Assembly: GCA_017621885.1 (NCBI GenBank)
Contig: JAGASD010000063.1
Coordinates: 99,421-163,420, forward strand
Source: Clostridia bacterium
GTDB lineage: Bacteria; Bacillota; Clostridia; Oscillospirales; Acutalibacteraceae
Direction of reading: 5' to 3'
Length of the DNA: 64,000 nucleotides
Shown here: positions 1-64,000 of the stretch, piece by piece
Position numbering within the stretch: the first letter of the stretch is position 1
Layout of the letters: every line of letters starts with the position of its first letter
Program-made: the position numbers and the translations under genes
Notes under the pieces: generated by a model
The model's input: only the letters and a program-made list of their open reading frames with translations
What the model was told of the DNA's origin: nothing
Database searches by the model: none

Positions 1-1
1 A

Positions 2-1597
2 GAGGATGCCAGAAAAATTGCCTCCGTTTGCTTCGGTATGAAATATTTATCCTTTTCAGTTTCATCTCCGTATACCTTTGCAGAGGATGTGCCTTCAGAG
101 CTTGTTTCAACCATAATGGAAATGAGCGATACGTATCCGGGTGTTTCCTTTGAAAGCATAAGCTACAGAGAATACAGTGACAAAAAAAGCTTTTCTCACA
201 TTCTGGGTGTTGTAGGCTCTATCAGCTCTGAGGAGTATGAGGCAGAAAATAATCTTCTTAACGAAAAGCTTAATGACGATACACTTACGGCTACAGAAAT
301 TCTTAATCTGAAAAACAATGCGTACTCTCTTGATGACAGCTACGGTAAAAGCGGTATTGAAGCTGCTATGGAGTCATATCTGAGAGGTAGTAATGGCGTT
401 AAAACAACTACCATCGAATCAGACGGCTCGGTAGTTGAGGATTATTCAATAAAGCCGGTTCAGGGAAATACAGTTGTTACAACTATTGATGCAGGCTTGC
501 AGAAGGTTGCCGCAAAAGCCTTGGCTGATATGCTTGTGGATAACAAGAATTCTGCTTATTTCGGCACAGCAGGTGCAATGGTTGTGCTTAATTGTAAAAC
601 GGGCGCGGTGCTTGCAAACGTATCCTTGCCCACTTACGATATTACAAGATATTACATTGATTATGAAAAACTTTCCGCCGATAAGGAAAGTCCCTTGTGG
701 AATCGCGGTATGCAAAGTGCCTATGCTCCCGGCTCAACAATGAAACCGGCAGTTGCACTTGCGGCGTTAGAGGAAAAGGAAATCACTGTCGGCAGTACGT
801 GCTACTGCAACGGTACTTATGTGCTTGAGGATCAGACCTTTAAGTGCCTCGGCTCTCACGGACATCTTAACGTTACAACAGCTCTTGAGAAATCCTGCAA
901 TATCTTTTTCTTTGAAATGGGTAAGAAATTGGGTATTGATAAAATGAATAAATACAGTAACCTTCTCGGTCTGGGTCAGAAAACAGGTATAGAGCTTCCG
1001 GAAGCAGAGGGTATGCTGGCAAGTGTTGCAAATAAAGAGGCCGCGGGTCAGCTTTGGTTACCCGGTGATACGGTGCAGGCGGCAATCGGTCAGTCGGACA
1101 ATCTTTTCACACCCTTACAGCTTGCAAACTACTGTGCAACCATTGCCAACGGAGGTACACGCTATAAACCGTATATTATTAAATCAGTACTTTCCTCCGA
1201 TATGTCGGAAATTATATATGAAACTGAGCCCACTGTGCTCAATACTCTTAACGTAAGTGAAACCAACCTCAATATTGTCAGACAGGGTATGCGTCAGGTT
1301 ATTACAACCGGCTCATGTAAAACTGCATTTAAGGACTGCCTGATTGATGCGGCGGGAAAAACAGGTACATCTCAGTTGAAAAGAACAACGGCGTCAGGTG
1401 TTACAATGGTTTGCAACAACGGTTTCTTTATATCCTTCGCACCTTACGACGACCCTGAAATTGCTATTGCAATTGTGGCAGAAAACGCTTTGACCGGTAG
1501 TAATACCTCTAAAGCGGCTGTGCCTGTGTATAATTACTATTTCGGTCAGAAAACAAAGTATGATATCGACCGTACACAAAATACACTTATTCCGTAG
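2..1597 (+). CDS. mrdA: Penicillin-binding protein 2-type transpeptidase (5' end outside window)
   Basis: Class B penicillin-binding protein, a membrane-anchored D,D-transpeptidase that cross-links peptidoglycan during cell elongation. The reading frame is open to the left edge (EDARKIASVCFG precedes the first Met at 38), so the N-terminal anchor and part of the dimerisation domain are missing. All three catalytic motifs are visible, numbered from Met 38: SxxK as S233-T-M-K236, SxN as S286-C-N288, and KTGT at 441-444. The family and domain layout are certain; assignment to the PBP2/MrdA branch rather than another class B PBP rests on the downstream minD-like gene, since pbp2 and min genes commonly adjoin in Clostridia. 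The stop is followed at once by the next gene's ribosome site. Confidence 0.88.
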   Translation, partial: EDARKIASVCFGMKYLSFSVSSPYTFAEDVPSELVSTIMEMSDTYPGVSFESISYREYSDKKSFSHILGVVGSISSEEYEAENNLLNEKLNDDTLTATEILNLKNNAYSLDDSYGKSGIEAAMESYLRGSNGVKTTTIESDGSVVEDYSIKPVQGNTVVTTIDAGLQKVAAKALADMLVDNKNSAYFGTAGAMVVLNCKTGAVLANVSLPTYDITRYYIDYEKLSADKESPLWNRGMQSAYAPGSTMKPAVALAALEEKEITVGSTCYCNGTYVLEDQTFKCLGSHGHLNVTTALEKSCNIFFFEMGKKLGIDKMNKYSNLLGLGQKTGIELPEAEGMLASVANKEAAGQLWLPGDTVQAAIGQSDNLFTPLQLANYCATIANGGTRYKPYIIKSVLSSDMSEIIYETEPTVLNTLNVSETNLNIVRQGMRQVITTGSCKTAFKDCLIDAAGKTGTSQLKRTTASGVTMVCNNGFFISFAPYDDPEIAIAIVAENALTGSNTSKAAVPVYNYYFGQKTKYDIDRTQNTLIP

Positions 1598-1606
1598 GTG
1601 AAAGTT

Positions 1607-2326
1607 ATGAAAATTATTACGGTTGCCTCAGCAAAAGGCGGCGTAGGAAAATCAACTTTTTGTTATGCTGTGGGCAAGATGTTATCTGACCACGGAAAAA
1701 GAGTGCTTCTTGTTGATATGGATATCGGTGTGAGAAGCCTTGATATTCTTTTGGGTGTGGCAGAAAGAATTGTTTATAATTGGGGTGACGTAATAAACGG
1801 AGCCTGCGATTACAGAAGTGCGGTTGTCGAAGCGTATAATAATTTATTTGTTTTGCCTGCACCTCTTGATTTCAACGAAAAATACACATCAGAATCATTC
1901 TGCGAAATAATTTCACTTTATGAAAAGGATTTTGATTTTGTTTTTCTTGATTCACCGGCCGGGCTTGAAAGCGGATTTGAGCTTGCTTCGGGTGCTTGTG
2001 ACAGTTGCGTTGTTATGTCAACTCCCGATGCTATAAGCATAAGAGCCGCATCATACGCTTCTGAAAAAATCCGTAAAGCCGGAGTTTCAGATGTGCGTCT
2101 TGTAGTAAATAAGTTTGATAAGCGTTACCATAAAAGAATTAACGTTGATGATTTTATTGATACGGTGGGTGCTCGGCTTCTTGGTATAATCCCCGATTCC
2201 CAGGAAATATACGCTTCCGTGAACGGTGAAAAAATACCGTATACCAGTAAGGGTAATCAGGCGTTTTTAAGAATTTCCAAAAGAATTTGCGGAGAGAGTT
2301 TGCCATTCAGAGCTAAAAATCTTTGA
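1607..2326 (+). CDS. minD: MinD-like septum-site ATPase
   Basis: P-loop ATPase of the MinD/ParA class, which binds the membrane in the ATP form and helps place the division septum. The deviant Walker A motif KGGVGKST lies near the N-terminus, LLVDMDIGVRSLD forms the A' region and FVFLDSPAGL is Walker B. ATG at 1607 is preferred over an in-frame GTG nine bases upstream because AGGTG at 1596-1600 sits six bases ahead of it and MKIITVASAKGG is the usual family start. The C-terminal segment (FLRISKRICGESLPF) could be a weak amphipathic membrane-targeting helix. Neither minC nor minE adjoins it: PBP2 is immediately upstream and a riboswitch downstream. It could be a MinD paralogue with another partner. 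Confidence 0.85.
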   Translation: MKIITVASAKGGVGKSTFCYAVGKMLSDHGKRVLLVDMDIGVRSLDILLGVAERIVYNWGDVINGACDYRSAVVEAYNNLFVLPAPLDFNEKYTSESFCEIISLYEKDFDFVFLDSPAGLESGFELASGACDSCVVMSTPDAISIRAASYASEKIRKAGVSDVRLVVNKFDKRYHKRINVDDFIDTVGARLLGIIPDSQEIYASVNGEKIPYTSKGNQAFLRISKRICGESLPFRAKNL

Positions 2327-2332
2327 TTGTTA

Positions 2333-2360
2333 TTGACATTTGTATTTTTAATAGTATAAT
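2333..2360 (+). promoter_or_regulatory. Sigma-A promoter of the thiT riboswitch transcript
   Basis: TTGACA, 16 bases, then TATAAT: a near-perfect housekeeping promoter starting just after the minD stop and about 40 bases before the TPP aptamer. Confidence 0.85.
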
Positions 2361-2403
2361 AAAGTTGCCCGAAGAAAAGTAGCTACGCTTCGTGCCGAAA
2401 ATA

Positions 2404-2495
2404 AAACAGGGGAGCTGACGGACGTCGGCTGAGAAAGAAAACATCCCTTTTCTGACCCTAATAACCTGATGCGGATAATGCCGCCGTAGGAAAAA
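2404..2495 (+). ncRNA. TPP riboswitch (THI element)
   Basis: Thiamine pyrophosphate aptamer. The conserved THI-box blocks appear in order: GGGGAGC, GGCTGAGA, GACCC, ACCTGAT and GGATAATGCCGCCGTAGG. It lies in the leader of thiT, so ligand-bound RNA should favour the downstream terminator and switch off thiamine uptake. Motif spacing matches the known class; no folding program was run. Confidence 0.95.
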
Positions 2496-2508
2496 TAATC
2501 CGGAAGTT

Positions 2509-2546
2509 TCTCCCTATGGCTGTGTGACCGCCGTAGGGAGATTTTA
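2509..2546 (+). terminator. Riboswitch expression platform: intrinsic terminator
   Basis: TCTCCCTA pairs with TAGGGAGA across a 17-base loop and is followed by TTTT. Its right arm repeats the GCCGTAGG string that ends the aptamer, so the aptamer 3' strand and this hairpin can compete, as expected of a transcription-attenuating OFF switch. Confidence 0.8.
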
Positions 2547-2562
2547 ATTCGGAGGAAAAATT

Positions 2563-3153
2563 ATGGAAAAATTAACAAAAAAACAAAAAATCAGACGACT
2601 TGCCGAAAGTGCAATAATGCTTGCTTTAAGCACAATTCTTGCTGAATTTGCGGTGTTTAAGCTGCCTTATGGCGGAAGTGTTACCCTTTTCAGTCAATTG
2701 CCGTTGGTGGTGATTTCTTACCGCTATGGTGTGAAGTGGGGCGGATTTACGGGTCTTGTTATGGCGTGCATACAGATGCTGTTCGGACTTGAGAATTTCT
2801 CTTATGTAAGCGGAATATGGGCGTATCTGATACTTATATTTGCTGATTACATTATTGCTTTTGGTGTTCTCGGTCTTGGCGGAATGTTCAAGAATAAAAT
2901 AAAAAAACAGTCAATTTCATTGGCTGTAGGCAGTATTGTTGTTTCGTTTATAAGATTTCTGTGTCACTTTATAAGCGGTGTTACTATCTGGAGCAGCTAT
3001 GCAGAGAACACATCGGTGTGGGCATATTCTCTTACATATAATGCAAGCTATATGTTACCCGAGCTGATAATTACCGCCGTGGGTGCTTTTGGTATCGCTT
3101 CTTTATTCGACCTTTCATCACCTGAGATAAAGGTTAGAAAAGCTAAAAAGTAA
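2563..3153 (+). CDS. thiT: Thiamine transporter ThiT (ECF S-component)
   Basis: Membrane-embedded substrate-binding subunit of an energy-coupling-factor transporter that captures thiamine; the shared EcfA/EcfA'/EcfT module must be encoded elsewhere. The 196-residue length and about six hydrophobic helices fit the family. Hallmark thiamine-site segments are present: SGVTIWSSYA near residue 138 and YNASYMLPE near 160. The start is fixed by GGAGGAAA at 2551-2558. Single-gene transcript controlled by the TPP riboswitch just upstream, which supports the substrate assignment. Confidence 0.95.
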   Translation: MEKLTKKQKIRRLAESAIMLALSTILAEFAVFKLPYGGSVTLFSQLPLVVISYRYGVKWGGFTGLVMACIQMLFGLENFSYVSGIWAYLILIFADYIIAFGVLGLGGMFKNKIKKQSISLAVGSIVVSFIRFLCHFISGVTIWSSYAENTSVWAYSLTYNASYMLPELIITAVGAFGIASLFDLSSPEIKVRKAKK

Positions 3154-3191
3154 ATAAATTGTAAACCTCCTTGAGATGTTTGTATTTTTAT

Positions 3192-3220
3192 TTGAATTTT
3201 TCTTTCAATAATGATACAAT
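3192..3220 (+). promoter_or_regulatory. Sigma-A-like promoter
   Basis: TTGAAT, 17 bases, TACAAT, about 30 bases ahead of the TTG-started gene at 3252. Confidence 0.65.
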
Positions 3221-3251
3221 GAAAAATATATTCATCTGAGGAGGTTTTTCC

Positions 3252-4706
3252 TTGAAAGAACAAGAAAATAATTTAATGCCTGAAGAACAGGTTAACGAGA
3301 ATCCCGTTGAGGATGCGAAAGAACCTGCTTGCGAGAATACACCCGAGCAGGAGCTTAACGAGGAATTAGAGAATATTGCCGAGCTTTTCAGAACTGAGCT
3401 TGCAAAAGCGCAGGAGGCTGAAAGCGAAGATGGCGTTACTGCAGAGGAAAATGACGAAGCTGCAGAAGAAACGCAAGCAACAGAGGGAACAGGGCAAACA
3501 GAGGAAGTTGCACTTTGTGCTTGTTGCGGTGAAGAGCCAAAGCCTGAAAACGGTGATTACTGTGAAAAATGCATTGAAAATATGCGCCACTATCCAATCG
3601 GTTTTGCAAATATTATTATAGCGGTGCTTATAACTGTTATGGCAGGTGTATCCGCTTTCACTTTTTTTCAGGATGTTGAAGGCTATTCGTATGCTTACGA
3701 GGCAAAAAAGGATAAGGCAGACGGTTTCTTGACCTCCTCATTAGAAAATTATGATATGGGTATTTCTTTCTTTAAGAGCAGAAAAGCAAACCCTACCAAT
3801 CTTTACTTTGAAAGTGCAGAGGTTGTTTTTAACACAATGTCAGCAGGCACATCATCAATGAATGATGTGGCACAGAGGATTGAAGATGGCATAGGCGATT
3901 CAAATCCGAATTTGTTTATTTATAAAAATAACGTTGATATGCGTAATGAAAGTATGGTGCTTTACGGCACTATGAAGTCATTTTACGATATTATGAACAG
4001 CGGTCAGTATTCAACCTATGAGGCAGTTATGGCAGAGGTTGAAAAGCTTGTGGGTACAGAGCTTACCGTGACTTCAATTGACGGAAAAACAGAGCAGAAA
4101 TTCACTGCGGATGAGGGTATGCTTCGTTTTTGCCAGTATATGTATGCATATACATCCGGTCAGTATGAGGATGCCGAAAAATATCTGAGAAAGGTTTACG
4201 AGCTTAAATCTGACTACGTGTGGCTTTACGCTTACGAATTAGCTTTTTCAGATATAAAAAGCGGTAATCTTGAAGAGGCAAAAAAGCTTGCTGATGCAAT
4301 TTGTGAAAACAACAAAGAGGAATCGGATTCCTATTGTCTTAATTCTGCAATTGCAAGAATGTCGGGTGATACCGAAGGTGCAATTAAATTTGCAGATGAA
4401 GGACTTAAATATTGTCCGACTGATGCAGAAATTTTAAGAAATAAAGCGATGGCATACGTTGCTGCAGGTGATATAAAGAATGCCGGTGCATCTATAAACG
4501 AGGCATTGTCATACAATCAATACGGTTTGCTTTATTACACTGCAATAGTAATTGAAAACGAGCAGGGTAATAAAGAAAGTGTTGAAGAAATGAAAAAAAT
4601 TCTTGAAGATAACGGTATTCCGCTGTCAGAAAGATTGAACAGCTATCTCGGTGGAAAAATCACCGCAAAACAGCTTTTTACAGAAGGGACAGGTGAGGTA
4701 GAATGA
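3252..4706 (+). CDS. Zinc-ribbon membrane protein with C-terminal TPR-like region
   Basis: Function unknown. The N-terminal ~85 residues are acidic and low in complexity (rich in Glu/Ala), then a short zinc-ribbon (cysteines at 89, 91/92, 104 and 107), one transmembrane helix at about 117-138, and a long extracytoplasmic part whose last ~200 residues read as helical repeats of tetratricopeptide type (for example EDAEKYLRKVYELK, EILRNKAMAYVAAGDI). The TTG start is chosen because GAGGAGG lies seven bases upstream; the next in-frame ATG is eight codons further and has no such site. It overlaps the following membrane-protein gene by four bases, so the two are translationally coupled and probably work together at the membrane. 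Confidence 0.8.
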   Translation: MKEQENNLMPEEQVNENPVEDAKEPACENTPEQELNEELENIAELFRTELAKAQEAESEDGVTAEENDEAAEETQATEGTGQTEEVALCACCGEEPKPENGDYCEKCIENMRHYPIGFANIIIAVLITVMAGVSAFTFFQDVEGYSYAYEAKKDKADGFLTSSLENYDMGISFFKSRKANPTNLYFESAEVVFNTMSAGTSSMNDVAQRIEDGIGDSNPNLFIYKNNVDMRNESMVLYGTMKSFYDIMNSGQYSTYEAVMAEVEKLVGTELTVTSIDGKTEQKFTADEGMLRFCQYMYAYTSGQYEDAEKYLRKVYELKSDYVWLYAYELAFSDIKSGNLEEAKKLADAICENNKEESDSYCLNSAIARMSGDTEGAIKFADEGLKYCPTDAEILRNKAMAYVAAGDIKNAGASINEALSYNQYGLLYYTAIVIENEQGNKESVEEMKKILEDNGIPLSERLNSYLGGKITAKQLFTEGTGEVE

Positions 4707-5257
4707 ATTATATTTACGTAGCAACACGTGTTTTAACGTATTTCGGTACCTTACTCAGAACTATCTGGGAGCATATTGTATGCCGTGTATGTAAAATTGC
4801 CGCAGAGGATGTAAGAGCTTTTAAGAATGATGAGCTCTGCGGTCACGTTGAACATGAGGTTATTCGCAGAACGAAGCACGCTTTCCTTATGTGCTTTGTA
4901 CCCTTTACAATGAACTTTTTGCTCGGTATATGCTTTTTGCTTACGGGCTCTTACAGACTTGTTTATTTAGGCGACACAACTGTTTATCAGGCATTCCTTT
5001 TTATGTGGATGGGTATTTCGTGCCTTGCTAACTGTGCGCCGTCTTTTGAAGATATGTTAGCTTTTAAGGACTGTGTTTACAGCGGCAAAAGTAAAGCGCT
5101 TAAAATAATACTTGCACCTTTCTTTGGTGTGGTATGTGCGGCGGCTTGCCTTGAAAAATATTCACTGACGTTTATTCTTTCCATTGCTTTCGGAGTGGCT
5201 TTTCCGTATCTTACAGCGTGGATTATGCCTTTGATAAGTAAATTTATGAGCTTGTAA
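4703..5257 (+). CDS. Hypothetical polytopic membrane protein
   Basis: 184 residues, not recognised. Hydrophobic segments lie near residues 55-80 (FLMCFVPFTMNFLLGICFLL), 90-110, 133-148 and 155-178; charged N-terminal region of ~50 residues. The ATGA overlap with the preceding zinc-ribbon/TPR gene marks an operon of two. Transcription stops at the palindromic terminator that follows. Confidence 0.75.
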   Translation: MNYIYVATRVLTYFGTLLRTIWEHIVCRVCKIAAEDVRAFKNDELCGHVEHEVIRRTKHAFLMCFVPFTMNFLLGICFLLTGSYRLVYLGDTTVYQAFLFMWMGISCLANCAPSFEDMLAFKDCVYSGKSKALKIILAPFFGVVCAAACLEKYSLTFILSIAFGVAFPYLTAWIMPLISKFMSL

Positions 5258-5264
5258 AATATTA

Positions 5265-5301
5265 AAAACGCGACCCGGAGAATTCTCTGAGTCGCGTTTT
5301 G
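5265..5301. terminator. Bidirectional terminator between convergent genes
   Basis: AAAACGCGAC pairs with GTCGCGTTTT around a GGAGAATTCTC core; A-tract and T-tract on either side let it serve both the rightward 4703 gene and the leftward 5302 gene. Confidence 0.85.
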
Positions 5302-6315
5302 TTACATAATATTTTGTGTAAGCACAATTTCATCTGTGTCTGTGAAAGATGCAATGATTCCGTTCCTGTGCTCTGTTGAAACAATGGGGGCTTTTGCAAC
5401 CATTGTAAGATTCCATTTTACATTGGGGTAGATTTTACCGATGTAGTTTGTGCAAACTGCAATTTCGGGCTTCAGGGTTTTTAAGAATTTCATTGAAGAA
5501 GAACCGATATATCCGTGATGACCGATTTTTAAAAGGTCGATATCACCGATGGCCTCCATACAAATTTCTTCCGCGCCCGTGTCTGCGGTAATATCTGCTG
5601 CAAGGAAAGCAGATTTTTCACCTTTTGTAATCTTAACGCCGATACTGTTTGCATTTTCGCCTTTGTCTATATAATAATCAGGCGGATTAGTGTTTACAAA
5701 AAGACATGTGAAATCTTCAAAGCGGAAGGCTTCTGAGGGGAGGTTACTTATTACGGGAATGCTTTTACCGTTTAAAGCTTTAATTATGCTTCGGTATAAA
5801 TCGCCGTTCCCCCAGTTTTCATCATCAAGCTTATTTAAGGCTTTTTCGCTATATTCCTTTATATAAGCCTTTTTGATTTGAATATTCGGGTCATTGATAA
5901 TGGTGACAAAGTTGCCGGCGTGGTCATAATGCATATGTGTTGCAACAATAAAATCAAGTGTAACATTACCGCTTTTGTCAGCGGCTGTCTTTTTTATATA
6001 GGTTAAAACCTCTTCTTCAAAGCCCTTGTATTCGGTCTTCCTTCGCGGATTTTTGTTGCCCTCGCCTGAGTCGATAAGTGCAAAATGACCGTTGCTTTCA
6101 ATGAGTATGCAGTCAGAATTTGCGGTGTTAAGAAAGTGGAGTCTGTCAACGCCGTATGCTTCCGTAAACGTTTCGTTTACGATATTCAATTCGGAAACGT
6201 ATTTGTTATCCAATGCAATTGTAATAATATCCAGAATAAATACCGAAAGCATAATTCCCGTAACAACCCACGTTGCAATAACTCTTGCAAGCTTCTTTTT
6301 GTCTTTTGTTTTCAT
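5302..6315 (-). CDS. Membrane-anchored metallo-beta-lactamase-fold hydrolase (ComEC C-terminal-like)
   Basis: One N-terminal transmembrane helix (about 11-33), then an extracytoplasmic metallo-beta-lactamase fold. The metal-binding motif THMHYDHAG starts at residue 126, with further ligands in ADITADTG and KIGHHG. The layout resembles the stand-alone hydrolase domain of ComEC/Rec2-like proteins, which are suspected nucleases, but no competence gene is adjacent, so the substrate is open. Its start overlaps the stop of the upstream membrane protein by four bases; the two form a leftward operon. Confidence 0.8.
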   Translation of the reverse strand: MKTKDKKKLARVIATWVVTGIMLSVFILDIITIALDNKYVSELNIVNETFTEAYGVDRLHFLNTANSDCILIESNGHFALIDSGEGNKNPRRKTEYKGFEEEVLTYIKKTAADKSGNVTLDFIVATHMHYDHAGNFVTIINDPNIQIKKAYIKEYSEKALNKLDDENWGNGDLYRSIIKALNGKSIPVISNLPSEAFRFEDFTCLFVNTNPPDYYIDKGENANSIGVKITKGEKSAFLAADITADTGAEEICMEAIGDIDLLKIGHHGYIGSSSMKFLKTLKPEIAVCTNYIGKIYPNVKWNLTMVAKAPIVSTEHRNGIIASFTDTDEIVLTQNIM

Positions 6316-7469
6316 TTTGTTACACTCCTTTCTGCGGAGTGCGCTTTTCTGTTAATGAATATACTAAGAGTAAAAATAATTGCAGTTGCATTGAAAAAAT
6401 CCAAGGAAACAAAAGCAATGGAGCACACAGCAAACACCATAATATCAAAAGGCTTTCTTCTTTTGAAAATTTTTGATAATGCCGAAAACGGTACACTCTG
6501 CCAGGAGGCAACAATGAGCATTGCACCGGCTGTGTGCATGGGAAGTCTTGAAATGAATTCAGGAAAAACAAAGGTAATAAAAGCTATTGTTATAAGTGAG
6601 GTTATTGCTGAAATTATGCCGTAGCCTCTTATTTTATATGCGTTAACAGGGGTAAAAGAGAGCAATCCGTTGAAAATGTTAGCGGTAGTAAACCCTTTTT
6701 CATCCTCGTCAAGAATTACGAAGAACGCCCCCAGAATTAAACCGCCCATTAAGAAAATCGGAATTTGAAGGGGCTGTACAGATGAAAAATTTGTAACACC
6801 TTCAAACGAAATAGGGGTGAGTGTGAGGCTGACCGCTTCGTTTATTGTTGTTAAATCCTTTTGCGGATTTAAAAATAAATTTAATATAAAAGGAATTAAA
6901 ATTGTTATAAACGGTGCAGGGAGATATTTGTTGAGCTTTTTGAATTTGAAGGGGAAGGTTATCATTGCAAAAAGTGTAATTGTTCCGTATAACAAGCCTC
7001 TGAAATTCGGGTGGAAGCCCAGAGAGCGATAGAAAGCAAGTGTTTCCAAAGGTGTAGCACCACGTGCACCTATGCCAAAATAATCGTTAGTGAAAATAAT
7101 TGTTGAGGCTAATGCAAGCCCTAAAATTGCACCGACCTTTATAAAATCAGGTAAAATGAATCTCTTGAATTTCTTTTTGAAAATAAAATAAAAAATGCTG
7201 CCGAGAAAAACAGAGATTCCGGCACATGCAGGGGATGTAAGGGTGGAAATACAAATAACGGGTACAAGAAATAACGGTGTAGGTGCAAATACGTTATCTT
7301 TATTTAAAAGGGAAGAAAAAATGCACACAGTACAGCAGAGCAGAAATGCCCAAAGCCCCTGACCCGTAACGGCGCAGGCACACAAGGCAAAAGAGCCTGT
7401 AAGTGCGGCACCGGTTAAGCCAAAGCCTATTTGTTCGGTTATGTTTTTTCTTGAAAGCATATTTTCCAT
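6312..7469 (-). CDS. Polytopic membrane protein, possibly transporter-like
   Basis: 385 residues with roughly ten hydrophobic helices. I do not recognise the family with confidence; the segment LPAPFITILIPFILNL and the stretch LPMHTAGAMLIVASWQ weakly resemble core helices of SulP-type anion transporters, but no STAS domain follows. First gene of a two-gene leftward operon with the metallo-beta-lactamase-fold protein, to which it is coupled by a four-base overlap. Confidence 0.7.
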   Translation of the reverse strand: MENMLSRKNITEQIGFGLTGAALTGSFALCACAVTGQGLWAFLLCCTVCIFSSLLNKDNVFAPTPLFLVPVICISTLTSPACAGISVFLGSIFYFIFKKKFKRFILPDFIKVGAILGLALASTIIFTNDYFGIGARGATPLETLAFYRSLGFHPNFRGLLYGTITLFAMITFPFKFKKLNKYLPAPFITILIPFILNLFLNPQKDLTTINEAVSLTLTPISFEGVTNFSSVQPLQIPIFLMGGLILGAFFVILDEDEKGFTTANIFNGLLSFTPVNAYKIRGYGIISAITSLITIAFITFVFPEFISRLPMHTAGAMLIVASWQSVPFSALSKIFKRRKPFDIMVFAVCSIAFVSLDFFNATAIIFTLSIFINRKAHSAERSVTK

Positions 7470-7508
7470 AACAGCGCAATTGCATCCTTTTTGTTAATAT
7501 ACTTAAAT

Positions 7509-7537
7509 ATTTTACAATATTTATACTCAATAAACAA
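7509..7537 (-). promoter_or_regulatory. Promoter of the 7469-5302 leftward operon
   Basis: Reverse strand: TTGTTT, 17 bases, TAAAAT, about 40 bases ahead of the membrane-protein start. Confidence 0.55.
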
Positions 7538-7586
7538 TAGCGATAATAAATTTTTTCTTTTGCACGGTTTGTGTTGTATAAAGTTG

Positions 7587-7615
7587 TTGACATTTCGGAT
7601 ATATTATCTTATAAT
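7587..7615 (+). promoter_or_regulatory. Consensus sigma-A promoter
   Basis: TTGACA, 17 bases, TATAAT: an exact consensus promoter, about 40 bases ahead of the secreted serine-rich protein start. Confidence 0.9.
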
Positions 7616-7656
7616 AATGTGGACAATATGCGAATAAAGGAATGGAGTGTGCATGT

Positions 7657-8733
7657 ATGAATATGTCACCTATTAAAAAAATAATCTTAGCTCTTGCCGC
7701 AGTAAGCATTGTTTTCTCAATTGTTACTGCAAACAACCTCACAACTGTTATGATGATTATGTCTTCAAGAAAAATGAATGCAGGTCAGCAGAACGGCTCC
7801 GCAGTTGTTCAGCAGCAGGCTGACGGACAGCAGTCTTCAGACAATGGTTCGTCTTCAAACGACAGTTCTGCAGCAGGTAACGGTTCATCTTCAAATGACA
7901 GTTCAGCAGGTAACGGCGCATCTTCAAATGATTCTTCTGCATCAGGCAGTGGTTCTGCATCAGGCAGTGGCTCTGCATCAGGCAGTGGCTCTGCATCAGG
8001 TAGCGGTTCTGCATCAGGTAGTGGTTCTGCATCAGGCAGCGGCTCAAAGAATGATGCTCCTGCAGGCAACGCAGGTTCATCAAACACAGGTGCTACAACA
8101 GGTAAGCCCAGATCAAAAGCAGAAATTATAGAGTATTTTAACAAGGCTTCAAACAATGTTAAAACAAGCGCAAAGTCTGTAACAAAGGTTAAAGAAGAAA
8201 ACTATCAGGCACAAGATATTAATCTTGGCTCTTTAGGTATGTTACAGGGAGTTGTAAGCAAACTCATTAACGATAACATGGGTGTTAATGAAGAACAGTC
8301 TGGAAGAACAGGTACATCAGTTGCAGATAAAAATGCTATTTATCCTGTTGAAAATGAAGCTTGGTCAAGCAAATTGACTGTGGATGATATTAAAGATGCT
8401 ACATGCACAGAGCAAAATGGTGTTTATACAATTACAATCACTGTTAAGGATGACGAACTTGCTGAGCAGTATGCTCATGGTACAGGTCACCATGGTAAAG
8501 CTTTTAATATAGTTATGCCTCAGACGATTAAAGATAATGCAGGTCCGGCAGCTTCTCTTCTTAGCTCTCTTAAGGTTGGTTACCAGGGAGGTAAAATCGT
8601 TGCTACTGTTGATGCAAAAACAGGAAATATTACAAGTGCAAAGTATGACTATGTATGGTTGCTCAACGTTGATGTTGCAGGCGGTGTTACAGCATATTTC
8701 GGTATAAAGACAGATTTTACAGTTAAATGGTAA
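7657..8733 (+). CDS. Secreted or anchored protein with Ser/Gly repeat linker and novel C-terminal domain
   Basis: Not assigned to a known family. A signal or anchor helix (MSPIKKIILALAAVSIVFSI) opens the protein, followed by a ~110-residue linker of Ser, Asn, Gly and Ala with six perfect SASGSG hexapeptides, then a folded ~200-residue domain. That domain (from about AEIIEYFNKASNNVKTS, through DIKDATCTEQNGVYTITI, to the end) recurs at the C-terminus of the fibronectin-repeat protein 6 kb downstream. ATG 7657 is preferred to the in-frame ATG at 7642 because GGAG at 7644-7647 is nine bases ahead of it. Extracellular location is inferred. The strong upstream promoter implies high expression. Confidence 0.8.
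   Translation: MNMSPIKKIILALAAVSIVFSIVTANNLTTVMMIMSSRKMNAGQQNGSAVVQQQADGQQSSDNGSSSNDSSAAGNGSSSNDSSAGNGASSNDSSASGSGSASGSGSASGSGSASGSGSASGSGSASGSGSKNDAPAGNAGSSNTGATTGKPRSKAEIIEYFNKASNNVKTSAKSVTKVKEENYQAQDINLGSLGMLQGVVSKLINDNMGVNEEQSGRTGTSVADKNAIYPVENEAWSSKLTVDDIKDATCTEQNGVYTITITVKDDELAEQYAHGTGHHGKAFNIVMPQTIKDNAGPAASLLSSLKVGYQGGKIVATVDAKTGNITSAKYDYVWLLNVDVAGGVTAYFGIKTDFTVKW
7936..8043 (+). repeat. Six tandem 18-bp coding repeats (SASGSG)
   Basis: Units of TCTGCATCAGGCAGTGGY, differing only at third positions, in frame within the secreted protein gene. Copy number can change without a frameshift. Confidence 0.95.
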
Positions 8734-8749
8734 TTTTATAGAATACATA

Positions 8750-8778
8750 AAAACAGCGTCATAATGACGCTGTTTTTT
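8750..8778 (+). terminator. Intrinsic terminator
   Basis: AAACAGCGTCAT/ATGACGCTGTTTTTT hairpin with T-tract after the serine-rich secreted protein gene. Confidence 0.9.
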
Positions 8779-8799
8779 AGTCTGTAAAGGAATTTTATT

Positions 8800-9591
8800 A
8801 TGGTTGATTCAATTAAATCAGAAAAAATAGTTCAGTTTTTAGACACTGATTTAAAAGATAAAATAAAAATTGAGGTGTATGAAAAAGCAAGCTCAACCAA
8901 CACATTAATCCGCCAAAGGGTAAATGAAATTGAAGAAGGTTTTGTTGTTGTTGCTGAAGAGCAGACTGAAGGCCGTGGAAGATTGGGGCGAAGCTTTTTT
9001 TCACCCGATAAAACAGGGCTTTATATAAGTGTGTTTCTGAAACCGAAAATTGCCCCTCAGGATGCAGCTCTTATTACTATTGCAGCAGCGGTTGCGGTGT
9101 GTGATGCCCTTGAAAAAGCTGGGGCAAACAATCCGCAGATTAAATGGGTGAATGATGTTTTTGTGAATAATAAAAAAGCTTGCGGGATTTTAACGGAGGC
9201 AAGCTTTAACGCTCAAAGCGGTATGCTTGATTATGCAGTTTTGGGTGTCGGGATAAATATGTATGAGCCTGAAGGCGGTTTCCCCGAAGATATTAAAAGC
9301 ATTGCAGGGGCAGTTTTTGCTGAAAAAAATGAAGATTTGCGCAATAGAGTTATTGCATATTTTCTTAATTCGTTTATGTGTTATTACCAAAATCTTTCCG
9401 AGAAGGGTTATTTTGATAAATATATGGAAAAATGCTTTGTTTTAGGTAAGGATATAAATGTTATTTGCGGTGATTCTGTAAGATGTGCAAAGGCGTTGTC
9501 GTTAGACGAGAATTGCGGTTTGTGTGTTGAATACGACAATGGTGAAAAAGCAATTCTGGGCTCCGGGGAAATATCAATAAGAACAAAATGA
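8800..9591 (+). CDS. birA: Biotin--[acetyl-CoA-carboxylase] ligase (monofunctional)
   Basis: Activates biotin with ATP and attaches it to the lysine of biotin carboxyl carrier domains. The biotinyl-AMP loop GRGRLGR follows AEEQTE near residue 52, and KWVNDVFVNNKKACGILTE matches the family's KWPND...KxxGIL block. At 263 residues it lacks the N-terminal winged-helix domain of BirA repressors, so it should be an enzyme only. No target carboxylase gene lies nearby. Confidence 0.92.
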   Translation: MVDSIKSEKIVQFLDTDLKDKIKIEVYEKASSTNTLIRQRVNEIEEGFVVVAEEQTEGRGRLGRSFFSPDKTGLYISVFLKPKIAPQDAALITIAAAVAVCDALEKAGANNPQIKWVNDVFVNNKKACGILTEASFNAQSGMLDYAVLGVGINMYEPEGGFPEDIKSIAGAVFAEKNEDLRNRVIAYFLNSFMCYYQNLSEKGYFDKYMEKCFVLGKDINVICGDSVRCAKALSLDENCGLCVEYDNGEKAILGSGEISIRTK

Positions 9592-9665
9592 CAGCTCTTA
9601 GTCATTTACCACATAAAAACATAGATTTTTTCGTTAAAACAAAAGGGTAAAATTTAATATTGCTA

Positions 9666-9694
9666 TTGCAATTGGTAGAATTCTGTGGTAAAAT
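9666..9694 (+). promoter_or_regulatory. Sigma-A-like promoter
   Basis: TTGCAA, 17 bases, TAAAAT, ~55 bases upstream of the dockerin-bearing hydrolase start. Confidence 0.6.
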
Positions 9695-9749
9695 CAATTC
9701 GTATATATGGTAGTATATAATGCTACGAGTATCGTATAGGAGGATTATT

Positions 9750-11441
9750 ATGAAAGCAACCAAGAAAATTGTTTGCCTCACACTTGCGATTGTGCTTGCA
9801 GGTCTCGCTTTTATTATGCCCGTATCGGCATCCGGCACAACTCCCCTCGTTATTGTTGACGGCTTCAATTCAACAAAGCTTTACAAAGATTTCGGAACTG
9901 AAAACCAGACAGAGGCATTTTTCGGCGATGATACAGACGTCGAAACAATGATTACAGAAGTCGGTGGTGCATTTATCAGCGGATGCATTAAATTCGGTCT
10001 TGCTGATAAGGATTATGAGGCTTTTTCACAGTCCTTTATTCCCACACTTAATAAGTATTTTGAGCCTATCGCTTACAATACAGACGGTACACCCAAGGAC
10101 ACAACAATAGGCTTCTACAGAACAACTGAAGCTATTGCTGATTACTCTGAAGAAGAAAAAGCCGGGCTTACTTCTTTTGCAACAGAAACAGCAAAGGGCT
10201 ACGGCGAAGAAAATACATATAACTTCAGCTATGACTGGAGAGCAGATCCCGTTGAGGTTGCTGAAGAGCTTAATGATTTTATCGGTGAAATCAAGGTTAA
10301 AACAAACTCAAGAAAGGTTAACGTTGTTGCATTGAGCCTTGGTTCTGCAATTGTTCTTGCTTACCTAGCAGAGAATGGCGGAAGTGACATCAACAACCTT
10401 GTTTTCGCTTCTCCCGCATGGCAGGGCACAAGCCTTGTAGGTAACCTTTTCTCAGGCAATGTTGAGCTTGATATTTTTGCAGTTGAAAACTATCTTGTTA
10501 AATCTGCTGACGTAAGCGCAACAACTCATATTGCAGCTTATATTATTTCGTTTATTGCAAGCTATGAAGGTCTTTCACACGAGTATTTCGGTGACCTTAA
10601 TGCAAATCTTCAGGGTGTTCTTCCCTACGTTTACAGAGATTCTCTCATTCCGCTTATGGCAGGTATGCCCGGCTTGTGGGCTCTTGTTCCCGATGAGGAT
10701 TTTGAGGCTGCAAAGGATTTCCTCTTCCCCGAAGGTGTTGACGCTAACCTTGAAGCAATTATTGATAAATATCACGATATTCAGATTGATGCTGAAAATA
10801 TCATAAACGACGCTATGGATGACGGTATGAGATTCGGTATCGTTTTAGGCTACAACCGTCAGATGGTTCCTGTTAATGAGGAATATGAACAGAGCGACGA
10901 GGTTATCGACGTTGTAAATATGAGCGGCGGTGCAACATGTGCATTGTATCTTCAGGCTTATGATGATTGGGGTCAGATTTATAATCAGAAGATTAAAGAC
11001 GGTCACAATCACGTTTCCTGGGATTATAAGATTGATGCTTCAACCTGTATGTTCCCCGAGCAGACTTGGTTCATCAAGAATATGAAGCACGCAGCCTACA
11101 ACCTTCAGGAAGGTACTCTTGACACGGTTCTTTGGCTTCTTAATGCAAAAGAACAGTACACTGTATTCAGTGATAAAGAAAATCATCCTCAGTTCTCTCT
11201 TTACAACACATATAAGAGAAAGGTTACACCTATCGTATTAGAAGGTATTATAGGTGACCTTGATGACAGCGGTGCAGTTAACACTCTTGATGCAAGAATT
11301 GCACTCAAGATTGCTTCAGGCCAGATTATTCCCACAGATGAGCAGCTTCTCTTCGGTGATATTGACGAAGACGGTGAAATCACAACAGTTGATGCAAGAT
11401 GCATCCTTTGTATTGCTGCAGGTGTTCCCTATCAGGTTTGA
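9750..11441 (+). CDS. Secreted LCAT-like alpha/beta hydrolase with C-terminal type I dockerin
   Basis: Starts with a classic signal peptide (KKIVCLTLAIVLAGLAFIMPVSA). The body resembles the lecithin:cholesterol acyltransferase/lipase branch of alpha/beta hydrolases: a PLVIVDG strand-loop near the N-terminus, and VALSLGSA as the probable nucleophile elbow, with Ala in place of the usual first Gly. The last ~62 residues hold two calcium-binding dockerin repeats, DLDDSGAVNTLDAR and DIDEDGEITTVDAR, each followed by a helix, so the protein should dock to a cohesin on a cellulosome-like scaffold. AGGAGG at 9738-9743 selects ATG 9750 over the ATG at 9720. Substrate (lipid, or an ester in plant material) is unknown. 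Confidence 0.88.
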   Translation: MKATKKIVCLTLAIVLAGLAFIMPVSASGTTPLVIVDGFNSTKLYKDFGTENQTEAFFGDDTDVETMITEVGGAFISGCIKFGLADKDYEAFSQSFIPTLNKYFEPIAYNTDGTPKDTTIGFYRTTEAIADYSEEEKAGLTSFATETAKGYGEENTYNFSYDWRADPVEVAEELNDFIGEIKVKTNSRKVNVVALSLGSAIVLAYLAENGGSDINNLVFASPAWQGTSLVGNLFSGNVELDIFAVENYLVKSADVSATTHIAAYIISFIASYEGLSHEYFGDLNANLQGVLPYVYRDSLIPLMAGMPGLWALVPDEDFEAAKDFLFPEGVDANLEAIIDKYHDIQIDAENIINDAMDDGMRFGIVLGYNRQMVPVNEEYEQSDEVIDVVNMSGGATCALYLQAYDDWGQIYNQKIKDGHNHVSWDYKIDASTCMFPEQTWFIKNMKHAAYNLQEGTLDTVLWLLNAKEQYTVFSDKENHPQFSLYNTYKRKVTPIVLEGIIGDLDDSGAVNTLDARIALKIASGQIIPTDEQLLFGDIDEDGEITTVDARCILCIAAGVPYQV

Positions 11442-11462
11442 TGCAAGTTAAATAACTAATAT

Positions 11463-11503
11463 AAAGCCCTCGCAAAGTGTTAAGCTTTGCGAGGGCTTTT
11501 GTG
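11463..11503. terminator. Bidirectional intrinsic terminator
   Basis: AAAGCCCTCGCAAAG / CTTTGCGAGGGCTTTT perfect 15-bp stem between the convergent hydrolase and GH3 genes. Confidence 0.92.
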
Positions 11504-11512
11504 CATTTATTA

Positions 11513-13915
11513 TTACTTTAATTTCATAACAAGATTTATAACGTTTTTTGCAGTTTCCTGCATTTCACCTAAGGTTATTCCGTCAGGCTTTTTATATGTT
11601 TTTAAAAGAGTACCGTCACTTATTTTAGGATAAGCTCTTCTGCCGCCGGGCATAAGCACGTCAACACCGGCTCTTACACGGTAAGCGTTTGCTCTGATGG
11701 AGGGGAATTCGGGGCTGTTGGTGTATTGCATCCACCAATCGGTCATTACAAGACCTTCAAATCCCCATTCTTTTCTTAAAATAAGATTGCAAAGCTCATA
11801 GTTGTAATGTGCCCACACACCGTTGATTTTGTTGTATGAAGTCATAATTGTATGGGGTGAGCCTTCTTTGACGCATATTTCAAAGCCTTTAAGATAAATT
11901 TCACGCAATGCTCTCTGCGAAAGCCTGGAATCGTTGCTGTTTCGGTTAGTTTCCTGGTTGTTGCAAGCAAAGTGCTTGGGACACGCGGCAACGCCTTGAC
12001 TTTGTATACCCTTAATAACAGCTGCACCGACTTTGCCGGTTAAAAACGGGTCTTCGGAATAATATTCGAAATTACGTCCGCAAAGGGGATTTCTGTGAAT
12101 GTTAAGTCCCGGTCCTAAAAGGATATCGGAGCCTTTTTCTTTCATTTCGCTGCCAACGAGCCGATATAATTCAAATGCAAGGTCGGTGTTCCACATACAA
12201 GCAAGCGCTGTGCCCGAGGGCAAAAGTGAACAACAGGATAATAAGCGTATTCCGGAGGGCCCGTCTGTGGTTGTGATGGGTGCAATGCCCTTGTCACGCA
12301 AAGAGGGGAGCACACCGCCCATTACACCTGCGTTGCCTTTCGCACCTAAGGGGCTGTTCATAACATAAGCACCGCGGCTTATGGCTTCAAGCTCCTTTGT
12401 TGACAACTGTGCAACAAATTCATCCAATGTATTTTTTCCGTATTTTACATCGCGGAGCCTGATACCTTTGTTGCCGGTATAACCGTAATCGGAAGGAAGG
12501 TTATCAAGAATAATCTTTTTAAGGTCTGTTTTATTTGTGGTGACGGGAATGTCTTTTCCGTCTTTACCGAGGATGTTGAATTCTGTTACGGGAGCGCCAA
12601 CCTGAGTCAATTGTTCCAATACCATTGTTTTTTCAATATTTAAGGTGAAAACAACTTCTGTGTTGCGGCAATCAGTACCGAGATGAAAATTATATTTGCC
12701 TTTTTCTAAAACGTAAGCGTTGGGGTGACCTGTTACACCGCTGTCATCAAATGAAGCAAAGGTGTAATAGGGGATTTCAATTGTAACCTCAGTATATTCG
12801 TCTTTTTTTAAGACGTCTGTTTTGTAAAAACCGCAAAGAACCTTCTCGGGGTTTCCTAATTCACCCCGGGGCTTTTCAACATAAATCTGTATAACGTCCT
12901 TACCTGCATAATCAGAAATACAGGTAGCTTTAACAACAAGAGAAACGGTGGTGTCGGCAACGTCGCCTTCAATAAATTCTCTGTTGAATTTTGAATATCC
13001 GAGACCAAAGCCGAAGGGATATAAAACAGAATCCTTCTTAAAGGTTTCAAAATAACGGTAGCCAACGTAAACGTCTTCGTAATAATTGTTATACTCTCTG
13101 TTGCCGAAATTATTTGATGAAGGGTAGCTTGAATAGGATTCGGCAATTGTATCGGAAAGTCTGCCGGAAGGTTCTTTGTCGCCTAAGATAACGTCTGCAA
13201 GGGCATTGCCGCTTTCCATACCGCCTTGCCACGGGATAAGAATTGCAGAATTACCTTTGAGCAAATCCTTTTCCCATTGCATATCAATAATTGAACCGAT
13301 ATCAAGAACGATAATCGTGTTTTTAAATGCCTCACTCACTCTTGAAATCAAGGATTTTTCTTCTTCTGTTAAGAAATAACTGCCGGGGGTAAGGGTGTTT
13401 TCACGGTCTTCACCTGCGGCTCTGCCGATTACAACAATTGCATAGTCGGACTTTTTTGCAGCCTCGCTAATTACATTTGTTTCAATGGGCATTTCTTCAT
13501 AGTAATGCGGCCAATGTCCCCAGAAGCCGTGGTCGGGTGTGTTTTCAACACACCATTTGGAATAAATCCCGGCTAACTCCTTGTTAATTTTAGCGCCGTT
13601 GTTATAAAGACCCTGCATAAGGCTTACGGTGTAAGGCTTAACAACGTCACCGCCTGAGCCGTAACCGACAAAAATATAATCATTCTGCACTCTGCCGAAA
13701 ACGGAGATTTCACAATCTCTTGAAACGGGTAAAACGTTGTCGTTGCGGAGCAAAACAGTACCTTCAGCGGCGGCACTTCTGAGAAGCTCGGGCATACCCT
13801 CGGTAACGTCCTTAGACAAATTGTCGGTAGCCATTGCTTCATTCTGACCTAATCTGTTTATAACCTTGCCGACAGCGTTAAATACTTTTCGCTTGAGTTT
13901 TTCATCGGAGTTCAT
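11513..13915 (-). CDS. Glycoside hydrolase family 3, circularly permuted beta-glucosidase
   Basis: Predicted intracellular beta-glucosidase acting on cello-oligosaccharides or related glucosides. The usual GH3 order is reversed: the (alpha/beta)6 C-domain comes first (about 40-310, with IVVIGRAAGEDREN), then a fibronectin-III-like domain (about 315-430), and last the TIM-barrel domain that carries DGPSGIRLL, the KHFACNNQE block and the nucleophile D726 in VMTDWWM. This permuted order is known from Ruminococcus albus and Butyrivibrio enzymes, so it is genuine rather than an assembly error. No signal peptide. It has its own consensus promoter in the divergent region at 13.9-14.0 kb. Confidence 0.93.
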   Translation of the reverse strand: MNSDEKLKRKVFNAVGKVINRLGQNEAMATDNLSKDVTEGMPELLRSAAAEGTVLLRNDNVLPVSRDCEISVFGRVQNDYIFVGYGSGGDVVKPYTVSLMQGLYNNGAKINKELAGIYSKWCVENTPDHGFWGHWPHYYEEMPIETNVISEAAKKSDYAIVVIGRAAGEDRENTLTPGSYFLTEEEKSLISRVSEAFKNTIIVLDIGSIIDMQWEKDLLKGNSAILIPWQGGMESGNALADVILGDKEPSGRLSDTIAESYSSYPSSNNFGNREYNNYYEDVYVGYRYFETFKKDSVLYPFGFGLGYSKFNREFIEGDVADTTVSLVVKATCISDYAGKDVIQIYVEKPRGELGNPEKVLCGFYKTDVLKKDEYTEVTIEIPYYTFASFDDSGVTGHPNAYVLEKGKYNFHLGTDCRNTEVVFTLNIEKTMVLEQLTQVGAPVTEFNILGKDGKDIPVTTNKTDLKKIILDNLPSDYGYTGNKGIRLRDVKYGKNTLDEFVAQLSTKELEAISRGAYVMNSPLGAKGNAGVMGGVLPSLRDKGIAPITTTDGPSGIRLLSCCSLLPSGTALACMWNTDLAFELYRLVGSEMKEKGSDILLGPGLNIHRNPLCGRNFEYYSEDPFLTGKVGAAVIKGIQSQGVAACPKHFACNNQETNRNSNDSRLSQRALREIYLKGFEICVKEGSPHTIMTSYNKINGVWAHYNYELCNLILRKEWGFEGLVMTDWWMQYTNSPEFPSIRANAYRVRAGVDVLMPGGRRAYPKISDGTLLKTYKKPDGITLGEMQETAKNVINLVMKLK

Positions 13916-13944
13916 AATCTTTCCCCCTTATATATACTAAAACA

Positions 13945-13973
13945 ATTATATTATTTTTATATGTAACGGTCAA
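13945..13973 (-). promoter_or_regulatory. Promoter of the GH3 gene
   Basis: Reverse strand TTGACC, 17 bases, TATAAT, 30 bases upstream of the start codon. Confidence 0.85.
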
Positions 13974-14004
13974 TGGTATTGATAAAAAGCGAGTTAAATA
14001 AAAG

Positions 14005-14033
14005 TTGAAAAATATATTGAAATATGTTACATT
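14005..14033 (+). promoter_or_regulatory. Promoter of the fibronectin-repeat protein
   Basis: TTGAAA, 17 bases, TACATT, just ahead of the GGAGG ribosome site at 14041. Confidence 0.6.
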
Positions 14034-14053
14034 GTATTTAGGAGGTTGATAAT

Positions 14054-15601
14054 ATGAAAAAAATCAGTTTGATTTTGGCATTAGTTTTAATACTTAACGT
14101 TTTTTCCTGCGTTGTTGTATCAGCGGAAGATGTCGGTGACTTTGCAAGAGCAACTGCGGCCACAAGCAGAACGGTTCACCTCACGGGCATTTCAAATGCA
14201 ACGGGCGGAATTTACGTTAAATGGAATGTAATCAGCGGCGCAACAGGCTACAGAGTATATAAACGCGGCGCAGGTGAAAATACGTGGACGTATTTAACAA
14301 CCGTTAATACTACAAGCTATACCGATAACAGAGTTGTAAGCGGCAACTATTACAGATACACAGTAAGGGCAACCTTCACAAACGGCTATGGCGGTTATGA
14401 AAGCGGCCTTTACATAAAGCGTCTTGTAAACCCCTATTCAATTAAAGCAACAAATGATGCATTTGGTGTGACTGTTACGTGGGGCAAGGTTAACGGAGCA
14501 TCATCTTACTACGTTTACAGACGTGCTTCCGGTCAGACCTCGTGGACACGTGTTGCTTCTGTTACGGCAACAAGCTTTGCGGATAAAAACGTTGTAAACG
14601 GTGTTTATTATAAATACACAGTAAGAGCAGTCAGCGGAAGCACATTGAGTTATTTCTATGATGGCTCACTTGTGAAATGTGTTGCCGCACCTAAGGTTTC
14701 AAAGCTTACTGCAGGCACAAACAGCGTTACCGTTACATGGAATGCAGTAAGCGGAGCAAACAGCTATAGAGTTTACAGACGTAGTGCAGGTCAGACGAGC
14801 TGGACATATCTTGCAACAGTTACCGCAACCGGCTATGTTGATACAAAGGTTGTAAAAAACAACTATTACAGATACACAGTAAGAGCGCAGTCCGGTAACT
14901 ATATGAGCGGATTCTTTGCAGACGGTCCCGTTGTTAAATTCACGGGTTCTGAGGGCGGATCACAGCAAATGACTTCAGAGCAAATTCTGAATTTGTATAA
15001 AAACGCAGTTAGCGGTGTTAAAGTGAACGGTAAAGCGGGTTATACAAAGAAAAGCTGGGAGAGCATTAATAACGTTTATGTATCAAATCCGAGCTTGAGC
15101 AGCATTTATGAGGATCTTCTGATGGATTTTGTCACAACTGAAGCCGATGCAGAATCATACGTATTCGCTAAAGGTACTCAGGATGCAAAAGACGCATTCC
15201 CCGGTTGCGGTGCAACTCTTTCACAAATTAAAAATATAACCTGTACAGAATCGGGCGGAAACTACGTCGTTAAAATTCAGATGAAGTCCCAGACTAACCC
15301 AAGAAGAACAGACACAAGCGGTGTTGCTACAATGTCAGGTAACGTTCTTTATTATGAGGATTTACGCGATTCATTTAACGATCCGGAAATTTCAAGCTTG
15401 ATAAACAGAATAAACACCTGCAGTGTTACCTATGAAGATTTTGTGATTGAAGCAAAAATCACAAAGGATGGTAAATTTATCAGCGTTTCCGAATATGCAA
15501 AAACTGATACCAAAGTTGGCCTGAATATGGTTAGTATTGGTAATCTTGATACTGAAATCAATATGAATCTGTACACGTCTTACACTAATTTTAAATATTA
15601 A
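14054..15601 (+). CDS. Secreted protein with three fibronectin-III-like repeats and a C-terminal domain shared with the 7.7-kb gene
   Basis: Signal peptide (ISLILALVLILNVFSCVVVSA), then three ~85-residue fibronectin-like repeats from about 40 to 300, each with the pattern VTWNxVSGAxxYRVYRR...TSWTYLATV...YYRYTVRA. Such repeats usually act as spacers or binding modules in surface proteins. The final ~200 residues begin at MTSEQILNLYKNAVSGVKV and contain QIKNITCTESGGNYVVKIQ, matching in order and motif the C-terminal domain of the serine-rich protein at 7.7 kb. No catalytic signature seen. Substrate or ligand unknown. Confidence 0.85.
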   Translation: MKKISLILALVLILNVFSCVVVSAEDVGDFARATAATSRTVHLTGISNATGGIYVKWNVISGATGYRVYKRGAGENTWTYLTTVNTTSYTDNRVVSGNYYRYTVRATFTNGYGGYESGLYIKRLVNPYSIKATNDAFGVTVTWGKVNGASSYYVYRRASGQTSWTRVASVTATSFADKNVVNGVYYKYTVRAVSGSTLSYFYDGSLVKCVAAPKVSKLTAGTNSVTVTWNAVSGANSYRVYRRSAGQTSWTYLATVTATGYVDTKVVKNNYYRYTVRAQSGNYMSGFFADGPVVKFTGSEGGSQQMTSEQILNLYKNAVSGVKVNGKAGYTKKSWESINNVYVSNPSLSSIYEDLLMDFVTTEADAESYVFAKGTQDAKDAFPGCGATLSQIKNITCTESGGNYVVKIQMKSQTNPRRTDTSGVATMSGNVLYYEDLRDSFNDPEISSLINRINTCSVTYEDFVIEAKITKDGKFISVSEYAKTDTKVGLNMVSIGNLDTEINMNLYTSYTNFKY

Positions 15602-15610
15602 GAAAACAAC

Positions 15611-15643
15611 CAAGGCAGCCCTTTTCAGCTGCCTTGTGTTTTA
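15611..15643 (+). terminator. Intrinsic terminator
   Basis: AAGGCAGC/GCTGCCTT stem followed by a T-rich run, after the fibronectin-repeat gene. Confidence 0.8.
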
Positions 15644-15673
15644 GTGAAGAGTGAATAGTTAATAGTGAATAAG

Positions 15674-15707
15674 TAAAAATTCCGTGCACATTTGTGCACG
15701 GAATTTT
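15674..15707 (-). terminator. Terminator of tRNA-Thr
   Basis: AATTCCGTGCAC/GTGCACGGAATT stem with flanking A and T runs; immediately beyond the CCA end of the leftward tRNA gene. Confidence 0.85.
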
Positions 15708-15783
<76 letters not shown>

Positions 15784-15802
15784 ACTTATTCAAGCAAAAG
15801 AT

Positions 15803-15831
15803 ATTATACATATTATAAGCGTGATTGTCAA
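15803..15831 (-). promoter_or_regulatory. Promoter of tRNA-Thr
   Basis: Reverse strand TTGACA, 17 bases, TATAAT: exact consensus, 20 bases before the tRNA 5' end. Confidence 0.9.
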
Positions 15832-15864
15832 GTTTTTTAATGTAAAAATAATTTTTATCATCCG

Positions 15865-15893
15865 TTGTAATGCCGGTGCTTGTCTGCTATAAT
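15865..15893 (+). promoter_or_regulatory. Promoter of rsmE-rsmF
   Basis: TTGTAA, 17 bases, TATAAT, followed by AAAGGA and the rsmE start. Confidence 0.75.
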
Positions 15894-15916
15894 TATTTAT
15901 CAAAGGATGTGTTACA

Positions 15917-16669
15917 ATGCATAATTTTTTTGTTGATGAAAATATGCGCCAAGAGGATGTTTATTACATAACCGACGCTGATTTTAACCATATAAAAAAT
16001 GTTTTAAGGATGAAGACGGGCGACCAATTTCTCGTAAGCTGTGGTTCGAAAAGCGACTTGTGTGTTCTTGACTCTTTTACAGAAGACTCCGTTATTGCTA
16101 AAATTACCGAAGAAAATTATCAGGATACAAGTTTAAGTGTTAAGCTTTATCTTTTTCAGGGGCTTCCCAAAAGCGATAAAATGGAGCTTGTTATTCAAAA
16201 GGCAGTTGAGCTTGGTGTTGAGGGGATATTTCCCGTTGAAATGAACAGATGCGTTGTTAAAATTGATGATAAAAAGAAAAAAAGTAAGCAATCACGCTGG
16301 CAGGCTATTTCAGAAAGTGCCGCAAAGCAGAGCAAACGCACAATAATTCCGGAGGTTTTTGATATTTTATCATACAAACAGGCTATGGAAAAAGCAAAGG
16401 AAATGGACGTTTTTATTGTTCCTTATGAGAATAAAGATGGAATGAAGGCCACCAAAAATGCACTTTCTGAAATCAAAAAAGGAATGTCGGTTGGTATACT
16501 TATCGGTCCGGAAGGCGGTTTTGATGAAAAAGAAATTGCAATGGCAGAGGCTGTGGGCGGTCTTACGGTTTCTTTGGGGAAACGTATTCTGCGTACGGAA
16601 ACTGCGGCAATTACAGCACTTTCTATGTGTATGCTTTATGCTGAAATGAACATTGAGGACGTTGAATAA
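15917..16669 (+). CDS. rsmE: 16S rRNA (uracil-1498-N3)-methyltransferase
   Basis: SPOUT-class enzyme that methylates U1498 of 16S rRNA using S-adenosylmethionine. An N-terminal PUA-like region (to about 70) is followed by the knotted catalytic domain with KMELVIQKAVELGV, ILIGPEGGF and the C-terminal signature LGKRILRTETAAI. The 250-residue length is typical. The stop codon overlaps the rsmF start by one base (TAATG), so two 16S-modifying enzymes are co-translated. Confidence 0.95.
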   Translation: MHNFFVDENMRQEDVYYITDADFNHIKNVLRMKTGDQFLVSCGSKSDLCVLDSFTEDSVIAKITEENYQDTSLSVKLYLFQGLPKSDKMELVIQKAVELGVEGIFPVEMNRCVVKIDDKKKKSKQSRWQAISESAAKQSKRTIIPEVFDILSYKQAMEKAKEMDVFIVPYENKDGMKATKNALSEIKKGMSVGILIGPEGGFDEKEIAMAEAVGGLTVSLGKRILRTETAAITALSMCMLYAEMNIEDVE

Positions 16670-18024
16670 TGAAAGCTTTACCCGAAAAATTTGCCGAGAG
16701 AATGAAGGTTCTTTTAGGCAATGAGTTTGATGATTACGTTAATGCATTGAGTGAAAAGCCCGTAAGGGCATTCCGCGTTAATACGGATAAAATTTCACTT
16801 GAAGAATTTGAGAAAATCAATCCTTTCAATTCAGAAAAAATACCGTACGTTGAAAACGGATTTTATTTTGAAGATGAAAAAATCGGTAACCATCCCTATC
16901 ACCACGCAGGTATGATTTACGTTCAGGAGCCGGGTGCAATGGCACCTGCAGAGTGCGTTGATTTGGAGCCGAATTGGTGTGTTCTCGATATGTGCTCCGC
17001 TCCCGGTGGTAAAAGCAGTCAGCTTAAAAATAAGCTTGGCGAAGACGGCTTTTTGGTTTCGAATGAAATTATTCCTTCCCGTTGTAAAATCCTTACGGGT
17101 AACGTTGAAAGACTTGGTCTGAAAAACGTTGTGACTACCTGTATGGATACAAAAAGAATTGCAAAAATATTCCCCGAAGCCTTTGATTTTGTTATGGTTG
17201 ATGCGCCCTGCTCAGGGGAGGGAATGTTCAGAAAAGAAGAGATTGCCATTGACGAGTGGAGCGAAGAAAATGTAAAAAACTGCGCTCAAAGACAAAAGGA
17301 AATTCTTGGAAATGCAGTGAAATGCCTTAAAAACGGCGGTTTCATAGTGTATGCAACCTGCACTTTTTCTTTAGAAGAGAATGAAATGGTTATTGATGAT
17401 TTTCTTAATAATCACCCCGATTTTGAGCTTGTAAGAGTAAAAAAATCTGTTGAAAAAAGCACTTGCGACGGCGTGTTTTTTGATGGCTGCAAATGTGAAA
17501 ACATAAGCTTTGCGCGTAGGTTTTACCCTCACAAAAACAAGGGGGAAGGGCAGTTTATGGCGGTGCTTCACAACAAAAATACCCTCTATGAAAATGCATC
17601 ATTTAAAAAGAAAAATACTCTCAAAATTGATAAAATTGTTTATGATTTTCTTGATGATACATTAACCTCCTATAAGCGTGAAAATGTGTTGATGCACAAG
17701 GGAAACCCTGTTTACAGAAAGCCTGATTTTTCAGTTGAAAACGCGGTTGTTTTTTCTTGCGGAATAACAATTGGTGAAATAAGAAAAAACTACATTCAGC
17801 CCCATCATCAATTCTTTATGGGTATGGGCGATTTGTTCAAAAGAAAAATTGAGCTTTCTCCCGAGAGTGATGAATTGAAGAAATATCTTCACGGTGAAGA
17901 GTTTTCGACGGATTGCCAGAACGGCTGGGCGGTGGTTACCACAGGCGGTTGTTCCGTCGGTGGGGTTAAAGTAGTAAACGGCAGAGCCAAAAATCATTAC
18001 CCTAAGGGGTTGAGAATAAAATAA
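16669..18024 (+). CDS. rsmF: 16S rRNA m5C methyltransferase, NOL1/NOP2/Sun family (RsmF/YebU type)
   Basis: SAM-dependent rRNA cytosine-C5 methyltransferase. Motifs: DMCSAPGGKSSQL (SAM binding), VDAPCSGEGMFRKE (motif IV with the PCSGEG cysteine) and ATCTFSLEENE (motif VI with the catalytic TC cysteine). The ~150-residue C-terminal extension after the Rossmann core, ending in a basic PUA-like region, fits the RsmF rather than the RsmB branch, which has an N-terminal NusB domain absent here. Exact target position is inferred from family. Confidence 0.9.
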   Translation: MKALPEKFAERMKVLLGNEFDDYVNALSEKPVRAFRVNTDKISLEEFEKINPFNSEKIPYVENGFYFEDEKIGNHPYHHAGMIYVQEPGAMAPAECVDLEPNWCVLDMCSAPGGKSSQLKNKLGEDGFLVSNEIIPSRCKILTGNVERLGLKNVVTTCMDTKRIAKIFPEAFDFVMVDAPCSGEGMFRKEEIAIDEWSEENVKNCAQRQKEILGNAVKCLKNGGFIVYATCTFSLEENEMVIDDFLNNHPDFELVRVKKSVEKSTCDGVFFDGCKCENISFARRFYPHKNKGEGQFMAVLHNKNTLYENASFKKKNTLKIDKIVYDFLDDTLTSYKRENVLMHKGNPVYRKPDFSVENAVVFSCGITIGEIRKNYIQPHHQFFMGMGDLFKRKIELSPESDELKKYLHGEEFSTDCQNGWAVVTTGGCSVGGVKVVNGRAKNHYPKGLRIK

Positions 18025-18029
18025 TTTAA

Positions 18030-18068
18030 ATGCCTTGCTTTTCGTTAAGACAAGGCATTATTTTTTTC
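18030..18068 (+). terminator. Intrinsic terminator
   Basis: ATGCCTTG/CAAGGCAT stem followed by seven T residues after rsmF. Confidence 0.88.
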
Positions 18069-18186
18069 TGTTTTTTAATAAAAAATGCTCCGTTGGTATT
18101 CCATTTTTTTTATATATATGATATACTCTAATAAATATATTTATAATAGGAAAATTGGGTACTTGTGTATTGAAAGGACGCTTTTA

Positions 18187-18948
18187 ATGTCAAAAATTAT
18201 TTCGATTGTAAACCAGAAAGGCGGTGTGGGGAAGACCACAAGCGCGGTGAATCTTGCGGCAGCTCTGGGAGCTTTGGGCAAGAAAATTCTTCTTGTAGAT
18301 ATTGACCCTCAGGGTAACACCACAAGCGGTTACGGTATTTCAAGAAAAAATCTTACTGCAACGTCTTATGAAATTCTTATCGGCTCCTGCACGGCAAGTG
18401 AGGCGATAATAAATACAAAATTTACAGGGGTTGATATAATACCGTCAAATATAAATCTTGCAGGGGCGGAGCTTGAGCTTGCAATTATGGAGAAGCGCGA
18501 GGCTCTTCTTAAAAACGCTCTTGCAACAATAGTTGAAAATTATGATTTTGTTTTCTTCGATTGTCCTCCTTCGTTGGGTCTTATTACTTTAAATGCCCTT
18601 ACGGCATCTGACAGCTTTATTGTTCCCATTCAGTGTGAATATTACGCACTTGAGGGACTTTCACAGCTTATGGCAACGGTGCGTACAATTAAAAGACTTT
18701 ATAACCCTTACATAGAGCTTGAAGGTGTTTTGCTTACAATGTACGACGGAAGGCTTAATCTTACACAGCAGGTTGTTGCAGAGGTTAAAACCTTTTTCCC
18801 GAAAAAGGTTTATGCTACGGTTATTCCGCGTAACGTAAGACTTTCCGAGGCGCCATCCTTCGGAGAACCGGTTTTATATTACGATAAAGCTTCAAAGGGT
18901 AGCGAGAGTTATATCGCTTTGGCAGAAGAATTTTTAAGAATGAATTAA
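18187..18948 (+). CDS. parA: Chromosome-partitioning ATPase ParA/Soj
   Basis: Walker-type ATPase that with ParB organises and segregates the replication origin. KGGVGKTT sits near residue 11, VDIDPQGNTTSGYG is the A' region and FFDCPPSLG Walker B. The start is placed at ATG 18187 (MSKIISIVNQ), preceded by AAAGGA; the frame is open for 34 more codons upstream, but those encode an AT-rich, unconserved stretch. An upstream TTGGTA/TATGAT pair (18093-18122) is a weak promoter candidate. Chromosomal context (serS next) argues for the host parAB rather than a plasmid pair. Confidence 0.93.
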   Translation: MSKIISIVNQKGGVGKTTSAVNLAAALGALGKKILLVDIDPQGNTTSGYGISRKNLTATSYEILIGSCTASEAIINTKFTGVDIIPSNINLAGAELELAIMEKREALLKNALATIVENYDFVFFDCPPSLGLITLNALTASDSFIVPIQCEYYALEGLSQLMATVRTIKRLYNPYIELEGVLLTMYDGRLNLTQQVVAEVKTFFPKKVYATVIPRNVRLSEAPSFGEPVLYYDKASKGSESYIALAEEFLRMN

Positions 18949-18958
18949 GGTGAAACAA

Positions 18959-19819
18959 ATGGCAGTTAAAAAATCAGGGCTGGGTAAAGGCTTTGATGCG
19001 ATATTTGCGGATAATTCCGTAGAGGATATTTCGAAGAACTCCGGTGCCGTAAAGGTTAAGCTTATGGAAATTGAGCCCAACCGTGACCAGCCGAGAAAAC
19101 AGTTTGATGATGATGCGCTGAATGAGCTTGCAGACAGTATAGCGAAGCACGGTGTTCTTCAACCTCTTCTTGTAAGACCGCTGCTTAACGGAGGATATCA
19201 GCTTGTTGCAGGTGAAAGACGTTGGCGCGCTTCAAGAATTGCGGGACTTACAGAGGTTCCCGTTGTTATAAAAGAGCTTACAGATGCTCAGGTTGCTGAA
19301 CTCGCTCTTGTCGAAAACATTCAGCGTGAGGATTTGAATCCTTTGGAAGAGGCTAACGGATATAAGGAGCTTTCTGATAAATACGGCTACACTCAGGATG
19401 AAATTTCAAATATGGTCGGACGTTCACGTTCAGCGGTTGCTAACGCTTTAAGGCTTTTGGCACTTCCCTCAGCGGTTCAGGAGCTTGTTATGAAGGGTGA
19501 GCTTTCAACCGGACATGCTAAGGCGATATTGAGTGCTGCAGATACCGATTATCAGGTTGAGCTTGCAAAGCTTGTTGTAAAAGAGGATTTATCCGTAAGG
19601 GTTACGGAAAGACTTGCAAGAAAATCCGCAAGCGATGTGAAAACAGGCAAGAGAACTAAAAAACGCAATCCCTACTATGATGAAATTGAGCTTGCACTTT
19701 CCGATGTTTTGGGAAGACAGGTCAAGGTTACAAAATCAAGCAAAAAAGGTTCACTTGAAATTGAGTTTTTTGATGATGATGACCTTAAAAAGCTTTTAAA
19801 AATATTTGATAATGAATAA
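18959..19819 (+). CDS. parB: Chromosome-partitioning protein ParB/Spo0J
   Basis: CTP-dependent DNA clamp that binds parS sites near oriC. N-terminal KKSGLGKGFDAIF (ParA-contact motif), the CTP-binding GERRWRA block at about residue 82, ENIQREDLNPLEEA, then a helix-turn-helix (YTQDEISNMVGRSRSAVANALRL) and a C-terminal dimer region. The start is taken at ATG 18959 because TAAGGTGA ends seven bases upstream and the family starts this way; a GTG at 18950 is in frame. I saw no full parS palindrome in the window. Confidence 0.93.
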   Translation: MAVKKSGLGKGFDAIFADNSVEDISKNSGAVKVKLMEIEPNRDQPRKQFDDDALNELADSIAKHGVLQPLLVRPLLNGGYQLVAGERRWRASRIAGLTEVPVVIKELTDAQVAELALVENIQREDLNPLEEANGYKELSDKYGYTQDEISNMVGRSRSAVANALRLLALPSAVQELVMKGELSTGHAKAILSAADTDYQVELAKLVVKEDLSVRVTERLARKSASDVKTGKRTKKRNPYYDEIELALSDVLGRQVKVTKSSKKGSLEIEFFDDDDLKKLLKIFDNE

Positions 19820-19836
19820 GAGAGAAGGAACATACA

Positions 19837-21132
19837 ATGATAGATATTAAATTTTTAAGAGAAAATCCCGAAGTTGTCAAACAGAACATAAAAAATAAAT
19901 TCCAGGATAAAAAGCTCGGTCTTGTGGATGAGGTTATTGAGCTTGATGCACAGAGCCGAAAGGTTAAGGGCGAAGCAGACAATCTCCGCGCTTCAAGAAA
20001 TAAGAACAGCAAAATGATTGGTGCTCTTATGGGTCAGGGGAAAAAAGAAGAGGCAGAGGCAATGAAAAAGCAGGTTGCCGATGATGCAAAGCGCCTTGCA
20101 GAGCTTGAACAGCAGGAAGCAGAGCTTTCTAAAAAGGTTAATGATATTATGATGGTTATTCCCAATATCATAGACCCAACGGTTCCCATCGGTAAGGATG
20201 ATTCTGAAAACGTCGAAATTGAGCGTTTCGGTGAGCCTGTTGTTCCCGATTTTGAAATACCTTATCACAGAGAAATTATGGAAAGCTTTGAGGGTATCGA
20301 CCTTGACAGTGCAGGCAGAGTTGCAGGTAACGGCTTCTACTACCTCTGCGGTGATATTGCAAGACTTCATTCAGCAGTAATTTCTTATGCCCGTGATTTC
20401 ATGATTGACCGTGGATTTACTTATTATATCCCTCCCTTTATGATTCGTTCAAATGTTGTAACAGGCGTTATGAGCTTTGCTGAGATGGATGCAATGATGT
20501 ATAAAATTGAGGGCGAGGATCTTTACCTTATCGGTACAAGCGAGCACTCAATGATCGGTAAATTTATTGACACAATCGTTCCCGAAGAAAAGCTTCCCCA
20601 GACACTTACAAGCTACTCACCCTGCTTCCGCAAAGAAAAAGGTGCGCACGGCATTGAGGAACGCGGTGTTTACCGTATTCACCAGTTTGAAAAGCAGGAA
20701 ATGATTGTTGTCTGTAAGCCAGAAGAAAGCCCTTACTGGTTCGATCAGCTCTGGAAAAATACAGTTGATTTGTTCCGTTCACTTGACATTCCCGTAAGAA
20801 CTCTCGAATGCTGCTCAGGTGACCTTGCAGACCTAAAAGTTAAATCTGTTGACGTTGAGGCATGGAGCCCCAGACAGCAGAAGTATTTTGAGGTCGGCAG
20901 TTGCTCAAATCTTTCCGATGCACAGGCAAGACGCCTTAAAATCCGTGCAGGCGGTAAAGATAAAAAATATTTCCCCCATACACTTAACAATACTGTTGTT
21001 GCTCCCCCCAGAATGCTTATTGCATTCCTTGAAAATAACCTTAATGAAGACGGTAGCGTAAACATTCCCGTAGCATTAAGACCTTATATGGGCGGAAAGG
21101 AAAAGCTTATTCCTACAGTATATGCTTTTTAA
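19837..21132 (+). CDS. serS: Seryl-tRNA synthetase
   Basis: Class II aminoacyl-tRNA synthetase charging tRNA-Ser. The N-terminal ~110 residues form the long antiparallel coiled-coil tRNA-binding arm (charged heptads from VVKQNIKNK to KKVNDIMM). The catalytic core has TSEHSM, SPCFRKEKG with the motif-2 arginine, the HQFEKQE strand, and motif 3 NNTVVAPPRMLIAFLENN. The 17-base gap after parB suggests one transcript. Its TAA stop lies inside an interspersed repeat that begins there. Confidence 0.97.
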   Translation: MIDIKFLRENPEVVKQNIKNKFQDKKLGLVDEVIELDAQSRKVKGEADNLRASRNKNSKMIGALMGQGKKEEAEAMKKQVADDAKRLAELEQQEAELSKKVNDIMMVIPNIIDPTVPIGKDDSENVEIERFGEPVVPDFEIPYHREIMESFEGIDLDSAGRVAGNGFYYLCGDIARLHSAVISYARDFMIDRGFTYYIPPFMIRSNVVTGVMSFAEMDAMMYKIEGEDLYLIGTSEHSMIGKFIDTIVPEEKLPQTLTSYSPCFRKEKGAHGIEERGVYRIHQFEKQEMIVVCKPEESPYWFDQLWKNTVDLFRSLDIPVRTLECCSGDLADLKVKSVDVEAWSPRQQKYFEVGSCSNLSDAQARRLKIRAGGKDKKYFPHTLNNTVVAPPRMLIAFLENNLNEDGSVNIPVALRPYMGGKEKLIPTVYAF

Positions 21133-21190
21133 TGAGGAATTAGGAATGAGGAATGAGGAGTTTCGGGGAAACTTCGTTTCCGATTATAAA
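21130..21190 (+). repeat. Interspersed repeat A, copy 1
   Basis: Begins on the serS stop codon: TAATGAGGAATTAGGAATG followed by AGGAATGAGG variants and the hairpin GGGGAAAC/GTTTCC. A copy with the same order, in inverse orientation, lies at 59101-59160. The remaining sequence to 21354 is non-coding and includes a second patch (CGAGGGGGACCGCGAAGCG) resembling repeat C at 52.7 and 59.0 kb. Confidence 0.8.
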
Positions 21191-21354
21191 TTTAAGTTGA
21201 TGTAAAGCGATAGCCTGTCATCCCTGTTTCGGCTTTGCAGGAATACGAGGGGGACCGCGAAGCGATAGTGGGTAGTTCTCTTGCTGTTTTTCTTCAGTCG
21301 GACAGAATATCCACTGTTATCCCGTGAAGTCCTATAAACTAACAAGGTAATTTT

Positions 21355-22176
21355 ATGTATAAAAATAAAAACGATAATTTTAATGACCGCAAGAAAAAGC
21401 TTGACGGTCACAAGGACGATTTTTTTGAAAGAGAAAATCAAAATGAAAAGGATATAATTTTCGGCAGAAACTCCGTTGCGGAGGCGATTAAAGCAGGTCG
21501 TCCTCTTGACAGTGTAATGGTAGCCAAGGGTGAACGCTCGGGCTCTGTGCCGAAAATCCTTGCAGACGTCAAAAATGCAGGAATCCCCATAAAAGAGGTT
21601 GACCGCAAGAAGCTTGACTATCTCTGCGGACATGGTAATCATCAGGGTATAATTGCAATGGGTGCAGTTAAAGAGTATTCTTCCGTTGATGATATTTTCA
21701 AGCTGGCAGAAGACCGCGGCGAGCCGCCGTTTATAATCGTATGCGATGAAATTGAAGACCCTCATAATCTCGGTGCCATTATAAGAACAGCCGAGGCTGC
21801 AGGTGCTCACGGTGTTATCGTTCCCAAAAGACGCAGTGCTCCTTTGAGCTTTGCAGTTGCAAAAACCTCTGCAGGTGCAGTTGAGTTTATGCACGTGGCA
21901 AGGGTTACCAACATTCCCCAGACCCTGGATGAATTAAAGGAACGCGGTGTGTGGGTTTACTGTGCGGATATGGACGGTGAAACGTTTTATTCCGCAAACC
22001 TTAAAGGTGCGGTTGCTCTCGTTATAGGCTCAGAAGGTAAGGGCGTGGGCAGACTTGTGAAAGAAAAATGCGACGTTATCCTTTCTATGCCTATGAAGGG
22101 TAAAATAAACTCCCTTAACGCATCCGTTGCGGCAGGAATTCTGATGTACGAGATATCAAAACAACGCGATACCTAA
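21355..22176 (+). CDS. rlmB: 23S rRNA (guanosine-2251-2'-O)-methyltransferase, TrmH/SpoU family
   Basis: 2'-O-methylates a guanosine in the 23S P-loop. Short L30e-like substrate-binding domain (IIFGRNSVAEAIKAGRPLDSV, about 35-100) followed by the SPOUT knot: EDPHNLGAIIRTAEAAGAHG, VIGSEGKGVGRL and SLNASVAAGILMYE, which are motifs 1-3 of the family. A charged N-terminal tail of ~30 residues (NDNFNDRKKKLDGHK) is an add-on. Other TrmH paralogues cannot be fully excluded. Confidence 0.9.
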   Translation: MYKNKNDNFNDRKKKLDGHKDDFFERENQNEKDIIFGRNSVAEAIKAGRPLDSVMVAKGERSGSVPKILADVKNAGIPIKEVDRKKLDYLCGHGNHQGIIAMGAVKEYSSVDDIFKLAEDRGEPPFIIVCDEIEDPHNLGAIIRTAEAAGAHGVIVPKRRSAPLSFAVAKTSAGAVEFMHVARVTNIPQTLDELKERGVWVYCADMDGETFYSANLKGAVALVIGSEGKGVGRLVKEKCDVILSMPMKGKINSLNASVAAGILMYEISKQRDT

Positions 22177-22214
22177 AGGTATATCCGAACTACTCTGAAT
22201 TGTGAGGAATAAAA

Positions 22215-24716
22215 ATGGCTGATGAAAGAAAAAATCCCAGAAAATGGTCTTTGGAAGAGATTGATGAACTGTTGCAGGACAGCGGCTTGTTACCGCGCGA
22301 CGGTGATGCTCTTGAGTATGTTGAAGAAATTGAATATACCCCAAAAGCCGTTTCTTTCAATCCCAGACCATCACGAAATGAAAATATCGAACATCATATA
22401 ATAAAAGAAACCGTAGAGCGGTCGGACAGCGTAGCAGAGCCTCAGGTTTACGGTACGTTCGTCAGTGAAAAATACAGGGACAGGTTTTTTAATAAGCCTA
22501 TGCAAAATCTGGAAAAAACCGCAGAGCATAAAATTGTTCCGCCTGAAGAGCAAAAATTTGAACGAGGCGGTTTCGTGCGGAAAAAAAGCAATTTTGAAAG
22601 CACATCTGATTTTTCACCCGTACCGAATCTTGTGCCGGATAACCATACGGCAGATGAACCGCCTACAGAAAAAACGGTTGTTTTTAACGAAAAAAAACAT
22701 ACAAGAACAATAGGTCTTCGCTCTTTGGCGGTTACTGACGGTGATGCTCACGAGGTTGAAATCCCCGCGGAAGAAGATGATGCTCAGCTTACGTTTGAGG
22801 GTTTTCACAGTGAAGAAGCAAGCACTATGGATGAAAAAGAGGTTGAAGAGGAGCTTAACAGAAAAAGAAAAGAGAAAACAGAGAAGTTCACAATCACCGG
22901 TGACATAACCGAAGAAGAAAAACAAGAATCATATAATCGCAAGTATGGCACGGATGAATACAGAACAGCAGATGATAAATTCAAGGTTTCGTATTTTCTG
23001 AAAAAAAAGAAAAACACCGCTGTTGCGGGGGCTGTAATATCTTACGTAAGCTTCCTTTTGCTTTCAGTTATATCACTTGTAGCCAAAAACATCACAGAGG
23101 GCGGCGTAGGCTACGTGGTTATTTCGTTATTGCTTACTCTTATTCCCTGTGCTGTTAATTTTGAGGTGGTGTTTGACGGAATCAAGGCTATCAAAGGCTT
23201 TAATTTCAACAGAAACACAGGTTGCTTTGTTGCACTGGCGGCAACACTTATTCAGCAGATTGTTTTTTTGTTTTCAACAGACCCCTTTGAAAAAGGCTTG
23301 AGCTTATTTGCTCCTTTGGCAGTTCTGGTTCTTGCCTTTACAATGACCGGTGAGATTTTTGAGCTTAAAAGAATTTCGGATAACTTTTTATATATAACAA
23401 GAGGTACTGATGTTTATTCCATCGGACCCATTGAAAAAACCGAAGTCGCTTTTGAAATAGGCAGAGGACTTCTTCTTGATGATCCCTCTGTGTTATCTTC
23501 GCAAAAGACGGTTTTTCCCAGAAGATTTATTGAGCTATCAAGAAAATACTATCCTTCGGATGATATAAGCAAAAGACTTATTCCCATAGGTTTAGGTGCC
23601 TCGTTGCTTGTTGGTATTATAACACTTCTGGTAACCAAGCATCTTTTGAGTGCGGTAAGTGCATTCAGTGCTTGCGTGTGTGTGACTGTTCCGTATTTTT
23701 CGTTTGTTGCAGATACAATAGCAATAACCAAGGTGGGAAAAAAGCTCCGTAAGAAAGGCGGCACCATTGCCGGCTGGGAGGCGTTTAAGCAGTGTGAAAA
23801 TGCCAATGCCGTTGTTGTGGATTCGGCAGATGTTTTTGAAGAAAACGGCGGTAATGTTTACGGAATTCACCTTTTTTACGATATAAGAATAGATGAAGCT
23901 ATTATAAACACGGCGGCACTTACAATTGCATCGGGCGGCCCGTTGGGGAACCTTTTCAAAAGAGTCATTGTTGGTGAAATATCATTCCTTCCGCCCGTGG
24001 ATACTCTTGCTTATGAAGATAAGCTTGGGCTTTCAGCGTGGATATTCAATCGACGTATTCTTGTGGGTAACGAGGATTTGCTCAGAAATCATAACGTTGA
24101 AATACCCGATACCGCACTTATTAAGAGACATCTTTCGGAGGGCCGTTATCCATTATACCTTGCAATTGACGGTAAAGCGGCAGCGGTTTTCATTGTCTCT
24201 TACGATGTGAACGGTGTTAATGCCCGTCTTTTGAAAAAAATAGAACGCAACAGCGTCTCCGTGCTTGTGCGTTCAGATGATGCGAATATTACCGATGAAA
24301 TGGTTGCAAAAAATCTTAATCTTCCGCGTAGCGGAGTTAAAGTGCTTTCAGCAGTTTCAGGCGATATTTATATGAATTATAAAAAAGAAACCACCTCTGC
24401 CGCCGATGCACTTCTTTTGCATGACGGCAAAGCAAGCAGCTTTCTTTATGCTGTTAAAAGTGCCCTTGAGCTGGGTGATTTCAAGCAAATTCTCAATACA
24501 TTCCAGATTTGTGCAATGGGTATAGGTGTTGCTCTTGTTGCAGCACTCTCGCTGGCTTCGGGGCTTGAACACCTAAATTGCATACAGCTTTTATTCGTTC
24601 AGCTGTTTTTTATGGGATTTTCAGCCTTTACCCTATCGGGCGGAAATCTGCTCAATAATCTGGAACGAAAAAAGCCGGATAAAAGAACAGTTAAAGGTCG
24701 TCGGCGTCCTGAATAG
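22215..24716 (+). CDS. P1B-type ATPase-like membrane protein lacking catalytic motifs (probable pseudo-ATPase)
   Basis: 833 residues. The first ~265 are charged and probably disordered. Then helices at about 268-290, 297-320, 335-354 and 362-382, a shortened actuator-like region (about 385-450), and helices at 455-475 and 479-500. From here order and spacing follow heavy-metal P-type ATPases: C487-V-C489 stands where CPC should be, and TKVGKKLRKKGGTIAGWEAFKQ precedes VVVDSADVF, which replaces the phosphorylation motif DKTGTLT (D536 is kept, the rest is not). ILVGNEDLL and LYLAIDGKAAAVFIVSYDV match the N/P-domain blocks, but TGD is RSDD and GDGxND is LLHDGKA. Two helices close the protein. It probably cannot hydrolyse ATP by the P-type mechanism. 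Role unknown. Confidence 0.78.
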   Translation: MADERKNPRKWSLEEIDELLQDSGLLPRDGDALEYVEEIEYTPKAVSFNPRPSRNENIEHHIIKETVERSDSVAEPQVYGTFVSEKYRDRFFNKPMQNLEKTAEHKIVPPEEQKFERGGFVRKKSNFESTSDFSPVPNLVPDNHTADEPPTEKTVVFNEKKHTRTIGLRSLAVTDGDAHEVEIPAEEDDAQLTFEGFHSEEASTMDEKEVEEELNRKRKEKTEKFTITGDITEEEKQESYNRKYGTDEYRTADDKFKVSYFLKKKKNTAVAGAVISYVSFLLLSVISLVAKNITEGGVGYVVISLLLTLIPCAVNFEVVFDGIKAIKGFNFNRNTGCFVALAATLIQQIVFLFSTDPFEKGLSLFAPLAVLVLAFTMTGEIFELKRISDNFLYITRGTDVYSIGPIEKTEVAFEIGRGLLLDDPSVLSSQKTVFPRRFIELSRKYYPSDDISKRLIPIGLGASLLVGIITLLVTKHLLSAVSAFSACVCVTVPYFSFVADTIAITKVGKKLRKKGGTIAGWEAFKQCENANAVVVDSADVFEENGGNVYGIHLFYDIRIDEAIINTAALTIASGGPLGNLFKRVIVGEISFLPPVDTLAYEDKLGLSAWIFNRRILVGNEDLLRNHNVEIPDTALIKRHLSEGRYPLYLAIDGKAAAVFIVSYDVNGVNARLLKKIERNSVSVLVRSDDANITDEMVAKNLNLPRSGVKVLSAVSGDIYMNYKKETTSAADALLLHDGKASSFLYAVKSALELGDFKQILNTFQICAMGIGVALVAALSLASGLEHLNCIQLLFVQLFFMGFSAFTLSGGNLLNNLERKKPDKRTVKGRRRPE

Positions 24717-24837
24717 GTTCTTCACCGTTTAACGGCTTCCCTGTGTATGATCCGTTAATGTCACTTTTTATGTTTTTGTCAGTTTGGTTATCGGCTTCGA
24801 TAATTTGCTGTACTTTGCTTTTTTCTTCGCTCTTCAA
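24691..24837 (-). CDS. Small conserved-looking protein, 48 residues
   Basis: A short reverse-strand frame opening with TTG (24837-24835) behind a good ribosome site (GAGGTGA, about six bases ahead) and running 48 codons to TAA. The peptide is acidic and hydrophilic: KSEEKSKVQQIIEADNQ, then DINGSYTGKPLNGEEPIQD and ADDL at the end. Its 3' end overlaps the 3' end of the convergent pseudo-ATPase gene by 26 bases. The SYTGKP...PxQDADDL pattern looks like a compact conserved motif rather than random sequence. No function can be assigned. Confidence 0.65.
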   Translation of the reverse strand: MKSEEKSKVQQIIEADNQTDKNIKSDINGSYTGKPLNGEEPIQDADDL

Positions 24838-24914
24838 AATATCACCTCACGAATATTTTGAATGAAAATAAGTTGTTTATTCGTCAAATTTTAAATATTT
24901 AGCCGGAAAGGAAA

Positions 24915-26078
24915 ATGAATATGGAAAAGGTTAGATTAGGTATTATTGGTATTGGAAATATGGGTTCAAGCCACATCAAAAACGCACTTAAAGGCTCGAT
25001 GCCTGAAATAGAAATTACTGCTGTTGCTGATATAAAGCCCGACAGACTTCAGTGGGCAAAGGAGCAGCTTCCCGAGGTTAAAACTTTTGACACAGCTTCT
25101 GCACTGATGGACTCGGGTGAGGTTGATGCAGTTCTTATTGCAACACCCCATTATGACCATCCGCCGCTTGTTATTGAAGCTTTGAATAAAGGTCTTCACG
25201 TTATGAGTGAAAAGCCTGCAGGTGTTTACACAAAGCAGGTTCGTGAAATGAATGCTGTTGCTGATAAAAGTGATAAGATTTTTGGCATAATGTTCAATCA
25301 GAGAACAAATTGCCTTTACAGAAAAGCTCACGAAATCGTCCACAGCGGGGAATACGGCGAGTTGCAACGTGTTACCTGGATTATAACCGATTGGTACAGA
25401 ACTCAGGCCTATTATAATTCAGGCGGTTGGCGTGCAACCTGGTCCGGTGAAGGCGGCGGTGTGTTGCTTAACCAGTGTCCGCATCAGCTTGACCTGTGGC
25501 AATGGATTTGCGGTATGCCCGAAAAAATAACTGCAATATGCCACGAAGGCAAATGGCATAACATTGAGGTAGAAGACGATGTTATGATTTATGCGGAATA
25601 TCCTAACGGTGCAACGGGAACATTTATAACAACTACGGGTGATTTCCCCGGAACAAACCGTCTTGAGATTACCCTTGATAAAGCAAAGCTCATTTGCGAA
25701 AACGGTAAGCTTACCGTTTGTGAGGTGGCAAAGAGTGTAAGTGAATTCACAAAAAATGCAGAGGAAGGCTTCGGCAGTATTGAAACAAAAACCTTTGAAG
25801 CAGAGCTTGACGGAAGAAACGTTCAGCATCCCGAGGTTATGAATAAATTTGCAGCTGCCATACTCAGAGGTGAACCGCTTACAGCTTCCGGTCAGGAAGG
25901 TATAAACGGTCTTATGATTTCAAATGCTGCGTTTCTTTCATCGTGGCTCGGAAAAACAGTTAATCTTCCCGTTGATGAGGAGCTTTTCTATGAGCTGCTT
26001 CAGAAAAAAATAAATGAATCGAATTTTGTTAAAGAGGTAAAAGAAGTAATTAACGAGAATATGGATTCTACGTATTGA
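24915..26078 (+). CDS. Gfo/Idh/MocA-family NAD(P)-dependent oxidoreductase
   Basis: Predicted sugar or inositol dehydrogenase. N-terminal Rossmann fold (RLGIIGIGNMGSSHIKNAL, residues ~5-25), VADIKPDRL, the SEKPAG motif with catalytic Lys near residue 98, and GGGVLLNQCPHQLDLWQW, which carries the family's substrate-site His. Long C-terminal domain ending in a charged helix. Ribosome site GGAAAGGA at 24904. The substrate cannot be read from sequence. The next gene starts 13 bases downstream, but it is a surface protein with no obvious link. Confidence 0.88.
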   Translation: MNMEKVRLGIIGIGNMGSSHIKNALKGSMPEIEITAVADIKPDRLQWAKEQLPEVKTFDTASALMDSGEVDAVLIATPHYDHPPLVIEALNKGLHVMSEKPAGVYTKQVREMNAVADKSDKIFGIMFNQRTNCLYRKAHEIVHSGEYGELQRVTWIITDWYRTQAYYNSGGWRATWSGEGGGVLLNQCPHQLDLWQWICGMPEKITAICHEGKWHNIEVEDDVMIYAEYPNGATGTFITTTGDFPGTNRLEITLDKAKLICENGKLTVCEVAKSVSEFTKNAEEGFGSIETKTFEAELDGRNVQHPEVMNKFAAAILRGEPLTASGQEGINGLMISNAAFLSSWLGKTVNLPVDEELFYELLQKKINESNFVKEVKEVINENMDSTY

Positions 26079-26091
26079 GCAGGTAAAGTGT

Positions 26092-27267
26092 ATGAAAAAC
26101 AGATATTTTAAAATTTTAATTTCAATAAGTGTTGTTGTGTGCATCCTTTTCAGCAGCGCAATTATGTGTTTTGCTGTGCCTCAGAAGCCTGATAACAGCA
26201 CTACGGCTGCGGAAACGACAGAGTCTAATGAGGAGCCTGGTAATCCAAGCGAGGGTCCGCAAGAGCAACCGGGCGGTGAAGTGAGACCTGTTGACCCGCA
26301 ACCCGATGAATCGGAAAATAACGGTCCGTCAACCGATGCTTCTTCAACCCCTCAGACTGTTACACAGGCCACAACTCAAAAAAGACCGACACCGGGTACA
26401 ACACGAAGACACTCAAATCAGTCGCCAAATAACAACAATAACAATAATAACGATAACAACAATAACAATAACGTTCAGAAATCTACTACAACAACAAAAC
26501 CTGCAACAACTCTGCCTGAGTTGCCTGAAGGTGCGTTCTATGTTTTTCTTGAACTCAATAACGGTCAGCCCAGACTTAAAAGAATAATGGAAAAAGAGGG
26601 TCGTGTTCCGCCACCGGATATTCCTGTGCGTGAGGGCTACGTTTTTGATGGTTGGTATACAGACGCAAAATTTACAAAGCCCTGGGATTTTGACACGTCC
26701 GTTGCTAAGGATACTGTGGTTATTTATGCAAAATGGGTTGCGGACGGTGCTACCGTTTCTTATAAAATAACCATTCCTCAGGTAGCAGGTGGGGCAATTG
26801 AGGTTAATCCTGCTGTTGCAAGTAAGGGTGAGCCCGTAACCATAACCGTAAAGCCTGATAAAGGTATGCGACTTGTTTCAGGCAGCCTGACTATTAACGG
26901 TAAAAGAAGTGACGTTCTTAGTTTTATAATGCCTGCTGCAGACGTTGTTATCGGCGCAAAGTTCGAAAAAATTCCTGCAAATGAATTGACTGAGGAAGAG
27001 CCTGTTTCAATAGCTCCGTTTATTATAGGGGCTGTTGTGATAGTGCTTGCCATTATAGGTATTGCTATCGTTGTTGCTAAACGCAAGGCTGATAATCAAG
27101 TGCCTGAATTTGATGAAAGCGGTGCACTTATCATTGATGATGACGATGACGATGGTTGGATTGATGAGTCTATTATTATTGAAGACGGATTTGAAAACGG
27201 CAAAATAGTCAAAGAGAATGTTGAACCCGACTACGGCGCTCCCGATGCGGATGACGAAGATTATTAA
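26092..27267 (+). CDS. Cell-surface protein with InlB B-repeat and C-terminal transmembrane anchor
   Basis: Signal peptide (FKILISISVVVCILFSSAIMCFA), a ~110-residue Thr/Pro/Asn-rich linker with long Asn tracts encoded by AAC/AAT triplets, then an InlB B-type repeat (about 145-212: IPVREGYVFDGWYTDAKF...YAKW) and a second beta-rich module with MRLVSGSLTINGK. A transmembrane helix near 305-328 is followed by a short, very acidic cytoplasmic tail (DDDDDDGWIDES). Probably displayed on the envelope for binding or adhesion; ligand unknown. Confidence 0.85.
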   Translation: MKNRYFKILISISVVVCILFSSAIMCFAVPQKPDNSTTAAETTESNEEPGNPSEGPQEQPGGEVRPVDPQPDESENNGPSTDASSTPQTVTQATTQKRPTPGTTRRHSNQSPNNNNNNNNDNNNNNNVQKSTTTTKPATTLPELPEGAFYVFLELNNGQPRLKRIMEKEGRVPPPDIPVREGYVFDGWYTDAKFTKPWDFDTSVAKDTVVIYAKWVADGATVSYKITIPQVAGGAIEVNPAVASKGEPVTITVKPDKGMRLVSGSLTINGKRSDVLSFIMPAADVVIGAKFEKIPANELTEEEPVSIAPFIIGAVVIVLAIIGIAIVVAKRKADNQVPEFDESGALIIDDDDDDGWIDESIIIEDGFENGKIVKENVEPDYGAPDADDEDY

Positions 27268-27270
27268 AAA

Positions 27271-27310
27271 TAAAGATGGTTGCTTAATTCGAGCAACCAT
27301 CTTTTTTTTA
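27271..27310. terminator. Bidirectional intrinsic terminator
   Basis: AAGATGGTTGCT/AGCAACCATCTT stem with A and T runs on either side, between the convergent surface-protein and uxaA genes. Confidence 0.9.
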
Positions 27311-28777
27311 TAACGTGATTCCGTCTTTAAAAATTGCAATCTCTTCGTAATCGTGCTTTTCGTTAAAAGTTTTTTCACCGTTTGCAACAGATATTATATA
27401 GGTTAAAAGGTTATCTGCCGTCTGCGAAAAGTCGGTTCCTTCTAAAAGAATACCTGCATCAAAATCAATCCAGTTCTTTTTCTTCTTTGCCAGCTCTGAA
27501 TTGGTGCTTATTTTTATTGTCGGCACAGGAGCGCCTAACGGTGTGCCTCTGCCCGTTGTGAAGAGAATAATTGTTGCATCCGAGCAGGTGAGGTTCGTTG
27601 TAGAAACAATGTCGTTACCCGGTCCCCGGAGAAGAGATAAACCGCTTTTTTTACAGGGCTCATATAAATCAAGGATGTCGGTAACGGTTGAAAAACCGCC
27701 TTTTGTAATGCAACCGAGGGACTTCTCCTCAAGAGTTGTAATACCGCCTTTCTTGTTGCCCGGGGAAGGGTTTTCATAAACTACCTGACCGTGGTCGGTA
27801 AAGTATTTTTTGAAGCCGTTTATCATTTTTACACAAGCATCAAAAACCTCTTTGCTTTCTGCACGCTGCATAAGCAGCTTTTCAGCTCCGAACATTTCGG
27901 GGACTTCGGTCAGAATTACCTTTGCACCCTCGCTTGTGAGACGGTCGCAAATTTTTCCGCAAAGGGGATTTGCTGTAATTCCGGATAATCCGTCAGAACC
28001 GCCGCATTTAAAGCCTACGGTAAGCTTGCTTAAAGGCTGTTTCGTACGGATGTCTTTTTTTATTATATTATATATGCATTCAACGGCAGAAACACCGTCA
28101 AGAATTTCGTCGTCACTTTCCTGCATATTTAGGGTGCGTATTCTTTGCGTATCGTATTCACCGAGATATTGCGACATTACCTCAAGGTTGTTATTTTCGC
28201 ACCCGAGCGAAACAAGTAGCGCACCGCCGGTGTTGGGGTGTTTGCAAAGTCTTGCAAGACATCTGCCTGTGTTTTCGGCATCCTCTCCCAGCTGTGAGCA
28301 ACCGTAAGGATGTGTAAGGGCGCAGATGGTGTTATCTTCAAGACCTAAAAGATTCTTTGCTTTTTGTGCAATTTCTTTTGCGGTATTGTTGGCGCAACCA
28401 ACTGTGGGAATTATAAGTATTCGGTTTCTGATACCGACTTTTCCGTCATCGCGAAGAAATCCGTTAAAATAAACGTCTGAATCAGTCGGAGTGTAATTAC
28501 AGCCTCCGCAGAATTCATAGGCTTCGGTTTCTGTGATAGCCGTTTTCAGGTTGTGGGTATGAACGTGCTCACCTGCACGTATATCTTCCGTTGCAATACC
28601 GATAGGAAAGCCGTATTTTATTGCTTTTTCACCCTTTTTTATATTGCAAAGGGCAAATTTGTGCTTTTGCGGAATATCCGACTGAAGAGTGATGCCGTTA
28701 AAATCATTGCCTTTTTTAAAATTAGTCAAAGCAACGGCAACGTTATCCTTCTCATCTATAATTATTGCATTATTCAT
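27308..28777 (-). CDS. uxaA: Altronate dehydratase
   Basis: Dehydrates D-altronate to 2-keto-3-deoxygluconate in galacturonate catabolism. An N-terminal SAF domain (to about 85, AIKYGFPIGIATEDIRAGEHVHTHN) is linked to the long catalytic domain with CGGCNYTP, the PTVGCANNTA block, GFKCGGSDGLSGITANP and GRGTPLGAPVPTIKI. Full length (489 residues). It overlaps the upstream uxaB by four bases, and the pair is preceded by a transporter, so the three genes form a hexuronate operon. Confidence 0.95.
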   Translation of the reverse strand: MNNAIIIDEKDNVAVALTNFKKGNDFNGITLQSDIPQKHKFALCNIKKGEKAIKYGFPIGIATEDIRAGEHVHTHNLKTAITETEAYEFCGGCNYTPTDSDVYFNGFLRDDGKVGIRNRILIIPTVGCANNTAKEIAQKAKNLLGLEDNTICALTHPYGCSQLGEDAENTGRCLARLCKHPNTGGALLVSLGCENNNLEVMSQYLGEYDTQRIRTLNMQESDDEILDGVSAVECIYNIIKKDIRTKQPLSKLTVGFKCGGSDGLSGITANPLCGKICDRLTSEGAKVILTEVPEMFGAEKLLMQRAESKEVFDACVKMINGFKKYFTDHGQVVYENPSPGNKKGGITTLEEKSLGCITKGGFSTVTDILDLYEPCKKSGLSLLRGPGNDIVSTTNLTCSDATIILFTTGRGTPLGAPVPTIKISTNSELAKKKKNWIDFDAGILLEGTDFSQTADNLLTYIISVANGEKTFNEKHDYEEIAIFKDGITL

Positions 28778-30222
28778 TTTAAATGCTCCATAGCTGCTTT
28801 TATGCCGTCAGTTTTAATGGTGCTGCAGATTTTTTCAACAAATTCTGATGCACCGTTTATTTCAGTAAGGTCACAGCCCCATAAATCAACGTTGCTCAGA
28901 GCCTTTGTGACCTTCTGGGGGTCGTTGTTTATTTCGTTAAAGAAATTAAGAATCTCCTTATTGTCACGGATTTCATAGTCTTTACCGTTGCGTATGCCTG
29001 TAAATCTGCCGTTTTTATCAAAGCTGCCGTTATAAAATTCAATAAGACAACCAAGGCCAAAGAAAAGTTTTTTCGGGAAAATACCGCTTTTGATATTATC
29101 AAGAAGAGAAGGTAAGCATCTTGCCTTGTATTTTGAAACAGAATTAAGTGAAATATCAAGTAATCTGTGATCAATAAACGGATTATTGAATCTTTCGAGA
29201 ACAGATGCGGCAAAAGCCTCTTTCTCTTCGGCAGGCAAGGGAATGTAAGGGATAACCTCATCCTTTAAAACCGCAATGATGAAATCTGAAAAATCAGGGT
29301 CATTCATCATATCGCGCACAATGTCATAGCCTGAAAGATATGCGCCCAAAACGCTTACGGTATGAGCACCGTTAAGGATTCTAACCTTGCGCATTTTGTA
29401 GCCCGAAATATCCTCGCAGAAAACTGCATTTAAGCCGGATTTGTGTGCAGGAAAAGCTTCCTTTAAGCCGTTTTTATCTTCAATTGCCCAAAAGAAAAAG
29501 GGTTCCGCAGTGTCCAGTAATTTATCCGTATAGTCCAATTTCTCAAATATTGCTTCTGCATCTTTTTTAGGATAACCCGTAACGATTCTGTCAACAAGGG
29601 TGTTTGAAAAGCTGCATTTTTGGAGCCAGAGGAAAAAATTATCCGGTAAATTCCATTTTTTGGCGTATTCTTTTACGCAGCGATAAAGCTCTGTGCCGTT
29701 GTTATCGATAAGCTCAACAGGTAAAACGTAAACGGTGCTGCCGTCACTTCCGTTGAAAAAAGAATATCTTTCATATAAAAAACGGGTCAGCTTTGCAGGG
29801 TATGATGAAGGCGGCGCATCTTGAAAATTGTCGTTTTCACAAAAGGCAATACCTGCCTCGGTTGTGTTCGAAATGATTATCTTTAAATCCTTTTGGTGAG
29901 CAATTTCTAAAAATGCGTTAAAATCCCTGTAAGGGTTAATACATTTTTTTACACTTTCAATGATTCTTGTTTTTTCAATAGCTTTGCCGTTTTCTATGCC
30001 GCGAAGCATAAGTGTGTAGATGCCGTCTTGAGCGTTAATTAAATCGCAAAGACCATTTTCGATAGGCTGACATATTGCAATGCTTCCGTCGAGAATACAC
30101 TTTTCATTCATTACATCAACAAGGTAATCAACAAATGCTCTTAAAAAATTGCCTTCGCCAAACTGAAGAATTTTAGTTGGTCTGTCAGCTTTTCTTTTGT
30201 AGATATCGTTAACAGTTTTCAT
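28774..30222 (-). CDS. uxaB: Tagaturonate reductase (altronate oxidoreductase)
   Basis: NADH-linked reduction of D-tagaturonate to D-altronate; member of the long-chain mannitol dehydrogenase family. N-terminal Rossmann segment ILQFGEGNFLRAFVDYLVD (about 19-37), VDRIVTGYP and the catalytic-region KVRILNGAHTV with the family Lys/Asn/His set. The start lies at the downstream copy of a 44-bp tandem duplication that repeats the ribosome site, start codon and first ten codons; the upstream copy makes a 15-codon leader frame that ends on the uxaB ATG (TTTATGA). Confidence 0.93.
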   Translation of the reverse strand: MKTVNDIYKRKADRPTKILQFGEGNFLRAFVDYLVDVMNEKCILDGSIAICQPIENGLCDLINAQDGIYTLMLRGIENGKAIEKTRIIESVKKCINPYRDFNAFLEIAHQKDLKIIISNTTEAGIAFCENDNFQDAPPSSYPAKLTRFLYERYSFFNGSDGSTVYVLPVELIDNNGTELYRCVKEYAKKWNLPDNFFLWLQKCSFSNTLVDRIVTGYPKKDAEAIFEKLDYTDKLLDTAEPFFFWAIEDKNGLKEAFPAHKSGLNAVFCEDISGYKMRKVRILNGAHTVSVLGAYLSGYDIVRDMMNDPDFSDFIIAVLKDEVIPYIPLPAEEKEAFAASVLERFNNPFIDHRLLDISLNSVSKYKARCLPSLLDNIKSGIFPKKLFFGLGCLIEFYNGSFDKNGRFTGIRNGKDYEIRDNKEILNFFNEINNDPQKVTKALSNVDLWGCDLTEINGASEFVEKICSTIKTDGIKAAMEHLK

Positions 30223-30277
30223 AAATATACCTCTTTTCTTTTGTAGATATCGTTAACAGTTTTCATAAATATACCTC
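30190..30277 (-). repeat. Exact 44-bp tandem duplication at the uxaB start
   Basis: Two identical adjacent copies (30190-30233 and 30234-30277), each carrying GAGG, an ATG and eleven codons of the uxaB reading frame. The right copy begins within the transporter stop codon. Confidence 0.97.
30219..30266 (-). CDS. 15-codon leader frame created by the duplication
   Basis: Reads MKTVNDIYKRKEVYL and stops at a TGA that overlaps the uxaB start codon. Its first ten residues are those of UxaB, and it has the same ribosome site (GAGG, overlapping the transporter stop). Because 44 is not a multiple of three it cannot run on into uxaB; it could supply ribosomes that re-initiate on uxaB. Whether it is translated is inferred only. 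Confidence 0.45.
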   Translation of the reverse strand: MKTVNDIYKRKEVYL

Positions 30278-31727
30278 AGTGATAATTGATAGCTACCATT
30301 AAAAGCATTATTGCGGCAGAGAATATAAACTCACCGATAAAAAGCTTGTATGACCATTTAATCCATTTGCCGTAAGAAACACCAATAAGACCAATGGCAA
30401 TAATCATAATTCCGCTTGTAGGATAAAGGAGGTTTGTAAATCCGTCTGCCATACAGAAGGTTGTAACAACACTTTGTCTGGTAATACCCACAAGGTCAGA
30501 AAGAGGAGCTACAAGGGGCATTATAAGGAAAGCCTTTGCAGTACCGCTGCCAATAAAAAATTCAAGAAGTGCAATCACACCGAAAAGAAGTAAAATTGCA
30601 ACAGAGGGTGAAAGACCTTTCATAAGCTCATATAATTCAAAAAGAATTGTGTGCATTATTTTGCCTTCGCTTAAAACATAAGAAATGGCAACAACAAATA
30701 TTATAAGGGGAATTGCCGGTGCTATGCTTTTTGCACCCTGCAAGAAGCTTTTGAAAAGATTTTTACCGCGAAGTCCTGTGAAATGACCTGAAAGGAAGCC
30801 ACCGGTTGTGAAGAGAATTGCCATAGCGGGGAGTGAAATCACACCGCCTGCACCAACTATAAAATCAAGTGTTATAAAGCCTAAATCAATTAGTATGCAG
30901 GTTAAAAATGCTCTTGTGCCCTTGCGGATGTTTTCATCAGCAAGAATAACATCTGTGTCAGAAAGATTGTATTTTTCACGCAAGGCTTTATCTGATTCAA
31001 AAGCAGGTGATTTTGTTGGATTTTTTTCTAGTCTTTTGGCGTAAAGGTAAAGGAATAAAAAGAGAATACTATAAACACCGACAAATACAATAAGTCGCAA
31101 CCAAAGTCCCGAAAAAATCTCTAATCCTGCTAATTTTTGCACAGTAACAACATTAAAGGGGTTGAATGTTGCAGCGGTGAAGCCCCATGCAATTGATACA
31201 AGGCTAAGACCCAATCCGACCAGAGAGTCCCAGCCTAAAGCAAGGGAAATGGCAACGGCAATGGGTACAAGGGTTAACGATTCTTCTAATATTCCTGCGG
31301 TTGAGCCTAAAAGCATACATACAAAAACAACCACAGCCATAAGGGTGTATTTTTTGTGGCTGAATTTTTTTATAAGTGTAGCCATTATGTATTTAAGAAT
31401 ACCGCATTTATCAAGAATTAAAAACGAGCCACCGATGAGAACAATCATCAGGATTATTGTAATACCTGTAAAAGCCTGGCTGCTGGCAAAGCACAGTATG
31501 GGGGAAAGTATTATTTTCCATACGGGCATTTTGTAGTCCGGGAGCTCTTTATATGTTCTGTTGACTATTACCTCGTGACCATTATGGTAAGCGAGCTCAT
31601 ATTCGCCGCGAGGCATTGTCTGGGTTAAAATTCCGATGAATGCCAAAACCGTTACAAGCACTAAAGTTAAAGCGATCATGGTCTTTTTATTTAATTGCAA
31701 TCCCATATCAATATTTTTATTTTCCAT
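30276..31727 (-). CDS. YfcC/DcuC-family carboxylate transporter, candidate hexuronate permease
   Basis: Polytopic membrane protein of 483 residues and about twelve helices, of the C4-dicarboxylate anaerobic carrier-like (YfcC) superfamily; typical blocks are GILEESLTLVPIAVAISLALGWD, GFTAATFNPFNVVTVQKLAG and LIMPLVAPLSDLVGITRQ. First gene of the leftward operon with uxaB and uxaA, so its likely cargo is a hexuronate or sugar acid; this is inferred from position. A promoter with an overlapping palindromic operator lies upstream. Confidence 0.82.
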   Translation of the reverse strand: MENKNIDMGLQLNKKTMIALTLVLVTVLAFIGILTQTMPRGEYELAYHNGHEVIVNRTYKELPDYKMPVWKIILSPILCFASSQAFTGITIILMIVLIGGSFLILDKCGILKYIMATLIKKFSHKKYTLMAVVVFVCMLLGSTAGILEESLTLVPIAVAISLALGWDSLVGLGLSLVSIAWGFTAATFNPFNVVTVQKLAGLEIFSGLWLRLIVFVGVYSILFLFLYLYAKRLEKNPTKSPAFESDKALREKYNLSDTDVILADENIRKGTRAFLTCILIDLGFITLDFIVGAGGVISLPAMAILFTTGGFLSGHFTGLRGKNLFKSFLQGAKSIAPAIPLIIFVVAISYVLSEGKIMHTILFELYELMKGLSPSVAILLLFGVIALLEFFIGSGTAKAFLIMPLVAPLSDLVGITRQSVVTTFCMADGFTNLLYPTSGIMIIAIGLIGVSYGKWIKWSYKLFIGEFIFSAAIMLLMVAINYH

Positions 31728-31770
31728 TGTTTACCTCTTATATTAATTGTATATCAATAATTATAGAGTG

Positions 31771-31799
31771 ATTATACACAACCAACCTTGTAAATACAA
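31771..31799 (-). promoter_or_regulatory. Promoter of the transporter-uxaB-uxaA operon
   Basis: Reverse strand TTGTAT, 17 bases, TATAAT, about 45 bases before the transporter start. Confidence 0.75.
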
Positions 31800-31800
31800 G
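31787..31800. promoter_or_regulatory. Palindromic operator over the -35 box
   Basis: Perfect inverted repeat CTTGTA-AA-TACAAG. It covers the -35 hexamer of the leftward hexuronate promoter. The TTGTA/TACAA halves resemble operators of FadR-type GntR repressors, which often control uronate genes. The regulator is not in the window. Confidence 0.6.
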
Positions 31801-31808
31801 TATTTTAA

Positions 31809-31837
31809 TTGACAAAAGCTGTTTTTATAAATATAAT
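31809..31837 (+). promoter_or_regulatory. Promoter of the PP2C-trmB transcript
   Basis: TTGACA, 17 bases, TATAAT: exact consensus, followed by GGAGGA and the start codon. Confidence 0.9.
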
Positions 31838-31860
31838 ATTTTATTATCGGAGGATAGCTG

Positions 31861-32658
31861 ATGAAAATTTTTGAACAATTTATAAAAGGAAAAAAGAATA
31901 ATCAGGCACTTTGCGAGGATATGCTTTTTGTGAATGAGTATTTCATCGCAGTTGTTGATGGTGTTACGACAAAGACCGATGCACTTTTTGACGGGAAAAC
32001 CGGCGGCAGAGCTGCTGCTGAGAAAATCTGCGAAGCTATAGGCGGTTTTTCGGAAGATACAGCACTTGAAAAAGCTGTTGATATTTTAAGTGATAGCGTG
32101 AAATCTCTTTATTATGACGGTGCGCCTTACGGCAGTGCTGCCGCAGGTGTGATTATTTACAGCAATTTTCACAAGGAGATATGGAGCATAGGCGACTGTC
32201 AATGCTACGTAAACGATGAATTTTTTTCGCACGGTAAAGAGATTGATTCAATAGTTTCGGATATGCGTGCGCTTGTGCTCGAAATGAGCCGCCGCGAAGG
32301 TGTTTCCGATAAAGAGCTTTCTGAAAAAGATCCGGGTAGAGAATTAATCTTGCCGGTTATAAAAAAGCAACAGATGTTTGCAAATTCCGGCGGTAGGTTT
32401 TCTTACGGTGTAATAAACGGCTCAAAGGTTCTCAGGAAGGATATGGTTGTACATAAGGTTCAAGCGGGGGATGAGATTGTTCTTGCCAGCGACGGCTACC
32501 CTAAGCTTATGAGGACCCTTAAAGAAAGTGAAAAAATTCTTGAAGAAGAGCTTAAAAATAACCCTTTGTGTTATAAAGACTTTCGTTCAACCAAGGGTGT
32601 GCAGAAGGATTGTTTGTCCTTTGATGACAGAACGTATATAAAATTCAGAGTGGATTGA
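31861..32658 (+). CDS. PP2C-like protein phosphatase domain protein
   Basis: 265 residues with metal-binding motifs of PPM-family Ser/Thr phosphatases: CEDMLFV (D20), FIAVVDGVTT (D33-G34), KTGGRAAAEK, SIGDCQCY, IVLASDGYPKL and a terminal SFDDRTYIKF. No transmembrane segment, so probably a soluble cytoplasmic phosphatase; partner kinase not in the window. Five bases separate it from trmB, implying co-transcription from the upstream consensus promoter. Confidence 0.85.
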   Translation: MKIFEQFIKGKKNNQALCEDMLFVNEYFIAVVDGVTTKTDALFDGKTGGRAAAEKICEAIGGFSEDTALEKAVDILSDSVKSLYYDGAPYGSAAAGVIIYSNFHKEIWSIGDCQCYVNDEFFSHGKEIDSIVSDMRALVLEMSRREGVSDKELSEKDPGRELILPVIKKQQMFANSGGRFSYGVINGSKVLRKDMVVHKVQAGDEIVLASDGYPKLMRTLKESEKILEEELKNNPLCYKDFRSTKGVQKDCLSFDDRTYIKFRVD

Positions 32659-32662
32659 TATA

Positions 32663-33304
32663 ATGAGAGTAAAAAAGAAAAAACACGGCGCAGAAAGACT
32701 TGAAGCCTGCGGTGATATTGTAATTAAAAATTTAAAGGAGCAAGGCAGTACATCTGAAGCACTTTTCGGCAACGGTAATCCTTTGCGCATAGAAATCGGT
32801 TGCGGTAAGGGGGACTTTATTGTAGGCACTGCTGCAAAAGAGCCCGACGTTAACTTCCTTGCAATTGAAAAGGTATCGGACGTTTTGATGCTTGCGGCAG
32901 AAAAGGTGAAAAAATCAGAGCTTAAAAATATCAGGGTTTGTTGTGTCGATGCCAAAGAGCTTGCGGAAATTTTTCCGGAAGGCAGTATTGATAGAATTTA
33001 CCTTAATTTCTCCGATCCGTGGCCCAAATCACGTCACGAAAAAAGAAGGCTTACATACAGAAGCTTTCTCTCCATTTATGAAAAAATACTGAAAAAAGAC
33101 GGCGCAATATTCTTTAAAACCGATAACAGAGGTCTTTTTGATTTCTCGTTGGAAGAATTCAAAGAATACGGTATGACCCTCGAAAAACTTACCTTTGATC
33201 TTCATAATTCTGAGTATATGGAAGGTAACGTTATGACAGAGTATGAAAAACGCTTTTCGGGTATGGGAGTGCCGATAAACAGAGTGGAATGTTATTTCGA
33301 CTAA
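32663..33304 (+). CDS. trmB: tRNA (guanine-46-N7)-methyltransferase
   Basis: SAM-dependent m7G46 modification of tRNA variable loops. IEIGCGKGDFIVGTA is the SAM-binding motif, and LNFSDPWPKSRHEKRRLTY is the diagnostic TrmB block for catalysis and tRNA binding; TEYEKRFSGMG near the end is also conserved. Full length at 213 residues. The stop codon touches a block of palindromic repeats. Confidence 0.96.
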   Translation: MRVKKKKHGAERLEACGDIVIKNLKEQGSTSEALFGNGNPLRIEIGCGKGDFIVGTAAKEPDVNFLAIEKVSDVLMLAAEKVKKSELKNIRVCCVDAKELAEIFPEGSIDRIYLNFSDPWPKSRHEKRRLTYRSFLSIYEKILKKDGAIFFKTDNRGLFDFSLEEFKEYGMTLEKLTFDLHNSEYMEGNVMTEYEKRFSGMGVPINRVECYFD

Positions 33305-33490
33305 AGTCGAAAGCGATATAAATCCTGAGGGATTTGCGATATATATTTCGTATGCGATATACCTTTCGGTGCGATATGTCCTACGGATGCGAAAAAGGAT
33401 TTATATCATATCGCATTGAGTGTAGCGAAATATATCGCAATCGGCAATAGTTCGATTATATCGTACGAGCATAGCGAGTATATCGCTTAT
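33305..33490. repeat. Interspersed palindromic repeat B, copy 1
   Basis: About 185 bases of iterated GCGATATA/TATATCGC half-sites, including GATATACCTTTCGGTGCGATAT and GCGAAATATATCGC, able to form several nested hairpins. A related copy with GATATACCTTCGGTGCGATAT lies at about 58930-59015. Non-coding. Confidence 0.8.
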
Positions 33491-33664
33491 AAAAGGTTGT
33501 ACCAATTAACATGAGTACTGTTTATTGCGGTTGTTGCTTTCGGATATGATTACTATATTCACATATGCTGTGATATGACAACCGAGCTTATGAGTAAGAT
33601 TTGCAACGAGTTTTCATTGTTTTTATACGATGGTTTTTCCCGTGTATGTAAAAATTAAATAAAA
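33491..33664. other. Non-coding gap, possible gene remnant
   Basis: AT-rich. One rightward frame encodes a hydrophobic, Cys/Tyr-rich peptide (VAFGYDYYIHICCDMTTEL) to a stop near 33659, but it lacks a start codon with a ribosome site. It could be the 3' scrap of a lost gene; no homology is recognised. Confidence 0.35.
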
Positions 33665-33665
33665 T

Positions 33666-33710
33666 AAAAAAACCGTACAGTACAATTTCGATTGTTCCGT
33701 ACGGTTTTTT
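33666..33710. terminator. Intrinsic terminator
   Basis: AAAAAACCGTAC/GTACGGTTTTTT stem with a ~20-base loop; usable from both directions. Confidence 0.8.
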
Positions 33711-33833
33711 CAATATGTTTATAATCAATGTATGGCAATTTAAAACTTACAATATTATTTGGGATTCGTCGCGTTATTTATAATCAGCACAAAGTGCCCC
33801 TCAATTTTGCATTTTGTGTTTTGAATTTTGCAT

Positions 33834-33870
33834 TAAAAAAAGCAACCACCCTTTTGGGTGGTTGCTTTGT
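33834..33870 (-). terminator. Terminator of 5S rRNA
   Basis: Reverse strand AAGCAACCACCC/GGGTGGTTGCTT stem followed by seven T residues, a few bases beyond the 5S 3' end. Confidence 0.9.
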
Positions 33871-33874
33871 TAGT

Positions 33875-33990
33875 GTCGGCATCGCCCTATTTTCCCAAGC
33901 GGCTTCCCACTAAGTATCTTCGGCGCTGTTGAGCTTAACTACCGTGTTCGGGATGGGAACGGGTGGACCCTCAACGCCATCAACACCGAC
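33875..33990 (-). rRNA. rrf: 5S ribosomal RNA, solitary
   Basis: Reverse strand begins GTCGGTGTTGATGGCG and ends with complementary GATGCCGAC; the central CCCGAACACGGTAGTTAAG and GAAGATACTTAGTGGGAAG blocks are the conserved loop B and loop D/E of bacterial 5S rRNA. About 116 bases. No 16S or 23S gene adjoins: it has its own promoter and terminator. Confidence 0.95.
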
Positions 33991-34026
33991 TGCGAAGAAC
34001 TGTTCGTCCTCCGAAGAACATTGACT

Positions 34027-34054
34027 ATTATATCACCGATTTTAAAAAAGTCAA
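34027..34054 (-). promoter_or_regulatory. Promoter of solitary 5S rRNA
   Basis: Reverse strand TTGACT, 16 bases, TATAAT, ~37 bases before the 5S 5' end. Confidence 0.85.
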
Positions 34055-34146
34055 GCATTTTTTTGAGTTTTTTTGAAAAAATTTTTCTTGTTGAAAAATA
34101 CAGACGAAATGAATAAATTTTGTGCAATTTTTTTGAGGGTTTACTG

Positions 34147-34175
34147 TTGATTATTCACATAAAATAGTGCATAAT
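34147..34175 (+). promoter_or_regulatory. Promoter of the FGGY kinase gene
   Basis: TTGATT, 17 bases, CATAAT, ~25 bases before the GGAGG site. Confidence 0.55.
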
Positions 34176-34214
34176 AAAAGATGTATGATCCTGAAATAAT
34201 GGAGGAATATGGAT

Positions 34215-35804
34215 ATGGCAAAATATGCTATCAGTTATGATATTGGTACAACAGGTGTAAAAACCTGTATTTTTGAGCTTGCGGATACAATAAAATTGAT
34301 TTCTGCCGCTTCGGAAGGGTATAATCTTTACGTTTTCCCCGATGGCGGTGCGGAGCAGGAGCCTCAGGAGTGGTGGGATGCAATGTGCTCGACCACAAAA
34401 AAAGTGCTTGATAAATGCGATGTGGATATAAACGATATTTGCGGTATTTCTTTCTGCTCGCAGATGCAAGGTCTTGTTCTTGTTGATAAGGATGCGAAGC
34501 CCGTTCGCCGAGCAATGAGCTATATGGACCAGAGAGCAAGAAAAGAGCTTAAAGAAGGTCTTGCCTACGGTCCTCAGATTGCAGGTGCGTTTATACCAAA
34601 GCTTCTTGTTTCACTTAGTATTACGGGTGCTGTTGCAGCATCTGTTAAAGACCCTGTATGGAAATATAATTGGGTTAAGAAAAATGAGCCCGAGGTTTTT
34701 AAAAGAGTACATAAATGGCTTGACGTTAAGGAGTATTTCATTGCAAGAATGACGGGTAATTTCTGTATGACTCATGATTCTGCATTTGCAACACTTCTTT
34801 ATGACATAAAAAAACACGAGTTCAGTCCTAAAATGTGCAAAATGCTCGGTGTTAATCCCGACCACCTTCCCGAAATAAAAAAATCGGCAGAAAAAGTCGG
34901 TGAGCTTCTTCCGCAGGCTGCTGCCGAATTAGGTCTTGCTCACGGTACTGCTGTTTTCGGCGGCGGCGGTGACGCTTCTCTTATCGGTGTGGGTGCAGGA
35001 TCAGTTGCTCTTGGTGATACCCATATTTACAGCGGTACGTCAGGATGGGTTTCAACTGTTGTTGACAAGAGTATTGTTGACGCATCTGCTATGATTGCGG
35101 CTGTTGTCGGTGCTGAAGAGGGCAGATACAATTATTTTGCAGAGCTTGAAACAGCAGGTAAATGTCTTGAATGGGTTAAAGACCATCTTGCTCTTGATGA
35201 AATCGGAATTTACCTTAAAAAAACCAACGTTACCGACGGTTATGAGGCAAAATACACAAGCCTTTATGACTATATGACAGATGTGGTTTCAAAGGTTTCT
35301 GCAGGCTCGGGAGGCGTGATTTTCACACCCTGGCTTCACGGTAACCGTTGCCCCTTTGAAGACCCCAACGCAAGAGGTATGTTCTTCAATCTCAGCCTTG
35401 AAACGGGTAAAAGTGAAATGATAAGAGCAGTTCTTGAGGGTGTTTGCTACCATTTAAGATGGTTCCTTGAAACTGAAGAAAAAAAGGTTAAATCTTCTGA
35501 GCATATCCGCTTTGTTGGCGGCGGTGCACTTTCTGACCTTACTTGTCAGATTCTTGCGGATTGTACGGGTAAGGTTATTGAAACTGTTGATACACCGCAG
35601 AACGTGGGGGCTATGGGTGCGGCCGTTCTTACTGCTGTTGGTATGGGTAAGTGCTCATCAATTGAGGATGCTAAAAAGCTTATCCCGGTAAGCAAAACCT
35701 TTAAGCCGAATATGGAAACTAAAAAGGTTTATGATAAATATTACGAGGTTTATAAAAAACTTTATGCCTCTAATAAAAATAATTTTGCTAACCTTAATTC
35801 ATGA
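34215..35804 (+). CDS. FGGY-family carbohydrate kinase, xylulokinase-like
   Basis: Phosphorylates a sugar with ATP; D-xylulose is the most likely substrate from overall similarity. N-terminal nucleotide-binding segment YAISYDIGTTGVKTCIFE, substrate-domain MSYMDQRA, HIYSGTSGWVSTVVD, and C-terminal FVGGGALSDLTCQILADCTG with GAMGAAVLTA. ATG 34215 is preferred over ATG 34209 because GGAGG ends nine bases ahead of it but only three ahead of the other. Monocistronic with no isomerase beside it, so the sugar is not confirmed by context. Confidence 0.85.
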   Translation: MAKYAISYDIGTTGVKTCIFELADTIKLISAASEGYNLYVFPDGGAEQEPQEWWDAMCSTTKKVLDKCDVDINDICGISFCSQMQGLVLVDKDAKPVRRAMSYMDQRARKELKEGLAYGPQIAGAFIPKLLVSLSITGAVAASVKDPVWKYNWVKKNEPEVFKRVHKWLDVKEYFIARMTGNFCMTHDSAFATLLYDIKKHEFSPKMCKMLGVNPDHLPEIKKSAEKVGELLPQAAAELGLAHGTAVFGGGGDASLIGVGAGSVALGDTHIYSGTSGWVSTVVDKSIVDASAMIAAVVGAEEGRYNYFAELETAGKCLEWVKDHLALDEIGIYLKKTNVTDGYEAKYTSLYDYMTDVVSKVSAGSGGVIFTPWLHGNRCPFEDPNARGMFFNLSLETGKSEMIRAVLEGVCYHLRWFLETEEKKVKSSEHIRFVGGGALSDLTCQILADCTGKVIETVDTPQNVGAMGAAVLTAVGMGKCSSIEDAKKLIPVSKTFKPNMETKKVYDKYYEVYKKLYASNKNNFANLNS

Positions 35805-35853
35805 TTTTATAATTATTTTTAAGAAAAATTGGCAAAAATATTATCGTAATGTG

Positions 35854-35882
35854 TTGAAAAATAAGGTCTTTTCTGTTACAAT
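35854..35882 (+). promoter_or_regulatory. Promoter of the mgsA-like gene
   Basis: TTGAAA, 17 bases, TACAAT, 20 bases before AAGGAG. Confidence 0.75.
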
Positions 35883-35917
35883 ACAAAAAAGAATTCCACT
35901 TTAAGGAGCGTGATTTG

Positions 35918-36319
35918 ATGAATATAGCATTGATAGCTCACGATTCTAAGAAAGAACTCATGACACAGTTCTGTATTGCATACTGCGGTATTTTAAGCAA
36001 ACATACCATTTGTGCTACAGGTACAACGGGTAAGCTTGTTGCAGAAGCAACGGGTCTTAACATTGAAAGATACCTCAGTGGCTCTCAGGGCGGTGCGCAG
36101 CAGATTGGTTCCCGAATTGCGTGTGATGAGATTGACTTATTGCTCCTTTTCCGCGATCCCCGTAACCCGAAACCGGGTGAGCCCAACGAAACCAATCTCC
36201 TCAGACTTTGTGATGTTCATAATATCCCCGTTGCTACAAATATTGCAACTGCGGAAGCACTCATTCACAGTCTTGAACGCGGTGACCTTGACTGGCGCGA
36301 TATTGTTAATCCCAAATAA
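35918..36319 (+). CDS. mgsA: Methylglyoxal synthase homologue with altered active site
   Basis: 134 residues over the whole MgsA fold: IALIAHDSKKELM, the phosphate-binding ATGTTGKL and the C-terminal HNIPVATNIATAEALI are all present. MgsA converts dihydroxyacetone phosphate to methylglyoxal. However, the loop that in E. coli reads GGDQQ with catalytic base D71 here reads SQGGAQQIG (Ala60), and the E. coli H98 and D101 positions are Gly87 and Asn90. H8, D9 and D80 (E. coli H19, D20, D91) are kept. It may be inactive, or a binding protein or enzyme with a different chemistry. ATG 35918 is behind AAGGAGCG. Confidence 0.82.
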   Translation: MNIALIAHDSKKELMTQFCIAYCGILSKHTICATGTTGKLVAEATGLNIERYLSGSQGGAQQIGSRIACDEIDLLLLFRDPRNPKPGEPNETNLLRLCDVHNIPVATNIATAEALIHSLERGDLDWRDIVNPK

Positions 36320-36330
36320 TTGAAATTTAT

Positions 36331-36366
36331 CGGGTGTGGGCTTATTCCGTCACCCGATTTTTTATT
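36331..36366 (+). terminator. Intrinsic terminator
   Basis: ATCGGGTG/CACCCGAT stem followed by TTTTT between mgsA-like and hisS. Confidence 0.85.
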
Positions 36367-36392
36367 GAAAAAACATTTTTAAGGAGCTTAAT

Positions 36393-37736
36393 ATGGCTGG
36401 TAATATTAAAGCAATCAAAGGTACAAAAGATACCTTACCCTCAGAAAGTTACAAATTACAATACATTGAACAGGCGGCGCTCGATACTGCAAAGGCTTAC
36501 GGATTCCACGAAATGAGGACACCTGTTTTTGAGTATACAGAGCTTTTTGACCGTTCTGTCGGCGAAACAACAGACGTTGTTCAAAAAGAAATGTATACCT
36601 TCAACGATAAAGGCGATCGTTCAATTACCTTGCGTCCCGAAGGTACGGCAGGTGCTGTTCGTGCTTTCCTTGAACATGGACTTTTTAATGAGCCTCTTCC
36701 TCAGAAGGTGTGTTATCTTACTTCCTGCTACCGCTACGAAAAGCCTCAGGCCGGCAGACTCAGAGAATTTCATCAGTTCGGTATTGAGTGCTTCGGCGCA
36801 GCTTCACCCGTTGCGGATGCTGAGATTATTGCTCTTGCTAACAGCTATTTTAATTTCATTGGCATTGAAAAGCTTGCTGTTGAAATAAATTCAATCGGTT
36901 GTCCGGAGTGCAGAAAAAAATACTCAGCGGCTCTCAAGGAGTATTTTGCGGAAAAACAGGGCGAGCTTTGTGAAACCTGTCTTTCAAGACTTGAACGCAA
37001 CCCGATGCGTATTCTTGATTGCAAAAGTCCCGTTTGCTCTGAAATTGCAGAGTCTGCACCGGTAGTTCTTGACTATATTTGCGATGACTGCCGTGAGCAT
37101 TTTGAAAAGCTTCAGAGCTACCTTGATGCTTTGAATATTGAGTATGTTGTTAATCCGCAGATTGTTCGTGGACTTGATTATTACACAAGAACTGTTTTTG
37201 AATTTGTTTCTCTTGATGAAAAAACAAAGGGGCTTGTTCTTGGCGGCGGCGGACGTTACGACGGTCTTATTGAAGAGTTGGGCGGTGCGGCAATGCCTGC
37301 TTGCGGCTTTGCGATGGGTCTTGAACGTCTTCTTATTGCTATGGAAGAAAGCGGTATTCCTTTCCCGGAAGCACCTAAGTGCAATTTGTCAATTGTTACC
37401 GCAGGTGAAAACGCACTTCTCAAAGCGCTTGAAATTTCTTCGGATTTAAGATCAGCCGGTTACAGTGTTAATATTGACACTGTGGGAAGGTCTATTAAAG
37501 CACAGATGAAATACGCAAACAAAATAAACTCTGAATTTACTGTTGTTATTGGTGACAACGAGCTTGAAAGCGGCAAGGCAATGCTCAAATCAATGCAGGA
37601 CGGCACACAGACGGAGGTTGAATTAAACGCTTTTGAAGAAGTCTTTGAAAGAGCGTACCTTGATAAAGCTGTTGCGGCTTTCGGTGAAACTGATTTTTCA
37701 ACACTTACACAGGTAGATTTAAATAATCTTTTTTAA
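36393..37736 (+). CDS. hisS: Histidyl-tRNA synthetase
   Basis: Class II synthetase charging tRNA-His. KGTKDTLP at the N-terminus, motif 2 CYRYEKPQAGRLREFHQFG, the histidine signatures RGLDYYTRTVFEF and GGGGRYDGL, motif 3 GFAMGLERLL, and an anticodon-binding domain over the last ~110 residues. Start behind AAGGAG at 36382. The 447 residues slightly exceed the usual ~420 because of a C-terminal tail. A cyclase-family gene follows ten bases later. Confidence 0.97.
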   Translation: MAGNIKAIKGTKDTLPSESYKLQYIEQAALDTAKAYGFHEMRTPVFEYTELFDRSVGETTDVVQKEMYTFNDKGDRSITLRPEGTAGAVRAFLEHGLFNEPLPQKVCYLTSCYRYEKPQAGRLREFHQFGIECFGAASPVADAEIIALANSYFNFIGIEKLAVEINSIGCPECRKKYSAALKEYFAEKQGELCETCLSRLERNPMRILDCKSPVCSEIAESAPVVLDYICDDCREHFEKLQSYLDALNIEYVVNPQIVRGLDYYTRTVFEFVSLDEKTKGLVLGGGGRYDGLIEELGGAAMPACGFAMGLERLLIAMEESGIPFPEAPKCNLSIVTAGENALLKALEISSDLRSAGYSVNIDTVGRSIKAQMKYANKINSEFTVVIGDNELESGKAMLKSMQDGTQTEVELNAFEEVFERAYLDKAVAAFGETDFSTLTQVDLNNLF

Positions 37737-37746
37737 GGATGTTTCT

Positions 37747-38358
37747 ATGGAGATTATAGATATTTCAAGGGATTTAATAAAAACTCCCGTTTATCCCGGC
37801 GACCCTGAAGGGTACGTTGACCCGATTTTCAGTCTAAGGGCAGGGGATAACTGTAACCTTAATTCAATATACACCTGTCTTCACACGGCAACACACGTTG
37901 ATGCGCCCTTGCATTTTATTGACGGTGGGGTTACCATTGACGTATTTCCGCCCGATTTATTTATTGGCGAATGCGTTGTGGTTGAGGCACCTCCGGGACC
38001 TATTACAGGGGCTTTTGCTGAAGAAAATTTTCCGTGGCAGGATGCAGAGCGTTTGCTTATAAAAGGAAACGGTCTTTCATACCTTATGGAAAGCAGTGCA
38101 TACTATGTTGTGGATTCGGGAATAAAGCTCGTTGGTACTGATTCACAAACCATAGGTATTTCCGGCTCTAACCAGATTGTTCACCGTGCTCTTCTTACTT
38201 CAAATATTCCTATAATTGAGGGGCTCGACCTTTCTGCCGTTGAGCCCGGCAGATATTTCCTTATGGCTCAGCCCCTGAAAATTTCAGGAGTTGAAGCAGC
38301 ACCGTGCAGAGCGGTACTGGTTAAGGACCATCTCTTCTGGTCAGGCTCCCGAAATTGA
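37747..38358 (+). CDS. Cyclase-family (kynurenine formamidase-like) metal hydrolase
   Basis: 203 residues of the cyclase/KynB superfamily, Zn- or Mn-dependent amide or lactone hydrolases. The signature HTGTHVDAPLHF appears as HTATHVDAPLHF near residue 47, with a conserved DSGIKLVGTDSQTIG block. No tryptophan-degradation genes are in view, so the kynurenine substrate should not be assumed. Likely co-transcribed with hisS. Confidence 0.85.
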   Translation: MEIIDISRDLIKTPVYPGDPEGYVDPIFSLRAGDNCNLNSIYTCLHTATHVDAPLHFIDGGVTIDVFPPDLFIGECVVVEAPPGPITGAFAEENFPWQDAERLLIKGNGLSYLMESSAYYVVDSGIKLVGTDSQTIGISGSNQIVHRALLTSNIPIIEGLDLSAVEPGRYFLMAQPLKISGVEAAPCRAVLVKDHLFWSGSRN

Positions 38359-38362
38359 AAGC

Positions 38363-38546
38363 TTCACGTGTCTTTTGCCTTTTGCTCACCACTCGCGTAT
38401 CATATACGCGTCGGTCTCGCAAAGCGACAAAACACGCGCAAATCTTTAAATTTACTTAACTATACACGTGGATTTTGTTCCTTCAAGCCCTCAATGTAAA
38501 AGGACTCGGCTCTTGAAATAAAGGACAAAAGCTATGTGTATTTTTT
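38363..38546 (+). ncRNA. Candidate structured RNA ending in a long-hairpin terminator
   Basis: Two large hairpins can be drawn by eye. First, 38367-38436: an outer stem joins CGTGTCTTTTGCC to GCGACAAAACACG, with an inner perfect CGCGTAT/ATACGCG stem closed by CAT. Second, 38462-38541: ATACAC/GTGTAT, then TTTTGTTCC/GGACAAAA, then TTCAAG/CTTGAA, followed by TTTTTT. No coding frame fits. It may be a small RNA, or the trailer of the hisS operon; no known class was recognised. Confidence 0.5.
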
Positions 38547-38644
38547 AATATAAAGCATCCGAAAAATTCAAAAAAAATTAATTGAAAAACTATTGATTTA
38601 TTATAACAAAGGGTATATATTAACCATTGATAGGAGTAATTTTT

Positions 38645-38887
38645 ATGCGATTAGATAAATATTTAAAGGTGTCACGCATCATAAAAAGGCGTACTGTTGC
38701 CAATGAGGTTTGTGACGCCAAGCACGTAGAGGTTAACGGGAAAATTGCCCGTGCCTCTTATGATGTTAAAATTGGTGATGTCATTGCAATTCAGATGGGC
38801 TCAAATCTTACAAAATATAAGGTCTTATCTGTTAATGAGTATGCTAAAAAAGATGATGCTGCCAATATGTATGAGGTGATCAGCTGA
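38645..38887 (+). CDS. rqcP: S4-domain ribosome quality-control factor RqcP (YabO)
   Basis: 80-residue S4 RNA-binding protein closely following the YabO/RqcP pattern: MRLDKYLKVSRIIKRRTVANEV at the start and YDVKIGDVIAI after the S4 core. Such proteins help RqcH add C-terminal Ala tails to stalled nascent chains on the 50S subunit. ATG 38645 is set by AGGAG eight bases ahead. Only one base separates its stop from atpI, so it is the first gene of the ATP synthase operon. Confidence 0.88.
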   Translation: MRLDKYLKVSRIIKRRTVANEVCDAKHVEVNGKIARASYDVKIGDVIAIQMGSNLTKYKVLSVNEYAKKDDAANMYEVIS

Positions 38888-38888
38888 A

Positions 38889-39212
38889 ATGAATGATGTA
38901 TTAGGTACGGTTATTACTTTTACGGCAGGTGTGGGAATAACCGCATTAAACTATTTAGTTTCCAAATACGTTTTACAGAAAAGTCCCGATAAATTTGCAA
39001 TGACTTCAGTTATAAAGCAAATTATAAATGTGTCTTTTCTTGTGGCAGTTTATATGTTAAGCGACTATTTACCATGGAACTTTACATATTTAATCGTAGG
39101 TGCAGTATTGGGTATAACATTGCCTATGATTGTTTTTACGCGAAAGCTTGTAAAACTAAACGAAGCAAGGTGCGATGCTCCCAAGTGTAAAGAGGGTGAA
39201 AAGAATGGGTGA
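38889..39212 (+). CDS. atpI: ATP synthase protein I-like membrane protein
   Basis: 107 residues with three to four hydrophobic segments (about 4-24, 44-60, 64-85). AtpI proteins help assemble the c-ring and are poorly conserved; the assignment comes mainly from its place directly before atpB and its size. The atpB start lies inside its last codons (eight-base overlap). Confidence 0.7.
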   Translation: MNDVLGTVITFTAGVGITALNYLVSKYVLQKSPDKFAMTSVIKQIINVSFLVAVYMLSDYLPWNFTYLIVGAVLGITLPMIVFTRKLVKLNEARCDAPKCKEGEKNG

Positions 39213-39873
39213 AAAATCAGAGGTCATTATTGAAATTTTAGGCTTCCTTGACGTAACCGGTGAGGTTATCGGAATGTGGATTATTTTAGGATTAATAACC
39301 TTAATCTCGTTGATTGTCAAGCTTACACTTAAGGAGAGACCCGGTAAATTTCAAAATATTATTGAAACGGGTGTCGAATACCTTGATAATTTCTTTGGCG
39401 ATAACTTAGGCAAAAAGAAATCGAGGAAATATTTTACGTTTCTTGCTTCGCTTTTTGTTTTCATTATTTTTTCAAACTATTCGGGTCTTTTCCCCGGTGT
39501 AGGTATTACGGAATATGTTAAGGCACCGACCTCGTCGCTTTCGGTGACTGCCGGATTAGGTATAATAACCTTCATTTTCCTGCAGGTGTCGGCTTTGCGC
39601 CATAGTGTGAAGCATTATTTCAAGCGCTTTGTCAGTCCTATGTTCATTATGTTGCCTTTATTGTTGCTTGATGAAATTATCAAGCCTGCTTCTCTGGCGT
39701 TGCGTTTGTACGGTAATATTTTCGGTGAAGAAATGGTAACTGAAGAACTTTACGATATTTTGCCGATAGGCGCTCCGGCTATAATGATGATACTGTCATT
39801 GCTGTTTTGTGCATTACAGGCGGTGGTATTTACCATGCTTGTGTCAATATACCTCGATGAGGTTACCGAATAA
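39205..39873 (+). CDS. atpB: F1Fo ATP synthase subunit a
   Basis: Membrane subunit that forms the ion half-channels beside the c-ring. LALRLYGNIFGEEMV near the C-terminal third contains the essential stator Arg and conserved Asn. Five to six helices. ATG 39205 (MGEKSEVIIEILG) is chosen because GAGGGTG lies ahead of it; the open frame upstream runs inside atpI. Confidence 0.93.
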   Translation: MGEKSEVIIEILGFLDVTGEVIGMWIILGLITLISLIVKLTLKERPGKFQNIIETGVEYLDNFFGDNLGKKKSRKYFTFLASLFVFIIFSNYSGLFPGVGITEYVKAPTSSLSVTAGLGIITFIFLQVSALRHSVKHYFKRFVSPMFIMLPLLLLDEIIKPASLALRLYGNIFGEEMVTEELYDILPIGAPAIMMILSLLFCALQAVVFTMLVSIYLDEVTE

Positions 39874-39903
39874 TAAAAAATATTTTTAAAGGAGAAATAT
39901 AAA

Positions 39904-40134
39904 ATGGAAAATTCAGGAATTATCGCTATTGCAGCAGCTATTGCCATCGCTATCAGTACGCTCGGGCCGGCGATCGGTCAGGGTCTTACGGCTAAAGCCG
40001 CTATGGAAGGCATCGCAAGACAGCCCGACGCAGCGAAAGATATTCGTTCAACTCTTATTATATCTCTTGCTCTTATGGAAGCCTTGACGATTTACGGGTT
40101 ACTTATCAGCTTTATGCTTGTTTCAAAAATCTAA
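39904..40134 (+). CDS. atpE: F1Fo ATP synthase subunit c
   Basis: 76-residue hairpin that oligomerises into the rotor ring. The polar loop is [12 protein letters not shown]; the ion-binding carboxylate is E59 in [13 protein letters not shown]. The residues after E59 are Ala-Leu, not the Ser-Thr of sodium-binding c subunits; EALTIYGL is the chloroplast/cyanobacterial proton type, so proton coupling is predicted. AAAGGAG ribosome site at 39889. Confidence 0.96.
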
Positions 40135-40145
40135 GGGTGAGATAA

Positions 40146-40565
40146 ATGAATATACAAATTTCTGTCGTAATATGGACTGTAATTTGTTTTGCTCTTCTGA
40201 TGGTTATTTTACGCAACTTGCTTTTTAAACCATTGCTTAAGGTTATGGATGAGCGGAGCGTTCATCTTGAAAATGCCCGTAAGAAAAAGTCAGAGATAGA
40301 TGAAGCTATCCGAGAGCAGGAAGAGAAGCTTTGTCAACAACAGACGGATTACCTCGAAAAGCAGAAAAAGGAAATATCCGAAAGGCTTGCGAGTATTCAG
40401 GCTGAAAGCAAAAATGCCGTTATAGAAGCGAGAAGAAAAAGCCTTTCCGATGTAAAGGCTTACCGTAAGTCTATGGACGCTGAACGTGAAAAAACAGTAA
40501 GCGATGTCAGCGCGAATGCCAAGAGCATAGCAGAAGCTTTTGCCCGACGGATCATTTCAAGATAA
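40146..40565 (+). CDS. atpF: F1Fo ATP synthase subunit b
   Basis: Peripheral-stalk subunit: one transmembrane helix (about 5-26), then a continuous charged coiled-coil to the end (LLKVMDERSVHLENARKKK...). At 139 residues it is shorter than E. coli b (156). Its partner stalk is probably the N-terminal part of the next gene's fusion protein. Confidence 0.9.
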   Translation: MNIQISVVIWTVICFALLMVILRNLLFKPLLKVMDERSVHLENARKKKSEIDEAIREQEEKLCQQQTDYLEKQKKEISERLASIQAESKNAVIEARRKSLSDVKAYRKSMDAEREKTVSDVSANAKSIAEAFARRIISR

Positions 40566-40577
40566 GGGGCGGTATTT

Positions 40578-42809
40578 ATGGAAATCCAATATGTTATCAT
40601 AAACTTTTTGATAGTTGCCGCCATTGTATTCTTTGCAGGCAGAAAAACAATTAAGTCCATTTTTTCAAAACGTTTAAAGAGAATTGACGATGAACTTGAG
40701 GAAATTGCTCGGATTGAAGCAATGAAAATTCCCGCGATTGAAGATTTTAAACCTGACTCCGAAAACGAGATATTTTCCGAAGAAATTGAGAAAGCAACTC
40801 GTGATGCACAGGCGAAAATCTTAAGGATAGAAGCCTTTAGTAAACGAGAATGTCACGAAATTCATAAGGAAGCCGTTGAAAAAGCGGGTGTGGAAATCTT
40901 TAACACAATTAAAAGCAGTGTTGCCGAGTTATTTTCGCAGGAACCGTATCTCAGCGATTTAAGAGCCCATGAGGCCGATATGGTAGATGATATTCTTAAG
41001 GAGGTAAAGCTTACCCCCGGTGACTTGACATACTTAAAGCATCACGATGTTTTGTACGTTACGCTGACATCGGCGCACAAGCTTTCCAATGATATTGTTA
41101 ATAAGGTTGATGAGTTTACAACTGATATGCTTAACCGGGTTAACGGCGCGACTTCCCTTTGGGTGCGCGAGGATCCTTCGCTTATCGGTGGTCTTAAATT
41201 GAGAATCGGTGATACTGTGTATGATTGCACAGTTGCAGAGGACCTTTACCGTTACGAAAAAAGTCTGTGTAGAGATATTCCGTTCAGTACATCGGGAAAT
41301 GACATCTTGTATGAGTTTACCCATAAGGCGGAAGTATTCAAGCCGAAGATTCACATATATCAGCTCGGTCGAGTTATGACCGTTTCTGACGGTATTTGCT
41401 GGATGGACGGTCTTGCTGATATTATGTACGGAGAGGTTATAGAATTTGAATGTGGCGAGCGAGGAATGGTTCTTGACATACAGCACAACCGCATAGGCTG
41501 TGTGGTTTTCGGTGAGTATGAGAATATCGAAAGCGGCAGTCGTGTAAGGCGTGTGGGCAGAATCGCCTCTGTCCCTGTAGGCGATGAGCTTCTGGGCAGG
41601 GTAGTTGACTCTATAGGTAATCCTATAGATGGTGAAGGCTACATTATCACCGAGGAGCGCAGACCCATTGAGTTTAAGGCTCCGGCAATTCTTGACCGCC
41701 AAGGTGTAAGCGAGCCTCTTCAGACAGGCTTAAAAGCCGTGGATGCACTTGTGCCTATTGGCAAGGGGCAGCGCGAGCTTATAATTGGTGACAGGCAGAC
41801 TGGTAAAAGTGCTGTTGCCGTTGATGCTATCATAAATCAAAAGGGCAAGGGCACAGTTTGTATATATGTTGCCATAGGTCAGAAGGAAACTACAGTTTCC
41901 GAAATTAGAGAAACTCTGGAAAAGAATGGTGCTTTAGATTATACCGTTATCGTTGCGGCAACTGCTTCCGGTTCAGCGGCTACACAATATATAGCGCCAT
42001 TTAGCGCCACAGCCATGGGTGAGCATTTTATGTACAACGGCAGAGATGTGCTTATTGTGTATGATGATTTGTCAAAGCACGCCGTTGCATACCGCGAGCT
42101 TTCTCTTCTTTTGCACAGACCCTCAGGCAGAGAAGCTTATCCCGGTGATATTTTCTATTTGCATTCCAGATTGCTTGAGCGCTCTGCAAAATTATCTGAG
42201 GAATTAGGTGGCGGTTCTATGACGGCGTTGCCTATTATAGAAACGCAGGCGGGCGATATATCGGCATATATCCCCACTAACGTTATATCAATTACAGATG
42301 GTCAGATTTTCCTCGATACAGAACTGTTTAATGAGGGTCAGCGCCCTGCTATTAACGTTGGCCTTTCGGTTTCCCGTGTAGGCGGTTCAGCTCAAACAAA
42401 ATTAATGAAGCAGGTCTCCTCAAATCTTCGTACAAGACTTGCGCAGTACCGTGAATTGGCAGGCTTTATGCAGTTCGGAGCAGAAGTGGATTCTGAGACC
42501 GCAAAAACGATTGAATCGGGTCGACGCTTGACGGAGGCTTTGAAGCAGCCCCGCTATAAGCCCCTTCCCGATAAATATCAGGTATTGCTTCTTTTTGCTA
42601 TTGCAGAAGGGTATTCAAATGATGTTGATGTAAATTCTATGGAAGAATTCGAAGCAGCACTTTATAAATATTTCGAAGCTGAGCAATCCGAGGTTATAAA
42701 AATTCTCGAAAAAGGCGAAAAACTTGACAAGGAAAATCAAGACAAACTACGCGAGGCTTTGAGCGAATTCAAGTTGATGGGAGTTGAACCTCGTACGCCA
42801 CAAAATTAA
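40578..42809 (+). CDS. atpA: Fused b-like stalk / delta C-terminal domain / alpha subunit of F1Fo ATP synthase
   Basis: One frame of 743 codons replaces atpH and atpA. Residues 5-20 form a transmembrane helix, 25-140 a charged helical stalk like subunit b, and about 145-230 match the delta C-terminal domain: TLTSAHKLSNDIVNKV, then REDPSLIGGLKLRIGDTVYD and VAEDLYRYEKSL, parallel to the VDxSLIGGxxIRxGDxxxDGSV...L block of delta. From about 245 the full alpha subunit follows: YQLGRVMTVSDGI, P-loop GDRQTGKS at 404-411, GLSVSRVGGSAQT with the arginine finger, and SGRRLTEALKQPRY. The usual delta N-terminal six-helix domain that binds alpha is not obvious. AAGGGG lies seven bases before the ATG. No frameshift or internal ATG with a ribosome site occurs at the delta/alpha joint; a TTG at 41307 is the only candidate internal start. 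Confidence 0.92.
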   Translation: MEIQYVIINFLIVAAIVFFAGRKTIKSIFSKRLKRIDDELEEIARIEAMKIPAIEDFKPDSENEIFSEEIEKATRDAQAKILRIEAFSKRECHEIHKEAVEKAGVEIFNTIKSSVAELFSQEPYLSDLRAHEADMVDDILKEVKLTPGDLTYLKHHDVLYVTLTSAHKLSNDIVNKVDEFTTDMLNRVNGATSLWVREDPSLIGGLKLRIGDTVYDCTVAEDLYRYEKSLCRDIPFSTSGNDILYEFTHKAEVFKPKIHIYQLGRVMTVSDGICWMDGLADIMYGEVIEFECGERGMVLDIQHNRIGCVVFGEYENIESGSRVRRVGRIASVPVGDELLGRVVDSIGNPIDGEGYIITEERRPIEFKAPAILDRQGVSEPLQTGLKAVDALVPIGKGQRELIIGDRQTGKSAVAVDAIINQKGKGTVCIYVAIGQKETTVSEIRETLEKNGALDYTVIVAATASGSAATQYIAPFSATAMGEHFMYNGRDVLIVYDDLSKHAVAYRELSLLLHRPSGREAYPGDIFYLHSRLLERSAKLSEELGGGSMTALPIIETQAGDISAYIPTNVISITDGQIFLDTELFNEGQRPAINVGLSVSRVGGSAQTKLMKQVSSNLRTRLAQYRELAGFMQFGAEVDSETAKTIESGRRLTEALKQPRYKPLPDKYQVLLLFAIAEGYSNDVDVNSMEEFEAALYKYFEAEQSEVIKILEKGEKLDKENQDKLREALSEFKLMGVEPRTPQN

Positions 42810-42867
42810 ATTTTTCGGCACAATCAAAGTGTTCAATTTCCATCAGTCTAAGAAGAAGGTTTAACAA

Positions 42868-45399
<2,532 letters not shown>

Positions 45400-45531
45400 C
45401 ATATAGGGGGGTGTAAAAAAGATTTGTTTTTACAGCCTCTGCTTTTATTTTAGAATCATGGCGAATTAACTAATGTACTCAATAAAAAAATCGGCAATGT
45501 ACCAAAAATTAGTAAACTTGCATAAAAGTTA

Positions 45532-45560
45532 TTGACAACTGCGTAAAAAAATGATAATAT
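45532..45560 (+). promoter_or_regulatory. Promoter of hpf
   Basis: TTGACA, 17 bases, TAATAT (or GATAAT at 15-base spacing), 40 bases before the start. Confidence 0.7.
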
Positions 45561-45599
45561 CCAATTGAAAAGAGAATAAACCACAGAAAGGGTGTTTTT

Positions 45600-46127
45600 A
45601 TGAACATTACAATCGTTGGCCGTAAATGCAACCCCCGTGAAGATTTTCGCTTGCGCGCAGAAAAGCGCCTCGGTAAAGTTGAAAAGCTTTTTGGCGAAGA
45701 GGCTTCCGCAAAAGTGACTGCCACTGTTGAAAAAACATGTCATATTGTGGAGGTAACCGTCACTAAAAGCGGTATGATTTTCCGTGCGGAAGAAAGCGCA
45801 GAAAATATGCTTGATGCCCTTGATGCTTGTGTTGATTCCCTTATCAGACAAATCAGAAAAAATAAAACAAGGCTTGATAAAAAGCTTCATTCAGCAGTCC
45901 TTGAAGATTTTATGGATTATGATGTTGATGAAGAGACAGATTTTCAGGTAATAAGGGAAAAAACGGTTGCTCTCAAGCCGCAGAGCGTTGAAGAAGCCAT
46001 TCTCCAGATGAATTTGCTGGGTCATCAGTTTTATATGTTCCTTAACGCAGAAACTGATGAAATTAACGTTGTTTACAAACGTAATGCAAACGGTTATGGC
46101 TTGATTTCCCCGGATATTGACAAATAA
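45600..46127 (+). CDS. hpf: Ribosome hibernation promoting factor, long form
   Basis: Binds the 30S decoding region and, through its C-terminal domain, pairs 70S ribosomes into inactive 100S dimers in starving cells. The N-terminal ~95 residues are the HPF/RaiA fold (MNITIVGRKCNPREDF...DALDACVDSLIRQIRK); a ~30-residue linker leads to the C-terminal dimerisation domain with VIREKTVALKPQSVEEAI and MNLLGHQFYMFLNAET. Own promoter and terminator, so monocistronic. Confidence 0.95.
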   Translation: MNITIVGRKCNPREDFRLRAEKRLGKVEKLFGEEASAKVTATVEKTCHIVEVTVTKSGMIFRAEESAENMLDALDACVDSLIRQIRKNKTRLDKKLHSAVLEDFMDYDVDEETDFQVIREKTVALKPQSVEEAILQMNLLGHQFYMFLNAETDEINVVYKRNANGYGLISPDIDK

Positions 46128-46167
46128 AAATATTAAATTAAATATTAGACGTTTTTTAGCTTCTTTC

Positions 46168-46207
46168 AAAAGCAACAGACTGCTTCACGGCAGTCTGTTG
46201 CTTTTTT
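46168..46207 (+). terminator. Intrinsic terminator
   Basis: AAGCAACAGACTGC/GCAGTCTGTTGCTT stem with TTTTTT after hpf. Confidence 0.92.
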
Positions 46208-46241
46208 CGGAATAATAATTTGTATAAATTTATGGTAATTT

Positions 46242-46271
46242 GTTGCAAAAAGCAAAAATGAATTGTATAAT
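46242..46271 (+). promoter_or_regulatory. Promoter of the zinc-ribbon/SH3 protein
   Basis: TTGCAA, 18 bases, TATAAT; GGAGGAG ribosome site follows. Confidence 0.7.
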
Positions 46272-46314
46272 ATGATGTGTATTTTAAATAAAAACTTTTT
46301 AAGGAGGAGTTTTT

Positions 46315-48399
46315 ATGTATTGTAAAAAATGCGGTACGGAAGTGGTACCGGGACGTTTTTGCACCAACTGCGGTGAAAAAGCTCCTGATGTTGACAATGC
46401 TTCTGCTAAAATTGATAATAATCCTGCGCCTGCTCCTGCAACAAACGGGGTTAACGCAAGCAATACCATTAATTCTTCGGTAAACGGCGGTAATATTCCT
46501 GATACTGCCGCAAACGGCGGAAAAGCAAAAAAATCAAAAGCACCTTTGATTATAATTATTTGTGTTGCCTGTGTGATTTTTATCGGTGCTGCGTGTGTTT
46601 TAGGTTTTTCTCTTCTTAAATCATCCTCAGGTAATGTTGAGAAATTTACCGAAGGTATGCAGAGACAAAACTGGCAGAGTGTATATGATATGATGTTTTT
46701 TGAAGAAACCGATTACGTTACGTTTGAACGTTTTTCCAAGGCTTGTGAAGATAACGCTTCGGTTTTAGGTGCGGATTTTTCCGGTGCATCTGATTGTACG
46801 GTTAGCGAAGCCGGTGAATCCGACGGTAACAAAAAATATAAAATAACCGGCAGTAACGATGAAGCAATGGAAGTTGTTCTTGAAATGGTGAAGGATGGTC
46901 CGCTTTCATTTGATACTTACCGAATTACAACGCCTGCTTGTGTAAGCTTTACCTTGTCCGTTCCCGAAAAATCGAAGGTGAAATTTGAGGGGAAGGACGT
47001 AACTGAAGGTGCAACGAAAGACGGTGTTACAACGTACGTTATTTATCCGCTTATTCCCGGTGATTATGAGCTCGATGTGGAAGACGGAGCCGGTAACAAA
47101 TACGGAACTTATGTAACAATCACTCCCGATTCAACTGTAAATACGCTTGTCCTTAATGCTGATGAAATTAAAGCGGGCAAGGAGAAAAAGGCTGCGGATG
47201 AATACACAACAAAGGACGTTGAGGCTTTCTTCTACAAAATGTTGAAAGAGAATAATGATAGCTCATTAGTTTTCTTGTTTGCAAAAAGTGAAAAGGATTT
47301 CAACGATTTCGGCTTTGAATGGTTTGATCTTACAACCGCAGAAGTTAATTCCAAATCAACCTATACATCAAAAATCAACGGAACAGAGCTCAATGTTTCT
47401 GATATTATGACTAAGGAAGAGTTTGATAAACTTGATTTGAGTTCAACTCAGTCATATAAGGTTTATAAAGTTGCTCAGCTTCAGAAAAAAATAGATGAGC
47501 TCTGGGTACCCGGCAGATTTTCAGTTGAAAAAATTGCAAGAAGCAGTGACTTTATTACATCAAAGGGTTATCTTTTATATAGCTACGTTGCTTCAAGCGG
47601 TGCTTATGCAACATATTACGGTGAGCCGGCAAAATGCGTAAAGGACGGGGACGGAAGATTCGTTCTTGATGCATATATGATTTATTATGATGTAACAGAC
47701 AGCGGTGTTTATGACTTTACAACGGGTACATACCTCTCTTCTGCACAGATAAAAACGGAAGATGAAACAGTTGATTTTAACAGTATGAAGGATGTACTTG
47801 GTCTGGATCTCAGTAAAATTAACACAGTAACGTTTACTTTTGAAGCAACCAACAGCGGCATACGTCTTGTCGGTGCTGATTCACCCAATACCGCTGAACA
47901 ATCTCAGCAGGCTATTGTTCAACAAACCCCTTCTGTAAGCGGTGAAGTTTCATATTGCTCATCATACTATATGTACGTAAAGGCACAGGGCGGTCTCAAT
48001 TTGCGTCTGTTGCCGTCGCAGAATTCGGGAATTATTACAAATATTCCTAATTATTCTACCGTAACGGTGCGCGGGTATTCCCCCTCAATCGCAGGCTGGT
48101 ATTACGTTTCTTACGGCTCCTATTACGGTTGGGTAAGCAGTGCATATCTTACAAGCTATAACACTTACGGCAGCGGCGGTCACGGAACGTATACCTACTA
48201 CACTGTAAGGGCGCAGGGCGGTCTTAATATGCGCTATTCTGCAAGCACAAACTCGGGTGTTGTAAGGCTTATTCCCAACGGTGCAACGGTTCAGCTTCTT
48301 GAATACAACGGAAGCGGTACATGGGCTTACGTTTATTATAACGGCTATAAAGGTTGGGTAAACACAAGCTACCTTGTTTATTCATACACCACATATTAA
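46315..48399 (+). CDS. Membrane-anchored zinc-ribbon protein with two bacterial SH3 domains
   Basis: 694 residues. An N-terminal zinc-ribbon (YCKKCGTEVVPGRFCTNCGEKAP, two CxxC pairs within 22 residues), a disordered Asn/Ala-rich stretch, and a transmembrane helix at about 76-99 (LIIIICVACVIFIGAACVL). The extracellular part has a TcaA-like region (about 100-280), an unrecognised middle, and two SH3_3-type domains at the end, each with the QGGLNxR...GWVxxxYL pattern. SH3 domains of this kind usually bind peptidoglycan, so an envelope-sensing or wall-binding role is inferred. Shares its zinc-ribbon-plus-one-helix start with the gene at 3.3 kb. Confidence 0.85.
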   Translation: MYCKKCGTEVVPGRFCTNCGEKAPDVDNASAKIDNNPAPAPATNGVNASNTINSSVNGGNIPDTAANGGKAKKSKAPLIIIICVACVIFIGAACVLGFSLLKSSSGNVEKFTEGMQRQNWQSVYDMMFFEETDYVTFERFSKACEDNASVLGADFSGASDCTVSEAGESDGNKKYKITGSNDEAMEVVLEMVKDGPLSFDTYRITTPACVSFTLSVPEKSKVKFEGKDVTEGATKDGVTTYVIYPLIPGDYELDVEDGAGNKYGTYVTITPDSTVNTLVLNADEIKAGKEKKAADEYTTKDVEAFFYKMLKENNDSSLVFLFAKSEKDFNDFGFEWFDLTTAEVNSKSTYTSKINGTELNVSDIMTKEEFDKLDLSSTQSYKVYKVAQLQKKIDELWVPGRFSVEKIARSSDFITSKGYLLYSYVASSGAYATYYGEPAKCVKDGDGRFVLDAYMIYYDVTDSGVYDFTTGTYLSSAQIKTEDETVDFNSMKDVLGLDLSKINTVTFTFEATNSGIRLVGADSPNTAEQSQQAIVQQTPSVSGEVSYCSSYYMYVKAQGGLNLRLLPSQNSGIITNIPNYSTVTVRGYSPSIAGWYYVSYGSYYGWVSSAYLTSYNTYGSGGHGTYTYYTVRAQGGLNMRYSASTNSGVVRLIPNGATVQLLEYNGSGTWAYVYYNGYKGWVNTSYLVYSYTTY

Positions 48400-48418
48400 A
48401 ATAATGAAAAATTAAAAT

Positions 48419-48466
48419 CAGGTTGTGTTGATTGAGCTTCTGTTCAGTCACCACAACCTTTTTGTA
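48419..48466 (+). terminator. Intrinsic terminator
   Basis: CAGGTTGTG/CACAACCTTTTT long-loop hairpin after the SH3-domain gene. The following ~110 bases to the serC promoter are AT-rich with no feature seen. Confidence 0.7.
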
Positions 48467-48583
48467 TCAAAGAAGAATAATATTAATATAATGAATGTGT
48501 GTTATGAAAATATGGGATAAATAACTAAATTTTTCTTTCAATTGTTAAATTTTTGTTCAATACAAAGAAGATTTTTAATTTGC

Positions 48584-48612
48584 TTGAAAAATTAAATTTA
48601 AGGTTATATAAT
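48584..48612 (+). promoter_or_regulatory. Promoter of serC-serA
   Basis: TTGAAA, 17 bases, TATAAT; AAAGGAG at 48636 precedes the start. Confidence 0.85.
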
Positions 48613-48651
48613 TATACAAAAATCTATTTTATTATAAAGGAGTCTTGTACA

Positions 48652-49734
48652 ATGAGCAGGGTATATAATTTTTCTGCAGGTCCCTCAATGCTTCCCGAGG
48701 AAGTGCTTAAAAAGGCTGCAGCTGAAATGCTTGACTACGAAGGTTGCGGTCAGTCCGTTATGGAAATGTCCCATCGCTCCAAGGTTTTTGACAGCATTAT
48801 CAAATCGGCAGAATCTCTTTTAAGAGAGCTTATGAACATTCCGGATAATTACAAAGTGCTTTTCCTTCAGGGTGGTGCAACAACACAGTTTGCGGCTATT
48901 CCTATGAACTTTATGAACAAATCCGGTAAAGCGGACTACATTATTACAGGTCAGTGGGCAAAGAAGGCTTTTGGCGAAGCCAAAAAATACGGTGATGTAG
49001 TGGCTGTTGCTTCTTCTGCAGACAAAACCTTTTCCTACATCCCAAAAACAACAAAAGAAGATTTTCGTCAGGATGCAGACTATGCATATATTTGTATGAA
49101 CAATACAATTTACGGTACAGTTTACCACGAGCTTCCCGACACGGGAGACGTTCCTCTTATTGCAGATATTTCGAGCTGCTTCCTTTCAGAGCCTCTTGAC
49201 GTAACAAAATTTGCAATGGTTTACGGCGGTGCACAGAAAAACATCGCACCTGCAGGTCTTACAATAGTAATTGTTCGTGAGGATATTCTCGGCAATGCCC
49301 GTGAATACACTCCTATGATGCTTGATTACAAGGTTCACGCAGATGCAGATTCTCTTTCCAACACACCTCCTTGCTACACAATTTATATTTGCAAGCTTGT
49401 TCTTGAGTGGATTAAATCAATCGGCGGTCTTGAGGCTATGGCTGAAAGAAACCGCAAGAAAGCAAAAATTCTTTACGATTTCCTTGATAACAGCAAAATG
49501 TTCCGCGGTACAGTTGTTCGAGAGGATCGTTCACTTATGAACGTTCCTTTTGTGACAGACAGCGACGAGCTCAATGCAAAGTTTGTTAAGGAAGCAGAGG
49601 CAGCAGGCTTTGTTAACCTTAAAGGTCACAGAACTGTTGGCGGTATGAGAGCTTCTATCTACAACGCAATGCCTGTTGAGGGTGTTGAAAAGCTTGTTGA
49701 ATTTATGGCTCAGTTTGAAAAAGAAAATTCATAA
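48652..49734 (+). CDS. serC: Phosphoserine aminotransferase
   Basis: PLP enzyme converting 3-phosphohydroxypyruvate to phosphoserine. MSRVYNFSAGPSMLPEEVL opens the protein in the family's standard way, LFLQGGATTQFAA is the phosphate/PLP loop, and the Schiff-base Lys is in VYGGAQKNIAPAG. The start at ATG 48652 is fixed by AAAGGAG; the frame is open 33 codons further upstream but crosses the promoter. It forms a two-gene serine operon with serA, with a 12-base gap. Confidence 0.96.
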   Translation: MSRVYNFSAGPSMLPEEVLKKAAAEMLDYEGCGQSVMEMSHRSKVFDSIIKSAESLLRELMNIPDNYKVLFLQGGATTQFAAIPMNFMNKSGKADYIITGQWAKKAFGEAKKYGDVVAVASSADKTFSYIPKTTKEDFRQDADYAYICMNNTIYGTVYHELPDTGDVPLIADISSCFLSEPLDVTKFAMVYGGAQKNIAPAGLTIVIVREDILGNAREYTPMMLDYKVHADADSLSNTPPCYTIYICKLVLEWIKSIGGLEAMAERNRKKAKILYDFLDNSKMFRGTVVREDRSLMNVPFVTDSDELNAKFVKEAEAAGFVNLKGHRTVGGMRASIYNAMPVEGVEKLVEFMAQFEKENS

Positions 49735-49746
49735 GAGGTGAATGAA

Positions 49747-50901
49747 ATGTTTGATATTCTTACATTAAATAAAATCTCTCAGATAGGTCTTAAAGAGCTT
49801 GATGATAAATATACAGTAACAGATAACTGTGAGTGTCCAGACGGTATCATTGTCCGTTCAGCTTCAATGCACGAATACGCTTTCAGTGAAAAAACAGTTG
49901 CAGTTGCAAGAGCAGGCGCAGGCGTTAACAATATCCCTGTTGATGAATGTACAAAGAAGGGTATTGTGGTATTCAATACTCCCGGTGCTAACGCAAACGC
50001 AGTTAAAGAGCTTGTTATTGGCGGACTTATGCTTTCATCAAGAAGAGTTGCGGCAGCTTATGACTGGTGCAAAACCCTTAAAGGTGAGGGTGACAACGTA
50101 GGTAAGCTTGTTGAAAAAGGCAAATCACAGTTTGCAGGTCCTGAAATCCTCGGCAAAACTCTCGGTGTTGTGGGACTTGGTGCAATCGGCAGACTTGTAG
50201 CAAGTGCGGCAAACGGCCTTGGTATGAAAATTGTAGGCTATGACCCTTACTTTAACGAAGAGCTCAAGGGTGAGCTTCCCTCTGATACAGAGTACGTTGA
50301 TTCTCTTGATGCAATTTATGAAAAATCCGATTACATCACACTTCACCTTCCTTGCGTGCCTGCAACAAAGGGTATGATTAACTCAGATACAATGGATAAA
50401 ATGAAGGACGGCGTAAGAATTCTTAACTTTGCCCGCGGTGAGCTTGTGGTTGGTGCTGATATGGCAGAAGCAGTAAAATCAGGTAAAGTTTCTGCTTACG
50501 TTACAGACTTCCCCTCTGACGAGGTTATCGGCATTGAAAATGTAACAGCTCTTCCTCACCTTGGTGCTTCAACGCCCGAAAGCGAAGAAAACTGTGCATA
50601 TATGGCGGCTGTTGAAATCAGAGAATACCTTGAAAAGGGTAACATCAAAAACTCTGTTAACTTCCCCAATGTTTCACTTGACGCAGAGGGCGAAAGAGTT
50701 GCGGTTATTCACCACAACGTGCTTTCAGCGGTTAATGATATTCTCGGTGCATTTATGCAGAACGGCATTGAAACAACAGGCTTCAGCTCAAAGGCGAAGG
50801 GGGATTTTGCTTACACACTTGTTGCAGCAGATAAAATTCCCGATGCAGTTGTAAATATGCTTAAAGCTAACGAAGATATTATTAAGGTCAGAAAAATATA
50901 A
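49747..50901 (+). CDS. serA: D-3-phosphoglycerate dehydrogenase
   Basis: First step of serine synthesis, NAD-dependent oxidation of 3-phosphoglycerate. Rossmann motif GVVGLGAIGR (near residue 139), the catalytic Arg in LNFARGELV and the His in TALPHLGAST. The last ~70 residues form a short ACT-like domain (VAVIHHNVLSAVNDILGAF...IKVRKI), which may give serine feedback. ATG 49747 chosen because AAGAGGTGA lies six bases ahead; the GTG at 49738 is inside that ribosome site. Confidence 0.95.
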   Translation: MFDILTLNKISQIGLKELDDKYTVTDNCECPDGIIVRSASMHEYAFSEKTVAVARAGAGVNNIPVDECTKKGIVVFNTPGANANAVKELVIGGLMLSSRRVAAAYDWCKTLKGEGDNVGKLVEKGKSQFAGPEILGKTLGVVGLGAIGRLVASAANGLGMKIVGYDPYFNEELKGELPSDTEYVDSLDAIYEKSDYITLHLPCVPATKGMINSDTMDKMKDGVRILNFARGELVVGADMAEAVKSGKVSAYVTDFPSDEVIGIENVTALPHLGASTPESEENCAYMAAVEIREYLEKGNIKNSVNFPNVSLDAEGERVAVIHHNVLSAVNDILGAFMQNGIETTGFSSKAKGDFAYTLVAADKIPDAVVNMLKANEDIIKVRKI

Positions 50902-50907
50902 TGAATA

Positions 50908-50940
50908 AAAATCGCAGTCCAAACGGACTGCGATTTTTAT
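50908..50940. terminator. Bidirectional intrinsic terminator
   Basis: AAAAATCGCAGTCC/GGACTGCGATTTTT stem between serA and the convergent membrane-protein gene. Confidence 0.92.
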
Positions 50941-51530
50941 TTTTCTTCAAAATGTCCGTCAGAATATACAAGCACAAGCTGTTGCTTGGAATGTTCATCG
51001 GATTCATATTCATTATAAGTGTAAATAATTTCGTTTCCTTCAACTTTAATATCAAACAAGGTTTTGTCTTCTAATGCTAAGGCGTTGCCTATACATGCAA
51101 CGTCTTTAAGTAAGATTTTGTTTTTTGTTTCATAAATATGTGCGTAATCTCCCATAAGATCGTCACCGTTTTCTATTACAATTGCTGTGTCGAATTCAGG
51201 GTACTCGTATATTTTTACCGCTGTGGTTGTAGAAGATAGAGCCGCCCAAGAATATAAACTGAACAGAGTTAACGGTATCAATACCAGATATGTAAGCAGG
51301 ATTAAAGGCTTTATTCCTTTTTTTACAAGAATTATAACCAATATGATTTCTGTAAGGATAAAACCTAACGAAAAAGCAAAATGAAGATCTAAAATTATTG
51401 TTTTTCCGAAAACTAATAATTCATAACCTTGTTTCGAATAAACCATACATAAAAAAGCGCATGCTAAGAACAGACATCCTAATATCTGGGATATTATAAT
51501 TGCTTTTTTGGTGTTATTTTTATTGTGCAT
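50937..51530 (-). CDS. Hypothetical membrane protein
   Basis: 197 residues; no family recognised. Three or four hydrophobic helices in the N-terminal half (IISQILGCLFLACAFLCMVY, AFSLGFILTEIILVIILV, LILLTYLVLIPLTLFSLYSW), then a ~100-residue hydrophilic domain. The start is put at ATG 51530 because GGAGG lies seven bases upstream; the open frame continues 34 codons beyond, into repeat-like sequence. Stands alone between a terminator and a repeat. Confidence 0.72.
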   Translation of the reverse strand: MHNKNNTKKAIIISQILGCLFLACAFLCMVYSKQGYELLVFGKTIILDLHFAFSLGFILTEIILVIILVKKGIKPLILLTYLVLIPLTLFSLYSWAALSSTTTAVKIYEYPEFDTAIVIENGDDLMGDYAHIYETKNKILLKDVACIGNALALEDKTLFDIKVEGNEIIYTYNEYESDEHSKQQLVLVYSDGHFEEK

Positions 51531-51582
51531 ACATATACCTCCATGACTAATTTTGTCATAGCACATATCACAAAGTGAAGTT

Positions 51583-51668
51583 AAGTTTGCTACTGCACCT
51601 TTGGGTGCAACTTCACTACATAGTAACTTCACTCACGAAGTGAACTTCACTTGCGGTCAGGCAAACTT
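51583..51668. repeat. Palindromic repeat D
   Basis: Outer arms AAGTTTGC/GCAAACTT enclose an inner hairpin TGCACC-TTTG-GGTGCA and four AACTTCACT or AGTGAAGTT half-sites. Immediately beyond, GATTTAAG/CTTAAATC (51673-51693) overlaps the aldo/keto reductase stop and may act as its weak terminator. Confidence 0.75.
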
Positions 51669-51691
51669 AGTTGATTTAAGCACAGCTTAAA

Positions 51692-52618
51692 TCACGGAAT
51701 AACATTACCTGCACTTGAGAAAATTTCGTACCATTCCTGACGGGTGATGGTGATGTCCGCGGCTTTTGCACATTCAAGAAGTCTTTGCGTATTCATTGTG
51801 CCTGTGAGGGGTTGCATTTTTGCAGGATGGCGAAGAATCCAGGCAAGAACAATTGTGGATTTTGTAACACCGTATTTGTCGGCTAATTCCTGAAGCTTTG
51901 CATTGATTTCAGGGAAATCGGGGTTATCAACATAAACACCCTCAAAGAATCCGTACTGGAAGGGAGACCAGGCCTGGATTGTAATATCCTCGTATCTGCA
52001 ATATTCAAGCACGCCACCGTCACGGTCAATAGCGTTATCCTCACGCATATTAACGTAAAGACCCTGTTTTACAATATGGCAATCGGTAATGCTGAACTGA
52101 AGCTGATTTGCACAAATCGGCTCATTACCCATATATTTCTGTAAAAGGCGCATCTGCATAGGGTTCTGGTTTGAAACACCGAAATGATGCACTTTTCCTT
52201 GTTCCTTCAAGGTGAGTAAAGCTTCTGCAACCTCTTCGGGCTCGTAGAGTGTATCGGGGCGGTGCAAAAGAAGGAAGTCAAGATAGTCGGTGTTAAGTCT
52301 TTTAAGACAGCCTTCGGTCGATTCGATAATGTGTTCTTTTGAAAAATCAAACATAACCTTGCCGGGACAAATGCCGCATTTTGACTGAAGAATAATCTTT
52401 TCGCGCACATCGTCATTCATACCGATAGCCTTTGCAAAAACCTCTTCACTCTTGCCACCACCATAAAGGTCAGCGTGGTCAAAAAAGTTGAGTCCTGCAT
52501 TCATAGCGGTATCAATAACCGCCTTTGCTTCTTCAACAGTTTTGTCAGCCATACGCATACAGCCGACTGCAATTACGGGTACATCAACACCGCTTTTGCC
52601 GAGTTTCATTGTTCGCAT
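51692..52618 (-). CDS. Aldo/keto reductase (YdhF-like)
   Basis: NADP-dependent carbonyl reductase on a TIM barrel. The catalytic tetrad is intact: D47, Y52 (FFDHADLYGGG), K80 (ILQSKCG) and H119 (LLLHRPD). C-terminal cofactor block LTGTMNTQRL. 308 residues, typical length, no iron-sulfur extension. Upstream lies only repeat sequence, and no partner gene indicates a substrate. Confidence 0.93.
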   Translation of the reverse strand: MRTMKLGKSGVDVPVIAVGCMRMADKTVEEAKAVIDTAMNAGLNFFDHADLYGGGKSEEVFAKAIGMNDDVREKIILQSKCGICPGKVMFDFSKEHIIESTEGCLKRLNTDYLDFLLLHRPDTLYEPEEVAEALLTLKEQGKVHHFGVSNQNPMQMRLLQKYMGNEPICANQLQFSITDCHIVKQGLYVNMREDNAIDRDGGVLEYCRYEDITIQAWSPFQYGFFEGVYVDNPDFPEINAKLQELADKYGVTKSTIVLAWILRHPAKMQPLTGTMNTQRLLECAKAADITITRQEWYEIFSSAGNVIP

Positions 52619-52639
52619 AAATATGCTCCTTTCTTAAAT

Positions 52640-53010
52640 TAGAGATTATTGTGGTAACTTCGTGTAAAGTTAAAGTGAAGCGAAGCCTATCCTCCTTGCC
52701 ACGTAGCGGGAGGGAGGGGGACCACCCTTTGAAAAGTTTTTTGTTCTGATAACTAAAAAGCGAGAGATTTGTTATGTTTAATGATTAGGTTCTATCGGGG
52801 TGGTGGAAGGTGTAACAGGCTACTAAAAAATGACGCTTGCGCGTCGTGCACCTACCACCATTCCGCCCGAACTGTAATGCTACAAAAAAGATTGTCGCCC
52901 GTGAAAGATGTATAAAAAAACAACAATTTTATCGGAGAATGGTCCCCCTCCCTCCGAACCTTAGGCTCGCAAGGAGGATAGGCTTCGCCACCGCAACGTT
53001 ATTCCGCATT
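52640..53010. repeat. Interspersed palindromic repeat C, inverted pair
   Basis: Left arm (about 52678-52724) reads GCGAAGCCTATCCTCCTTG then GGAGGGAGGGGGACC; right arm (about 52941-52992) is its inverse, GGTCCCCCTCCCTCCGA then GCAAGGAGGATAGGCTTCGC. Between them is a second inverted pair, GGTGGTGGAAGGTG / CACCTACCACC, with a GACGCTTGCGCGTC hairpin. The right-arm unit recurs at 59039-59085. The whole 411-base gap between the reductase and ylmH holds no other gene. Confidence 0.85.
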
Positions 53011-53029
53011 TCGCACTTCTCACTTCGTA

Positions 53030-53773
53030 TTAGTATATATGGCACAAAATCCGTATCCGTCCCTTTCTTGTGTCACCGGAGATTTTTTTGAATTTAAATC
53101 TTCCTTGACCTCTTACGGATATTGTGTCATTTTCTTTTAAGGGGATAGAATTGTTTCTTGTAAGCTTACCGTTGATAAATACTTTTTCACCGTCAATAAG
53201 TGCGGAGCTTTTACTGCGCGATATATTATAAACTGCAGAAATAATGCCGTCTAATCTTAAAGAGGCTACTATAACTGTTTTTTCTATAGGCTGTGGTAAT
53301 GCGTTTTCGGGTAAGCTTTCGCAAATAGTGCAAGACACACTTGTGTGCTTTACCTTTATAAGGTTATCAATGATGAATCCGCTTATGCTGTCAAGACAGA
53401 AAAGATAGCCTTTATTATCTTTTATGATTATATCCCCGAGAGTTTCGCGTTTTATACCAAGTCCGATTAAAGAACCTAGAAAATCACGATGAGTCAAATC
53501 GTCGGAGAATTTTTGTGAAAGTGGCTCAATGCAGATTATTGTAATAGGGGGAGAGGGTGGGTAACCAAAATCATTTTCGTTACCAAAACAAGCAATTTTT
53601 CGTTCAGCATCCTCGTAACCACCAAAGAGTGTGTAGCAGTATTTAATTTCGTCATAAAGAACTGTTTGCTCATACGCATTCAAAAAATCGCTGTAAAAAT
53701 ATGTTGAGCGAGTAGACGAGCGTTTGTATAATTCTTTGAATCTGTTTTTTAATATCTGCAATTCGTCAGCCAC
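53030..53773 (-). CDS. ylmH: YlmH-family S4-domain RNA-binding protein
   Basis: 247 residues; C-terminal S4 domain (LRLDGIISAVYNISRSKSS...VFINGKLTRNNSIPLKENDTISVRGQGRFKF) with an N-terminal YlmH-type domain (about 1-160). YlmH is linked to division-gene clusters and to rescue of stalled 50S-peptidyl-tRNA complexes in Bacillus. Here it lies downstream of dnaJ instead, beyond a terminator, with a likely own promoter (TATAAT at 53801-53796, weak -35). Confidence 0.88.
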   Translation of the reverse strand: MADELQILKNRFKELYKRSSTRSTYFYSDFLNAYEQTVLYDEIKYCYTLFGGYEDAERKIACFGNENDFGYPPSPPITIICIEPLSQKFSDDLTHRDFLGSLIGLGIKRETLGDIIIKDNKGYLFCLDSISGFIIDNLIKVKHTSVSCTICESLPENALPQPIEKTVIVASLRLDGIISAVYNISRSKSSALIDGEKVFINGKLTRNNSIPLKENDTISVRGQGRFKFKKISGDTRKGRIRILCHIY

Positions 53774-53825
53774 TTTTTCACCTCCGATTACAGCGATTAT
53801 ATCATAAAATATTGTATAAATAAAG

Positions 53826-53862
53826 TAACAGCAACAATTTTCGCGAGAAAATTGTTGCTGTT
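53826..53862 (-). terminator. Terminator of the hrcA-grpE-dnaK-dnaJ operon
   Basis: Reverse strand AACAGCAACAATTTTC/GAAAATTGTTGCTGTT perfect 16-bp stem with a four-base loop and T-rich tail, just after dnaJ. Confidence 0.88.
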
Positions 53863-53869
53863 GGATTGT

Positions 53870-55027
53870 TTATTTTTTCTTTTTACCGCCGAAGAAACCG
53901 CGTTTTTCTTCGGGTTGAACGGGTTTATTACCCATTGTTTGGTTGAATTTTAAAAGAGCATCCTTTTGTTCTGTGTTCAATGATTTGGGGACGTCAACAA
54001 TAATTCTTACAAGCTGGTCACCGCGACGGGTGCTGTTAAGTACCTGAATACCTCTGTTTTTGAGCTTGAAAACCTGACCGGGCTGTGTGCCTGCAGGCAG
54101 GTCGTATTCAACGTTACCGTCAAGCGTGGGAACTCTTAATTTGTCACCGAGAGCTGCTTGAACGAATGAAATGTGCATATCATACCATACGTTGTAGCCG
54201 TCACGCTCAAAGTATTCGTGTGCCTTTATTGAAACACCCACTCTCAAATCACCGAGAGGACCGCCGTTCACACCGCTGTTACCCTCACCGCGTACTGTGA
54301 AAACCTGACCGTCATCAATACCTGCGGGTATGCTGATGCCCTTTTTGATTGTGCGCCTGATTCTGCCTGCGCCTTTACAGCGTGAGCAGGGGGTGGGGTT
54401 GAAAGTACCTTTGCCGTTACAACGGGGGCAGGTTTTTGCGGTGTTGATTGTTCCGAAGGGTGTGCGCTGTTGCACGTTTATCTGACCGCGGCCGTTACAA
54501 TCGGGGCAGGTCTGTGAATGTGTACCCTTTGCGGCACCGCTTCCGCCACACTCGTCACAAGCCTCTATGCGCTGGAATTCGACGGTTTTTTTGCATCCTT
54601 TTGCTGCCTCTTCAAATGTAAGACGAACACCGGTTTGTATATCACTGCCTTTACGCGGAGCGTTGGGGTTTGAACGTGAGCCGCCACCGAATCCGCCACC
54701 GAAGAATGAGCCGAATATATCACCTAAGTCGAATTCCATTCCGTCACCAAAGCCGCCGAATCCACCGAATCCGCCGCCCTGGCCCGCGCCGTAGCTTGGG
54801 TCAACACCGGCAAAGCCGAAGCGGTCGTACTTTTCTTTTTTCTCCGGATCGGAAAGAATTTCGTAAGCTTCGTTAGCTTCTTTGAACTTTGCCTCTGCTT
54901 CTTTATTGTCGGGGTTAAGGTCAGGATGGTATTTTTTGGCAAGCTGGCGGTATGCTTTTTTTATTTCATCGGGTGTGGCGCTTTTAGAAACACCTAACAC
55001 CTCATAATAATCTCTTTTGTCTGCCAT
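53870..55027 (-). CDS. dnaJ: Chaperone DnaJ
   Basis: Co-chaperone that stimulates DnaK ATPase. J-domain with HPD at residues 34-36, Gly/Phe-rich linker ([20 protein letters not shown]), four CxxCxGxG zinc modules ([32 protein letters not shown]) and C-terminal substrate domains. Start at ATG 55027 behind AAAGGA ([12 protein letters not shown]); a nine-codon upstream extension repeats MAD but lacks a better ribosome site. Confidence 0.97.
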
Positions 55028-55052
55028 AACAGAGTCCTTTCTGTTATCCGCC

Positions 55053-55084
55053 AAAGACGGCGCTCCTTCAGGAGTACCGTCTTT
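55053..55084. promoter_or_regulatory. Stem-loop in the dnaK-dnaJ gap
   Basis: AAAGACGG/CCGTCTTT closes an inner CTCC/GGAG stem. No T-tract on the transcribed strand, so it is more likely a processing or stability element that sets the dnaK:dnaJ ratio than a terminator. Confidence 0.6.
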
Positions 55085-55102
55085 GTGGTAATTTAAAGTT
55101 TA

Positions 55103-56995
<1,893 letters not shown>

Positions 56996-57565
56996 TTAAT
57001 TTGTTACCTGAACGGTAGCAAATCTGAGAATTCTGTCGCCCATTTTGTAACCTCTTTCAAAGACACCGGCAATAGTGCTTTCGGGAAGTTCGGGATTTTC
57101 CACAGTCATAATTGCGTTGTGGATGTTGGGGTCGAATTCGTCACCAACGTTACCGAATGCTTCAACATCAAGGGATTTGAGAAGGTCGCTTAACTGAGTA
57201 AGTGTCATTTCAATACCTTTTCTGTAAACTTCGATATCGTCAGTTTTATTTTCAGCTGCTCTGTCAAAATTATCAAGGACAGGAAGCAGTTTTTTCAATG
57301 TGTCGGCCTTCGCATCTGTGTACGTTGCGTCTTTTTCTCTTTGTGAGCGTTTGCGGAAATTATCATATTCCGCGAGATTGCGAAGATAAGTATCTTTAAT
57401 GGTTGCGTTTTCTTTTGTGAGCTTTTCAACCTCTGTCTTTAACGCTTCGATTTCAGATTTTTTGTCTGATTTTCTCTTTTTGCTTTTTGACTCCTTAGGT
57501 GCAGTATCTGCCGATTCATCAGCTTCCGCAGTTTCGGGAGTGTCTTTGATTTCTTCCGTTGCCAT
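56996..57565 (-). CDS. grpE: Nucleotide exchange factor GrpE
   Basis: Releases ADP from DnaK. A charged, disordered N-terminus (~50 residues), a long coiled coil (EIEALKTEVEKLTKENATIKD), the signature NLAEYDNFRKRSQREK and a C-terminal beta domain ending GVFERGYKMGDRILRFATVQV. Position between hrcA and dnaK is standard. Confidence 0.97.
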   Translation of the reverse strand: MATEEIKDTPETAEADESADTAPKESKSKKRKSDKKSEIEALKTEVEKLTKENATIKDTYLRNLAEYDNFRKRSQREKDATYTDAKADTLKKLLPVLDNFDRAAENKTDDIEVYRKGIEMTLTQLSDLLKSLDVEAFGNVGDEFDPNIHNAIMTVENPELPESTIAGVFERGYKMGDRILRFATVQVTN

Positions 57566-57587
57566 TTTTTTGCTCCTTTAGAAATTT

Positions 57588-58628
57588 TTATTCATTATCA
57601 AGAGTTTCGGTTAAAAGTGAACCGATGACTCCTGCTAAATATCTTATAGTGGGAATAAGGTGCGCGTAATCGAGCCTTGTGGGACCGATTATGCCGATTG
57701 AACCGCTGTCGCGGTCACCAACTGAGTATTTTGAAAATATTGTGGTGCTGTTTTTTAGCTCTCTGTAAGTGTTTTCGGTACCGATTGCAACGTTTAATGG
57801 GTTTTTGTGGGAGGTTAGCATATTTTCTAAGGGGGTACCTCTGTGCAAGAAACCCATAAGACCGAAAGCATCCTCCGAAAGCTCGGGGTGATTTAAAATA
57901 TTGTTTTGCCCTTTAAGATGTACCTCTGTGTTTTTAACTGCTTCGCAAAGGTCTGCAACGGCGCAAAGGAATGGGGACATAATGAAAACCTTGTCGCCTA
58001 AAGATGCTACAAGCGTCTGTATAAAGGGGATGCTTATGTCGGAAACGTTTCTGCCGTTAAAATATGTCTGGCAGATGTTGTAGAAAACCTCTGCAATGTC
58101 AACGTTTATTTCCGTATCGCTTCTGACGACTGCGCTTTTTAAAATACCTGACGTTGCAAGAAGAACAATCATTGCGGTGTTTTTGCTTAACGGAACAAGC
58201 TCGATGCGTTTTATAATTGCTTCGGCATCCGAAGGGGAGGTGGAAACCGCAACGCAGTTTGTGAGTTCTGCTAAAATGCTGCCTGCTTTTTCAAGAAGCT
58301 TATCAGGCTCACCTGAAAAGCTCTGAAGCCAGATTTTAATGCGCGCCTGTTCATCAATTCCTAACTCGTAATTAGTCATAAGGTTATCTACATAATAACG
58401 GTAACCTGCCTGAGAAGGTATTCTTCCGGCTGATGTGTGGGGTTGAGCGAGGTAACCCATTTCAACCAGGTCTGCCATATCGTTGCGGATGGTAGCAGAT
58501 GAAATAGCGTTCCCCATCTGAGCACATATTGCTTTTGAACCAACGGGCTCGCCCGTGGCAATATAACGCTCTGTGATAATAGCTAATATCAGTTGCTTGC
58601 GTTCTGTAAGCTGAGCCACAGGAGTCAC
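57588..58628 (-). CDS. hrcA: Heat-inducible transcription repressor HrcA
   Basis: Represses heat-shock genes by binding CIRCE; GroEL keeps it active. N-terminal winged helix (LTERKQLILAIITERYIATGEPVGSKAI...SSATIRNDMADL, about 8-55), then a GAF-like dimer domain with FNGRNVSDISIPF and SIGIIGPTRLDY. First gene of its own operon, with a perfect CIRCE 33 bases upstream: autoregulation. Confidence 0.97.
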   Translation of the reverse strand: MTPVAQLTERKQLILAIITERYIATGEPVGSKAICAQMGNAISSATIRNDMADLVEMGYLAQPHTSAGRIPSQAGYRYYVDNLMTNYELGIDEQARIKIWLQSFSGEPDKLLEKAGSILAELTNCVAVSTSPSDAEAIIKRIELVPLSKNTAMIVLLATSGILKSAVVRSDTEINVDIAEVFYNICQTYFNGRNVSDISIPFIQTLVASLGDKVFIMSPFLCAVADLCEAVKNTEVHLKGQNNILNHPELSEDAFGLMGFLHRGTPLENMLTSHKNPLNVAIGTENTYRELKNSTTIFSKYSVGDRDSGSIGIIGPTRLDYAHLIPTIRYLAGVIGSLLTETLDNE

Positions 58629-58660
58629 CCCTTTTTAATATTATGTAGCTTTAGCACTTG

Positions 58661-58687
58661 TTAGCACTCTTTGTGTGCGAGTGCTAA
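58661..58687. promoter_or_regulatory. CIRCE operator
   Basis: TTAGCACTC-N9-GAGTGCTAA, an exact match to the consensus HrcA binding site, in the hrcA leader. A third half-like TTAGCACTT lies directly beside it at 58651. Confidence 0.98.
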
Positions 58688-58697
58688 CTCTGTTAAT

Positions 58698-58726
58698 AAT
58701 ATACCCCCAATAGGAGCATTTGTCAA
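58698..58726 (-). promoter_or_regulatory. Promoter of the hrcA operon
   Basis: Reverse strand TTGACA, 17 bases, TATATT, directly upstream of CIRCE. Confidence 0.92.
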
Positions 58727-58877
58727 CCTTTTTAGCATTATTTTTTGTGAATAGTTTGTGAAATTTTGCGCATAACTTGATTTATGCGGTTCGCAATATC
58801 TTTATACAGCTTCACCTTACAAATCGGCGTTCTGCATCAAAGTTTTTACAAATTATAGTTTGTGAAGCGGAAGAGAA

Positions 58878-59020
58878 AAAATGCAAAATTCAAAATACAA
58901 AATTTCGGAACTGCGTTGCGATTTGTGCCTTTGGGGCGCGATATACCTTCGGTGCGATATATCTGACGATACGATATATACTTTCGTATGCGATATGTTT
59001 CGCAAAGCGAAACATTAGTA
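58878..59020. repeat. Repeat B copy 2 with an AT-rich simple repeat
   Basis: 58878-58910 (AATGCAAAATTCAAAATAC) is the inverse of a sequence at 33805-33836. It is followed by iterated GCGATATA units (GATATACCTTCGGTGCGATAT, CGATATATACTTTCGTATG) and GTTTCGCAAAGCGAAAC hairpins. Non-coding. The stretch from 58727 to 58877 shows nothing else. Confidence 0.75.
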
Positions 59021-59024
59021 CCTT

Positions 59025-59092
59025 CCACCACCTGCGGTGGTCCCCCTCCCTCCGAGCAGAGCTCGCAAGGAGGATAGGCTTCGCGTGGTACT
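59025..59092. repeat. Repeat C, single unit
   Basis: CCACCACCTGCGGTGGTCC followed by CCCTCCCTCCGAG and GCAAGGAGGATAGGCTTCGC, nearly identical to the right arm of the repeat at 52.9 kb; flanked by GGTACTAAT/ATTAGTACC. Confidence 0.85.
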
Positions 59093-59100
59093 AATATTAT

Positions 59101-59160
59101 TATAATTCGGAAACGAAGTTTCCCCGACACTCCTAATTCCTAACTCCTAATTCCTCATTA
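59101..59160 (-). repeat. Interspersed repeat A, copy 2
   Basis: Reverse complement of the repeat that begins at the serS stop (21130): TAATGAGGAATTAGGAG, then GGGGAAACTTCGTTTCCGA. It directly adjoins the probable left end of the mobile element. Confidence 0.85.
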
Positions 59161-59216
59161 AATAAATATCCCCGCCCATTAGCCACGGGTGGCTAAGGAC
59201 AGTTTAGGTGAAATAT

Positions 59217-59250
59217 ACGGTGTAGTCAGTTACGGCTACACCGTGTTTTC
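59217..59250 (+). terminator. Hairpin with T-tract at the element's left edge
   Basis: ACGGTGTAG/CTACACCGT stem, followed rightward by TTTTCATTTTT. It lies just past the recombinase stop and may insulate the element from host transcription. Confidence 0.65.
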
Positions 59251-59254
59251 ATTT

Positions 59255-60964
59255 TTACGAAGCCTTTTTGGAATAGGCTTTCATTTCTTCTTTAGCTTTT
59301 TCTATCATTTCAGCATCAGGGAACTGTATTATACCAACACCCACAAAGTGTATTTTTATAGGAACATGTTTCTTTCCGTCTTCTCCTCTTACTCGGTCAA
59401 AGACTTCAATTTTATCAATGAGCTTATTAACAATTGAAGGTGTCAGCTCTTTCAAATCAGTACACCGACGGATGTTAGCAAGAAAGTTTCTGACATCAAT
59501 GTTTTCTTGTTGTGCGGTATTGATAAGCCTTTCAGTATCCTCAACCTTTTGCATTAAATCCTTTTGCTCGTTTTCATAATTGGTAAGCATACGTTTATAA
59601 CGGTCATCAGGTAGTTTACCAAGAACATTTTGTTCAAATACCGCCTCAATGAGTTTATCTAACTCCTGTATACGTTTCTTGTTTTTCTCAAGCTCATACT
59701 TCGCTTCTTTGAGATTGTTTGCGATACTTAATCTGTGTTCCTTAGCAAACAAGTAAAGAAATACAGGCTCATATTCTACAATATACTCTGCTGCTTCTCG
59801 TATGGTTTTAAGCACCATTTTCTCTAACACTACATTTCTGATATAGTGAATGGAGCAACTGCCTCTGTTTTCCTTATAAGCAGAACAACGGAAAAATTCC
59901 TGATTTTCATTTATGCTTTTTGCTGCACAGAAATATAATCTTGAACCACAATCTCCACAGTAAACCAATCCTGAAAATATGCTTTCTCTACCCGTTGCAG
60001 TATTTCTGCGACGGTGCTTTTTTATTTCTTGAACTCGCTCCCAAGTGTCCATATCAATAATCGGTTCTTGAGTATTTGGAATAACAACCCAATCATCTTC
60101 TGAAAAAGACACTCTTTTGTGAACCTTGTAACTGACTGTACTTGATTTGAAATTAACTGTACAGCCGGTATATTGTAAGTTGTTGAGTATTTTTTCAATA
60201 CTGTTTTCTGACCAACGGTATGAAGTGGTAATCGGATTTCTCGTCTTCCTTCCTATTGCACTGTAATATGCAGTTGGGGTTAAGATTTCTTCACGCTCAA
60301 GTCTGCGAGCGATTTTTGTAACGCCTAAACCTTCAAGAGCCAACTTATAAATATATCTGACTACTTCAGCGGCAGGTTCATCAATTACCCACTGTTTAGG
60401 ATTTTCTTTATCCTTTTTATAACCAAAAGCAACCGTAGGAGAAACTCTTTCTCCGTTGTCGGACTTGGATTTCCAAACCTGACGCACTTTCTCACTGGTC
60501 TGTGAAGCATACCACTCATTAAACAAGTTGTGGAAGGGCATCATTTCTGTACCCTTACCGCTTATTGTTTCAACATTCTCCTGAATTGATATAAAGTTTA
60601 CACCTAAAGACGGATAAAGCACCTGAGTATAGTGGTCAAACAATATATGCTCACGACCGAAACGAGATAAATCCTTTACAATAACTGTACCGATTTCACC
60701 TGTTTCTATCATTCGCTCCATACGCTGAAAGTCAGGTCTGTCAAAGGTTGTGCCTGATATACCGTCATCAACAAAGAACATTGTATTCTTGTAACCGTGC
60801 TTTTGGGCATAGTCTGCAAGAATACGCTTCTGATTAGTAATACTGTTGGATTCCGAATCCTTGTTCTCTTTGTCCTTGTCTTTATCCTTTATATCATCAA
60901 CAGACAACCGACAGTATAATGCGGTTATTTTTTCGTTTATATTTTTCTCGGCTTTCTTTGCCAT
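59255..60964 (-). CDS. Large serine recombinase (TndX/TnpX type integrase)
   Basis: 569 residues. Catalytic resolvase domain at the N-terminus (ALYCRLSVDD with S21, VKDLSRFGREH with the conserved Arg pair), a recombinase domain (about 190-300), a zinc beta-ribbon (YCGDCGSRLYFC...RCSAYKENRGSC), a coiled coil (about 410-490) and a short C-terminal domain. Such enzymes excise and integrate elements by strand exchange at a two-base core with no host factors. Its 3' end points at the element's left boundary, as expected for an att-proximal integrase. Confidence 0.94.
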   Translation of the reverse strand: MAKKAEKNINEKITALYCRLSVDDIKDKDKDKENKDSESNSITNQKRILADYAQKHGYKNTMFFVDDGISGTTFDRPDFQRMERMIETGEIGTVIVKDLSRFGREHILFDHYTQVLYPSLGVNFISIQENVETISGKGTEMMPFHNLFNEWYASQTSEKVRQVWKSKSDNGERVSPTVAFGYKKDKENPKQWVIDEPAAEVVRYIYKLALEGLGVTKIARRLEREEILTPTAYYSAIGRKTRNPITTSYRWSENSIEKILNNLQYTGCTVNFKSSTVSYKVHKRVSFSEDDWVVIPNTQEPIIDMDTWERVQEIKKHRRRNTATGRESIFSGLVYCGDCGSRLYFCAAKSINENQEFFRCSAYKENRGSCSIHYIRNVVLEKMVLKTIREAAEYIVEYEPVFLYLFAKEHRLSIANNLKEAKYELEKNKKRIQELDKLIEAVFEQNVLGKLPDDRYKRMLTNYENEQKDLMQKVEDTERLINTAQQENIDVRNFLANIRRCTDLKELTPSIVNKLIDKIEVFDRVRGEDGKKHVPIKIHFVGVGIIQFPDAEMIEKAKEEMKAYSKKAS

Positions 60965-61049
60965 AATTATAACTCCTTTCTAGAAGCCGAGCATTGCATT
61001 AGGTATTTCCATTTTACAATGCCCGACTGCCATTTTTCAAATGTGTGGT

Positions 61050-61331
61050 TTATGACAACTGTTCCGACAGTATAATTTCTTTAAATTGCTGTAACAGCGA
61101 TTTATTTAACTTACCATCAAATACACCCGTCACATCATAAACAATGCCGTGAATCTGTTCAGAAATTTTGATTTCATGTGGAACAGTGTGCATTTCTTCT
61201 GTTCTCTTTATTTCGTCAGGCTTTGGAATTACATACTCCATAAAATCAACCGGGATGTCATTATTTACTCTGCCTGAACCTTTTCTTGAAACAAGCTTAG
61301 GGGCTATTGAGAGTTTCTTCATCCGCATCAC
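61050..61331 (-). CDS. Small element-encoded protein, function unknown
   Basis: 93 residues, no motif recognised beyond a basic start (RMKKLSIAPKLVSRKGSGR) and an acidic middle. It overlaps the ParB-like gene by four bases, so it is part of the same leftward operon; small genes in this spot recur in Clostridia conjugative elements. Confidence 0.65.
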   Translation of the reverse strand: MMRMKKLSIAPKLVSRKGSGRVNNDIPVDFMEYVIPKPDEIKRTEEMHTVPHEIKISEQIHGIVYDVTGVFDGKLNKSLLQQFKEIILSEQLS

Positions 61332-62263
61332 CTCGCATCCCTGTTTCTCTGTCGCTGAAGATATTTGTGATAGTATTCCAAGGCTTTTAAGATATGCTCT
61401 TCTTTCTGCTGCTTAGTGTAATTTTTACCGAAGAACTTATTGATTCGTTCTTCAGGTATTTTTATAGCCTCTGCCTGATTAGGTTTAGGTGCTGTCAAAA
61501 TTGCTAATACCGTATCAGTATTAAGCTGATTCTCTTCGGAGAGCTTACGCATTTTCTGTGCCTGTGCAAGTGAGGGAGTAACCTCATCACTCTCATAGGT
61601 TTCAAAAATCATCATCTGCTCTTCGGGAGTAAGGTATGAAAGTTCAACCGCAGGTCGCATTGCGATTCTGCCTTCATCCACAAGGTTAAGAAGTGATTTT
61701 TCAAGATTGGTCAAGCGGATATACCTTTTGATTTGGGTTGCACTGTCTTCGCTGTCCTGTGAGATTTTTTCTGCAGAGCTCAACTTTGGACCCATTGGGT
61801 CCGAAGTTAAATCTGTACGTTTACCTTGCCTTTTAATGGCATCCATTTTCATCTTGTATGCAAAGGCTTTTTCCGAGGGAAGAATATGCTCACGGTGCAG
61901 ATTACTATCAACAAGGATAATATCTGCTTCTACCTTTGTGATATCTAAAACTACCACCGGCACCTCTGTCAGTTTAAGCCTTGTTGCTACAAGGTATCTT
62001 CTGTGTCCTGAAACGATTTCAAACACATCTGCCTTATCATCCTTACGCACCATAAGTGGTTGGATAATACCGTTTTCACGGATACTGTCTTCCAACGGCT
62101 TCATATCCTCTTCACGGCACTTGTACGGATTCTTAAAATTGGGAACAATATTGCTCATAGGCATCTTTATAATTTCTGTTGTCTGAGACTTTACCGCCTC
62201 TGTTTCTTTGATTTCTTCTGTTTTCTCAAACAGGGTGTTAATAAAATTTTCTTCTTTATTCAT
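61328..62263 (-). CDS. ParB/RepB/Spo0J-family partition protein
   Basis: 311 residues with a ParB N-terminal nuclease-like/CTP fold (NPYKCREEDMKPLEDSIRENG, EIVSGHRRYLVATRL) and a helical DNA-binding middle. GHRRY replaces the GERRWRA of the chromosomal ParB at 19 kb, and the sequence is otherwise unlike it, which marks it as element-borne. It may stabilise the excised circle or control transfer. Four-base overlaps with both neighbours. Confidence 0.88.
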   Translation of the reverse strand: MNKEENFINTLFEKTEEIKETEAVKSQTTEIIKMPMSNIVPNFKNPYKCREEDMKPLEDSIRENGIIQPLMVRKDDKADVFEIVSGHRRYLVATRLKLTEVPVVVLDITKVEADIILVDSNLHREHILPSEKAFAYKMKMDAIKRQGKRTDLTSDPMGPKLSSAEKISQDSEDSATQIKRYIRLTNLEKSLLNLVDEGRIAMRPAVELSYLTPEEQMMIFETYESDEVTPSLAQAQKMRKLSEENQLNTDTVLAILTAPKPNQAEAIKIPEERINKFFGKNYTKQQKEEHILKALEYYHKYLQRQRNRDAR

Positions 62264-62598
62264 TTAATTCTCCTTTTCTTTCTTGTGATAAAAATACAAT
62301 CTTTAATTAAATACTCGGTATCCTCAACCGCGTTGGCGGTCTGTTTCATTTCCTTACCGATGGGTAAATCTGATAAGCCGTAGTTTCTGCAGAGACCACT
62401 TAAATTACCTGCAATTTTTCTCAGTAACATAATAAGCTTCATACATTCAGGCTTCCTGTCTTCCTGAATCGGGTAGCCGAGGACAATATCCCTCAGCACC
62501 TGTTCCTTTGTAAAAAAGCTTCTGTCTGTCAAACGCCATATTTTGTTATACTGCTCTTCACTTACTCTAACTGCGATTCTTCTCGCTCTTGTACGCAC
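62260..62598 (-). CDS. mobC: MobC-like relaxosome protein
   Basis: 112 residues. N-terminal ARRIAVRVSEEQYNKIWRL fits a ribbon-helix-helix start, followed by a helical ILRDIVLGYP-type region and the MobC-like segment LIMLLRKIAGNLSGLCRNYG. Helps the relaxase open oriT DNA. It overlaps the upstream accessory gene by 37 bases, in a different frame. Confidence 0.75.
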   Translation of the reverse strand: MRTRARRIAVRVSEEQYNKIWRLTDRSFFTKEQVLRDIVLGYPIQEDRKPECMKLIMLLRKIAGNLSGLCRNYGLSDLPIGKEMKQTANAVEDTEYLIKDCIFITRKKRRIK

Positions 62599-62912
62599 TG
62601 TGCCACCTCCTTTGCTTTTATGATTTCGGGCATAATTTTATTTGTGCTTTTAAGAACTTCACGAAGCATTACTGTATCAAGCATTTTTGTTTGCCACACT
62701 CTTTTTGAGACAATGCTCAGTTTGTTACATATAGGCTCAAGCAGATTGATATATTTCTCATAGTCCATATCCAATGTGGGCTTCATTTTTGCATTATCAA
62801 TCTGATGCCTGATATACCGTGAAATGCTCATATTTGCTCTTTCGGCATCCTTTGTGAGCGTTGTAAATTCTTTCTCATTCAGATACAAAAATATTGTTTT
62901 TGTCAAGTTCAT
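62562..62912 (-). CDS. Second small mobilization accessory protein (MobC/RHH-like)
   Basis: 116 residues starting MNLTKTIFLYLNEKEF, with LTKDAERANMSISRYIRHQI typical of ribbon-helix-helix relaxosome proteins. ATG 62912 has GAGGTGAG about five bases upstream. The frame stays open further upstream through the structured region, but those codons run through hairpins and lack a ribosome site. First gene of the leftward mobilization operon. Confidence 0.7.
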   Translation of the reverse strand: MNLTKTIFLYLNEKEFTTLTKDAERANMSISRYIRHQIDNAKMKPTLDMDYEKYINLLEPICNKLSIVSKRVWQTKMLDTVMLREVLKSTNKIMPEIIKAKEVAQCVQEREESQLE

Positions 62913-62937
62913 TTTCTCACCTCCTGTCTTTCGGGTT

Positions 62938-63023
62938 TTAGGGGTGCGGGTCTCCGGTGGAGACCTTTGAATGCATTTTGCATTCAAAAGCACCGACCGA
63001 GCCGGCAGGCGAGACACCCCTAA
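62938..63023. other. Candidate origin of transfer (cloverleaf-like inverted repeats)
   Basis: Nested perfect inverted repeats: outer arms TTAGGGGTG (62938) and CACCCCTAA (63015) enclose two adjoining hairpins, GGTCTCC-GGT-GGAGACC (62949-62965) and TTTGAATGC-ATTTT-GCATTCAAA (62966-62988), and a GC-rich arm with CCGAGCCGG. It lies just upstream of two relaxosome genes, the usual place for oriT. The nick site is not identified. Confidence 0.6.
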
Positions 63024-63190
63024 CAAGTGGGATTTGTATGCACAAATTCAATGCTTGCTAAGACTTACGCCACGCTTTTTTACTGTTTTTTCGGTTGGTT
63101 TGCTAAGGCATTTTTTCACTTCCTTTGGTTAAAATTTTTGCATAAAAAATCCCCGTACAGAAACTTAAAGTACAAGGATATGTATTTAGG

Positions 63191-63220
63191 TTGATTTGTT
63201 TGGTAGGGGTGTGGTATAAT
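63191..63220 (+). promoter_or_regulatory. Promoter of the GNAT gene
   Basis: TTGATT, 18 bases, TATAAT; TTCGACAAA follows four bases after the -10. Confidence 0.65.
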
Positions 63221-63257
63221 TATTTCGACAAACAAGAATTTGATGGAGTATGAATAG

Positions 63258-63728
63258 ATGGATATAAAAGAGAAACAATCATTGGTGATTCAAAAAGTTA
63301 ATAGAGATACTGAACTTGCAAAACGCTTGTTGGACTTCATTAAAAATTTCTCATGGTTAGAAGTTAAAGAACATACTATGCGTACAATTGAAAATTGGGA
63401 ATTTGAGGCGTGGGAAACTCCTTTTGTCGCAATGGTTGACGACTGTATTGTTGGAATGGTAACTATCATGAAATCTGACTATTATCCGTTACCGGAAATA
63501 TTTCCGTGGATATCAACTTTGTTCGTAAGCGAAGAATATCGTGGTAATAGAATCAGCGAAAAACTTATTAATTTCGCAAATCAGTATGCAAAAGAGATTG
63601 GTTTTGACAAAACATATATTCCAACAGAATATATCGGCTTATATGAAAAATTCGGATATTCTTATGTTAGGGATATCGTTAATTACGGAAACGGTATAGA
63701 CCGCCTGTATGCTAAAGAATTAAACTGA
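63258..63728 (+). CDS. GNAT-family N-acetyltransferase
   Basis: 156 residues of the GCN5-related fold: ISTLFVSEEYRGNRISEKLINFA carries motif A (RGxxIxxxL variant RGNRIS) for acetyl-CoA, and YEKFGYSYVRDI is motif B. Rightward, against the mobilization operon, with its own promoter, so it is probably element cargo. Substrate unknown (small molecule, peptide or drug). Its codons are AT-richer than the flanking mobilization genes. Confidence 0.88.
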   Translation: MDIKEKQSLVIQKVNRDTELAKRLLDFIKNFSWLEVKEHTMRTIENWEFEAWETPFVAMVDDCIVGMVTIMKSDYYPLPEIFPWISTLFVSEEYRGNRISEKLINFANQYAKEIGFDKTYIPTEYIGLYEKFGYSYVRDIVNYGNGIDRLYAKELN

Positions 63729-63733
63729 TTTTA

Positions 63734-63757
63734 TTCGACAAATGCCAATTTGTCGAA
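63734..63757. repeat. Inverted pair of TTTGTCGAA boxes
   Basis: TTCGACAAAT-GCCA-ATTTGTCGAA, a perfect 10-bp inverted repeat. The left half with AATTTG recurs as TTCGACAAA-N4-AATTTG at 63224-63242, in the GNAT leader. Each half equals the Spo0A-box consensus TTTGTCGAA. Confidence 0.7.
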
Positions 63758-63768
63758 ACGCATTTTAG

Positions 63769-63797
63769 ACTGCTCTCATTTTTTGAGGGCAGTTTTC
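63769..63797 (+). terminator. Terminator after the GNAT gene
   Basis: CTGCTCTCA/TGAGGGCAG stem (one G-T pair) with TTTT behind it. The remaining 200 bases to the window edge carry no gene I can support; CACGCTCGCTCATACGAGG-type short palindromes and GTTGTCAAGGTGCACG are seen. Confidence 0.75.
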
Positions 63798-64000
63798 ATA
63801 TATCAAAACTGCCCCTAAAAGTAATGAGAATAAGCACTATAAAAATGTTCCACGGAAGTCTCTTTTTTGCCGTTTCACCCGAAATAGTTCCTGCCCCGGA
63901 ATCTCACCGCAACGTCTTCACGCTCGCTCATACGAGGTCTTGGCGTAGTATCACTTTCGGACGGTCATTCAGTTGTCAAGGTGCACGAGAGAAAAACATC

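Follow-up and report, generated by a model that had tools for sequence, protein, structure and literature searches.

What kind of ATP synthase results when a membrane helix, a stalk, a delta domain and an alpha subunit are encoded as one polypeptide? The question is raised by a stretch of 64,000 nucleotides from a Clostridia bacterium (the window, always meant at its full length), for which a sequence-only reading had claimed that a b-like stalk, a delta domain and alpha share a single frame at 40578-42809; the frame proved to be open over 743 codons and the domain profiles agree. The textbook F-type ATP synthase has one peripheral stalk, and its H+/ATP ratio is thought to be set by the size of the c-ring. 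The operon in the window and the parts of the fused chain are the following:

39175..39873, + strand: atpB, F0 subunit a (PF00119, 146.5 bits; likely start ATG 39205)
39904..40134, + strand: atpE, F0 subunit c, 76 aa (PF00137, 70.1 bits)
40146..40565, + strand: free b-type stalk subunit, 139 aa (ATP-synt_B, E 9.7e-6, 26.1 bits, narrowly missing the cut-off of 28)
40578..42809, + strand: b-deltaC-alpha fusion, 743 aa, a single unbroken frame (from the frame, domain profiles and relatives)
40578..40652, + strand: fusion residues 1-25, b-type membrane helix (Kyte-Doolittle 2.3, 19 residues from residue 3, with RKTIKSIFSKRLKRI after them)
40653..41021, + strand: fusion residues 26-148, b-type stalk, the end of which aligns with the C-terminal stretch of canonical b (profiles, b comparison)
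41031..41267, + strand: fusion residues 152-230, delta/OSCP C-terminal domain, without the N-terminal domain (PF00213, profile 96-172)
41268..41363, + strand: fusion residues 231-262, delta/alpha joint of fixed length, with TTG 41307 inside (spacing counts in relatives)
41364..42776, + strand: fusion residues 263-733, alpha subunit (TIGR00962, 735.1 bits; continuous alignment to PDB 9jc1 chain I)
42868..43704, + strand: atpG, gamma subunit (PF00231, 172.2 bits)
43701..45122, + strand: atpD, beta subunit (TIGR01039, 764.5 bits)
45094..45399, + strand: atpC, short epsilon of 101 aa, beta-sandwich domain only (PF02823, 45.1 bits)

The same fusion recurs in other genomes, a search that had been suggested from the sequence alone: after removal of duplicates a b-deltaC-alpha chain was recovered from 58 distinct genomes of gut Clostridia (45, the window's own and 12 others), and 57 distinct full-length proteins were collected, every one an open frame. 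Two fragments from G037 were left out of these counts, and L128 and L172, which are one locus cut by a contig end, were excluded from the 57 proteins. The 45 distinct loci came from a scan of the GTDB species genomes in which the first 250 residues of four relatives served as queries; all of them are metagenome-assembled genomes labelled Clostridia or Oscillospiraceae bacterium, and the source given in the record names is ruminant colon, cecum or rectum (34), suggested to be rabbit (1) or absent (10). The gene order a-c-b-fusion-gamma-beta was constant as far as the contigs extend, and the fusion operons contained no detectable separate gene for delta or alpha. Among 394 genomes sampled from the window's order the b-deltaC profile matched in 18 (E ≤ 1e-50, the window's included), which fall into four family codes (f1, f19, f20 and f21). 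Among 200 genomes of the window's family, whole-chain matches were found in the window's genome, G175, G070 and G148; G175, a genome of the same genus that is 98% complete, carries the same chain, with a protein identical to that of L097. The window itself most likely comes from an anaerobic clostridium of the gut. The samples of the class (391 genomes) and the phylum (398) gave no further intact case beyond 1e-10: in the sole class match (G578) a stop codon separates b from a deltaC-alpha fusion, and the two phylum matches are plain delta genes. Placement in the window's order, by kinship codes, applies to the 12 added genomes. Of the 57 proteins, 49 were used for the alignments (A3 and A4) and 28 for the tree of the alpha core. 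Purifying selection acts on all segments of the fusion: the median dN/dS was lowest in alpha (0.057), followed by the membrane helix (0.062), deltaC (0.069), the joint (0.095) and the stalk (0.136), as calculated from 20 to 30 close, mutually non-independent pairs per segment (joint: 20).

Within the chain of the window, the C-terminal half of delta/OSCP was recognised at residues 152-230 (PF00213, profile 96-172 of 172, 45.0 bits, cut-off 22.3) and alpha at residues 248-733 (TIGR00962, 735.1 bits, cut-off 484.45, model 12-499 of 503). The N-terminal domain of delta (profile positions of about 1-95 in PF00213) gave no match in the fusion or in the rest of the window's genome; its absence from the delta part is a detail beyond the sequence-only reading. 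In the P-loop of alpha, GDRQTGK, the residues G404, D405, R406, Q407, G409 and K410 are invariant over the 49 aligned rows and T408 nearly so, and the arginine of SVSRVGG (R600) is invariant as well; we take both motifs to have functional roles in alpha. The b-type profile ATP-synt_B (PF00430) matched the chain of the window weakly (residues 4-133, E 0.0021, 18.6 bits, cut-off 28), and with the N-terminal piece alone the score rose to 25.5 bits, which is still below the cut-off. The assignment as b is firm because the fused N-termini of the relatives match this profile in 48 of 49 cases (E ≤ 0.01, best value 2.4e-10; OSCP was matched in 49 of 49). A profile built from the 49 fusions also detects the b subunit of Bacillus PS3 over 3-142 (E 3.8e-9), and the best PDB match of the N-terminal profile was the 7jg5 chain named b-delta, with the strongest stretch within the delta part. 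A hydrophobic N-terminal helix is present in all 57 chains, and the following 15 residues have a median net charge of +5, which fits the usual orientation of b, with alpha in the cytoplasm.

The division of labour between the two b-type segments can be read from their ends. Canonical b (median 168 aa, 60 sequences) has the consensus end LIDSFIDEIG, and it is this end that touches the C-terminal domain of delta. The fused b retains a stretch matching the canonical end, directly before deltaC (57 chains), whereas the free b (median 141 aa, n = 57) ends earlier and is without it. Because of this difference the partner of the fused b is probably the delta domain within the same chain, and the second strand of the stalk would be the free b.

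The profile searches and the list of open reading frames gave no atpH in the operon of the window, as had been noted before, and the fusion was the sole OSCP match found in the window's genome (2.63 Mb, 64 contigs, 94% complete), in which no other alpha scored above the cut-off either; the separate atpH and atpA that had been named as potentially refuting the fusion's role were thus sought in the window's own genome and not found there. When 20 fusion genomes were searched whole, the fusion was the sole OSCP and the sole F-type alpha match in 17, including G335, where the chain is cut by a contig end and its alpha falls below the cut-off. In two others (G286 and G548) a second F-type enzyme is present whose delta and alpha are complete and separate; the second F-type enzyme of G148 has a deltaC-alpha fusion. 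No rotary ATPase match beyond the fusion and its own beta was obtained in 12 of the 20 genomes, six of which are at least 90% complete (G175, at 98%, included), and V-type A/B-like matches were found in six of the 20, the window's own among them. That the fusion would be the only rotary ATPase of the window's genome is wrong: PF01992 gave no match and PF01496 a single one below the cut-off, but a V-type operon that the sequence-only reading did not include is present on contig C17, encoding E, A, B, D, I, K and a DUF2764 protein, with no AC39-family subunit found in it. The fusion enzyme need therefore not be essential in this genome and the five others with V-type matches. The window's genome also carries an Rnf operon (rnfC, D, G, E, A, B; contig C32). 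Rnf complexes convert small redox steps into an ion gradient, and would suit an enzyme running at a low gradient.

We consider it probable that the intact b-deltaC-alpha chains form a natural F-type ATP synthase with three stalks, irrespective of the number of its a-subunits. The fusion would act as the alpha of a functional F-type ATP synthase whose head has the outer stalk built into it, each chain running from the b helix in the membrane via the b stalk along the side of F1 to the delta C-terminal domain on top and from there into alpha. The order membrane, stalk, F1 top and alpha along the chain is the order of contacts in the ordinary enzyme. Because F1 needs three alphas, there would be three chains and hence three peripheral stalks per enzyme, each of them probably paired with one free short b (40146-40565). 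The N-terminal domain of delta normally sits on the threefold axis and permits one stalk only; with that domain gone, nothing would break the threefold symmetry. Each stalk may bring its own a-subunit, by which H+/ATP would be raised several-fold, and the enzyme could then synthesise ATP when the proton-motive force is low or, run in reverse, spend each ATP on moving many protons up a small gradient. We infer all three elements of this proposal, the intactness of the chain, the three stalks and the one a-subunit per stalk. Its most specific form is offered as tentative, at somewhat less than even chances: an obligatory threefold stator of three fused chains, three free b and up to three a-subunits around one c-ring, with an H+/ATP of about three times the usual value, that would have been fixed by selection in gut fermenters living at low proton-motive force. 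With a ten-membered ring, the rule proposed in PMC12229609 would predict about 10 H+/ATP. Against the three-stalk enzyme we count the single atpB of the operon and the crowding expected if three anchors and three a-subunits share one c-ring, the engineered enzyme of that paper having averaged fewer than three stalks; to these come the V-type matches in six of the 20 fusion genomes and the second F-type enzyme in three. The premise of the sequence-only reading that F1 needs one delta is in any case too strict: an engineered enzyme with deltaC on every alpha works (PMC12229609).

That reading had offered three options for the fusion, namely cleavage of the chain, an internal start and a new stator geometry; the comparisons favour the geometry, lend the internal start no support and make cleavage less favoured, the length of the joint being fixed. 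Before the first two are weighed, a variant of the three-stalk enzyme itself has to be considered, in which there are three intact chains and three stalks and yet one a-subunit, as in the eukaryotic V-ATPases, so that stiffness or a fixed assembly would be gained with H+/ATP unchanged. The single a gene of the operon and the V-ATPase precedent speak for this variant, which is one part of the three-stalk reading that we hold probable; taken by itself it is rather unlikely, as the stalks seen in the engineered enzyme always kept an a-subunit and its H+/ATP doubled at an average of two stalks (PMC12229609). A post-translational cut at the delta/alpha joint, by which most alpha would be freed and one b-deltaC piece would serve as an ordinary single stalk, is improbable, even though the usual ratio of 3 alpha : 1 delta would be regained in this way and conservation is lower in the joint than in deltaC or the core of alpha. 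The residues of the joint vary between relatives although its length is fixed: the spacing between Asp216 of delta and Gly264 of alpha is 49 in 56 of the 57 chains and 48 in the window. The joint is moreover under purifying selection (0.095, 20 pairs), and a delta N-terminal domain that could dock a single stalk on the axis was not found. The same Asp-Gly spacing amounts to 44-56 in 15 of 16 deltaC-alpha fusions examined (one without a value) and to 48-58 in five full-delta-alpha fusions, and where the genes are separate the combined length of the two tails is 43-67 in 28 of 29 pairs; the remaining pair has 87, an outlier that may stem from a too-early start codon, as with L075. In the engineered chain 9jc1_I the spacing is 48, equal to the window, and the profile of the 49 fusions aligns to this chain in one piece (184-735 versus 25-575). 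The fixed length of the joint would thus point to a geometric constraint on an intact chain.

Free alpha could also arise by translation that begins internally, at about codon 244 or deeper, the full chain then being the minor product. The TTG at 41307 is codon 244, as had been stated from the sequence alone; at this position six of the 57 relatives have a start codon, none of them with a Shine-Dalgarno match, and 17 of the 57 are without any in-frame ATG, GTG or TTG at residues 228-262. A start codon with a Shine-Dalgarno match was found in this stretch in four of the 57, at four different positions, and the frequency of such matches was 4/69 for the start codons of the linker versus 88/1158 for in-frame start codons within alpha. 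For comparison, a Shine-Dalgarno match was present at the start of c in 53/54, of b in 34/55, of gamma in 37/57, of beta in 26/56 and of the fusion itself in 32/57, where the control starts are the mechanical first starts of the open reading frames and some may be misplaced. Met297, which we do count against the intact chain, is an ATG in all 57 chains and has a Shine-Dalgarno match in eight of them, but it lies within the barrel domain of alpha (264-327), part of which would be lost by starting there. The conservation of start codons and Shine-Dalgarno matches, judged with these controls, gave no support to free alpha by internal initiation: nothing in the sequences points to a conserved internal start from which a whole alpha could come, and we regard this route as very improbable. 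Still further down the scale, at a negligible level, comes an artefact of assembly or sequencing, or a decaying gene; the 45 scan sources are all metagenome-assembled genomes, but 57 distinct open proteins come from many assemblies, dN/dS is low in every segment and the P-loop and arginine residues are conserved in the 49 rows.

The intact, three-stalked enzyme that we favour has neighbours of several kinds in the same family. The 63 F-type alpha loci recovered from the 200 genomes of the window's family included: a separate full delta (32), a separate deltaC gene (9), a deltaC-alpha fusion (11), a full-delta-alpha fusion (5, one with a doubled N-terminal domain), the b-deltaC-alpha fusion (4) and unclassed cases (2). 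In a tree of the alpha core (108 rows, quick method) the 28 b-deltaC-alpha rows formed one branch with support 100, and the deltaC-alpha form required six changes. A single origin of all deltaC-alpha fusions was rejected on a quick tree (p-AU 2e-32, 16 rows versus 59), as was a single origin of all forms without the delta N-terminal domain (p-AU 0.0017, 43 rows versus 32). A joint clade of b-deltaC-alpha (18 rows) and the main delta-alpha group (20) was not rejected (p-AU 0.67), its members having been chosen after the tree was seen. Loss of the delta N-terminal domain seems to have happened at least twice, whether or not a fusion came with it, with the proviso that the trees are quick ones and that gene transfer may have contributed. 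A pre-fusion ancestor, with b and b' separate and a separate delta, was not encountered among 20 operons examined. A short epsilon was considered as a mark of the fusion and dismissed, with a median of 96 aa in 53 fusion operons versus 87 aa in 30 separate-full-delta operons in which epsilon was found. Together the neighbouring operon forms resemble a natural series in which the setting of stalk number could be studied.

Among the known rotary ATPases, the N-ATPase (alternate F1F0) is an F-type enzyme without a standard delta gene. The window's enzyme does not belong to it, as its alpha scored 615.6 bits versus a cut-off of 750.5 and its beta 576.1 versus 752 (TIGR03324/TIGR03305). Three stalks are found in the eukaryotic V-ATPase, where they rest on the non-catalytic B subunits (homologues of alpha) and are combined with one a-subunit; there, the stalks are separate E-G subunits and the enzyme is an ATP-driven pump. 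A fusion of b and delta is known in mycobacteria (PMC5709465; PDB 7jg5 chain d), and the window's chain is like it in that b is fused to delta. It differs in that alpha is part of the same chain, whereas the mycobacterial alpha is a separate chain and b-delta occurs in one copy per enzyme. The mycobacterial delta also retains its N-terminal domain.

The closest counterpart was made by engineering. In Bacillus PS3, a delta without its N-terminal domain was fused to alpha (deltaDeltaN-alpha; PMC12229609, published in 2025), and the resulting enzyme had one to three stalks, an a-subunit with each, and an H+/ATP of 5.8 versus 3.0; the mean stalk number was about two on gels and 1.26 per molecule in cryo-EM. 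From this the authors concluded that the N-terminal domain of delta restricts the stalks to one (same source). The engineered chain (9jc1) resembles that of the window in that delta without its N-terminal domain is joined to the N-terminus of alpha, again at a spacing of 48. In the PS3 enzyme, however, b is a separate homodimer, whereas in the window one b is part of the chain and the second, shorter b is free; and stalk number was measured for the engineered enzyme, whereas for the window's it is predicted. The same paper notes natural deltaDeltaN-alpha fusions in Acidaminococcus fermentans and UniProt G4Q3K6 and A0A1I2C5T3, for which its authors predict multi-stalk enzymes. These share with the window the natural loss of the delta N-terminal domain and the delta-alpha fusion; the text consulted mentions no fused b for them.

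A delta-alpha fusion is therefore already known in itself, and a search of the open-licence literature found no description of a three-part b-delta-alpha fusion. What is new, as far as searched, is that b is fused as well, which gives each alpha a membrane anchor of its own, and that a large and conserved clade shares this arrangement. With b, deltaC and alpha joined covalently, an enzyme could hardly escape having a stalk on each alpha, which makes the fusion a strong natural case for multi-stalk enzymes; for expression, 57 distinct sequences are on offer. The result obtained by engineering in PS3 becomes a question about real organisms.

Fusion is not the only arrangement in which the delta/OSCP C-terminal domain (deltaC) was encountered: in 9/63 of the F-type alpha loci recovered from 200 genomes of the Acutalibacteraceae it is encoded by a separate gene (72-102 aa) adjoining an ordinary alpha gene (loci L057, L078, L082, L088, L089, L090, L092, L093 and L094), and one of these nine comes from a genome that shares its genus with the window. 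The enzymes with a separate deltaC-only gene may be multi-stalk too. Within the F-type operon of locus L064 no delta was detected. One genome, G148, contains two F-type operons (L035 and L043), neither of which encodes the delta N-terminal domain: the first has a b-deltaC-alpha fusion and the other has deltaC fused to alpha without a fused b; the latter operon is situated on a contig of 5.4 kb and is possibly a contamination.

A full-length delta fused to alpha was found in five of the 63 family loci (L038, L040, L041, L044 and L053). These fusions are harder to explain than those of deltaC, because each enzyme would carry three complete delta subunits, and these would clash on the threefold axis.

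Alpha genes in two of the fetched loci:
L064, 4543-6111: alpha of 522 aa, in an F-type operon
L044, 4536-6884: full-length delta-alpha fusion, delta N-terminal domain present twice

Further proteins and operons encoded in the window or elsewhere in its genome:
Window, 38889-39212: protein of 107 aa at the head of the ATP synthase operon, with sub-cut-off matches only (DUF4191, DUF3522), possibly occupying the place of atpI
Window, 46315-48399: protein of 694 aa, which on reading the ORF list appears to have a CxxC zinc-ribbon-like N-terminal stretch and repeated SH3-like C-terminal stretches
Contig C17 (L213), 4217-11455: V-type ATPase operon (E, DUF2764, A, B, D, I, K), for which an AC39-family subunit was looked for and not found
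Contig C32 (L214), 1227-6290: Rnf operon (rnfC, D, G, E, A, B)
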